From the NCBI GenBank assembly GCA_902762615.1, contig CACWOX010000019.1, positions 1 to 40,418 of the forward strand: DNA of 40,418 nt, given 5' to 3'. Shown piece after piece: positions 1-40,418 of this stretch. The DNA is from an uncultured Ruminococcus sp. GTDB lineage: Bacteria; Bacillota; Clostridia; Oscillospirales; Acutalibacteraceae. The translations under genes were made by a program, and so were the position numbers. The stretch's first letter is position 1. Each line of letters opens with the position of its first letter. The notes beneath the pieces are model-generated. The model was given only the letters and a program-made list of their open reading frames with translations, made no database searches and was not told where the DNA came from.

Positions 1-1
1 C

Positions 2-154
2 TTCATCAGCAAAATCGTTGTTCACGAGAGAGAAAAGAAGCGTTCCAAAAATTCACCGCAGCAGATTGACATCTATTTCAGGTACATCGATTTCCCAACT
101 TGCCTTGACAGGCAGCAAAAGCTGAATGAGATAGCCACAGAAACCGATGAGTAA
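2..154 (+). CDS. Large serine recombinase, C-terminal end (partial)
   Basis: Only the last 50 codons are present; the gene enters from outside the window and ends in TAA. The peptide contains KIVVHEREKKRSKN followed by IDIYFRYID, the pattern at the C-terminus of DUF4368-type large serine recombinases found at the ends of integrative elements of Firmicutes (family pattern recalled, not searched). The catalytic serine domain lies off the window. Such recombinases usually sit at one extremity of their element and point outward, which fits the broken gene that begins right after it. Family assignment is fairly sure; whether the complete gene is intact cannot be seen. Confidence 0.75.
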   Translation, partial: FISKIVVHEREKKRSKNSPQQIDIYFRYIDFPTCLDRQQKLNEIATETDE

Positions 155-162
155 AGAAGAAA

Positions 163-199
163 GGACAGATGGGCAATCGTCTGAAATGCCCGTCTGTCC
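163..199 (+). terminator. Hairpin after the recombinase gene
   Basis: GGACAGATGGGCA pairs with TGCCCGTCTGTCC (one G-U pair) around a short loop, 9 bases after the recombinase stop. No clear T-run follows, so it is either a weak terminator or a structure near the element end. Confidence 0.5.
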
Positions 200-223
200 G
201 CAAATCCCGCCGAAATAAATTAG

Positions 224-1336
224 TATCCTTATGGAAACCTAACAAATTGTACCGCCTTCGCCATTACCTCTCAGCCTGCCAGTCAGACTGTTACGCTTGG
301 CAAATCGCTGACATTGTCGGTTAAGGCAAACGGCGTAGGTCTGAGCTATCAGTGGTATTACAAGAAGAAGGGCGCAACGGCATGGAGCGTCTGGAACGGA
401 CACACACACGCATCCGAGACCTGTATGCCAAATGAAACATGGAACGGAATACAACTCTACTGCAAGGTGAAAAATGCCGCCGGAAGCACACTCAATTCCG
501 CTGTCGCGACAATCCAGGTAATTCAGCCGCTTGCCATAACCGCACAGCCTCAGAGCAAATCGATCATACTCGGCAGATCGCTGACATTGTCGGTCAAAGC
601 TACAGGCGAAGGTCTGAGCTATCAGTGGTATTACAAGAAGAAGGGCGCAGCCGCATTCTCCGTATGGAACAATCGCACCAAGGCAAGCGAAACCGTAACG
701 CCGAATGTTTCGTGGGATGGAATTCAGCTGTATTGCAGGGTGAAGGATTCCTCCGGCAAGACCGTGAATTCCTCTGCCGCTACAATCAATGTGCTTTCCA
801 TCACCTATCAGCCGGCAAATGTCACCGTCGCTTCGGGCAGCAATGCTACATTCACCGTTAAGGCAACAGGCGCAGGGCTGAAATATCAGTGGCAGTACAA
901 GAAGAAGGGCGCGACCGCATGGAGCAATTGGAACGGACGCACGACGGCAAGCACCACGGCGACCTCCAACGACAGCTGGCAGGGAATGCAGGTGCGTTGC
1001 AAGGTGACCGACAGCGGAAGTAATACGCTTTATTCCTCTGTTGCGACAATCACAATTGCGGCAGCGCTGAAAATAACACAGCAGCCCAATAATGTGACCG
1101 CGAGCGTAGGCGACGACGTCGCCTTCATTGTCAAGGCAAGCGGCTCGGGCGTGAAATATCAGTGGCAGTACAAAAAGAAGGGCGCGGCATCGTGGAGTAA
1201 CTGGAACGGAAGAACTACAGCCATAACGGTTGCCACCGCTAATGCCACATGGAGCGGAATGCAGGTGCGCTGCAAAGTCACTGATGCAACGGGAAAAAAT
1301 CTGTATTCCAGTGCTGCGACGATTACAATAAAGTGA
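224..1336 (+). pseudogene. 5'-truncated Ig-like repeat surface protein
   Basis: The frame is open from just after a TAG at 221-223 to TGA at 1334-1336 but has no credible start: the first repeat is already under way by about 260 and the only nearby candidate is a TTG at 314, inside that repeat. The sequence encodes four Ig-like repeats of about 88 residues. Each opens with IT-x-QP, continues with YQW(Y/Q)YKKKGA and W-x-G(I/M)Q, and closes with (V/A)ATI. Repeats 1-2 and repeats 3-4 form two closer pairs. There is no sortase motif or C-terminal membrane segment. Such repeats are typical of secreted or wall-bound adhesins or enzymes. The missing N-terminus and the recombinase tail upstream suggest that an element insertion, or a deletion beside it, removed the 5' part. 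Confidence 0.7.
263..1333 (+). repeat. Four tandem Ig-like coding repeats
   Basis: Units start near 263, 535, 808 and 1069. The core around TATCAGTGG recurs in every unit, with AAGAAGAAGGGCGC or a near copy (AAAAAGAAGGGCGC in unit 4) following it. Units 1 and 2 are nearly identical through the core, as are units 3 and 4, which suggests recent duplication or conversion in pairs. Confidence 0.8.
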
Positions 1337-1406
1337 TTGCAAGCGTTTTGATCCTTAAAAAAATTGATGTCAGCGGATTTTGGCTGGAATGCTTACTAAA
1401 TATTAT

Positions 1407-1436
1407 TTTTTGTAGGTTTTTGTAATTTTTATGTTG
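1407..1436 (+). promoter_or_regulatory. Tandem 10-bp T-rich boxes before the regulator promoter
   Basis: TTTTTGTAGG (1407-1416) is followed directly by TTTTTGTAAT (1417-1426) and a weaker TTTTATGTTG, in 10-bp phase just upstream of and into the -35. The first 10-mer recurs exactly at 2281-2290, before the kinase promoter. The T-run plus TGTxG resembles an 0A box (TGTCGAA core), which Spo0A binds in tandem at helical spacing. Calling these operators is inference. Confidence 0.45.
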
Positions 1437-1462
1437 ATTTTCACATTTTAATCATGTATAAT
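1434..1462 (+). promoter_or_regulatory. Sigma-A promoter of the Spo0A-like gene
   Basis: TTGATT at 1434-1439, a 17-bp spacer, then TATAAT at 1457-1462. The transcript would start near 1469, giving a very short leader with GAGGTG just before the ATG at 1482. Confidence 0.7.
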
Positions 1463-1481
1463 TATTACGAGGTGAATAATT

Positions 1482-2276
1482 ATGCAGCGGGATTATAAGG
1501 TTTTGCTGGTCGAGGATGACCGTGAGCTTTGCGAGGAGTTTGTCAGATGCTTTGCCGCGACAGAGGGGCTGGAGCTTGTGGCAACTACTGACAGTGCGAC
1601 TAAAGCTCTGGAATATCTGCGGGAGTTGCATCCCGATGCGGTGATTTTGGATCTTGAGCTGCATATGGGCGAGGGAAACGGTATTACCTTTTTGTCTCAG
1701 ATGGGCAGGATCAAAAGTATCAAGAAGCCGTTTGTGCTGGTCAACACCAATAATTCCAGTCTTATCACGTATAATGTTGTGAGAAATCTTGGCGCTGACT
1801 TCGTCATGTATAAGCACCAACTGGGGCACCGTCCCTCCGATGTGACAGATGTTCTGCTCGCTGTAGCTGCGAGAGGTGCCGATGTTGAAAGGCAGCCTTT
1901 TCCGCAGCAGGCGGACGAACACCAATCCACACAAGACCGGGCGGAACTGAGAGCTCGTATTTTGGAAGAGCTGAATAAAGTAGCCATTAGCCCGAAGAGC
2001 AAGGGATACAATTACCTTACCGACGCGATAGAGATCATTTGCGGCGGTCAGGTGCCCAATGTTTCTGCTATGATAGGCAAAAAATACGGTAAAACAGAGA
2101 AAAGCGTGGAACGCGCAATGCAGAATGCCATCGACAGAGCGTGGGATTCCGCTGACATTAACGATTTGCTTCAACATTATACAGGTCATATCAGTTCTAA
2201 GCGTATTTCTCCGACGGTAACGGAATTTATATGTTATTACGCAGCCAAATTAAAGACTGACTCACAGGAAAAATAG
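1482..2276 (+). CDS. Spo0A-like response regulator
   Basis: 264 residues. Residues 5-125 form a receiver domain: acidic cluster E11-D12-D13, phospho-acceptor D57 (VILDLEL), T89 and K111 are all in place. A linker near 130-155 leads to a C-terminal domain (about 158-258) matching the Spo0A DNA-binding domain: KGYNYLTDAI, then a recognition-helix segment KSVERAMQNAIDRAW that corresponds to the highly conserved Spo0A helix, and a late TEFI segment. The usual Spo0A is about 260-270 residues, so this is full length. It is followed by two sensor kinases rather than by the usual spo0A neighbours, so I read it as a Spo0A paralogue dedicated to this locus, not the sporulation master regulator. It lies behind its own promoter and may control itself and the kinases through the nearby T-rich boxes (inference). 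Confidence 0.85.
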   Translation: MQRDYKVLLVEDDRELCEEFVRCFAATEGLELVATTDSATKALEYLRELHPDAVILDLELHMGEGNGITFLSQMGRIKSIKKPFVLVNTNNSSLITYNVVRNLGADFVMYKHQLGHRPSDVTDVLLAVAARGADVERQPFPQQADEHQSTQDRAELRARILEELNKVAISPKSKGYNYLTDAIEIICGGQVPNVSAMIGKKYGKTEKSVERAMQNAIDRAWDSADINDLLQHYTGHISSKRISPTVTEFICYYAAKLKTDSQEK

Positions 2277-2280
2277 TTAC

Positions 2281-2310
2281 TTTTTGTAGGTTTCTTTATG
2301 TTTGTGCAGC
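2281..2310 (+). promoter_or_regulatory. Second set of 10-bp T-rich boxes
   Basis: TTTTTGTAGG (2281-2290) is identical to the box at 1407-1416, followed in phase by TTTCTTTATG and TTTGTGCAGC. It starts 4 bases after the regulator stop codon and about 34 bp before the kinase promoter -35, a plausible activator position. Confidence 0.4.
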
Positions 2311-2343
2311 TGACAGTCAATTAAATTCGGTACACAAAAGTTA

Positions 2344-2372
2344 TCGACAGGCGTGTTACTAAGTGATATGAT
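2344..2372 (+). promoter_or_regulatory. Probable promoter of the kinase genes or a short leader RNA
   Basis: TCGACA at 2344-2349, a 17-bp spacer, then TATGAT at 2367-2372 preceded by TGA (extended -10). A transcript starting near 2379 runs straight into the hairpin at 2419-2455. Confidence 0.6.
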
Positions 2373-2418
2373 ATTCTCATAATAATTAGTTTGACTGCGA
2401 GAGTTTTTCATATCACCA

Positions 2419-2460
2419 CCCAAGCCCTCTGCCGATCCAGCGCGGAGGGCTTGGGCATTT
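2419..2460 (+). terminator. Intrinsic terminator or attenuator before the first kinase
   Basis: CCCAAGCCCTC (2419-2429) pairs perfectly over 11 bp with GAGGGCTTGGG (2445-2455), followed by CATTTTATTTA. It would end the regulator transcript, but it also lies between the promoter at 2344-2372 and the kinase start at 2490, so kinase expression requires read-through or relief of attenuation. Confidence 0.8.
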
Positions 2461-2489
2461 TATTTAGATAAGACAAGGAGAGTGGAAAA

Positions 2490-4052
2490 ATGCTGGTGGT
2501 GGATTCGGGCATAAAGCACGCGTTTATGCTGCTGTATGCATACATAGTTTTCTGCATAGGGCTGCCGGAAAAACACAGCCGACGCAGATATTTTTTTGGA
2601 GGGGCAGCTGCTGTGCTGATAGGCGGCAGTATGCTTGTGCTGAAAAATTACATCTTTGTGATTGCTATTCCCTCACTCATGGCTTTATTCTATTTGGCAG
2701 AGGGAATGATTTTCCACGTCAGACCTAAGAAAAATCTAACCCTGACGCTTATCTCATTCGGATTCAGCTACGGAGCCTTTTATCTGTCGGTGGCGATATC
2801 GACCGCTGTAATAGCATTGCTGTCATACGGAACAGCGGGATTGTTCGGTTCACCGGAGCAGGCAATGGATTATTATAGCTACCTGACCAAGGAACTGCCA
2901 ATAGGCAGGATATTGTTAATGACAGCGCTCTCTCTGCTGCAGGGGCTTTTGTTGTCAATAGCGCTTCGTTCAAAGCGTCTCAGACACGGTCTTTCCTCTC
3001 TTGTAAAAATCGGCATGAGCGACATAGGGGTATATATATCAATTGCAACGCTCTCCATAATGATGATATACGTTGTGTCCATCAAAGCCACCAGCAGTAA
3101 TACGACTGTATTTACTGTGTGCTTTTTCCTCGGAATAACCTGCATATTTATGCTTTATTATTGGATAAAGAACGAAATACGCTCGGCATATAAAAGCCGT
3201 ATCAAGGAGAATGAGCTGCTTCTTCTGGAAAAAAGCATAGTCGATAAGGACAGGCTGATCGAGGTCCTTCGTTCGGACAACGAGCGTCTTGCCGAGATAA
3301 TACATAAGGATAACAAGCTGATTCCGGCGATGGTGATGTCGGTCAAAAAATGCGCCGAGAGTATGGGCAGCGGTTCCTGTGACACGTCGGAGGCATTGGA
3401 AACGGCTGATGCGCTGGAAGCCATATATGCTGAACGAAGCCATGCCATAAGTCAATATGAATCGCATGACCGAGGCATTATTTCCACCGGTGTGACAGCA
3501 GTGGACGCGGTGCTTCTCTATATGTCGGACAGGGCGGCGGAAAGCGGTGTCTGTTTCAGCGCCAATGTGCAAGCCTGCCTGCCGGATATGCTAAGCGAGG
3601 AGATAGACCGCCGCGAATTCGACACCATGCTTGCCGATCTGACCGAAAATGCCATTATTGCAGCAAAGCAGCGCAGTCCGGGCAGAGTGGAGGTCAGATT
3701 TAAGCGGCTGGATGCAGGATATATGCTTGAAGTGCTGGACAGCGGCGAGAATTTTTCTACAGACGTGCTCAAGAACATGGGGATAAAGAAAACCACCACC
3801 CACAAAAACGACGGCGGAAGCGGAATAGGGCTGATGACATTCTTCAGAATATTACGGCAGAGCGGAGCAAGCCTGACGATAGAGGAATTATCAGAGGGAG
3901 GACAATTCACCAAGTCGATCAGGGTGACATTTGACCGCGCCGGACATATGCGGATCGTGTCTTACCGTGCGGATGAGCTTAAAAAGGTACTTCGCAGCGG
4001 CAGGTTTGAAATATCGGCACCCGACGGAGAGCGGAAAGGTGAGCAAATATGA
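2490..4052 (+). CDS. Sensor histidine kinase of the GHKL class, intact acceptor
   Basis: 520 residues. The first ~225 residues are hydrophobic with about six membrane segments ending in YYWIKNE. A coiled region follows (about 230-275), then the dimerisation segment with IIHKDNKLIPA, where H272 is the likely phospho-acceptor. The GHKL ATPase domain has an N-box (DLTENAI), a DSGE segment and a glycine-rich GGSGIGLM. The layout resembles AgrC-like sensors, but no AgrB or AgrD gene is near. Start chosen for AAGGAG shortly before the ATG. The TGA overlaps the ATG of the next kinase (ATGA), so the two are translationally coupled. The likely partner is the Spo0A-like regulator upstream (inference from position). 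Confidence 0.85.
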   Translation: MLVVDSGIKHAFMLLYAYIVFCIGLPEKHSRRRYFFGGAAAVLIGGSMLVLKNYIFVIAIPSLMALFYLAEGMIFHVRPKKNLTLTLISFGFSYGAFYLSVAISTAVIALLSYGTAGLFGSPEQAMDYYSYLTKELPIGRILLMTALSLLQGLLLSIALRSKRLRHGLSSLVKIGMSDIGVYISIATLSIMMIYVVSIKATSSNTTVFTVCFFLGITCIFMLYYWIKNEIRSAYKSRIKENELLLLEKSIVDKDRLIEVLRSDNERLAEIIHKDNKLIPAMVMSVKKCAESMGSGSCDTSEALETADALEAIYAERSHAISQYESHDRGIISTGVTAVDAVLLYMSDRAAESGVCFSANVQACLPDMLSEEIDRREFDTMLADLTENAIIAAKQRSPGRVEVRFKRLDAGYMLEVLDSGENFSTDVLKNMGIKKTTTHKNDGGSGIGLMTFFRILRQSGASLTIEELSEGGQFTKSIRVTFDRAGHMRIVSYRADELKKVLRSGRFEISAPDGERKGEQI

Positions 4053-5578
4053 ATAAAGGTGTCGTGTTGCCTGTTCTTGACGTGGGAATTAAATACACTG
4101 TGTTGATTTTCTGCTCCTATTATGTGTTCATAAGGTGTGTATTTGATAATCCGGAGGTCAAAAAATACATTCGTGCACTGATTTCTGCTTCGGTGATGGG
4201 TTTTTCGCTGATATGGCTGAGAAGCATCCTCATGCCGTTGCATATCATCGTTATGCTGCTTTATATTGTAGTGACAAATTATATTATGTTTGGACAGAAC
4301 GCCAATATTACTATTGTACTGTCGGGACTTTCCTATGGGCTGTCACATGCGGTATTTCTCGTCGTGGGATTTGTAAACTCGGTGATTTTGGTTTTTCTTT
4401 ACTGGGATGACACAAAGGGGAAAGACAATTCAATATACGACTTTTTAAATGACATACCGATACATATTATCTCGTATTCGTTGGCGCTTGTTGTTCTGTT
4501 TGGGACAGTTTTTTTCGTTATGAGGCTCAAAAGAATCCGCAGAGGACTGTTGACGGTAGTACAATTCGGCGCCGGCGGTACCGGGATAATGATGCTGTCA
4601 ATGCTGCAGCTGTTTATGATGGGATTTGCACTGCCCGATGACACATTCATTGAGCAGGTAGTCAGAACGTGCGTTTTTGCCTGCGCGATGGTGATGTGCG
4701 TCCTTGTCACTTGGTGGATAAAGAGGGAAATATCGAGGGTATATTCCCAGATGGTTCTTGACAGATCATCTGCACTTACCGAGAGTGTGCTTGCCGAAAA
4801 GGACAGGCTCATCGAATCCCTTCGCAGTGACAACAGGCGGCTTGCAGCGATTGTCGGCGGAGACCGCAGTCTGATATCTGAAACGGTGAATGCAGTGAGG
4901 GATTCTCTGGATTGCGGCAATGCAGATGAGGTCACTCGCTGTGCCGCCCGTCTTGATGAATTATACGGCAGCCGCAGCGCAAAGCTCAGCGAATATGAAT
5001 CTCACGGAATCAGATTTTCCACAACAGGCGTCACGTCAGTTGATAACGTGCTGTTTTATATGGCAAGCATGGCAGAGGACAAAGGCGTGGACTTCACAGT
5101 TGACGTGGAGGCCGATGTAGATCAGCTGTTTGAAGAGATGGAGGACAGCAGGGAATTTATTACCATTCTTGCCGATCTTTCCGAGAATGCGATTATTTCT
5201 GCCGGTGCGGTGAAAGATAAGCATGTGGAGGTTATATTGACGAGTAACGATAATCACTTTTGTCTCAATGTGCTTGACAGCGGCGATAGATTTGACATTG
5301 ATGTGCTAAAAAATATGGGCAGGAAGCGTATAACTACTCACAAGGGCGAAGGCGGCAGTGGAATAGGTCTTATGTCTCTGTTTAAGACACTCAAGCACAC
5401 TGGAGCGAGCTTTACCATAGAGGAGTTTTCCGGCAGCGAAGGAACCGAATGGTACAGTAAGTCGGTGAGAGTCATATTTGACCGTTCTTCTAAGCTGCGC
5501 ATCATTACCGACCGTGCCGACGAATTGAAAAATGCACTGAAAGCGTGCAGATTCGAGATTGAAAAGCGCAATCCATAA
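4049..5578 (+). CDS. Paralogous GHKL sensor lacking the acceptor histidine
   Basis: 509 residues, same architecture as the gene before it: about six membrane segments (1-225), a coiled region with matching VLAEKDRLIESLRSDN, and a GHKL ATPase domain with N-box DLSENAI and GGSGIGLM. At the acceptor site the upstream paralogue reads IIHKDNKLI; here it reads IVGGDRSLI, so H is replaced by G270. The ATP-binding motifs look intact. It may phosphorylate the partner kinase in a heterodimer, act as a phosphatase or co-sensor, or use another residue (inference). The start overlaps the previous stop by 4 bases. A strong bidirectional terminator follows the gene. Confidence 0.85.
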   Translation: MNKGVVLPVLDVGIKYTVLIFCSYYVFIRCVFDNPEVKKYIRALISASVMGFSLIWLRSILMPLHIIVMLLYIVVTNYIMFGQNANITIVLSGLSYGLSHAVFLVVGFVNSVILVFLYWDDTKGKDNSIYDFLNDIPIHIISYSLALVVLFGTVFFVMRLKRIRRGLLTVVQFGAGGTGIMMLSMLQLFMMGFALPDDTFIEQVVRTCVFACAMVMCVLVTWWIKREISRVYSQMVLDRSSALTESVLAEKDRLIESLRSDNRRLAAIVGGDRSLISETVNAVRDSLDCGNADEVTRCAARLDELYGSRSAKLSEYESHGIRFSTTGVTSVDNVLFYMASMAEDKGVDFTVDVEADVDQLFEEMEDSREFITILADLSENAIISAGAVKDKHVEVILTSNDNHFCLNVLDSGDRFDIDVLKNMGRKRITTHKGEGGSGIGLMSLFKTLKHTGASFTIEEFSGSEGTEWYSKSVRVIFDRSSKLRIITDRADELKNALKACRFEIEKRNP

Positions 5579-5586
5579 TGAAGCAA

Positions 5587-5622
5587 AAAGGCTTTCGCAC
5601 ATTTAATGCTGCGAAAGCCTTT
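5587..5622. terminator. Bidirectional intrinsic terminator
   Basis: AAAGGCTTTCGCA (5587-5599) pairs perfectly over 13 bp with TGCGAAAGCCTTT (5610-5622). On the minus strand a T-rich run follows at once; on the plus strand TTT closes the stem and AT-rich sequence follows. It separates the convergent kinase and ecfT ends. Confidence 0.85.
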
Positions 5623-5638
5623 AGTATTAATAAAAAAA

Positions 5639-6457
5639 TCATCTGACCAGTGAAGGTGCGAGGGTGTTCAGGTAAATAATGCCATAGCACAGACCGCCGA
5701 TCAGCAGGAAGGCAAAAATGTCCCGGAAACGGTATTTCAGGACATTCAGGCGGGTGCGACCCTTGCCGCCGGTGTAGCAGCGGCAGTCCATAGCAATGGC
5801 AAGCTCGAACGCCCTGCGGAAGGATGAAATAAATAGCGGAATAAGTATCGGAATCAGCGCCTTTGCTCTTTTAATCACGCCACCGCTTTCCAGATCGGCT
5901 CCGCGAGCCTTCTGCGCGTTCATAATCTTCTCGGTTTCCTCCAGCAGTGTGGGAATGAATCGGAGCGCAATGGTCATCATCATGGCAAGCTCGTGCACCG
6001 GCAGTCGAAAGAGTTTGAGCGGAGCAAGCAGTCTTTCGATGGCTGCGGTCAGGTCGGTGGGGGAGGTAGTATAGGTCAGCATGGAGCTGATCACCACGAT
6101 CATCACAAGCCTTATTGCAATAAAACCGCTCTGCCAGAGAGCTTCCTCGTAAATGGTAAGCGCCTTGTACTGAAATACCACATGTTCCCCTTTAATGTAA
6201 AGCATATTCAGTGCGGCTGTAAAGAACACGAGAAACCAGATTGCCTTGAGTCCCTTGAAATACATTTTCAGCGGTATGCGCGAAAACAGAATCGCAAGCA
6301 CCACAAATGCGACCATAGCGCCCATGGAAAAAAGATTCTTGGCGAGAAAGATAAATATAATTATCGCCGTCATAAGAATGATTTTCATGCGTGGGTCTAA
6401 CTTGTGAATGAAGGACTTGCCCGGCATAAACTGACCTATGGTAATATCAGAGATCAT
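5639..6457 (-). CDS. ecfT: ECF transporter transmembrane component EcfT
   Basis: 272 residues with several long hydrophobic segments (about 28-60, 70-85, 105-130, 245-265) and the cytoplasmic coupling region. The Ala-Arg-Gly motif is seen in NAQKARGADLE, followed by the second coupling segment AMDCRCY. EcfT joins two ATPases to interchangeable substrate-binding S-proteins that import vitamins or metals. No S-protein gene is adjacent, so this is the shared group II type module. Its ATG overlaps the ecfA2 stop by 4 bases. It is the last gene of the ruv-ecf operon. Confidence 0.95.
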   Translation of the reverse strand: MISDITIGQFMPGKSFIHKLDPRMKIILMTAIIIFIFLAKNLFSMGAMVAFVVLAILFSRIPLKMYFKGLKAIWFLVFFTAALNMLYIKGEHVVFQYKALTIYEEALWQSGFIAIRLVMIVVISSMLTYTTSPTDLTAAIERLLAPLKLFRLPVHELAMMMTIALRFIPTLLEETEKIMNAQKARGADLESGGVIKRAKALIPILIPLFISSFRRAFELAIAMDCRCYTGGKGRTRLNVLKYRFRDIFAFLLIGGLCYGIIYLNTLAPSLVR

Positions 6458-7386
6458 TCTGCCTCGCCTCCTTCGGTAGTTTCTTGTTTTGTATCTGTGG
6501 AGCTATTCTCAGAGTTGTTTTCTTCTTTTTTGTCTCCACGCAGAAAATCCATCGCTACGCCCTTGGCAAAATCCATCGTGTAAACGTCGGTGCGCACGTC
6601 GGCTCCCAGTCGTTTGAGCTCGAGGAATACCTGTGTGACCTGCGGCACGCGAAGTCCTATTTCTGCAAGACGTTGTCCATGCTTGAAAATATTCTTTGTC
6701 TCGTCAAACATCTCGACTTTGCCGTGATTCATCACCAGCACGCGGTCAGCGACACGCGCGATGTCCTCCATGGAGTGAGAGACAAGCAGCACCGTGCTTC
6801 CGGTTTTTTGGCGATAAGCGCTTATCCGGTCGAGAATCCTGTCCCTGCCCTTTGGGTCAAGACCGGCTGTCGGCTCGTCGAGAATCAGCACCTTGGGCTG
6901 CATGGCGATAACGCCCGCAATGGCTGCCCGGCGCTTTTCACCGCCCGAAAGGTCAAAGGGGGATTTTTCGAGAAGCGTCTCCTTGAGTCCGGCGAATTCG
7001 GCTGATGTACGGATGATTCGATCCAGCTCGTCCTTGTCCTTGATGCCCTTGTTGGTGGGACCGAAGGCTATGTCCTTGTAGACGGTTTCTTCAAAGAGCT
7101 GGTATTCCGGGTACTGAAAAACCAGACCCACTTCAAAGCGGACATTTCTGATTTTTTTTGGTTTCTCCCAGATATCCCTGCCGTCCAGCATTATTTTGCC
7201 CGATTCGGGGCGGAAAAGACCGTTGAGCAGCTGGACAAGTGTGGATTTGCCCGACCCGGTGTGTCCGATAACGCCGATGAATTCGCCCTGTTCTATTGAA
7301 ATGTTTACGCCGTCAAGCGCGACCTTTTCGAACGGCGTGCCTTTGCCGTAAACAAAGCGCAGATCGTGTGTTTCTATCAATGCCAT
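6454..7386 (-). CDS. ecfA2: ECF transporter ATPase EcfA2
   Basis: 310 residues from the ATG at 7386, chosen because the protein then begins MALIETHDLRFVYG, as family members do, with GAAGGAG 11 bases upstream; a longer frame reaches 7464 but overlaps ecfA1. Walker A GHTGSGKST, Q-loop FQYPEYQLF, signature LSGGEKRR, Walker B LILDEPTAGLDP and switch histidine SHSM are all present. The C-terminal ~80 residues are the usual ECF extension, followed by a polar E/T-rich tail. It pairs with EcfA1 to power EcfT. Confidence 0.95.
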   Translation of the reverse strand: MALIETHDLRFVYGKGTPFEKVALDGVNISIEQGEFIGVIGHTGSGKSTLVQLLNGLFRPESGKIMLDGRDIWEKPKKIRNVRFEVGLVFQYPEYQLFEETVYKDIAFGPTNKGIKDKDELDRIIRTSAEFAGLKETLLEKSPFDLSGGEKRRAAIAGVIAMQPKVLILDEPTAGLDPKGRDRILDRISAYRQKTGSTVLLVSHSMEDIARVADRVLVMNHGKVEMFDETKNIFKHGQRLAEIGLRVPQVTQVFLELKRLGADVRTDVYTMDFAKGVAMDFLRGDKKEENNSENSSTDTKQETTEGGEAE

Positions 7387-7415
7387 AGGCACACATACTC
7401 CTTCATATTTATTCT

Positions 7416-8318
7416 TTAAGCGCTTTTTTCGCCGGTGCGAGCGTTCAAGATAGCTCTCGCACATTCCTCCGGCGTAAGTACGTCCTCCGGAATGTCGTAC
7501 CCCATCGAGCGGAGGTACTGGGCAAGCTCAGTTGCCTGCGGTACGTCAAGATGATGCTCACGGAGCATGTCGATGTGACTGAACACCTCGTTAGGCTTGC
7601 CTTCCATGAGCAGCTTGCCGTCGTTAATGATAATAACGCGGTCCGCTTTGGCGGCTTCGTCCATGTAGTGAGTGATAAGCACCACTGTAATGCCGAGATT
7701 TCTGACCAGATTGTCGATGGCGTCCATGACCTCCTGACGACCTCTCGGGTCGAGCATGGCGGTTGGCTCGTCAAATACGATGCACTTGGGTCGCATGGCA
7801 ATAATTCCCGCAATTGCCACGCGCTGCTTCTGACCGCCGGAGAGCTTGTGGGGAGCGTGACGGCGATATTCATACATGCCCACCGCCTTGAGCGATTCGT
7901 CCACAATCCGGCGTATTTCCTCAGAGGGTACGCCGAGATTTTCGGGACCGAAGGCGACGTCCTCCTCTACGATAGTGGCGACCAGCTGATTGTCGGGGTT
8001 CTGGAATACCATTCCCACGGTGCGGCGTATATCGGTGAGCAAGGTCTCGTCACAGGTGTCCATTCCGGCGACATACACCTTGCCGCCGCTGGGCAGAAGA
8101 ATGGCGTTCATGTGCTTGGCAACGGTAGATTTGCCTGAACCGTTGTGTCCCAGCAACGCGATAAATTCTCCCTTGTGTATATCGAGCGAGATACCGTGCA
8201 GCACCTCTTTTGGCGGGGCGTCGTCGGTAGTCTCATATTGAAAATAAACGTCCTGCACAGAAATCTGAATATCTGCGCCATCTTGGGACTGATTTGAGGT
8301 AATGCTGATGTTTTCCAT
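7416..8318 (-). CDS. ecfA1: ECF transporter ATPase EcfA1
   Basis: 300 residues from the ATG at 8318 (AGGA 7 bases upstream). A longer frame to 8375 would overlap the methyltransferase by 22 bases and has a poorer ribosome site. Walker [17 protein letters not shown], signature LSGGQKQR, Walker [13 protein letters not shown] and ITHYMDE are intact. The order A1-A2-T is standard; the neighbours usually reported in Firmicutes (rpl/truA) are replaced here by ruv genes and an rRNA methyltransferase. Confidence 0.95.
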
Positions 8319-8353
8319 AATACATTCCTGTCGTTCATATTTTATTGATTCAA

Positions 8354-9226
8354 TCATTGTCTTTTGGCGCGCCATGAGGCGGTAGCTCCGCAGGGGAGGA
8401 TAAGACCTGTTTCGGTCACAGGAAGCCCTATTTCATCGGCAGTAATGCTGCCTCCGAATTTGGGCTTTAAAATAGCGCCGTTGAGATAATTCATCACCGA
8501 GGGGCTGAGTCCGGTAGTGTAGCTGTTGATGTTGAAGAAAAGGGGAGAGTCCGTCAGCACATTCGAGCAAAGCTCCACGAGGGAATAAACCTGCTCTTCC
8601 AGTTTCCAGACCTCGCCGCCGGGACCTCTGCCATAGCTGGGCGGATCCATAATGATTGCGTCGTAGCGATTGCCGCGGCGTATCTCGCGCTGCACGAATT
8701 TGATGCAGTCGTCCACAATCCAGCGCTGGGGCAGCTTGTCAAGCCCGGAGGAAGCGGCGTTTTCACGCGCCCACTGTGTCATACCCTTGGAAGCGTCCAC
8801 ATGGCAGACATTCGCTCCCGCGGCAAGACAGGCGAGTGTTGCGCCGCCGGTGTATGCAAAGAGATTCAGTACCTTGATCAGGCGATTGGCAGAGCGTATC
8901 ATCTCCGCCATGTCGTCCCAGTTGACTGCTTGTTCGGGAAAAAGCCCCGTGTGCTTGAAGCCCATCGGCTTTATATTGAAGGTCAGCGACTTGTAGCGCA
9001 CCTGCCATACATCGGGGATCTTTTTCATGACCTCCCACTGACCTCCGCCGGAGGAAGAACGGTGATAGCGAGCATGTGCCTTGCGCCAAAGGGGATTCTT
9101 TTTTGGTGTGTTCCAGATGATCTGCGGGTCGGGACGGATCAGTATGATATCGCCCCAGCGTTCCAGCCTTTCGCCGGAGGACGCGTCGATCAGTTCGTAA
9201 TCCTTCCAGTCAGTCGAATATCTCAT
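8354..9226 (-). CDS. Class I SAM-dependent rRNA methyltransferase, RlmI-like
   Basis: 290 residues. SAM-binding motif I is [14 protein letters not shown] (about 144-157) with the acidic HVDAS following; the catalytic/aromatic motif is [12 protein letters not shown]. This matches the COG1092 group (RlmI/RlmK type, 23S rRNA base methylation), in the short form without an N-terminal PUA domain. Substrate base not determinable. The start is fixed by N-terminal similarity (WKDYELIDA) more than by a ribosome site: the nearest AAAGGA is about 17 bases upstream, inside the preceding gene's end. Confidence 0.8.
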
Positions 9227-9236
9227 TTTTATTTAA

Positions 9237-10700
9237 TCAGCTTTCCTTTTTGTAATTGACAAATTCGCTGTCGGCTTGCTGCTGTGAGGGCTTTTTGTTC
9301 TCCTCGGCAGGGATAGGACGGCGATAGATAGAGGTGTCGTCAAGGACGCGAAGATTCTTGCGAACCAGAGCCTCGGTATTTTCTATTACCTTGCTTACCT
9401 GACCTGCCTTAATGCCCTCTACGATTATCTCCACTTTGTTCGCCTCGGGACGGTACATCAGCACGCGACCGTCGCCCGAAAGCCAGGAACGTTGCACGCG
9501 GATTTCTTCCTCAAGGTCGGTTGTGCGAAGAACGGGAATAAATGCACCTGAGGGAATAACGACCGTGGTTGAGCTGCGAATAAGCTTTGGCACCTCCGCG
9601 GAAAGCTCGCCTATCGTCATGCCCATTCGGTTCATACAGCTGAGAAGCATTACCGCCGTCATCAGACCGTCCGGCACATAAGAGCGGCGGGGGAAAACGA
9701 TACCGTTAAAGCGGTCGACAGCCATAATAACGGATTTGAAGCCGGCGTATTCCTCTGCGAGATAGCTGTAATCGCCGGTGACAATCTTTGTTTCCGCGCC
9801 CATGGATTTGATGTAGGGAGCCAGCGCAATGTGGCAGTTGTCGCTGAGCATGATCACGGGAGTGGTTTCTTCTGTGCTGTATCCTCTGCCGTAAACCCTG
9901 CCGAACACCTCGGCAAGTCTCTCGGAATCAAGCAGTCTGCCGTCGGGCAGAGCTACAATGCATATTTCACCGTCGGCGCTGAAGGCAAAACCGATGTCGC
10001 TTTCGGTGTCATGCACGTAATTGATGAGTGCGGACGGATTTTCAAAGGAAAAGGTGCCGGGAGCGTCGCTGTCGTTTGCGCCGTCCATGAAGGTAACATC
10101 GGCGCCCAGCTGCTCAAACACATATTTTACAAAAGGTGCAGAGGCGCTTTCGGTACAGTCAACTGCGACCTTCAGGCTCTCAAACATAGTGTAGCCGGAG
10201 GCGTCGATCAGGTTGCGCTGATACATTCCTATGATCGCGGAGTCGGCTTGCTGAATCGTTCCTGCCTGCTTGCAGCTGACCGAAGAACCGGCGTCAGTGG
10301 AATCGTGGATAGACTGCAAAAGCTCTCCTGTCACCTGCTTGCCGTCCTTCTGATAGAATTTGAGACCGCTGACGTTTTTGTCAAAGCCTCCGCCTGTAAT
10401 CATAACGCCCATTACTGCCTCGCATACGCAGGTGAGATAAGACACCGCGCCGGACGGAACCACTCCCAGAGTGATCACATCTGCGCCGGAAGCACAGAGC
10501 GCCGCACATACTGCCGAGGTCATCATATCGGCTGCGGGACTTGCGTCGTGACCCACGACAACCTTGCAGCGGTCGCGGGTGACAGAGGAATATCCCCCCA
10601 GCTTGACGAAGGCGGCGGCAACAGCGTGTTCTGCCTGATATATGTCAATTGTTTCGCCTAATGTTCCGTAAAAAGCGGATCTGTCATTTGTTATCTTCAT
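9237..10700 (-). CDS. Phosphohexomutase-fold protein with all active-site motifs lost
   Basis: 487 residues. The outline follows the alpha-D-phosphohexomutase family (GlmM/ManB): VVVGHDAS near 47-54, VPSGAVSYL, GVMIT(...)SGLKFY, DIGFAF, and a final MYRPEANKVEIIVEG. Each functional loop is altered. The serine loop normally reading TASHNP is TGGGFD (102-107), so the phosphoserine is Gly104; the metal loop DGDxDR is SADGEI (241-246); the sugar loop GExSGH appears as DRFNGIV; the phosphate loop RxSGTEP is RPEANKV. The frame is intact, so this looks like a pseudoenzyme rather than a decayed gene. It sits between ruvB and an rRNA methyltransferase. Function unknown; regulator or scaffold is a guess. 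Confidence 0.75.
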   Translation of the reverse strand: MKITNDRSAFYGTLGETIDIYQAEHAVAAAFVKLGGYSSVTRDRCKVVVGHDASPAADMMTSAVCAALCASGADVITLGVVPSGAVSYLTCVCEAVMGVMITGGGFDKNVSGLKFYQKDGKQVTGELLQSIHDSTDAGSSVSCKQAGTIQQADSAIIGMYQRNLIDASGYTMFESLKVAVDCTESASAPFVKYVFEQLGADVTFMDGANDSDAPGTFSFENPSALINYVHDTESDIGFAFSADGEICIVALPDGRLLDSERLAEVFGRVYGRGYSTEETTPVIMLSDNCHIALAPYIKSMGAETKIVTGDYSYLAEEYAGFKSVIMAVDRFNGIVFPRRSYVPDGLMTAVMLLSCMNRMGMTIGELSAEVPKLIRSSTTVVIPSGAFIPVLRTTDLEEEIRVQRSWLSGDGRVLMYRPEANKVEIIVEGIKAGQVSKVIENTEALVRKNLRVLDDTSIYRRPIPAEENKKPSQQQADSEFVNYKKES

Positions 10701-10747
10701 TTATAGAAACATTCCCTTCAAAAATATAAGCAAAAATAATCAAAAAG

Positions 10748-11872
10748 TTAATCAAAGAGCGATTGCTGCTCCGGCGCACTTGGCTGTGCGGGCGGTTTAA
10801 GTCCGAGATGGAGATAGGCGGCATTGGTCACGCAGCGGCCTCTCGGCGTGCGTGCGAGAAAGCCGATCTGCATGAGATACGGTTCATAAACGTCCTCGAT
10901 GGTCACGGCTTCTTCACCGATGGCGGCGGCAATGGTCTCCAGACCAACGGGACCGCCGTTGTAGAATTTGATAATTCCCGAGAGCAGCAGGCGGTCTATC
11001 TTATCCAGCCCCAGCTCGTCGATCTCCTGACGGTCGAGTGCCATTCGCGCTATGTCGCAGGTAATGATTCCGTTGCCCACCACCTGCGCAAAATCGCGCA
11101 CACGCTTGAGCAGACGGTTGGCAATGCGCGGCGTCCCGCGTGAACGGGAGGCAAGCTCAAGGGCTCCTTCGCGGTTGATGGCAATGCCGAGAATCCCCGC
11201 GGAGCGTTCCACGATGTCGGCAAGCTGTTTGGTGGTGTATAGCTCCAGACGAAGCACCACTCCGAAGCGGTCGCGCAAAGGAGCGGAAAGCTGTCCGGCG
11301 CGCGTGGTGGCTCCCACAAGGGTGAATTTCGGCAGCGGCAGATGATAGCTCATCGCGCCCTGCCCCTTGCCGGTAATAATATCAATCGCAAAGTCCTCCA
11401 TTGCGGGGTAGAGAATTTCCTCCACCGTGCGGGAGAGTCGGTGGATCTCGTCGATGAACAGCACGTCGCCGGGATTGAGAGAGCTGAGAAGCGCGGCAAG
11501 GTCGCCGGGGCGTTCGATGGCAGGACCGGATGTAATGCGGAGACCTACGCCCATTTCGTGCGCAATGATGCCGGCGAGTGTGGTTTTTCCCAGACCGGGG
11601 GGACCGTAGAGCAGGCAGTGGTCGAGGCTTTCATGACGTGCAAGCGCCGCGCTGATGTAGACCGAGAGATTTTGCTTGACGGTGTCCTGACCGATGTAGG
11701 AACCGAGAGTCTGCGGACGAAGAGGATTTTCGGTGTCCGCGTCGTCGGGATTGTATTCCGGCGCGACTATGCGGTTTTCATAGTCGGTGTCGTCGGAATC
11801 TAAATATTCGCTTTCCATATCGTCAAAGGATACGGATTTAATTTCGCTGTCATTGTTTTTTGATTTTTTCAT
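10748..11872 (-). CDS. ruvB: Holliday junction branch-migration helicase RuvB
   Basis: 374 residues from the ATG at 11872 (AAGGA 8 bases upstream; a TTG at 11887 in frame is less likely). Walker [10 protein letters not shown], Walker B FIDEIHRL, sensor [18 protein letters not shown] and C-terminal winged helix ending TPRGR are intact. An acidic N-terminal extension of ~40 residues (rich in D/E) precedes the usual RPQTL start, longer than in most RuvB proteins. RuvB forms the hexameric motor that works with RuvA on recombination intermediates. Confidence 0.97.
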
Positions 11873-11890
11873 TTTTCGTTCCTTCAACCT

Positions 11891-12496
11891 TTACATGCCC
11901 TTTGCCATTTCGATGAGTGCCAGACGGATAATTTCCTCTGTGGGAAGTGTCGTATCCAGCTTGGCGACCAGCTTGGCGGCTTCTGAGGACTGACAACCCA
12001 GCACCATCAGGGCGTTGATGGCGGCAGCGGCATTGCTGGAAGCCGAGACCGCGCCGCTCTGTGCGCCTTTGGGAAGGTCGGCGGGGGCGCCCATGCTCTT
12101 GAACTTATCCTTCAGTTCAAGCACAACGCGCTGGGCGATCTTGGGACCCACTCCGTTGGCGCGGGTAATCGCCTTGTAATCGCCTGAACCGACGGCAAGC
12201 GCGACGTCCTCGGGCGTGAGGGTGGAGAGAATGGATATCGCCGCCTTGGGTCCTATGCCGGAGACCGAAATGAGCATTTTGAAGCAGCTCAGCTCGGTTT
12301 TTTCGGAGAAGCCGTAGAGCGTTATGGCGTTCTCGGTAACGCTCATGTAGGTGAATAACGTCACCGTGGAGCCCTGCTGCGGGAGCCGCGTGATGGTGGA
12401 CATGGACGTATAGCATTGAAAACCGACGCCGCCGCATTCCACCACAACGAAGTTCGGCTCGGCAGCGATATATTTGCCAGTCAGGCTGTAAATCAT
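11891..12496 (-). CDS. ruvA: Holliday junction DNA-binding subunit RuvA
   Basis: 201 residues, full length. N-terminal OB domain begins MIYSLTGKYI; the two helix-hairpin-helix motifs are VSGIGPKAA and ANGVGPKIAQRVV; the C-terminal RuvB-contacting domain follows an Ala/Ser-rich linker. GAGG lies 10 bases before the ATG. It lies between ruvC and ruvB with gaps of 12 and 18 bases. Confidence 0.97.
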   Translation of the reverse strand: MIYSLTGKYIAAEPNFVVVECGGVGFQCYTSMSTITRLPQQGSTVTLFTYMSVTENAITLYGFSEKTELSCFKMLISVSGIGPKAAISILSTLTPEDVALAVGSGDYKAITRANGVGPKIAQRVVLELKDKFKSMGAPADLPKGAQSGAVSASSNAAAAINALMVLGCQSSEAAKLVAKLDTTLPTEEIIRLALIEMAKGM

Positions 12497-12508
12497 AAGA
12501 AAAAGACC

Positions 12509-13021
12509 TCAGTTCTTCTGATAATAATAGGTTTTTGGCAGCCGCCTTTTGACGGTGCAGTTCTGACCGTGACAAATGGCGATGGCAAGTGCGTCGGCGG
12601 TATCGTCGGGCTTGGGGATTTCCTTCAGACAGAGCAGACGGCGGGTCATCTCCTGCATCTGAGGCTTGATTGCCTGTCCGTAGCCTGTGACTGCCTGCTT
12701 GACCTGAAGCGGAGTGTATTCAAATATCGGCACGCCCTTGAGCTGAGCCGCCAGCAGAATAACGCCTCGGGCTTCTGCCACGCCGATAACCGTTTTGGCG
12801 TTGTTGGCGTAATAGAGGCGTTCGATGGCGACAGCCTCCGGCTTGCGCTTGTCGATAAGCTCGAGCGTGCGCTTGAAGATCGTTTCGAGCCGACGTTCAA
12901 ACGGTGCGTCTGCTCTGGTTGTGATCGAGCCGTACTCTACCGGCACAAATCTCGGCGGATCGTAACGGACTATTCCGAAGCCCACCAATGCATATCCGGG
13001 GTCAATACCCATAATGATCAT
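12509..13021 (-). CDS. ruvC: Crossover junction endonuclease RuvC
   Basis: 170 residues from the ATG at 13021, giving MIIMGIDPGYALVGFG, with AGAGGG 9 bases upstream; the frame stays open to 13084 but that part covers the promoter. Catalytic acidic residues are visible in GIDPG, VAIERLYY and DDTADALAIA. RuvC cuts the Holliday junctions migrated by RuvAB. First gene of the long minus-strand operon. Confidence 0.96.
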   Translation of the reverse strand: MIIMGIDPGYALVGFGIVRYDPPRFVPVEYGSITTRADAPFERRLETIFKRTLELIDKRKPEAVAIERLYYANNAKTVIGVAEARGVILLAAQLKGVPIFEYTPLQVKQAVTGYGQAIKPQMQEMTRRLLCLKEIPKPDDTADALAIAICHGQNCTVKRRLPKTYYYQKN

Positions 13022-13061
13022 AATGATTACCCTCTTTACATCCGGCATTATTATTCTGTTT

Positions 13062-13091
13062 ATTATAGCACACCCGATAGTCAAAATTCAA
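13062..13091 (-). promoter_or_regulatory. Promoter of the ruv-ecf operon
   Basis: On the minus strand TTGAAT (13091-13086), an 18-bp spacer and TATAAT (13067-13062) preceded by TGC (extended -10). Transcription would start near 13055, about 34 bases before ruvC. Confidence 0.75.
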
Positions 13092-13147
13092 TACTTATTA
13101 TAAAAAAGAGTGAAGTGGAGAATTTAACAGAAAATTTCTAAAAATAC

Positions 13148-13176
13148 TTGACATATTCTCACAAAAGGAATATAAT
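13148..13176 (+). promoter_or_regulatory. Consensus promoter of the tRNA gene
   Basis: TTGACA (13148-13153), 17 bp, TATAAT (13171-13176): a perfect sigma-A consensus ending 13 bases before the tRNA. Confidence 0.9.
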
Positions 13177-13189
13177 ATAAATTACATTT

Positions 13190-13263
13190 GCGGGAGTAGT
13201 TTAGTGGCAGAACCTCAGCTTCCCAAGCTGATGGTGTGGGTTCGATTCCCATCTTCCGCTCCA
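13190..13263 (+). tRNA. tRNA-Gly (anticodon CCC)
   Basis: 74 bases with encoded CCA at 13261-13263. Acceptor GCGGGAG pairs with CTTCCGC (one G-U). Anticodon stem TCAGC/GCTGA holds loop TTCCCAA, giving anticodon CCC for GGG codons. T arm GTGGG-TTCGATT-CCCAT is regular. A consensus promoter sits directly upstream and a shared terminator about 120 bases downstream; the DNA between shows nothing recognisable. Confidence 0.95.
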
Positions 13264-13380
13264 ACGGTTTATTGTGCAGAGTGAATAGGCAACAATGATG
13301 GCGATCACAAATCGGCATGCTGCTGCCTGTTCGCTTTTTCTTTTTGTTCTGCCGGAGGCAGTTGATTTAACAATGATAAA

Positions 13381-13428
13381 ACGACGGCGCTTCATCACCA
13401 CACGATGCAGCGCCGTCGTATTTTTTTT
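13381..13428. terminator. Bidirectional terminator between tRNA-Gly and the SH3 gene
   Basis: ACGACGGCGCT (13381-13391) pairs with AGCGCCGTCGT (13409-13419); an inner TCATC/GATG adds pairs. The plus strand continues ATTTTTTTT; the minus strand continues TTTTATC. It ends both convergent transcripts. Confidence 0.9.
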
Positions 13429-13455
13429 ATAATGCTTTATTATCAGACTGTATTG

Positions 13456-15000
13456 TTACACTAACTTGCAGAAAGAAGCTAGAATCCAGCCTTTTGTTTG
13501 GGAAGTGTACTGTATCTGATACCATGTTTTGCCTTTGGCATCCTTCTTGGTGGCGAGATACTTGAATTTCTTCCCCTCAGATGTGGTGCCGAGCTTCTTG
13601 CTGCCGGTGCTTGCCGAGGCACGCACATTCACCGGACTTTCGATAATTTCAACCTGTTTGGCGGTTGTCTTCGCTGTGGTTTTGGTCGTCGTTGCGGTTT
13701 CTGCCGCGACAAGTTTGCTCAGTGAAGCAAGTACCCAGCCTTTTTTCGTGGATGTGTACTGTATCTGGTACCATGTATTCCCTTGATTGTCCTTTTTGGT
13801 TGCAAGGTACTTGAAGGTCTTGCCCTCCTTGACTGAGCCGAGCTTCTTTCCGCTGTAACCGGCGGCGTCACGGACGTTGACCTTTTCCCCCGTGATGCGC
13901 ACCTGCTTTGCCGTTGCTTTTGCGGTGGTTGTCGTGGTCTTTGAATCGGCTACTGTGCCTGTGAGCTTCGCGTAATCCGAGAGTATCCAGCCCTTTTTGC
14001 CCGACTTATACTCTATCTGGTACCATGTCTTGCCTGCTGAATCCTTTTTGGAGGTAATATAATTGAATTTTTTTCCGTTTTTCACTGTGGCAAGAATCTT
14101 GCCGGAAATGCTTGCCGAGGAACGGACATTAAGAGCGGTTGCCGTGATCTGGACCTGCTTTTTAGTTGATTCTGCGGTGGTGCTTGTGGTGGTTTTTGCC
14201 GAGGTGGTTGAAGCGGAAGTTCCGTCCGTCGTCACAATTTTGCTGAGTGAAGCCAGCACCCAGCCGGATTTGTCGGAGGTATAGCGTATCTTATACCACA
14301 GCTGCCCCTTTTCATCTGTGTCGGAAGCAAGATATTCGTATCTTTTGCCCTTGGACGATGTTCCGAGCCTGGAACCGCTCAGACTTGCCTTGGAACGGAC
14401 ATTGACGGGGCTTGCGGTTATTTCGACCTGTTTGCCGTCAGTCTTTGTGTCGGTTTTGGTGTCTGTCTTGGAATCGGTTTTATTGATTTCTTTGACCACT
14501 TTGCAGTATGTACCCAGCAGCCACGCAACCTGATCGTCGCCGTAATGAATCTGATACCATGTCTGGTCGCTGCTGTCCTTTTTGACCGAGAAGTAATCGA
14601 ATTGGGAGCCAATTCTGGTTATGCCGAGCACATCGCTTGTGAGACTTGCTTTAGAACGGACATTGAGCAGCTTGGTAGTGACCTCAACTCTGCCTACATT
14701 CTTTTCATCTACGGTTTCGGCATAAGCGGAGGTGACCCATCCGGTTTTGTTATCCGAGAGCTTGATCTGATACCAGCGCACGCCGTTTTTGTCGTTCTTT
14801 TCGGCAAGATAAGCCATCTGATCGCCGTAATGCACCTGCTGCACGAATTTAGCCGATGTGCCGGGATTTTCGCGTACGGCAACAGGTTCACCGGTAATAT
14901 TTACATATTTCGGAGCGGCAAACGCCTCCAAAGCAGCCGTGCCTGAGAATAATGCGCATACCAGCATTGTTGCAATGATTTTTTTTAAGTTCTTGTTCAT
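13456..15000 (-). CDS. Secreted protein with six bacterial SH3 repeats
   Basis: 514 residues from the ATG at 15000 (AAAGGA 8 bases upstream; an ATG 9 bases earlier overlaps that site). A Lys-rich start and hydrophobic stretch LKKIIATMLVCALFSGTAAL form a signal peptide cut near AFA-A. Six SH3b units of about 65 residues follow, each with a (V/A)NVR-type start (the first VAVRENP), a WYQI or WYKI core and GW(V/I/L) near the end. Linkers rich in Thr, Lys and Asp separate the central units. There is no hydrolase domain and no anchor motif. SH3b domains usually bind peptidoglycan, so this is probably a wall-binding protein; its action is unknown. Confidence 0.85.
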   Translation of the reverse strand: MNKNLKKIIATMLVCALFSGTAALEAFAAPKYVNITGEPVAVRENPGTSAKFVQQVHYGDQMAYLAEKNDKNGVRWYQIKLSDNKTGWVTSAYAETVDEKNVGRVEVTTKLLNVRSKASLTSDVLGITRIGSQFDYFSVKKDSSDQTWYQIHYGDDQVAWLLGTYCKVVKEINKTDSKTDTKTDTKTDGKQVEITASPVNVRSKASLSGSRLGTSSKGKRYEYLASDTDEKGQLWYKIRYTSDKSGWVLASLSKIVTTDGTSASTTSAKTTTSTTAESTKKQVQITATALNVRSSASISGKILATVKNGKKFNYITSKKDSAGKTWYQIEYKSGKKGWILSDYAKLTGTVADSKTTTTTAKATAKQVRITGEKVNVRDAAGYSGKKLGSVKEGKTFKYLATKKDNQGNTWYQIQYTSTKKGWVLASLSKLVAAETATTTKTTAKTTAKQVEIIESPVNVRASASTGSKKLGTTSEGKKFKYLATKKDAKGKTWYQIQYTSQTKGWILASFCKLV

Positions 15001-15050
15001 TAATATCATCCTTTCACCGATACAGAACCGTCAAATATATCATTATTAAC

Positions 15051-15079
15051 ATTATAGCAAGGCGCCGGTAAAAAAGCAA
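15051..15079 (-). promoter_or_regulatory. Promoter of the SH3-repeat gene
   Basis: Minus strand TTGCTT (15079-15074), 17 bp, TATAAT (15056-15051) preceded by TGC (extended -10). Confidence 0.6.
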
Positions 15080-15126
15080 CATCAAAACTATTACAAATTG
15101 TCTGTTTGTTAACTTCAAAATAAATA

Positions 15127-15156
15127 TTGACATATATAACTAATGAATGTTATAAT
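15127..15156 (+). promoter_or_regulatory. Consensus promoter of the six-gene surface operon
   Basis: TTGACA (15127-15132), 18 bp, TATAAT (15151-15156) preceded by TGT (extended -10). The transcript begins near 15163 with a leader of ~75 bases and an AGGAGG ribosome site at 15225-15230. Confidence 0.85.
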
Positions 15157-15236
15157 GAATAATAATTTTGTACAAACAAGTGAAGTCGCGGGAAATGCAA
15201 GTATTGTGCGACGTAGCTTGAAGCAGGAGGTATAGT

Positions 15237-17048
15237 ATGCAAGCTGTAATTTTGGCGGCGGGAATGGGAAAACGCCTGAAGGAACTGACAAAAAATAACA
15301 CAAAGTGCATGGTAAAGGTTAATGGAGTCGCCTTGATTGATAGAATGCTCCATCAGATCGAAGCACAAAATCTGTCTCGCATTATCATAGTTGTCGGCTA
15401 TGAGGGCAAAAAGCTGATGGATTACATCGGAACTCTGAATATTCGCACGCCGATAGAATACATCGAAAACCCTATCTACGACAAGACAAACAATATTTAC
15501 TCGCTGTCGCTGGCAAAGGAATGGCTCTGCCGAGAGGATACGCTTCTCTTTGAATCCGATCTGATCTTTGACGATTCGGTACTGGACGCGCTTGTTTCCG
15601 ACCCGAGAGATACGCTTGCTCTGGTGGACAAGTACGAGAGCTGGATGGACGGAACCTGTGTAAAGCTTGGTGACGACGACAGAATAGAGGCATTTGTACC
15701 CGGCAAGCGGTTTGAATTCAATGAAAAGGACGAGTATTACAAAACCGTAAATATCTACAAATTCAGCAGGCATTTTTCCGAGACGCATTATGTACCTTTT
15801 TTGAATGCCTATCAGTGCGCCTTGGGAGAAAATGAGTATTACGAGCAGGTGCTTCGCGTGATAGCCCTTCTGGACGATCCGGGTATCGTAGCAAAAAGGC
15901 TGGACGGACAGCGCTGGTACGAGATCGACGACATTCAGGATTTGGACATAGCCGAGTCGATGTTCTCTCCTGATGATGACGAAAGAATCACCCTGCTGCA
16001 AGGGCGCTACGGCGGATACTGGAGATATCCCAAGCTGCTGGATTTCTGCTATCTGGTCAATCCGTATTATCCACCTGAAAGAATGAAGGATGAGCTTAAA
16101 GCGAATTTTGACACGCTGCTTACGCAGTACCCCTCCGGCATGCACATCAACAGCCTTCTCGCTGCCAAGAATTTCGGCGTGCATGAGGAAAACATTGTTG
16201 TGGGCAACGGAGCGGCGGAGCTTATCAAGAGTCTGATGGGCATGCTCAGCGGCAGCACAGGCTTCATTCGCCCGACCTTTGAGGAATATCCCAACAGGTA
16301 TTCCAAGAGCGAATCGGTGGTATTCACGCCTGACAATCCCGATTTTTCCTACACGGCGGATGACATAATGAATTATTTTGCCGACAAGGATATCCAAAGT
16401 CTTGTGGTGGTCAACCCCGACAATCCCAGCGGCAATTACATTCCAAAAGCCGATCTGCTCAGGCTTGTCGCATGGAGCGGCGAACGGGGCATTAAACTGG
16501 TGATTGACGAGTCCTTTGTTGATTTTGCCGATGAAGAGGACAGCACCATCATCGCGCAGGATATCATTTCCAACAATCCCCACCTTTACGTCATGAAGAG
16601 CATATCAAAATCCTACGGAGTTCCCGGATTGAGACTCGGTGTGCTTGCTTCCGGAGACACAGCGACCATAGCCGCCATGAAGAAAGACGTGGCTATCTGG
16701 AATATCAATTCCTTCGCGGAGTTTTACATGCAGATATCCGAGAAGTACAAGAAGGATTATGCCGAAGCGCTTAAAAAGCTCAGAGCCGAAAGAGCCCGCT
16801 TTGAGAGCGAGCTTGCCAAGATACAAGGGCTGCGTGTCATACCGTCTCAGGCAAACTTTGTGATGGTGGAGACAGCAGAAGGCATTTCGCCCAAGGAGCT
16901 TCTCAAAAAGCTCATGATCAGGCATAACCTGCTTATCAAGGATCTTACCGCCAAGACAGGCGGCAAAAATTATCTGCGCATTGCCGTCAGAAATACAGAG
17001 GACAACGACGCGCTGATTTCGGCACTGAAAACCGAGCTTGCTCAGTAA
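15237..17048 (+). CDS. Fused sugar/choline-type nucleotidyltransferase and PLP aminotransferase
   Basis: 603 residues. Residues 1-240 are a LicC-like nucleotidyltransferase: ILAAGMGKRL at 5-14, K23 and K27 in the following loop, ESDLIF near 106-111, and the late EIDDIQDLD segment. Residues ~250-603 are a fold-type I PLP enzyme related to HisC/CobD: NPDNPSGN at 393-400, D424 in VIDESF, Schiff-base lysine K458 in SISKSYG, and the carboxylate-binding arginine in YLRIAVRN. Proteins of this layout can make and activate an amino-alcohol phosphate: CobD-like enzymes decarboxylate phospho-Thr or phospho-Ser, and LicC-like enzymes attach CMP. A CDP-amino-alcohol product is inference; amino-sugar chemistry is an alternative. 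First gene of the operon. Confidence 0.85.
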   Translation: MQAVILAAGMGKRLKELTKNNTKCMVKVNGVALIDRMLHQIEAQNLSRIIIVVGYEGKKLMDYIGTLNIRTPIEYIENPIYDKTNNIYSLSLAKEWLCREDTLLFESDLIFDDSVLDALVSDPRDTLALVDKYESWMDGTCVKLGDDDRIEAFVPGKRFEFNEKDEYYKTVNIYKFSRHFSETHYVPFLNAYQCALGENEYYEQVLRVIALLDDPGIVAKRLDGQRWYEIDDIQDLDIAESMFSPDDDERITLLQGRYGGYWRYPKLLDFCYLVNPYYPPERMKDELKANFDTLLTQYPSGMHINSLLAAKNFGVHEENIVVGNGAAELIKSLMGMLSGSTGFIRPTFEEYPNRYSKSESVVFTPDNPDFSYTADDIMNYFADKDIQSLVVVNPDNPSGNYIPKADLLRLVAWSGERGIKLVIDESFVDFADEEDSTIIAQDIISNNPHLYVMKSISKSYGVPGLRLGVLASGDTATIAAMKKDVAIWNINSFAEFYMQISEKYKKDYAEALKKLRAERARFESELAKIQGLRVIPSQANFVMVETAEGISPKELLKKLMIRHNLLIKDLTAKTGGKNYLRIAVRNTEDNDALISALKTELAQ

Positions 17049-17097
17049 TTGATTCAAACATTCAATATGTACTTAATTTTAACGGGAGTGTAATCAA

Positions 17098-18360
17098 ATG
17101 GTTCCAACTTTTCATTTTATTTATATCGACCCAGGCACAGGCAGCATGCTCTTTACGATACTGATAGGCGTGCTGAGTGCGGCTGCCTATTTCCTGCGCA
17201 ATTCCATCATGAAGCTGCGGTTTATTTTCAGTCTCGGCAAGCAGGAAAAGACTGAAAACGATAATAATGTGCCTTTTGCGATATTTACCGACAGCAAGCG
17301 CTACTGGAACATATTCAAGCCTATCTGCGACGAGTTTGAAAAGCGCGGACAGCAGACGGTGTATCTGACAGCTTCGCCGGACGATCCCGCTCTCAGCGAA
17401 AATTACGAGCATGTTACGGCTCAGTTCATCGGTGAAGGCAACAGGGCGTTTGCACGCATGAATATGCTCAAAGCCGATGTTGTGCTTTCGAGCACACCGG
17501 GAGTGGACGTGTACCAGTGGAAGCGTTCCCGCAATGTGAAATGGTATGCACATATTCTTCACGCGGCTAACGATGTGACGGCTTACAGAATGTTCGGCAT
17601 AGATTACTATGACGCCGTGATGACCTCGGGAGAATATCAGGCAAAGCAGGTGCGTCAGCTCGAAGAACTGCGTCATTTGCCCGAAAAGGAACTGCCTATG
17701 ATAGGCTTGCCTCATATGGACGCGCTGCGTGAAAGACTGCTGAACGCCGGAGAGCTGCCGGAGCATCCGGTGACGGTGCTGCTTGCTCCTTCGTGGGGAC
17801 CGAGCAGCATACTCAATAAATTCGGCTCCAAGATGATAGATGCTTTGCTTAAAATCGGCTATCATATCATCATCCGTCCTCACCCGCAGTCATTTACCTC
17901 TGAAAAAGCCATGCTGGACGAACTGATGGAAAAATACCCGGACAGCGATACGCTCGAATGGGACAGCAGCAATGATAACTTCGAGGTGCTCAGACGTTCC
18001 GACATACTCATTTCGGATTACTCGGGCGTTATCTTCGACTTTGCGCTGGTCTTTGACCGTCCGATTATTTATGCCGATACTTCATTTGACAAAGGTCCCT
18101 ACGATGCGTGGTGGCTGGAGGACGAGATGTGGACATTCTCTATCCTTCCGCAAATCGGCAGGCAGCTCACCAAGGAAAACTTTGAGACGGTAGGCGAACT
18201 GATCGACGGCTGCCTGAATGCCCCCGAGCTTGCCGAAGGACGCAATAAGGCGCGTTCTGACACATGGGCGAATATCGGCAATTCCGCCTCGCTTGCGGTA
18301 GATTATCTTATTGAAAAAAGGCAGAAGCTGCTTGACAGCAAGGAAGCTGCCGCAGACTAA
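17098..18360 (+). CDS. TagB/TagF-like CDP-glycerol glycerophosphotransferase family protein
   Basis: 420 residues. A membrane segment lies at about 15-33, after IDPGTGSM. The rest resembles the GT-B fold of wall teichoic acid primases and polymerases: H152 and H155 in AHILHAAND, RPHPQ at 260-264, and the signature SDILISDYSG (301-310) followed by DFALVFDRPIIY. These enzymes transfer polyol phosphate from CDP donors at the inner membrane face. At 420 residues it is close to TagB size, much shorter than TagF. GGGAG lies before the ATG. The upstream nucleotidyltransferase may supply its donor, or a donor for the genes that follow (inference). Confidence 0.85.
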   Translation: MVPTFHFIYIDPGTGSMLFTILIGVLSAAAYFLRNSIMKLRFIFSLGKQEKTENDNNVPFAIFTDSKRYWNIFKPICDEFEKRGQQTVYLTASPDDPALSENYEHVTAQFIGEGNRAFARMNMLKADVVLSSTPGVDVYQWKRSRNVKWYAHILHAANDVTAYRMFGIDYYDAVMTSGEYQAKQVRQLEELRHLPEKELPMIGLPHMDALRERLLNAGELPEHPVTVLLAPSWGPSSILNKFGSKMIDALLKIGYHIIIRPHPQSFTSEKAMLDELMEKYPDSDTLEWDSSNDNFEVLRRSDILISDYSGVIFDFALVFDRPIIYADTSFDKGPYDAWWLEDEMWTFSILPQIGRQLTKENFETVGELIDGCLNAPELAEGRNKARSDTWANIGNSASLAVDYLIEKRQKLLDSKEAAAD

Positions 18361-18400
18361 CTGGCGTAAACCCGTTATAATTTGAAAGAGGATACATCTG

Positions 18401-21214
18401 ATGAGCTTTTTTTCGTTTTTATATAAGCTGATATTAGGTCCGCTTGTAATGCTTTTTGATGTTACCTATACGACATTATATTACATTACAATGGATATAG
18501 GTATATCCATCATCTTTTTGAGCCTCACAGTCAATTTACTCATATTGCCGCTGTACAGACGCGCTGACGCTTTGCAGGAAGAAGAAAGAGTCAGAACAGA
18601 AAAGCTGAGTCGTGGAGTAAAGCATATTAAAAAAGTATTTAAGGGCGACGAACGCTTTATGATGCTCCAGACCTATTACAGGCAGAACAGCTACAAGCCA
18701 TATTATGCCCTCAGCGGCTCACTTTCGCTGCTATTGGAGATTCCGTTTTTTATCGCGGCTTATCATTTTCTATCGAATCTCGATCTGCTCAACAACGCAG
18801 CGTTCGGTTCCATCCGTGATTTAGGACAGCCGGATGCAATGCTGCATATTGCGGGTCACGCAGTTAATCTGCTGCCGATACTCATGACGGCAATCAATAT
18901 TGTCTCGGGCATCATCTACACCAAAGGCATGCCGATCAAAAGCAAAGCGCAGCTCTACGGTATGGCACTGATTTTTCTTGTGTTCCTTTATTCTTCTCCT
19001 TCGGGATTGGTGTTTTACTGGACGCTTAACAATCTGTTTTCTCTGGTCAAGAATGTATTTTACAAGATCAAAAATCCCAAGCTGGTGCTGTGCGTAATAT
19101 GTGCTTCAATAGGCTGCATCGGTCTGCCGTACATATTATTTGTCAAGCCAATGAGAACAACGGGATTGCAGCTTTTTTCTGTAGCGGGTTTGCTCCTTAT
19201 GACCGTCCCGTTGATCGTTTATTATGCGGTAAAAAAATACGGTATTTCATTTAAACTGTCAGATAACGCGGTATCCAAAAAGGTAAATGTAACCTTTCTG
19301 ATTTGCTGTGTGTGTATGACGGTATTTACCGGCATTCTGATTCCTTCGGCTGTGATCAAAGCTTCTCCTGCCGAATTTGTCAGCGTTTCCGATTTTCACA
19401 ATCCTCTCAGGTATGTGGTCACTTCATTTGCTCTGGCTGCGGGAACGTTTATGATATGGATCAACGTTTTTTACCGATTGTCGTCAAACGCTGCCAAAAG
19501 AGTGATCTGTTTGGCGGGAGTTATTGTTTCATTATCAGCGGCAATTGATTATATGTTCTTTGGCAAAAATTACGGGAACATGTCGTCACTGATGGAATAC
19601 GATAATCTGCCGATCGTGGCAAAGTCCGATGTATTAATCAATGCGGCTGTTTTATTGGCGCTCGCCATCATTGTTTGTTTCGTGTGGAAGATACGCTTTT
19701 CCATAACGCAATCCGTGGCTTTTGCATTATGCGGCGCTGTCGTTATTATGTCATGCGTGAATATTTTCTCGGTGCAGGTTGAGGTTTCCGACCTTCGCAC
19801 TACATTGCAGAGAAAAGACTATACCAGAGGCATTAAGCTGACTTTGGATAAGAACGGCAAAAATGTCGTCGTATTCATGGTGGACAGGGCGATCAGCGAT
19901 TACTTTCCTTACATCATAGAGGAAAAGCCCGAGTTGAAAGAGCAGTTTGCGGGATTCACATTTTATCCCAACACCATTTCATACGGCAATTGCACCCTGC
20001 TGGGGTCCCCAGGGCTTTTCGGCGGCTACGAATATACGCCCGAGGAAATGAACAGGCGTGACAGCCTGACACTTATAGAAAAGCATAACGAAGCGTTGAA
20101 ACTGATGCCTGCCCTTTTTTCGGAAAACGGATATAAAGTGACGGTGTGCGATCCGCCGTTAGCCAACTATTATTGGATTCCCGACCTGACGATTTATGAC
20201 GAATATCCCGATATAAACACCTATGTGACAAAGGCAAAGCTGCTGGATGTTAACAGCTTAACCCGAACCGAGGAACTTCGCAACCATAATTTTTTTGCGT
20301 ACAGCATATTCCGCTCGGCTCCGGTTTTGCTTCATAACGCTTTGTATCGCGGCGGATCATACAATCATTCCGGCAAATCCTTCCGTCTGGTAAGCAGCAA
20401 TATGTATGTCGCTGAAGGCAACATTGACGGCGTGGATTCCATATTTATGGGCTCTTACGGCGTATTGCAAAGCCTTCACGAGCTTACCGACATAAGCGAC
20501 GGTGATAAGGGCGCGTTTCTTATCATCGACAATGATACTGCCCACGACGTCACCATGCTTCAGGAACCCGAATATGAGCCTGCCCATTCTGTTGACAATA
20601 CAGCGTATGAAAAGGAACATGGCATACGCCGCACAGCCGACGGAGACGAGCTGCAATTTGAAAACAAAACACAGCTCGTTCATTATCAATGCAATATGGC
20701 TGCCATGATACAGCTTGGCAAATGGATGGATTATCTGAGGGAAAACGGTTTGTATGACAATACAAGAATTATCATTGTGTCTGATCACGGATACGATCTG
20801 AATAATCTTTTCAATAAGACCGACGATAGTGCGGACGGTCAGTCAACCGCTTCACCGTTTGATATTTCAAGCTATAAGGCATTGCTAATGGTGAAGGATT
20901 TTGACAGCAGCGAGTTTAAAACTGACGGAACCTTTATGACCAATGCCGACACGCCTTCTATCGCCTTTAAAGGGTTGATAAAAAATCCTGTCAATCCTTT
21001 TACCGGAAAAAAGATCTCGTCGAAGATCAAAGACAACAACGAACATCATATCGCTTCCACTACTGTTATTTCACCGAATAATTATAAACGGGAGGAAAAG
21101 CAGTTCAAGAGCTTAAAATGGATTACGTTAACAGGAAATGACACTTTCGATGGCGGCGCATGGCAGGAAGCAGAAACAGCTTCTTCGGCAGCCAATGCCA
21201 ATCCGAAGGAATAG
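18401..21214 (+). CDS. YidC-like domain fused to LTA-synthase-like phosphotransferase, copy 1
   Basis: 937 residues. Residues 1-225 follow the YidC/Oxa1 core: a membrane segment into LLILPLYRRAD, the charged cytoplasmic hairpin EEERVRTEKLSRGVKHIKK, then SLLLEIPFFIAAY and SSPSGLVFYWTLNNLFSLVK. Residues ~228-458 add about seven membrane segments. Residues ~475-937 are an extracytoplasmic alkaline-phosphatase/sulfatase-fold domain: D495 in MVDRAI, nucleophile candidate T532 in GNCTLLG, H715 in NDTAHDV, and D795-H796 in SDHG. These match the metal and nucleophile set of LtaS/EptA phosphotransferases. The groove arginine of true YidC insertases is N45 here. A hydrolase rather than a transferase is possible. 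AGAGG lies 9 bases before the ATG. Confidence 0.85.
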   Translation: MSFFSFLYKLILGPLVMLFDVTYTTLYYITMDIGISIIFLSLTVNLLILPLYRRADALQEEERVRTEKLSRGVKHIKKVFKGDERFMMLQTYYRQNSYKPYYALSGSLSLLLEIPFFIAAYHFLSNLDLLNNAAFGSIRDLGQPDAMLHIAGHAVNLLPILMTAINIVSGIIYTKGMPIKSKAQLYGMALIFLVFLYSSPSGLVFYWTLNNLFSLVKNVFYKIKNPKLVLCVICASIGCIGLPYILFVKPMRTTGLQLFSVAGLLLMTVPLIVYYAVKKYGISFKLSDNAVSKKVNVTFLICCVCMTVFTGILIPSAVIKASPAEFVSVSDFHNPLRYVVTSFALAAGTFMIWINVFYRLSSNAAKRVICLAGVIVSLSAAIDYMFFGKNYGNMSSLMEYDNLPIVAKSDVLINAAVLLALAIIVCFVWKIRFSITQSVAFALCGAVVIMSCVNIFSVQVEVSDLRTTLQRKDYTRGIKLTLDKNGKNVVVFMVDRAISDYFPYIIEEKPELKEQFAGFTFYPNTISYGNCTLLGSPGLFGGYEYTPEEMNRRDSLTLIEKHNEALKLMPALFSENGYKVTVCDPPLANYYWIPDLTIYDEYPDINTYVTKAKLLDVNSLTRTEELRNHNFFAYSIFRSAPVLLHNALYRGGSYNHSGKSFRLVSSNMYVAEGNIDGVDSIFMGSYGVLQSLHELTDISDGDKGAFLIIDNDTAHDVTMLQEPEYEPAHSVDNTAYEKEHGIRRTADGDELQFENKTQLVHYQCNMAAMIQLGKWMDYLRENGLYDNTRIIIVSDHGYDLNNLFNKTDDSADGQSTASPFDISSYKALLMVKDFDSSEFKTDGTFMTNADTPSIAFKGLIKNPVNPFTGKKISSKIKDNNEHHIASTTVISPNNYKREEKQFKSLKWITLTGNDTFDGGAWQEAETASSAANANPKE

Positions 21215-21237
21215 CGAAAAGAAAGAGGATACAGATG

Positions 21238-24027
21238 ATGAGCTTTTTTTCGTTTCTATACAATCTGATATTAGGACCGCTTGTCTTGCTTTTTGATATA
21301 GTATACGCCTTCATGTTCCGCATGACAAAAAAGGAAGGTCTGGCGATTATCGCTCTCAGCCTTGCCATCAACCTGCTGATACTTCCGCTCTACCGTCGTG
21401 CCGACGCTATGCAGGAGGAAGAACGGATTAGGTCAGAGCGGCTAAAGCGCGGTGTGGATCATATCAAAAAGGCATTCAAGGGCGACGAGCGCTTCATGAT
21501 GCTCCAGACCTACTACAGGCAGAATGACTACAAGCCTTATTATGCACTCAGCGGCTCCATGTCGCTGCTGCTGGAGATTCCCTTCTTTATTGCGGCATAC
21601 AATTTTCTCTCGGAGCTGGATATTCTGGCTGGCGCATCCTTCGGACCGATCGCCGATCTGAGCAAGCCCGACGGACTGCTGCCTATTGCGGGACATGCCG
21701 TCAATCTGCTGCCAATACTCATGACGGCAATCAATATCATCTCGGGTATCATCTACACCAAGGGTATGCCGCTCAAAAGCAAGGTGCAGCTCTACGGCAT
21801 GGCTCTGATTTTTCTTGTATTCCTGTATTCTTCACCGTCTGGACTGGTTTTTTACTGGACGCTCAATAATCTCTTTTCTTTAGTAAAGAATGTCTTTTAC
21901 AAGATTAAAAATCCAAGGCTCGTTCTTTGTGCCATGAGCACCGTTTTCGCGGGAATCATGCTGCCCTGCATGCTGATTTGGAGTCCGATAGACACTATAC
22001 GCATGAAGCTTTTCACGACGGGAGCACTGGTTCTCATGCTTACCCCGCTGCCGCTTTATTATCTCTTCAAAAAGCGTGGCGGTCTGTCATATAAAATACC
22101 CGAGGCAAACAAGACCGACAATATTATATTTTACTGCTGCTGTGTGTATATGACGATACTGACCGGCATGCTCATTCCGTCTGCCGTGATAAGCTCTTCG
22201 CCGGAGGAATTCGTCAATGTGATTGATTTCCGTTCCCCCGTCGGATATGTGTTGAATGCCACAGCGCTTGCAGCAGGCACATTTCTCATATGGTTAAACA
22301 TATTTTATCGTCTCGCGTCACCTGCCGCCAGAAAGTGCATCAGTCTGGCTTCGGTTGTGGTTTCGGGCAGTGCAGTGATAAACTATATGTTCTTTGGCAA
22401 GAATTACGGCAACATGTCCTCTTTGCTGCAATATGACACCATCAGATACACCGCAAAAGCCGACTATCTGCCCAATACATTTGTGCTGCTGCTTTTCGGC
22501 GTTCTGATTGTCCTGCTGCGCAAAAAGTCTCCTGTCATTATTCGTTCGGTAAGTTTAGCGGTATGCGCTGCGCTTTTTATCATGTCCTGCATGAACATCG
22601 TCTCCATACAATCGAGCGTCAATGACATGAAGGACTCATTGTCCGAGATAACCAGCGATCAGGGAATCAGCTTTCATCTCGACAAAAAGGGCAAAAATGT
22701 CATCTTTGTCATGATGGACAGAGCCATAGGCAATTTCTTCCCCTACATTATGAATGAAAAGCCCGAGCTGCAAGAGCAGTTTGCAGGGTTCACATTCTAT
22801 CCGAATACCATTTCATACGGCAACTGTACCATGCTGGGCTTTGCCGGACTCTACGGCGGGTACGAATATATCCCCGAGGAGATGAACAAGCGTGACGAGC
22901 TGACCATTGCACAGAAGCAGGACGAAGCACTCAAAATAATGCCCTCCATCTTTCTCGACAGCGGCTATGATGTGACGGTCTGTGACCCTACAATGGCGGG
23001 TTTCCACTGGACGCCGAATTTGAGCGTATTTGACGATTACCCCGCGATAAAGCGGTATATCACCAAAGGAGTGCTGGGCAAGAACGGCGATCAGAAGTCA
23101 ACCGAGAAGCTGCTCAACAGGAATTTCTTTGTTTACAGTCTTTTCCGCACATCTCCGTCGGTGCTTCATCTCTCCATATACAACAAAGGTCTTTACAATC
23201 ACTCGGGCAAGTCAAAGGGCATACAGGTGATAGATAATATCTACACCGCAAGCGGCGGGTTCGACGGCACCGATTCACTCTTTTCAGACGCCTACAGCGC
23301 ATTGAAGAGCTTTTCTGCCATAACTAAGGTAAGCGACAGCGGAAAAAACACCTTTCTCATGATCAGCAATGACACAGCTCACGATGTTGTCATGCTGCAA
23401 GAGCCGGAGTACGTGCCTTCGGATAATGTAGACAATACCCAATTTGAAGAGAATCCTCCGGTGCGCTACGCCGCGGACGGAAGCAAGCTGGTGTTCAAGA
23501 CAGCAAAACAGCTCACCCACTACCAGTGCAACATGACCGCAATGATACAGCTTGGCAAATGGCTTGATTATCTGCGGGAAAACGGCGTATATGACAACAC
23601 TCGAATCATCATTGCAGCCGATCACGGCAGGAATCTCGATTATCTCTTTGACAAATGCATTGAAAACGGCAAAGACAATACCCACACTGCGATACACGAC
23701 GCCCTGATATATGATCCTCTGCTGCTTGTCAAGGATTTCGGAAGCACAGAGCTGACGACTGACGACACCTTTATGACAAATGCCGATACGCCGACCATCG
23801 CATTCAGCGGTCTGATAGAGCATCCTGTCAATCCGTTTACAGGCAAAGAAATCAATTCAGACGGCAAGAACGTACCTGTTCATCATCTGGCGGGCACAAG
23901 AACGTGGTCGATCGACGATTACAAGGGCGACGAAAAGAAGTACAGAAGCGTTATCTGGGTTGAACTGAAGGGAAATGACACCAACGATATGAGCGCATGG
24001 CGCGTGATAGGCAAAAAGCTGAAGTAG
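21238..24027 (+). CDS. YidC-like/phosphotransferase fusion, copy 2
   Basis: 929 residues from the ATG at 21238, matched to the start of copy 1 and giving the same 9-base spacing from AGAGG; an ATG directly before it and an open frame to 21160 (inside copy 1) are less likely. Same domain order. Differences: the nucleophile loop reads GNCTMLGFAGLYGG, the DHG motif is in AADHGRN, the metal Asp is in MMDRAI, and the Arg-position is Asn in AINLLILPL. The YidC-like third is the best-conserved part; the membrane middle and the substrate-facing loops of the catalytic domain vary most. Confidence 0.85.
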   Translation: MSFFSFLYNLILGPLVLLFDIVYAFMFRMTKKEGLAIIALSLAINLLILPLYRRADAMQEEERIRSERLKRGVDHIKKAFKGDERFMMLQTYYRQNDYKPYYALSGSMSLLLEIPFFIAAYNFLSELDILAGASFGPIADLSKPDGLLPIAGHAVNLLPILMTAINIISGIIYTKGMPLKSKVQLYGMALIFLVFLYSSPSGLVFYWTLNNLFSLVKNVFYKIKNPRLVLCAMSTVFAGIMLPCMLIWSPIDTIRMKLFTTGALVLMLTPLPLYYLFKKRGGLSYKIPEANKTDNIIFYCCCVYMTILTGMLIPSAVISSSPEEFVNVIDFRSPVGYVLNATALAAGTFLIWLNIFYRLASPAARKCISLASVVVSGSAVINYMFFGKNYGNMSSLLQYDTIRYTAKADYLPNTFVLLLFGVLIVLLRKKSPVIIRSVSLAVCAALFIMSCMNIVSIQSSVNDMKDSLSEITSDQGISFHLDKKGKNVIFVMMDRAIGNFFPYIMNEKPELQEQFAGFTFYPNTISYGNCTMLGFAGLYGGYEYIPEEMNKRDELTIAQKQDEALKIMPSIFLDSGYDVTVCDPTMAGFHWTPNLSVFDDYPAIKRYITKGVLGKNGDQKSTEKLLNRNFFVYSLFRTSPSVLHLSIYNKGLYNHSGKSKGIQVIDNIYTASGGFDGTDSLFSDAYSALKSFSAITKVSDSGKNTFLMISNDTAHDVVMLQEPEYVPSDNVDNTQFEENPPVRYAADGSKLVFKTAKQLTHYQCNMTAMIQLGKWLDYLRENGVYDNTRIIIAADHGRNLDYLFDKCIENGKDNTHTAIHDALIYDPLLLVKDFGSTELTTDDTFMTNADTPTIAFSGLIEHPVNPFTGKEINSDGKNVPVHHLAGTRTWSIDDYKGDEKKYRSVIWVELKGNDTNDMSAWRVIGKKLK

Positions 24028-24064
24028 CGGCTATGCACAGGAAAAATTAAAGAGGAATTGTACC

Positions 24065-26848
24065 ATGAATTTATTCTCATTTTTGTATAAGCTGATTATC
24101 GGTCCGCTCACCCTGCTGTTCGATGTCATTTACTCAACGATATACTACATCACCTTCAACAACGGTATTTCTATCATTATCCTGAGCCTTGCCGTTAATT
24201 TTCTTATTCTGCCGCTTTACAGACGTGCAGATGCGCTCCAGGAGGAGGAAAGGCTGAGAAATGAACATCTCAGCCATGGCGTAAAGCACATCAAGAATGT
24301 ATTTAAGGGCGACGAACGCTTTATGATGCTTCAGACCTATTACAGACAGAACGACTACAAGCCGTATTATGCCTTGAGCGGTTCGCTGTCACTTCTGCTT
24401 GAAATTCCTTTCTTTATCGCAGCGTATAATTATCTCTCAAATCTTGATCTTCTGAACAAATCGGCTTTCGGCCCCATACATGATCTGGGGCAGCCCGACG
24501 GTCTGCTGCATATAGCGGGTCACGCAATCAATCTGCTGCCGATACTCATGACGGCAATCAATATTATTTCGGGTATCATTTACACCAAAGGCATGCCGCT
24601 TAAAAGCAAGATGCAGCTCTATGGCATGGCGCTGATTTTTCTTGTATTTCTGTATTCGTCGCCATCGGGTCTGGTGTTTTACTGGACGCTTAACAATCTG
24701 TTTTCTCTGGTCAAGAATGTATTTTACAAGATCAAAAATCCCAAACTGGTGTTGTGTGTGATAAGCGCCGCCATCGGCTGCATCGGTCTTCCGTATCTGT
24801 TGTTCATTCATCCTATGAGAACGATGAAGATTCAGCTTTTTGCGGTGGGCTGCATGGTGCTGATGCTGCTCCCGATTATCGCTTTTCTCTTTCTCCGAAA
24901 GGTCAAAATTCCCTTTAAGGTCGGCAATGCTACCACAACCGACAATGCCGTATTTCTTGCGTGCTGCATTTTTATGGCGCTGCTCACCGGCGTGCTTATT
25001 CCGTCAGCCATAATCAAATCCTCACCTGCCGAATTTATCAATGTGCAGGATTTCAGGTCACCGCTCAGATATGTGGCACATTCTCTCGCGCTGGCGGCAG
25101 GCACATTTTTGGTGTGGATGAATGTGCTCTACCGTCTGTCGTCGGCAGGCGTCAGAAGAATTCTGGCAATTTGCGGAGTGGCAATATCCGGCTCCGCGGT
25201 GGTCAATTATATGTTTTTCGGGAGCAGGTACGGACAGCTGTCGTCGCTGCTTCAATATGACAATATTCTGTACAGCGTGCAGTCGGATTATATCATCAAT
25301 ACTGTCGTTCTTATCGCGCTGATCACCGGGCTGTATTTTGTGTGGAAAAACCGCCCTCAGATCATCAAAGCGGTATCCTTTGCGTTATGTGCCGCGACAG
25401 CAATCCTTTCATTGGTAAACGTGGTTTCCATCAAGCTGGAAACAGATAAGATGAGCGGAGTGCTTTCTGAACTCACCTCAACATCGGGCGTTGATATTTC
25501 ACTTGACAAAAACGGGAAAAACGTTGTCGTCATTATGCTTGACAGAGCGATAAGCGATTTCTTCCCATACATTATAGAGGAAAAGCCGGAGCTAAAAGAG
25601 CAGTTTGCGGGATTCACTTATTATCCCAACACGATTTCCTACGGCAACTGCACGCTTGTCGGCGCTCCGGGACTTTTCGGTGGATACGAGTACATTCCCG
25701 AGGAAATGAACAGCAGGGGCGATCAGACTATTCCGGAAAAGCACGATGAAGCGCTCAAGCTGATGCCCGCGATTTTCTCTCAGAACGGATACGAAACCAC
25801 TGTATGCGATCCTCCGTTTGCGGGGTACAACTGGATACCCGATCTGAGCATTTACGACGATTATCCTGATATTAAAAGATACAATGCCAAAAGCCTGTTT
25901 GCCGACAACAGCAACGCAACGCTGTCGGAAGATCCTCTCAACCGGAATTTTTTTGCTTACAGCATAATGCGTTCTGCGCCGGTACTGCTTCATCTGCCGC
26001 TTTATAACAAAGGCGCTTACAATCATTACAGCAAGATAACCTATCAGATTTTTGACGATATGTATACCGCTCACGGCAGCTTTTACAATGTTGACTCGTA
26101 CTTCATAGGCGCCTACAACACACTCAAGGCACTCCCTTCTGTCATAACAGTGAGCGATAACGGTAAGGGCAGCTTTGTGATGATGGCGAATGATAGTGCG
26201 CATGACGTTGTTATGCTCAGTGAGCCGGAATATGAGCCATCTCTGGAAATCAACAACAGAGCGTATGAGGAAGAACATAAGATCCGCCGCACAGCGAACG
26301 GAGATGAAATGGAAATAACAACTGTCGATCAGATGATACACTATCAGTGCAATATGGCTGCCTTCATTCAGCTCGGCAAATGGATGGATCACCTCAGAGA
26401 GAACCAACTGTATGATAACACAAAAATAATCATTGTGTCAGATCACGGAAGAAATCTGAGTTACATGTTTGACGGAAAAATCACAGAAGGAGCGGACGAT
26501 AAATATGACGGTTTTGACAGTGTAATGACCTACAAGTCGATGCTTCTCGTCAAGGATTTCGGTAGCACGGAGCTGACAACCGATGATACTTTCATGACCA
26601 ACGCCGACACACCCTCTATTGCGTTTGACGGTCTGATTGATGACCCTGTGAATCCATTCACTGGCAACAGAATAACCGCCGAAAAGAAAAATGCAGAAGA
26701 GCATCATATTGCCGATTCAAAGCTCAACATGTCGTTTGATTACAGCGGAAATGAAAAGAAATTCAAGCAGATAACATGGCTCGGATTAAAAGGAAACGAA
26801 TCTTCCGATATCAGCTCATGGCGCATAATAGGAAATGAATTAAATTAG
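24065..26848 (+). CDS. YidC-like/phosphotransferase fusion, copy 3
   Basis: 927 residues. Same order of YidC-like bundle, seven further membrane segments and catalytic domain. Catalytic candidates: MLDRAI, GNCTLVGAPG, NDSAHDV and SDHGRN; Asn replaces Arg in AVNFLILPL. It shares FMTNADTPSIAF near the end with copy 1. It differs from copies 1 and 2 in having ND-S-AHD where they have ND-T-AHD. The gap from copy 2 is 37 bases, with AGAGG near the ATG. Confidence 0.85.
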   Translation: MNLFSFLYKLIIGPLTLLFDVIYSTIYYITFNNGISIIILSLAVNFLILPLYRRADALQEEERLRNEHLSHGVKHIKNVFKGDERFMMLQTYYRQNDYKPYYALSGSLSLLLEIPFFIAAYNYLSNLDLLNKSAFGPIHDLGQPDGLLHIAGHAINLLPILMTAINIISGIIYTKGMPLKSKMQLYGMALIFLVFLYSSPSGLVFYWTLNNLFSLVKNVFYKIKNPKLVLCVISAAIGCIGLPYLLFIHPMRTMKIQLFAVGCMVLMLLPIIAFLFLRKVKIPFKVGNATTTDNAVFLACCIFMALLTGVLIPSAIIKSSPAEFINVQDFRSPLRYVAHSLALAAGTFLVWMNVLYRLSSAGVRRILAICGVAISGSAVVNYMFFGSRYGQLSSLLQYDNILYSVQSDYIINTVVLIALITGLYFVWKNRPQIIKAVSFALCAATAILSLVNVVSIKLETDKMSGVLSELTSTSGVDISLDKNGKNVVVIMLDRAISDFFPYIIEEKPELKEQFAGFTYYPNTISYGNCTLVGAPGLFGGYEYIPEEMNSRGDQTIPEKHDEALKLMPAIFSQNGYETTVCDPPFAGYNWIPDLSIYDDYPDIKRYNAKSLFADNSNATLSEDPLNRNFFAYSIMRSAPVLLHLPLYNKGAYNHYSKITYQIFDDMYTAHGSFYNVDSYFIGAYNTLKALPSVITVSDNGKGSFVMMANDSAHDVVMLSEPEYEPSLEINNRAYEEEHKIRRTANGDEMEITTVDQMIHYQCNMAAFIQLGKWMDHLRENQLYDNTKIIIVSDHGRNLSYMFDGKITEGADDKYDGFDSVMTYKSMLLVKDFGSTELTTDDTFMTNADTPSIAFDGLIDDPVNPFTGNRITAEKKNAEEHHIADSKLNMSFDYSGNEKKFKQITWLGLKGNESSDISSWRIIGNELN

Positions 26849-26875
26849 TTTCTCCAATGAAAGAGGTATTATTAC

Positions 26876-29659
26876 ATGAACTTTTTCGCCTTCTTGTATA
26901 AGATTGTACTCGGGCCACTTGAACTGCTGTTTGACTCTGTTTTTTCATTGATTTATTATGTTACTCTGGACAAAGCTGTTTCGATTGTGACACTAAGTCT
27001 GGCTGTTAATTTTCTCATACTTCCTCTTTACAGGCGTGCTGACGCTCTGCAGGAAGAGGAACGCCTCAGAAATGAAAAGCTCAGTCCGGGTGTCACGCAT
27101 ATCAAAAAGGTTTTTAAGGGCGACGAGCGCTTTATGATGCTCCAGACGTATTATCGCCAGAATGACTACAAGCCCTATTACGCGTTAAGAGGCTCTTTGT
27201 CTCTGCTTTTGGAAATACCGTTTTTTATTGCGGCGTATAATTATCTTTCAAATTTGAAGGAATTGAACGGCGCTTCATTGGGACCTATCCAAAACCTCGG
27301 TCAGCCTGACGGCTTGCTGAATATTGCCGGTCACGCGATTAACCTTCTGCCGATACTCATGACCGCCATTAACATCATATCGGGCATTATTTACACCAAA
27401 GGCATGCCGTTAAAGAGTAAGATTCAATTGTACGGAATCGCGCTAATATTTCTTTTGTTTCTATACTCGTCGCCTTCCGGTCTGGTCTTTTACTGGACGC
27501 TCAATAACCTGTTTTCGCTGGTCAAAAATCTGTTTTACAAATTTAAAAATCCAAAGCTCATAGTGTACATTACATGTTTTGCAGTTTCTTTTCTGATGTT
27601 GCATCATGTTATTTTCGTCAAGCCAATGATAACCTTGAAAAGACAGGTGTTTGTTATAGGCTGTATACTTTTACTATGCGTCCCTCTGGTGGTATATCTG
27701 ACTAAAAAGGCGTTTAAAATCTCCCGAAAGGTTACTGAGGCGACTAAAACCGATCATATAATTTTTTATGCCTGCGTCATTTTTATGACGTTTCTAACAG
27801 GTGTGCTGATCCCGTCAGCCGTTATCAAGGCGTCTCCGGAAGAATTCATATCCATTTCCGATTTTCATACGCCGCTGAGATATGTGGTTCATTCCTTTGC
27901 TTTGGCTGCCGGTACGTTCATGGTCTGGATGAACATATTTTTCCGGCTTTCAGATTCTCCCTCCAGAAAAAAGCTCAGTCTGTGTTCGGTGATTATATCC
28001 TGTTGCGCAGCGGTCAATTATATGTTCTTCGGCAAAAACTACGGGAACATGTCATCTCTGCTCCAATATGACAATATCATGGAAGGCGCTAAGTCTGATT
28101 ACTTCATCAACACGGCAGTCCTCATACTTCTTGCAGTCGCACTATTCCTGTTGTGGAAAAAGCGAGATGTGGCGGTTCAGTCTCTATCGTTAGCATTATG
28201 CGCAGCTGTAATAATTATGTCAGGCGTAAATGTCGTCTCCATACAGCTTTCGACTAACAAGATGAGTCAATCATTGCAGAGTGTAAGAACCAATCAGGGA
28301 ATAACGCTGCCCCTCGATCAGAAAGGCCAAAATGTCATTGTCATCATGATGGACAGAGCAATCAACGAATATTTCCCGTATATCATTGAGGAAAGACCTG
28401 AGCTGAAGGAGCAATTTGCAGGATTTACCTATTATCCCAATACCATTTCATACGGCAACTGTACGATGCTCGGTTCGTCAGGTTTGTTCGGAGGTTATGA
28501 ATATATTCCGGACGAGATGAACAAGCGTGACAGCGAAACCATTGCCGCAAAGCACGATGAATCGCTCAAGGTTATGCCTGTGCTGTTTTCTCAGAACGGC
28601 TTTGAAACGACAGTCTGTGACCCGCCTTTTGCCGGATTTCAGTGGATTTCTAATATTGGCATTTACAATAATTATCCCGAAATTAACAAATATCTGACAA
28701 AGGAAAAATTTGTGGACGACAGCAGCATGGAACAGACCGACAGTCTGAGAAACCGTAATTTCTTTGCTTACAGCATCATGCGTTCCTCTCCTGTAGTGGC
28801 ACATTTGACACTGTATAACAAAGGGCTCTATAATCACTGCGGAACAGAGTCCGGACAGGTGATAGATGATATGTACACCGCCCACGGAAGTCTTGACAGC
28901 GTTGACTCTCTCTTTACAGGCTCTTACAGCGTCCTGAAAAAGCTGCCCGAACTTACCGACATACGCAGCAGCGGAAAGAATACCTTTCTGATGATCGACA
29001 ACGATTCCACCCACGACGTAGTCATGCTGCAGGAACCGCAATACGAAACGGCTGATCCTGTGGACAACAGGCAATACGAAGCGGAGCACGGCGTCCGACG
29101 CAATGCTGACGGTGATGAAATGACATTCACCACCGCAAAGCAGATCATGCATTATCAATGCAATATGGCGGCGATGATAAAGCTTGGACAGTGGATGGAT
29201 TATCTGCGTGAAAACAATGTTTACGATAACACAAAGATTATCATTGTCTCCGACCACGGAAAGGATCTTGATTATTTGTTTGGTGAACACATCACCAACG
29301 GCAAGGAAAATCTGTCGCGCACAGAGGATGACGTCATATTATATAAGGCGCTGCTTCTGGTAAAGGATTTTGGCAGCACCGAGCTTACGACCGACAATAC
29401 CTTTATGACAAATGCTGACACACCGTCACTTGCCTGTGAGGGACTGATAGATAATCCTGTCAATCCGTTCACAAATAAAAAAATCACAATGGATGACAAG
29501 AATAAAGAAGAGCATTTTATCGGCAACTCTGAGATTTACAACCCGTATGATTATAAAGAGGGTGAAACACAGTTTAAAGAAATAAAATGGTTAGGGTTCA
29601 AAGGAACTGATTCATCTGATTTAAACGCATGGCGAATCATAGGCGACAGTCTGGATTAG
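26876..29659 (+). CDS. YidC-like/phosphotransferase fusion, copy 4
   Basis: 927 residues, last gene of the operon. Domain order as in copies 1-3. Catalytic candidates: MMDRAI, GNCTMLGSSG, NDSTHDV and SDHGKD; Asn in AVNFLILPL. The conserved GGYEYIP(D/E)EMN after the nucleophile loop and VNPFT near the end are shared by all copies. After its TAG the chromosome continues only about 40 bases before the transposon, which separates the operon from the convergent hairpin at 34440-34498. Confidence 0.85.
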   Translation: MNFFAFLYKIVLGPLELLFDSVFSLIYYVTLDKAVSIVTLSLAVNFLILPLYRRADALQEEERLRNEKLSPGVTHIKKVFKGDERFMMLQTYYRQNDYKPYYALRGSLSLLLEIPFFIAAYNYLSNLKELNGASLGPIQNLGQPDGLLNIAGHAINLLPILMTAINIISGIIYTKGMPLKSKIQLYGIALIFLLFLYSSPSGLVFYWTLNNLFSLVKNLFYKFKNPKLIVYITCFAVSFLMLHHVIFVKPMITLKRQVFVIGCILLLCVPLVVYLTKKAFKISRKVTEATKTDHIIFYACVIFMTFLTGVLIPSAVIKASPEEFISISDFHTPLRYVVHSFALAAGTFMVWMNIFFRLSDSPSRKKLSLCSVIISCCAAVNYMFFGKNYGNMSSLLQYDNIMEGAKSDYFINTAVLILLAVALFLLWKKRDVAVQSLSLALCAAVIIMSGVNVVSIQLSTNKMSQSLQSVRTNQGITLPLDQKGQNVIVIMMDRAINEYFPYIIEERPELKEQFAGFTYYPNTISYGNCTMLGSSGLFGGYEYIPDEMNKRDSETIAAKHDESLKVMPVLFSQNGFETTVCDPPFAGFQWISNIGIYNNYPEINKYLTKEKFVDDSSMEQTDSLRNRNFFAYSIMRSSPVVAHLTLYNKGLYNHCGTESGQVIDDMYTAHGSLDSVDSLFTGSYSVLKKLPELTDIRSSGKNTFLMIDNDSTHDVVMLQEPQYETADPVDNRQYEAEHGVRRNADGDEMTFTTAKQIMHYQCNMAAMIKLGQWMDYLRENNVYDNTKIIIVSDHGKDLDYLFGEHITNGKENLSRTEDDVILYKALLLVKDFGSTELTTDNTFMTNADTPSLACEGLIDNPVNPFTNKKITMDDKNKEEHFIGNSEIYNPYDYKEGETQFKEIKWLGFKGTDSSDLNAWRIIGDSLD

Positions 29660-29697
29660 CATGAAGAATAAATAAAAATCCCCGGTCAACAATAATA

Positions 29698-29845
29698 ATA
29701 TGTGTCAGCGCCCGGGTATTTTGTCGTCCAGAAGTGAACGTATATTGTCAGTGAGAGACAAAGTAAAATGTCAAGGGCGAAAAAAAGAAACTGACACAAC
29801 TGGAAGGAAATGTCAGTTTCAGAAAAAGAGAGCAGAAGCTCCCGG
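29698..29845 (+). repeat. Transposon left end: target duplication, inverted repeat and subterminal sites
   Basis: Target copy ATATG, then the 32-bp terminal repeat starting TGTCAGCG, an array of TGTC(A/G) sites, and an inner 15-mer AGCAGAAGCTCCCGG (29831-29845) that is perfectly inverted at 34327-34341. Confidence 0.85.
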
Positions 29846-29902
29846 CAAAAAACCACGAGGCGCTCAGGTCGCTTCCCAGCGTAGCCCTATCCTCCGTCGT
29901 GG
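29846..29902 (-). terminator. Terminator of the transposon operon
   Basis: On the minus strand CCACGA with following GGAGG pairs with CCTCGTGG, then TTTTTT. It lies about 16 bases past the last transposon gene. Confidence 0.65.
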
Positions 29903-29917
29903 GCAAAAGCCTGTCAA

Positions 29918-30157
29918 TTAAAAGGGTGCACGGTACATGATCTTGTAATCACCGGCATTGTGAATGGGATGGGGCAATTCATACCTGTCGAGAATATCGA
30001 GCATAAGCAGGGTCATCTCGTCGTGGGACATATCATCCAGTTCACCGTTTTCAAAAAGGTCGTCGTAAGTAGTGTCAATCTCGCGTCTGGCGTCGCCGAG
30101 ATCGAGTCGGCGGAGCAGCCAGATCATCAGAATGTCATGCAACTGTTCGCTGTTCAC
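29918..30157 (-). CDS. Small acidic transposon protein, unknown function
   Basis: 79 residues from a GTG that overlaps the ATPase stop (GTGA), so translation is probably coupled; the frame is open further upstream but that overlaps the ATPase. The protein is acidic (DLGDARREID, ENGELDDMSHDE) and predicted mostly helical. I do not recognise a family. Position as the last gene after the DDE transposase and ATPase suggests an accessory in transposition or target choice, as such elements often carry a third small gene. Confidence 0.55.
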   Translation of the reverse strand: MNSEQLHDILMIWLLRRLDLGDARREIDTTYDDLFENGELDDMSHDEMTLLMLDILDRYELPHPIHNAGDYKIMYRAPF

Positions 30158-30966
30158 TGACTCATCCCCGTAACTTCGTTTTCGAGTACAATATCTACGG
30201 ACTTGCTGTCTATGCAGTTCTGTTTCATCTGGGAACCGTAAATCAAAGACTGACTGCATGCACGGTTGATGAGTCTGGGATTGCCGCCGGAAAAATCAAA
30301 AATGGAACGAATGGCGTCATCGGTAAAAATCGGACTTTCATGACCGGAGTATTGGATTTGGGACTGAATATATTGCTTGGTATCGGCAAAATCCATGGGA
30401 GTGAGAAAGCATTCAATGTCAACACGTTCGAGTATGGCACGGTACGCGGAGAGCCGCAGTTTGTCCCATAATTCCGTCTGACCGGAAAGAATCAGTGCCA
30501 AGGGATTTTCGGAATCCATCCTGTAATTGAGCAGGAAACGCGCTTCCTCCAGCATTTCTTTCGGAAGAAGGTGCGCCTCATCAACAATCACAACGGCTTT
30601 CCTGTTCTGCATACTGCGCATGATCTCAATCTGTTTGTGCAGCGCGTTTCGCGCCGTATTTCGGAGAAATTCAGATTTGCAGCCAAGCTGGTTGAGCATG
30701 TAATTGTAAAAACTGCGGGGCGTCAGTCTGGAATCGGAAACATACAGCACCATGTACTCTGATTCCGGAAGCTCGTCCTTGAGTCGTCGCAGCGTGCTGG
30801 TTTTGCCTGTGCCGGGTTCTCCGATCAGCACGGCAAAAAGCTGGTTCTTTGCCGTATAGCTCAGTCGGCTGAGCACCTCTGCGTTCTGGCGGGTTTTGTA
30901 CAGCGCGTTGCTCGGAATTCCCCGCACAAACGGAGTGTGCCTCATTCCGTAAAATGCTTCATACAT
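30154..30966 (-). CDS. ExeA/TniB/MuB-like AAA+ ATPase of the transposon
   Basis: 270 residues from the ATG at 30966, with GGAGG 9 bases upstream; two further ATGs lie just before it. It overlaps the transposase stop by 8 bases. Begins MYEAFYGMRHTPF, typical of the ExeA-like transposition ATPases. Walker A is GEPGTGKTST, Walker B VVIVDEAHLL, sensor LILSGQTELW, and the C-terminal FSGGNPRLIN segment follows. These proteins bind DNA with ATP and direct or stimulate the DDE transposase. The frame is intact. Confidence 0.85.
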   Translation of the reverse strand: MYEAFYGMRHTPFVRGIPSNALYKTRQNAEVLSRLSYTAKNQLFAVLIGEPGTGKTSTLRRLKDELPESEYMVLYVSDSRLTPRSFYNYMLNQLGCKSEFLRNTARNALHKQIEIMRSMQNRKAVVIVDEAHLLPKEMLEEARFLLNYRMDSENPLALILSGQTELWDKLRLSAYRAILERVDIECFLTPMDFADTKQYIQSQIQYSGHESPIFTDDAIRSIFDFSGGNPRLINRACSQSLIYGSQMKQNCIDSKSVDIVLENEVTGMSQ

Positions 30967-32293
30967 CTTCATCATCCTCCATTGCATGAGAATAAGAGAT
31001 GACCGCGCGGTGTTCCCGTTCGCCCGCGGTGCGTGATACGGCGTCAAGAAGCCGCGAACTGTCTGCGGGAATGCGGTCGATTTCCGCCTTTTGCGGTTTC
31101 TTCGCAACATGGGTACCCACCTTTGCGGGTTCCGCATAAAAAGGTTCATGCCCCTTTGGTTCAATCCGTACTTTCGCAATATTCTGCGGATCATAAATCA
31201 CGTCGACCTGCTGTCCGGCATACAGTATGCCGACGTCGTAATCCTTGCCCATGAAGCTGATGCAGCCGGATTTGTTGACCTTGCGTGCCTCGCAGTGCAG
31301 AAAGGCGTTTGCAAGGATTGACTCGTCAGGATAATTCAGGGGCATGGAATCGCTCTTGAACGCGCGTTCGGGGGTAGTGCCAAGAGCGCTGTGAATCTTG
31401 TGGTGATAGCATTCCGAGAGCCACGCGCCAAACAGCTTGTTAAGCTCCTCGATGCTTTCAGGGGGGTTGATCTCAATTTCAGCAAGGAACGAGTCAACTG
31501 TGAGATTGAAGCGCTCCTGCTTGCCTTTTCCCTGAGGATTGCGCGGTTTTGCCTACAGAAGCCGTACGCCGAGCAGACCGCAGGCGCGTTTCATCCAATG
31601 CGTCCGGTATTGTGAACCGTTATCAAAGTAGATACGGCGCGGAAGACCGAATTTCTGGATTCCCTTTTTCAGCGTGTCTTCCACAATGGTCTGCTCCATG
31701 TCTCCGTAAAACTGCGCGTGAATAATGTAGCGCGTAGCGTCGTCAATCAGGCAGGACATGTATGTTGGCTGCACTTTTCCGCCGATTCTCAGCGTCGGAC
31801 CGTATTTGATATCGCCCTGCCAGAGATCACAGCGATGCGCTCTCGCAAAACGCTGTGAAGCATATCCGTTGTCCTGATACATCTTCATCATCTGGGAAGA
31901 ATAGCCTTCTCTGGCAAGCGCATGCTGTAATGTCGTGCGTTTCAGTACATCCTCCTCCACTTTTCCCTCCAGTTCAAGGATGCGGATAATGGTGGGAACG
32001 CTGCGGGACGGTACTTCACGGCGCAGTCGGATAGCTTCCTCAAGGATTTCCCTGGAAATGACGGGGTTCTGCTGGGGTACTTTGCCCTTTGGCTGCAAGC
32101 CGTCCATACCCGACTCATTGTAGGCGTCCACATAACGCTGGAGCGTTCGTGTGGAAACCTCGTATTCCGCGGAGATCTCACGGCGCTTGGCATAATATTC
32201 TTCCTGCGATGAGAGCGCACCAATCAACGGCGCAATCATCATCATGCGTCGTTCCGCGATTTCTTTTGCTGCTTTCTGGTCTTTCATGCCCAT
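30959..32293 (-). pseudogene. DDE transposase interrupted by an amber codon
   Basis: One frame of 445 codons broken only by TAG at 31555-31553. N-terminal part: helix-turn-helix STRTLQRYVDAYNESG (about 50-65), first Asp in LWQGDIKYG, second Asp in IYFDNGSQYR. The stop falls right after GVRLL; downstream the frame resumes with AKPRNPQGKGKQERFN, holding the catalytic Glu. Relatives usually have Tyr at this position, so one TAC/TAT-to-TAG change would explain it. The upstream fragment lacks the third catalytic residue and should be inactive. AAGGAGG lies before the ATG at 32293. Confidence 0.85.
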
Positions 32294-32324
32294 AGAGGCA
32301 CCTCCTTGTTTGGTGTTGCCTCCA

Positions 32325-32837
32325 TCATATCATAGAAAGACCTGACAGTATACGTGAACTCGTTGATTTCCATTCGCCCACGTTTACCACCACTCTGACA
32401 AAATATCTGAGCTTATCCAGCGTGGAAAAGGTATCGTAATTTGTCACAAGAGTGGGGTGCTCCAATTTCAGTCGTCTGACTGTTGCCGCACCGAATCTGA
32501 AAAAATCTTTGATCCAGCGTCGGAGACCGGCTGCTGTGTGGTCGTCCACACAATAGTTTTTCGTCGCATCATAGGCCTCGGCGAAAATTTTCGCGCAGAG
32601 GTGCTTGTAGGGTATTACATAGTCCGGCAGTTCACGGTGATAGCGGTGGCATTTGGGACAATAGAGCACCCTGAGAGACAGCCCTTCACGTTGTCCGCTT
32701 TCATTGCGCACATACCGTCTGCATCTGCCGTGCACGTTCATCCTCCCTCCGCAATCGGGGCACGGCGCGGTTACTTTTCCTGTAATAATACAAATTCCGT
32801 CCTTGACATGTTTAAGAAATTGTGCTACAATGATCAT
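32325..32837 (-). CDS. Transposon-associated zinc-ribbon protein (DUF6431-like)
   Basis: 170 residues from the ATG at 32837; the frame is open to 32975, but that part lies in the nested IS630 copy and in leader DNA. Four cysteines in CPDCGG and YCPKCH form a likely zinc ribbon, followed by HRELPDYVIPYKH and a helical C-terminal half. I recall this pattern as DUF6431, found beside DDE/ExeA transposon genes. First gene of the transposon operon; no strong ribosome site is seen. Role in transposition is inference. Confidence 0.7.
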   Translation of the reverse strand: MIIVAQFLKHVKDGICIITGKVTAPCPDCGGRMNVHGRCRRYVRNESGQREGLSLRVLYCPKCHRYHRELPDYVIPYKHLCAKIFAEAYDATKNYCVDDHTAAGLRRWIKDFFRFGAATVRRLKLEHPTLVTNYDTFSTLDKLRYFVRVVVNVGEWKSTSSRILSGLSMI

Positions 32838-32888
32838 CGTTGGGGGCGATAGTCGTGTCATGAGGGCTAGTATAATATTTTTTAAATA

Positions 32889-34137
32889 ACTGGACTTTAT
32901 ATTCGTTTCATGATACAATAGATTTATCAATAGATGGAGGTATTGTACTATGGGACGAAAAGCAAGTGTAATCAACCTTACAATGGACGAGCGAGAGTAT
33001 TTGGAGACCCAGACCCGTGCTCGAACAATACAGGCTCAGACAGTGAATAGAGCCCGTATTCTGTTATTGAAAGCTGATGGCTGTTCTATCAATGATATAG
33101 CCGATAAGATCGGTATCAATCGCAAAAGCGTTATGCTCTGTCTTAAGAAATACGCGGAGGGCGGTGTCGAGAACGCTCTGTTTGACGCTCCCGGCCGCGG
33201 CCGCAATGCCGAGATCACAGATGATGAGAAAGCCTGGATCATCAACATTGCCTGTCAAAAGCCGAAGGATCTTGGATACTCTGCTGAAACCTGGACGTAT
33301 GCAAAGTTGACATCTCATATTAACAAGAATGCGGAAGAAGCTGGCTACATGAGGCTCTCTACGATTCACAAAAGCACTGTACATACGATTCTTGATGAGG
33401 CTGAAATCAAGCCATTTCGGATCAAATATTACTGCGAAAATCGTGACCCTGATTTCGACAGCAAGATGCATAATGTGCTTCTGGTGTACAAACAATTGTC
33501 CCTGCAGTTTGACGAGAACGGACAACTCCTGCCCTGGGAGGAAGACGAAGAGGTCGTCCATGTTCTTTCCTATGACGAAAAGCCTGGTATACAGGCGATT
33601 GCCACTACGTCAGAGGATCTGCTCCCTGATGAAAATCACAGCACGATCAGCAGAGATTATGAGTACAGGCGCCTCGGAACCCTGTCGCTCCTCGCGGGAA
33701 TCGATCTGCAGACCGGGGAGGCGATACCTTTGGTCAGCGAAACTCATAACAGCAAGGACTATATTGATTTTTTGAAGATACTTGATAACAAATATCCCAA
33801 GGGCGATAAGATCCGCTTGGTGCTTGATAATCTCAGAGTCCATTCTTCCGAGGAAACAAGAAAATACCTTGTGACGGTTCCCGGGCGGTTTGAATTCGTA
33901 TTCACGCCAAAGCATGGTTCCTGGCTGAACATGGTCGAAGGATTCTTCAGCAAGATGACCAAGCAAATGCTGCGTGGAATTCGAGTCAAGTCAAAAGCAG
34001 AACTGACTGATCGTATATATTTATACTTCCAAGAAGTCAATACGGAGCCTGTTGTATTCCACTGGAAGTACAACCTTGATGATATCGACATATCGGAAGA
34101 AGTCATCGTGGACACGCTACCGTTAAAAAAGTCCAGT
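32889..34137 (+). mobile_element. IS630-family insertion sequence
   Basis: Ends are ACTGGACTTT and its inverse AAAGTCCAGT, flanked by the duplicated dinucleotide TA (32887-32888, 34138-34139), as IS630/Tc1-mariner elements target TA. Length 1,249 bp with one transposase gene. It lies in the leader of the larger transposon, in the opposite orientation to the transposon genes. Confidence 0.9.
32891..32919 (+). promoter_or_regulatory. IS630 transposase promoter
   Basis: TGGACT (32891-32896, inside the terminal repeat), 17 bp, TACAAT (32914-32919) preceded by TGA. Transposase binding to its own end would cover the -35. Confidence 0.6.
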
Positions 34138-34140
34138 TAA
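32950..34140 (+). CDS. IS630-family transposase
   Basis: 396 residues. N-terminal helix-turn-helix (ILLLKADGCSINDIADKIG) and a second one at SVMLCLKKYAEGG; DDE residues in LSYDEKPG, LVLDNLRVHSS and SWLNMVEGFFSKM, intact. GGAGG lies 9 bases before the ATG. The last codon of the element encodes Ser; the stop TAA is made of the TA target duplication plus the next host base. The gene appears functional. Confidence 0.92.
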   Translation: MGRKASVINLTMDEREYLETQTRARTIQAQTVNRARILLLKADGCSINDIADKIGINRKSVMLCLKKYAEGGVENALFDAPGRGRNAEITDDEKAWIINIACQKPKDLGYSAETWTYAKLTSHINKNAEEAGYMRLSTIHKSTVHTILDEAEIKPFRIKYYCENRDPDFDSKMHNVLLVYKQLSLQFDENGQLLPWEEDEEVVHVLSYDEKPGIQAIATTSEDLLPDENHSTISRDYEYRRLGTLSLLAGIDLQTGEAIPLVSETHNSKDYIDFLKILDNKYPKGDKIRLVLDNLRVHSSEETRKYLVTVPGRFEFVFTPKHGSWLNMVEGFFSKMTKQMLRGIRVKSKAELTDRIYLYFQEVNTEPVVFHWKYNLDDIDISEEVIVDTLPLKKSS

Positions 34141-34210
34141 TTGGCGAACGTTATACTAGTCATGACGTTAAAAACGGCTATCGTTTTCCTTTCTGAAGTA
34201 TATTACTTCC

Positions 34211-34238
34211 ATTGTATTACTTTTCTTCATAAATGCAA
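34211..34238 (-). promoter_or_regulatory. Promoter of the transposon operon, separated from its genes
   Basis: Minus strand TTGCAT (34238-34233), 16 bp, TACAAT (34216-34211). It points toward the zinc-ribbon and transposase genes, but the IS630 copy now adds about 1.25 kb between them. Confidence 0.6.
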
Positions 34239-34240
34239 GG

Positions 34241-34284
34241 CGGCATCCTCCCAATCTGATTTTGGGAAGATGCCGTTTTCGTTT
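34241..34284 (+). terminator. Intrinsic terminator in the transposon right end
   Basis: CGGCATC/GATGCCG outer stem and TCCCAA/TTGGGA inner stem, followed by TTTTCGTTTT. It would stop rightward transcripts from the IS630 gene. A second perfect hairpin, ATCCTGCG-TTC-CGCAGGAT, follows at 34287-34305. Confidence 0.75.
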
Positions 34285-34326
34285 TGATCCTGCGTTCCGC
34301 AGGATGGATTTATCGCTTTTGTTTTC

Positions 34327-34442
34327 CCGGGAGCTTCTGCTTCCTTGACATTTTACTGTGCCTTTTCCCTGACATTACCCTTGCCTGTGTGACATTATAC
34401 AGTGCCTTCTGGATGACAGAATGGCTGGGCGGTAACAATATG
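34327..34442 (-). repeat. Transposon right end: subterminal sites, inverted repeat and target duplication
   Basis: Inner 15-mer (34327-34341) inverted to the left end, TGACA sites at 34346, 34370, 34390 and 34414, terminal repeat 34406-34437 and target copy ATATG at 34438-34442. Confidence 0.85.
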
Positions 34443-34498
34443 CTCCCTATATTTGGGACAATGGTTTCCTTTTTCATTGTCTTCTATATAGGGAGCAT
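34440..34498. terminator. Two-stem hairpin between convergent operons
   Basis: Outer stem ATGCTCCCTATAT (34440-34452) with ATATAGGGAGCAT (34486-34498), 13 bp perfect; inner stem GACAATG (34457-34463) with CATTGTC (34475-34481). T-rich but interrupted runs follow on both strands. Likely the shared terminator of the glycyl-tRNA synthetase gene and, before the transposon arrived, the surface operon. Confidence 0.65.
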
Positions 34499-34521
34499 TT
34501 CTTGGGTTAGAGGGGGAAATG

Positions 34522-35922
34522 TTAAAATGCTATTTTTTCTTGCAGGAAGGCTTTGAGCTGATCAATCGGAATTCTGACCTGCTCCATCGTGTCTCTGTCG
34601 CGGACGGTGACGCAGTGATCTGCCGGGGTCTTGTCGTCGCCTACGGTCTGGAAGTCCACTGTAATGCAGTAGGGCGTACCGATCTCGTCTTCTCGGCGGT
34701 ATCTTTTGCCGATGGAGCCTGTGTCGTCGAAATCCACCATAAAGTCCTTGGTAAGCGCAGTGTAAATTTCCTCAGCCGCGGGAGTGAGCTTCTTGGAGAG
34801 CGGGAGGACAGCTGCCTTGAAGGGGGCAAGTGCCGGATGCAGTCTCAGTACGGTGCGCACGTCATTCTTTGCCTCGTCGACGATCTCCTCGTCGTATGCT
34901 TCGGTGATGAGCGCAAGGAAGAGACGTTCCACACCCAAAGAAGGCTCGATGACGTAGGGAATGTACTTTTCGTTGGTGGTGGGGTCGAAATATTCAAGGC
35001 TCTTGCCGCTGGTGTTGATATGCTGCGTGAGGTCGTAGTCGGTTCTGTCGGCAACGCCCCAAAGCTCACCCCAGCCGAACGGGAAGAGATACTCAAAGTC
35101 GGTGGTCGCCTTTGAGTAGAAGCAGAGCTCTTCCTGAGAATGGTCGCGCAGACGGAGGTTTTCTTCCTTGATGCCCAAGGAATAGAGCCAGTCGCGGCAG
35201 AATGCTCTCCAAAATTCAAACCATTCGAGGTCGGTGCCGGGCTTGCAGAAAAATTCAAGCTCCATCTGCTCAAATTCACGCACGCGGAAGATGAAGTTCT
35301 TGGGCGTGATTTCGTTGCGGAAGGACTTGCCTATCTGAGCCACACCGAAGGGAACCTTGCGGCGGGTAGTGCGCTGAATATTAGCGAAGTTCACGAATAT
35401 ACCCTGTGCGGTCTCAGGACGGAGATACAGCTCACTCTTTGTGTCCTCGGTAACACCCTGGAAGGTCTTGAACATCAGATTGAACTGTCTGATATCAGAG
35501 AAATTGTGCTTGCCGCAGTTGGGACAGGGAATCTGTTTTTCCTTGATATAATCGACAAGCTGTTCATTTGTCCAGCCTGCGACGTTGGTGCCGTCGAAAT
35601 CCTCAATGAGATTGTCGGCTCTGTGGCGTGTTTTGCACTCCTTGCAGTCCATCAAAGGGTCGGAGAAGCCGCCTAAATGTCCCGAAGCAACCCATGTCTG
35701 AGGATTCATCAGGATAGCGGAATCCAGACCGACGTTGTATTTGTTCTGCTGTACGAATTTTTTGAGCCATGCGCTTTTGATGTTGTTTTTGAGCTGCATG
35801 CCGAGAGGACCGTAGTCCCATGTATTTGAAAGACCGCCGTATATCTCCGAGCCGGGATAAACAAAGCCTCTGCTCTTACAAAGCGCGACGATTTTGTCCA
35901 TAATCTTTTCGTTGTTTTTCAT
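34522..35922 (-). CDS. glyQS: Glycyl-tRNA synthetase, single-chain dimeric type
   Basis: 466 residues, class [23 protein letters not shown] near the start, zinc-binding cysteines in CKECK and CPNCGK, motif 2 in [30 protein letters not shown], and motif 3 PSLGVERL. The C-terminal anticodon-binding domain follows [12 protein letters not shown]. It charges tRNA-Gly, one gene for which lies at 13190. No T-box fits in the 60 bases upstream, so control may come from transcription through the lipoprotein gene. A TTTTTGTAGG 10-mer identical to the boxes at 1407 and 2281 lies at 35937-35946, possibly by chance. Confidence 0.95.
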
Positions 35923-35956
35923 TTGAAATCAATCCTTTTTTGTAGGTTGTTAATAT

Positions 35957-35983
35957 TTTAAACCGCAGGGCAGTCCGTGCGGT
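35957..35983 (-). terminator. Weak hairpin after the lipoprotein gene
   Basis: ACCGCA/TGCGGT 6-bp stem at the lipoprotein stop, followed on the minus strand by TTTAAAATATT. It may partly terminate before the synthetase gene. Confidence 0.4.
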
Positions 35984-36750
35984 CATCTCACGCTGATTAT
36001 AAAGATATAATAATCTGCGCTTTCTTCGCTTTCGGCTTTTACCGTGACAGTGTATTCTCCTGCCTTTAGCGTGCCGGGAAGTTCAAGCTCATTCATTCCT
36101 CTTGCGGAGGAGAGGTAGATGGTTTCTCCGTTTTCTGCCGACACTGCGGACGCAGTGACATTTACCGGCATCTTGGCAAAGTCGAGGGTGAGATTACCGT
36201 TGCCGTCCGTAATAAGGTAAGAGCCGTAGAGCAGCGGCTTTATGTCGGTGGATGTGACTTCTCCCGCTGTAGGTGAAGCCATGATCGTGTTTTCACCGTG
36301 GCGTACAGTCATCAGTAAATCGTCCACCTTGGATGTGATGCGAACGCCCTGTGCAACCGCGTATTCCGGGGTAGTGCCTGTGGAAATGCCTGTGAACCAT
36401 ACCGAAACGGTGTCGCCGGGAGTCAGCTCATGGTAACTTTCGCAGCGTGTCTTGTCTTTGTTTTCAACCACTGTCTTTCCTGTTACGGTGACATAATATC
36501 TGTTGTCCGAATAGGTGTTTTTTGCGTCGGGGATTTCCACCAGTATCATAATGCCGTCACGCACCTCGGAAATACTTGTGACGACGCCGGTGATATTGGG
36601 AGATATCCCCTCAGGAATGGAATCGTCGGCAACTATGACCGAATTGCTCGCAAGCGGCGGCTGATCCGGGTCCTTGCCGCCCATGCTGCATGCATTGAGC
36701 AATGTAATAACAGTCAGCAAAGCAGCTGTGAAGATAAGCGACCTTTTCAT
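35983..36750 (-). CDS. Putative lipoprotein, DUF3221-like N-terminal part
   Basis: 255 residues from the ATG at 36750 (AAAGGAGG 9 bases upstream); the frame runs to 36801 without a better site. The signal peptide ends in a lipobox, LLNAC, giving a lipid-anchored Cys near residue 22. Residues ~50-140 (GVVTSISEVRDGIMI ... LTPGDTVSVWFTG) resemble DUF3221 lipoproteins, a small beta-barrel. Residues 140-255 look like a second beta-rich domain ending in a strand pattern AGEYTVTVKAESEE. Function unknown. The divergent region 36751-37038 has TATAAT at 36828-36823 on the minus strand but no convincing -35. Confidence 0.75.
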   Translation of the reverse strand: MKRSLIFTAALLTVITLLNACSMGGKDPDQPPLASNSVIVADDSIPEGISPNITGVVTSISEVRDGIMILVEIPDAKNTYSDNRYYVTVTGKTVVENKDKTRCESYHELTPGDTVSVWFTGISTGTTPEYAVAQGVRITSKVDDLLMTVRHGENTIMASPTAGEVTSTDIKPLLYGSYLITDGNGNLTLDFAKMPVNVTASAVSAENGETIYLSSARGMNELELPGTLKAGEYTVTVKAESEESADYYIFIISVR

Positions 36751-37038
36751 TATAATAAACCTCCTTTTTGCCTTGGGATTGGTGTTTTTCATATCACACA
36801 TTATATTGAAATATGGTTACTCATTATATTACAACAAAATTAACAATTTGTCTATAGCAATTTTACATATAAAAGGGCTGGATATTTGATTTAAAAAGTG
36901 TTACAATAAACAGACAACGTTAATTTAGTCGAAATGTACAATATACAACATAGTGTATGTCGGGTGATTTGGACTTATTGGATGTGTAGTGCAATTTCAT
37001 AGTGACAATCATAGAAAAACAGAGAGGACTGAAAAAGA

Positions 37039-37791
37039 TTGAAATATCAGGACATAAACGCGGAGACCATCGACCGCTGGATCGAAGAAGGCTGGGAGTG
37101 GGGGAGACCCATCAGCCATGAGGAATATGAGGCAGCGCTGAGAGGGGAATGGAACGTAGTTCTCACTCCGACAAAGTACGTGCCGCACGAATGGTTCGGT
37201 GAACTGAGAGGCAAAAAAGTTCTGGGGCTTGCAAGCGGAGGCAGTCAGCAAATGCCGATATTTGCAGCGCTTGGCGCGGAATGTACGGTGCTGGATTATT
37301 CCCCCAAGCAGCTTGAAAGCGAGAGAACAGTTGCCGAAAGAGAAGGCTATTCCATACGTATTATAAGGGGAGATATGACGCAGCCGCTGCCGTTTGAGGA
37401 TGAGGAATTCGACCTGATTTTCCATCCGGTTTCCAATTGTTACATACGGGAGGTAAAGCCGGTCTGGAGGGAATGCTGGCGTATTCTCAGAAAGGGCGGC
37501 GTACTGCTTTCGGGAGTGGATCATTACATCAATTATATTGTGGATTCCGCTGAAAGGGAAATTGTCAACTCGCTTCCGTTTGACCCTCTTGTGAATGAAG
37601 AACATCGCAGGCAGCTTGAGCGCGACGACTGCGGAATGCAGTTTTCGCATACGCTGGAGGAGCAGCTCAACGGACAGCTCGAAGCCGGATTTACGCTGGT
37701 GAGCCTGTATGATGATACCAACAGCGAGGGGCGTCTGCACGAGTTGAACATTCCCACCTTTCTTGCGATGAAATCCGTTAAGAGCATGTAG
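37039..37791 (+). CDS. Class I SAM-dependent methyltransferase
   Basis: 250 residues, TTG start with GAGAGG about 11 bases upstream. SAM-binding motif VLGLASGGSQQ (about 57-67), acidic strand end TVLDYSP, RGDMTQPLPFED and WRILRKGGVLLSG define a small-molecule-type methyltransferase of the UbiE/Methyltransf_11 kind. Substrate unknown. It stands alone, between the lipoprotein gene (divergent) and the htpG promoter. Confidence 0.8.
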   Translation: MKYQDINAETIDRWIEEGWEWGRPISHEEYEAALRGEWNVVLTPTKYVPHEWFGELRGKKVLGLASGGSQQMPIFAALGAECTVLDYSPKQLESERTVAEREGYSIRIIRGDMTQPLPFEDEEFDLIFHPVSNCYIREVKPVWRECWRILRKGGVLLSGVDHYINYIVDSAEREIVNSLPFDPLVNEEHRRQLERDDCGMQFSHTLEEQLNGQLEAGFTLVSLYDDTNSEGRLHELNIPTFLAMKSVKSM

Positions 37792-37841
37792 AGCGGTGCT
37801 TAAATGACTATGTTAATAACAAAAAGTTCACAATTGACCAC

Positions 37842-37870
37842 TTGACATAATGGAATGCAGGTATTATTAT
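37842..37870 (+). promoter_or_regulatory. Sigma-A promoter of htpG
   Basis: TTGACA (37842-37847), 17 bp, TATTAT (37865-37870). Transcription would start near 37877, just before the CIRCE element. Confidence 0.85.
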
Positions 37871-37882
37871 ATTTCATATCAA

Positions 37883-37909
37883 TTAGCACTCGGAAATTGA
37901 GAGTGCTAA
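37883..37909 (+). promoter_or_regulatory. CIRCE operator (HrcA binding site)
   Basis: TTAGCACTC, nine bases, GAGTGCTAA: both arms match the CIRCE consensus with no mismatch. HrcA bound here would block the start of htpG transcription until heat shock. Confidence 0.97.
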
Positions 37910-37942
37910 TTATTTGTATGAAAGGAATGCAATAAAAAGATT

Positions 37943-39844
37943 ATGGAAAAGAAAGAATTCAAAGCCGAATCCAAGCGACTGCTTGATATGATGATCAACT
38001 CGATCTACACCCACAAGGAGATATTCCTGCGCGAGCTTATTTCAAACGCCAGCGACGCGACCGACAAGCTCTATTACAATGCCATGCAGACTGGCAACGT
38101 CGGTCTGAGCCGCGACGACCTTGCCATTAAGATCACCCCTGACAATGAGTCCCGCACACTTACTATAAGCGACAAGGGCTGCGGCATGACCCGTGAGGAA
38201 CTGGAGGAAAACCTCGGTACCATCGCCAAGAGCGGCTCGCTTGCCTTCAAGCAGGAGCATGAGCTGGGCAGCGACGTTGATATCATCGGTCAGTTCGGCG
38301 TAGGCTTCTATTCCGCCTTCATGGTGGCAAAGAAGATCGTTGTCGTCTCCAAATCCGTGGAAGGCGATGCGGCATTCCGCTGGGAATCGGACGGTGCGGA
38401 GGGCTACACGATTGACGACGCACAGAAGGACGAACACGGTACCGAGATCACGCTTTACATCAAGGACAACACCGACGACGAGAATTACGACGAATATCTC
38501 GAGACCTACAGTCTACGCAATCTGGTGAGAAAGTATTCCGATTATATCCGCTATCCCATCACAATGGATATCGAAAAGTCACGTGACTGGGAAGAGGGTG
38601 AAGAGAAGGACGATAAGGAGTACGCCACCTACATCGAGACCGAGACGCTCAACAGCATGATTCCCGTTTGGAAAAAGACCAAGGCGGAGCTTGCCGAGCA
38701 TGAATACGAGGACTTTTACAAGAATAAATTCAACGACTATGAGGAACCTGCACGCTGCATTCATCAGAATGTCGAGGGTGTGACCACTTACACGGCGCTG
38801 ATGTTCATTCCTTCCCGCACTCCCTTCAATTATTACAGCAAGGACTACGAGAAGGGCTTGCAGCTTTACAGCAACGGCGTCATGATCATGGAAAAGTGCG
38901 CCGATCTGCTGCCGGATTACTTCAGCTTTGTCAAGGGACTTGTGGATTCTCCCGACCTGTCGCTCAACATAAGCCGTGAGATGCTCCAGCATGACCGCCA
39001 GCTGAAGGCGATTGCCGCAAGTCTGGAGAAGAAAATCAAGTCCGAGCTTATTAATATGCAGAAGAACGACCGCGAGAAATACGAGCAGTTCTTCAAGAAT
39101 TTCGGCATGCAGATTAAGTTCGGTATTTACAGCTCCTACGGCATGAAGAAAGACCTGCTGCAAGACCTGCTGGTGTATTATTCCTCCTCCGAGAAAAAGC
39201 CTGTCACACTGGATGAATATGTCGGCAGAATGCGCGAGAGCCAGAAGTACATTTATTACGCATGCGGCGAATCCACCGCAAAACTGGATATGCTTCCCCA
39301 GACCGAAATGCTGCGCGACAAGGGTTACGAAATTCTCTATCTCACCGATGAGATAGACGAATTCGCTCTTAAAACCATGCATGACTACAAGGAGAAGGAA
39401 TTCCGCTCTGTCTCCGACGCAGAGCTTGACATAGAGGACGAGGGCGAGAAGGAGGAAATCAAAAAGACCGCCGAGGACAACAAGAGTCTCTTTGATTTCA
39501 TGAAGGAGCATCTGGGCGACAATGTCAAGGAAGTGCGTCTTTCTACCCGACTCAAGACCCATCCGGTCTGCCTGACCTCCGACGGCGGCATTTCTCTCGA
39601 GATGGAGAAGGTGCTCAACGCTATGCCTACCAATACCGAGAAGGTCAAGGCGGCAAGGGTGCTGGAAATCAACGCAAACCACCCGATATTCGCAGCTCTG
39701 ACCAAGGCATATGCCGAGGATAAGGAGAAGGCGGCAAAGCTGACCGATGTGCTCTTTGCTCAGGCTTCTCTCATTGAAGGCATCGGAGTAGACGACCCAG
39801 TGGCATATGCAAACGCAGTATGCTCACTCATCACTGAGGACTGA
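37943..39844 (+). CDS. htpG: Hsp90-family chaperone HtpG
   Basis: 633 residues, full length. GHKL ATPase N-domain with [18 protein letters not shown] and [11 protein letters not shown]; middle domain with [14 protein letters not shown]-terminal dimerisation domain. An acidic insert [11 protein letters not shown] lies near 505-517. The ATG is fixed by the family start ([12 protein letters not shown]), yet the nearest AAAGGA is 16 bases upstream, further than usual, with a tiny ATG-CAA-TAA directly after it. Controlled by a perfect CIRCE. An intrinsic terminator follows. Confidence 0.97.
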
Positions 39845-39909
39845 TTTTTAACCTGTTTAATAACCTGATTACACGATACATTTTTATATTTCTTTATAGA
39901 ATTTTCAGA

Positions 39910-39955
39910 AGCGCCTCCCAGCCGTATTATTTAAAATGCGATGGGGGCGCTTTTT
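39910..39955 (+). terminator. Terminator of htpG
   Basis: AGCGCCTCC pairs with GGGGGCGCT (one T-G pair), followed by TTTTTC. Confidence 0.85.
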
Positions 39956-40083
39956 CTTCGTTTACAGTTTATTTACAAAGTAAGCGCCACCTTTTTTACG
40001 CTTCAAACGTTATATTATTGGGTCAAAGTGTGAAGTTTGAATGATGAAAGCGTGAAAAACATAAAGGAGAAGGTGCTTTCTTT

Positions 40084-40272
40084 TTGAAAACGAATAATCG
40101 AAACCTGTCAATTATAAGTGAATATCGTGGAGCGCTGTTTGGTCTGTCCATTATCAGTATTATTGTATTCCACTATTTTAACGACGTTATCCAATGGAGG
40201 CGTCACGACGCGCTTTATAAAACAGCAATACTATATCATGACTCAAACTTCCCACACGCAAAAGAGCCATGA
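40084..40272 (+). pseudogene. Acyltransferase family 3 N-terminus, interrupted
   Basis: A TTG start with GGAGAAGG about 10 bases upstream opens a frame of 62 codons. Residues 11-35 (ISEYRGALFGLSIISIIVFHYF) resemble the first membrane helix of integral membrane acyltransferases, with the usual early YR and the helix-end His. These proteins run past 300 residues; here homology fades after ILYH (about residue 52) and the frame stops at 40272, where insertion-sequence DNA seems to begin. The gene was probably cut by the element to its right. Confidence 0.6.
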
Positions 40273-40418
40273 AGCCCCTAAAGTAGGGCAAAAACGGAAT
40301 AAAAAATAGCATAGTCCCCCGAAATGTGGTATAATTGAATTGACAAGAACAACCAACCACAGGAGGACTATGCCATGTCAATTATAACACAGGGATATGA
40401 AAACAATCAAGAGTGTGA
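40243..40418 (+). mobile_element. Left end of an insertion sequence (partial, start approximate)
   Basis: After the acyltransferase homology ends near 40243 the sequence changes to a leader with TATAAT at 40330-40335, AGGAGG at 40361-40366 and a new ORF that leaves the window. The exact left end and family cannot be fixed from this side alone. Confidence 0.5.
40375..40418 (+). CDS. Start of a probable transposase (partial)
   Basis: The first 14 codons, beginning MSIITQGYENNQE, follow an AGGAGG with 8-base spacing and run off the window. Too short for a family call; transposase is inferred from the position inside an interrupted gene. Confidence 0.45.
   Translation, partial: MSIITQGYENNQEC

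Follow-up and report, generated by a model that had tools for sequence, protein, structure and literature searches.

YidC-like domains fused to phosphatase-fold enzymes: a candidate system for headgroup tailoring of the bacterial cell surface

Introduction

The YidC fold is known for protein insertion. In the 40,418-nucleotide stretch of DNA analysed here, from an uncultured Ruminococcus sp. (contig CACWOX010000019.1; hereafter the window), four consecutive genes place a YidC-like domain and an enzyme domain in the same polypeptide. What could such a fold do for such an enzyme, and why would four copies stand side by side? Two kinds of known membrane system provide a frame for the question. 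EptA and LtaS are extracytoplasmic enzymes that use phospholipids as donors. In three-component membrane glycosylation of the CsbB/GtcA/YfhO type, a lipid is charged inside the cell and flipped, and transfer takes place outside. As described below, a single partner enzyme goes with the fusion in the genomes searched, most of which also have genes for activated headgroups. The system therefore probably serves to decorate the cell surface with phosphocholine, phosphoethanolamine or phosphonate.

Results

Four adjacent genes encode YidC-phosphatase fusions

Each of the four genes encodes a YidC/Oxa1 domain, about seven further helices and a domain of the alkaline-phosphatase superfamily (Table 1). 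The ORFs lie on one strand, spaced by 23-37 bases; sequence identity to copy 1 is 60% for copy 2, 63% for copy 3 and 61% for copy 4. The first-pass annotation had proposed four adjacent fusions of these lengths, and ORFs, Pfam, AlphaFold2 and Foldseek agree with it.

Table 1 Features of the apparent operon and domains of the first fusion copy
Feature	Coordinates	Strand	Description
Promoter-like site	15127..15156	+	TTGACA, 18 nt, TATAAT; 12/12, TG before the second hexamer; consensus match only
P0006	15237..17048	+	Cytidylyltransferase of the LicC/PntC type joined to a PLP enzyme closest to threonine-phosphate decarboxylase
P0005	17098..18360	+	TagB/F-like CDP-alcohol phosphotransferase; single helix, N-terminal motif YIDPGTGSM; fusion partner (PF04464, model, Foldseek)
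Fusion copy 1	18401..21214	+	937 aa; YidC-like 1-228, helices 229-476, phosphatase-fold 477-922
YidC-like domain, copy 1	18401..19084	+	Asn45 at the groove basic-residue position
Phosphatase-fold domain, copy 1	19829..21166	+	D495, T532, H715, D795, H796
Fusion copy 2	21238..24027	+	929 aa; start by alignment (mechanical ORF starts at 21160)
Fusion copy 3	24065..26848	+	927 aa
Fusion copy 4	26876..29659	+	927 aa

The Pfam model 60KD_IMP (YidC/Oxa1, PF02096) matches all four copies above its curated cut-off (76-86 bits against 35; E-values 4e-21 to 5e-24; residues ~34-221). With the NCBIfam model yidC_oxa1_cterm (cut-off 84.3), copies 1 and 2 score 88.5 and 86.4, and copies 3 and 4 score 83.7 and 77.1. 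The AlphaFold2 model, computed from a 62-row alignment (A2), has a pLDDT of 87.8 and a pTM of 0.83, and its helices and alpha/beta domain are placed as the annotation had led us to expect. For the first part of the model, Foldseek retrieves E. coli YidC (6al2; 3.7 Å over 215 columns, 23% identity). Thus, Pfam and Foldseek both assign the first 225 residues to the YidC fold, as annotated.

Pfam Sulfatase is also above cut-off in all four copies, with a best stretch at ~485-806 in copies 2-4 and only at 771-807 in copy 1. With the fusion model, Foldseek ranks PbgA/YejM first, followed by sulfatases, phosphonate monoester hydrolases, LtaP, MCR-1 and LtaS. A profile search of solved structures gave only weak and short matches to the phosphatase half. 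Among NCBIfam models (E up to 0.001), no curated LTA synthase or EptA model matches the fusions, only YidC models. On the model we count about 12 predicted membrane helices, five core YidC segments plus seven more. From this count, and from the YidC topology that we assume for the first segments, the phosphatase-fold domain is predicted to lie outside the cell, with basic loops on the predicted cytosolic side.

All 62 fusions of the alignment have the residues D495, T532, H715, D795, H796, K832, D833 and D850. The first five of these fit the Asp, Thr, His and Asp-His positions pointed out in the annotation. We take the acid, the threonine, the histidine and the Asp-His pair to form an LtaS/EptA-type active site, in which T532 occupies the presumed nucleophile position. 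The Pfam name and a cysteine at position 531 of the window copies raised the possibility of a sulfatase; we rejected it because position 531 varies in the family while T532 does not. An outer phosphodiesterase that takes headgroups off is a very improbable reading. It would fit the phosphonate monoester hydrolases among the fold matches; against it stand the invariant threonine, presumably a mark of the transferase type, and the pairing of the fusion with transferase and biosynthetic genes.

The YidC half is the better conserved one (mean column identity 71% vs 54% for the phosphatase half, 16 rows). Among the four window copies, 70% of the columns are invariant in the YidC half, 27% in the middle helices and 40% in the phosphatase half. 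This pattern is the one expected from a shared donor site and differing acceptor sites, and four related specificities for the four copies, as first annotated, are plausible from sequence comparison. dN/dS values were obtained for five of six pairs of window copies in the YidC half (~0.07-0.17), for one of six in the middle and for none of six in the phosphatase half.

The fusion is a recurring family

One scan of GTDB species genomes gave 247 pattern matches and 213 confirmed relatives, 80 of which were kept, yielding 75 loci. The set used below comprises 76 loci; it includes the window and a fifth fusion copy found elsewhere in the same genome, and excludes four loci that repeat the window. 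These 76 loci hold 116 full fusions, and 29 of them carry two to six copies. In one locus (L034), the ORF picking used gave no fusion ORF. Overall, 120 ORFs have both halves (four being the window repeats), three have the YidC half only and six the phosphatase half only. Of these nine, three are cut by contig ends and three are cut window copies; two adjoining ORFs of L046 resemble one broken copy, and that of L055 is a weak match. The YidC-phosphatase fusion is thus a real family, and its intact occurrence in 116 ORFs rules out a sequencing or gene-calling artefact.

Judging by record titles, the relatives come mostly from rumen and gut Clostridia, and also from Eggerthellaceae, Coriobacteriaceae, Treponema and Spirochaetales MAGs. 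Isolates such as Butyrivibrio sp. INlla21 and Butyrivibrio sp. X503 are also among them. A search of 72,556 plasmid records at E 1e-20 gave no match, and a plasmid-borne origin was dropped. An Rfam scan returned tRNA only.

A TagF-like enzyme accompanies the fusion in all genomes searched

P0006, P0005 and the four fusions form an apparent six-gene operon. The first-pass annotation fits the evidence on the domains and the catalytic positions of the fusions and, by treating the four genes on their own, overlooked this arrangement. The promoter-like site ahead of P0006 is one of 47 in the region, where shuffled sequences give 26 on average, and another 12/12 site lies inside copy 4 (28805-28834).

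P0005 matches PF04464 with 48.3 bits (cut-off 22.1) and falls far under the NCBIfam equivalog cut-offs for TarF (18.8 vs 550) and TarL (18 vs 1000). Its model (pLDDT 85.5) shows one N-terminal helix and a two-domain fold. TagF with CDP-glycerol is the best Foldseek match, followed by many nucleotide-sugar enzymes. The YIDPGTG motif at the start of the protein is invariant in 16 of 16 family members. The match to TagF-like enzymes suggests CDP-donor chemistry and carries no indication of the acceptor.

In 58 of the 76 loci, a P0005-family gene is the same-strand neighbour of the fusion, often with a gap of -4; it lies upstream in 48 pairs and downstream in 29. Short contigs make up part of the remaining 18 loci. 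Genome-wide searches took in 50 of 71 apparently distinct fusion-bearing genomes. A full-length relative of P0005 is present in every one of these 50, with a best-match score of at least 518 bits. In a sample of 147 genomes from the order of the window's genome, full-length P0005 occurs in six, namely the five that carry the fusion and G113. Directly downstream of P0005 in G113 lies a YidC half that is cut off by the contig end after 224 residues. We therefore counted G113 as fusion-bearing and 141 genomes as lacking the fusion.

With TagF as the best fold match of P0005 and an LtaS-like outer domain in the fusion, one could think of a teichoic-acid-like system in which both proteins build a polyol-phosphate polymer. 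We consider this improbable, given the distance of P0005 from the TarF and TarL cut-offs, the lack of an LTA synthase model match to the fusions, and the nature of the linked pathway genes, which belong to choline, phosphoserine-type and phosphonate routes.

Activated-headgroup genes usually accompany the fusion

The N-terminal part of P0006 matches a nucleotidyl transferase/aminotransferase (6pd1) and a CTP:phosphocholine cytidylyltransferase (1jyk). The best match of its C-terminal part is 6oux, an enzyme with a serine-phosphate activity; the CobD model reaches 190.5 bits, under its cut-off of 290.55. One half thus resembles LicC/PntC and the other threonine-phosphate decarboxylase, and the predicted product of P0006 is CDP-ethanolamine or a CDP-amino-alcohol like it. 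A role in aminoethylphosphonate synthesis was weakened as a candidate by the nearness of the PLP half to a decarboxylase-like enzyme and by the order sample, where five of six genomes with a P0006-type gene are without PEP mutase.

The window's genome also has PEP mutase and phosphonopyruvate decarboxylase genes above NCBIfam cut-offs, beside a gene for a cytidylyltransferase fused to an iron alcohol dehydrogenase (Fe-ADH). The PEP mutase has a cytidylyltransferase domain attached and contains EDKxxxxxNS, given as the PEP mutase motif in PMC6697681. By this gene content, the organism could also make CMP-hydroxyethylphosphonate, the product being deduced from the enzymes. In one relative (L079), a 2-aminoethylphosphonate aminotransferase is above its NCBIfam cut-off.

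Headgroup genes are found within five genes of the fusion in 24 of the 76 loci, counting members of the protein clusters for PEP mutase, phosphonopyruvate decarboxylase, aminoethylphosphonate aminotransferase, LicC-type or choline-kinase enzymes and P0006-type enzymes, with Pfam names taken from cluster representatives only. L066 clusters with P0006 without having the cytidylyltransferase part and was excluded. The choline-kinase genes of L038, L073, L074 and L086 have a LicC half by Pfam; none was found in L039. In G042, a LicC-choline kinase gene is located ~1.7 kb upstream of the fusion.

The link extends to whole genomes. PEP mutase (>490 bits) is present in 33 of the 50 fusion-bearing genomes, including one gene cut by a contig end (G178) and one with an internal stop (G182), vs 8 of the 141 without the fusion. 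Choline-kinase frames of 476-613 residues occur in 11 of the 50, adding six genomes (G158, G165, G166, G179, G188, G189); a frame of the ~600-residue type occurs in one genome without the fusion (G058). Choline kinases of any length over the Pfam cut-off are found in 13 of 50 and 10 of 147 genomes, the shorter frames being left uncounted on both sides. P0006 relatives occur in 13 of the 50, adding four genomes (G155, G167, G191, G192), and in five genomes without the fusion; this count includes G167 (cut by a contig end) and G192 (one internal stop) and excludes G162, which has the second half only. Altogether, 43 of the 50 fusion-bearing genomes have at least one of the three routes, vs 14 of the 141 others (Fisher 3e-23), a comparison that ignores kinship and sets several phyla against a background of one order. 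Within the order sample, four of the six fusion-bearing genomes have a route (G000, G042, G073, G141), and none was found in G102 and G113.

Several observations count against a headgroup-tailoring role: seven of the 50 fusion-bearing genomes (G154, G156, G159, G162, G169, G170, G173) and the two just named from the order sample yielded none of the three routes, headgroup genes are near the fusion in only the 24 loci mentioned above, and the 14 genomes have a route without the fusion. One of the genomes without the fusion, G043 (L129), has its P0006 relative next to genes for LicD and for polysaccharide biosynthesis (Polysacc_synt). There, the same type of supply enzyme is apparently served by LicD. 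In G050 and G022, no LicD or Polysacc_synt neighbour of the P0006 relative was seen among the ORFs, part of which were scanned with Pfam.

A second fusion joins YidC to a TagF-like domain

In 11 loci, an ORF of 623-711 residues joins a YidC domain directly to a TagF-like domain. In L090, Pfam models of both types are above cut-off; in L091, only the YidC model is, and the TagF part is recognised by the P0005 profile (190 bits). PF02096 is above cut-off in the six searched genomes that carry this fusion. The L090 and L091 fusions adjoin PEP mutase, decarboxylase and alcohol dehydrogenase genes, and that of L100 lies beside a LicC-type gene. In L093, the neighbour is cut by the contig end; what is left of it aligns with the PEP mutase profile in the cytidylyltransferase stretch only. 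No headgroup neighbour was found in the flanking stretch examined of the other seven loci. With both kinds of fusion near headgroup genes, YidC domains are tied to headgroup chemistry in two ways.

In the hydrophilic groove, where a basic residue has a role in YidC, the phosphatase fusions have no basic residue; Asn (57 of 62) or Ser (5 of 62) is found instead. The YidC-TagF fusions have Lys or Arg in 11 of 11 cases. Among 11 stand-alone YidC rows, five have Lys or Arg, one has Asn and five are not aligned at this position. Asn45 was therefore dropped as a feature unique to the fusion. A tree built from 46 YidC domains groups each of the two fusions into one clade (SH-aLRT 99). The phosphatase fusion makes its own clade on a long branch and the TagF-type fusion sits amid stand-alone YidC rows, in a tree where several of these rows are partial and long-branched and for which the program warned of long branches meeting. 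Two separate origins of the YidC fusions are likely on this basis.

Could the YidC domain simply be a dedicated insertase for its own phosphatase half or for the partner? Clear membership in the YidC family and fold is what one would expect in that case. We nevertheless judge this quite unlikely: all 62 aligned fusions have Asn or Ser at the groove position (one stand-alone YidC has Asn there, too), the window's genome retains a separate YidC besides the fusions, and LtaS-type enzymes are not known to need any such fusion.

A proposed route for headgroups to the cell surface

Taken together, the data lead us to propose a surface-tailoring system for phosphoryl or phosphonyl headgroups that acts through P0005, the YidC domain and the outer domain, in place of LicD or beside it. 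We give this reading a probability of roughly 0.55. Its observed basis is the domain make-up, the arrangement of the genes, the unvarying active-site residues, the company of P0005 and the linkage to headgroup genes. From it we infer a lipid intermediate, its passage through the YidC domain, an outward direction of transfer, the surface acceptors and each of the following chemical steps. P0006, or in relatives the LicC-choline kinase or PEP-mutase pathways, would supply the headgroup in the cytosol, activated with CDP or CMP. The membrane-anchored P0005 would then move the headgroup to a membrane lipid, this carrier being hypothetical. The YidC-like domain may let the charged lipid reach the outer leaflet. 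Finally, the outer phosphatase-fold domain would load the group on Thr532 and hand it on to a glycan or polymer of the surface. Tandem fusion copies could share one P0005 and each serve different acceptors.

According to a preprint (PMC10491306), E. coli YidC scrambles lipids in vitro, as do further members of the Oxa1 family, and the fused bundle could accordingly expose a charged lipid outside. The annotation had suggested that a YidC-like bundle might handle a lipid-linked donor. The evidence is compatible with this idea, in which passage itself would be the inferred element. More tentatively, and with the odds somewhat against us, we can imagine that the YidC fold was recruited at least twice, with an outward phosphotransferase and with a TagF-like transferase, as a lipid-passage module. 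The resulting pathway would load a lipid with phosphocholine, phosphoethanolamine or phosphonate in the cytosol and discharge it onto polymers of the cell surface.

The same parts can be arranged differently. P0005 might tailor or prime an acceptor in the cytosol and the outer domain of the fusion might add a second group taken from an ordinary phospholipid, the YidC domain serving only as an anchor or to dock P0005. The closest folds of the fusion include LtaS, LtaP, MCR-1 and PbgA, EptA and LtaS are enzymes with phospholipid donors, and docking is compatible with the direct fusion of YidC to a TagF-like domain. With this arrangement it is not easy to see why conservation should be highest in the YidC half, or why CDP-headgroup genes should be linked to the fusion, and we hold it to be unlikely, if less so than the other alternatives.

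Discussion

Surface headgroup tailoring is a known process and the mechanism proposed here is possibly new. Like the lic (phosphocholine) and Pnt (phosphonyl) systems, ours would draw on CDP-choline or CMP-phosphonate made by LicC/PntC-type enzymes for tailoring of the surface. It differs in that a TagF-like enzyme and an outward YidC-phosphatase fusion stand in place of LicD or beside it. PMC6697681 describes PntC enzymes, leaves the later steps of bacterial phosphonyl tailoring open and terms them enigmatic; a term search of its main text found neither YidC nor sulfatase. In the open-licence PMC literature, neither fusion is described in the titles or abstract starts among the matches listed. 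In Clostridia of rumen and gut, in Eggerthellaceae and in Treponema MAGs, the genes reported here offer concrete candidate enzymes for these later steps and for tailoring with phosphocholine and phosphoethanolamine.

The fusion shares with LtaS, LtaP, EptA, MCR-1 and PbgA a membrane-anchored alkaline-phosphatase fold, predicted here to be outside, and the conserved acid, threonine and histidine. It differs by its ~12 predicted helices, which include the YidC bundle, and by its ties to P0005 and to CDP-headgroup genes. It has the fold and the Pfam family of YidC/Oxa1 insertases; the attached enzyme, the Asn/Ser groove, the separate long-branch clade and the coexistence with another YidC set it apart from them. 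If the passage role is true, the fusion would represent a dedicated biological use of lipid scrambling by the YidC fold. The findings also suggest that this family, with 213 confirmed relatives and a match to the YidC Pfam model wherever one was looked for, consists of something other than ordinary insertases. The proposed logic is like that of the CsbB/GtcA/YfhO-type systems, with phosphoryl groups rather than sugars and with flipping and transfer in one polypeptide.

P0005 shares its fold and PF04464 with the CDP-alcohol transferases TagB, TagF, Bcs3 and Cps3D. It differs from them by the single N-terminal helix with its YIDPGTGSM motif and by the pairing with the fusion. It is also shorter, with 420 residues vs 729 in TagF, 1171-1173 in Bcs3 and 1149 in Cps3D.

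Genomic surroundings and related loci

The mobile-element genes flanking the operon comprise an AAA ATPase, a 246-aa rve integrase ORF, a DUF6431 ORF and a DDE_3 transposase. At the other end, the neighboring protein carries five to six SH3_3 repeats and has a signal-like start. Contig C9 of the same genome encodes a further fusion protein of 936 aa, the fifth, at a site apart from the operon. A search of this genome with P0005, the one-helix TagB/F-like transferase, returned the window copy as the only full match. The single helix of P0005 is preceded by YIDPGTGSM (residues 9-17), which is nearly invariant in the family alignment.

The same genome also contains three phosphonate genes, whose co-occurrence suggests CMP-hydroxyethylphosphonate as their joint product. 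In two fusion-free genomes, an octopine-dehydrogenase-like gene adjoins a relative of P0006, the predicted CDP-amino-alcohol synthase, hinting at additional modification of the amino-alcohol.

Positions of the genes and motif described
Feature	Location	Strand	Remark
Mobile-element genes	window 30154-34140		directly beyond operon
SH3_3-repeat protein	window 13456-15009	minus	adjoins operon promoter-like site
YIDPGTGSM of P0005	window 17122-17148	plus	
Fifth fusion copy	L084:8738-11548		own genome
Cytidylyltransferase-PEP mutase, phosphonopyruvate decarboxylase, cytidylyltransferase-iron alcohol dehydrogenase	L083:6789-11158		own genome
Octopine-dehydrogenase-like gene with P0006 relative	L129:5956-8849; L130:4609-7566		genomes without fusion

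At loci L090-L100, a TagF-like transferase is joined to a YidC domain (ORFs of 623-711 aa), apparently a fusion separate from the YidC-phosphatase type; in two cases it adjoins PEP mutase.
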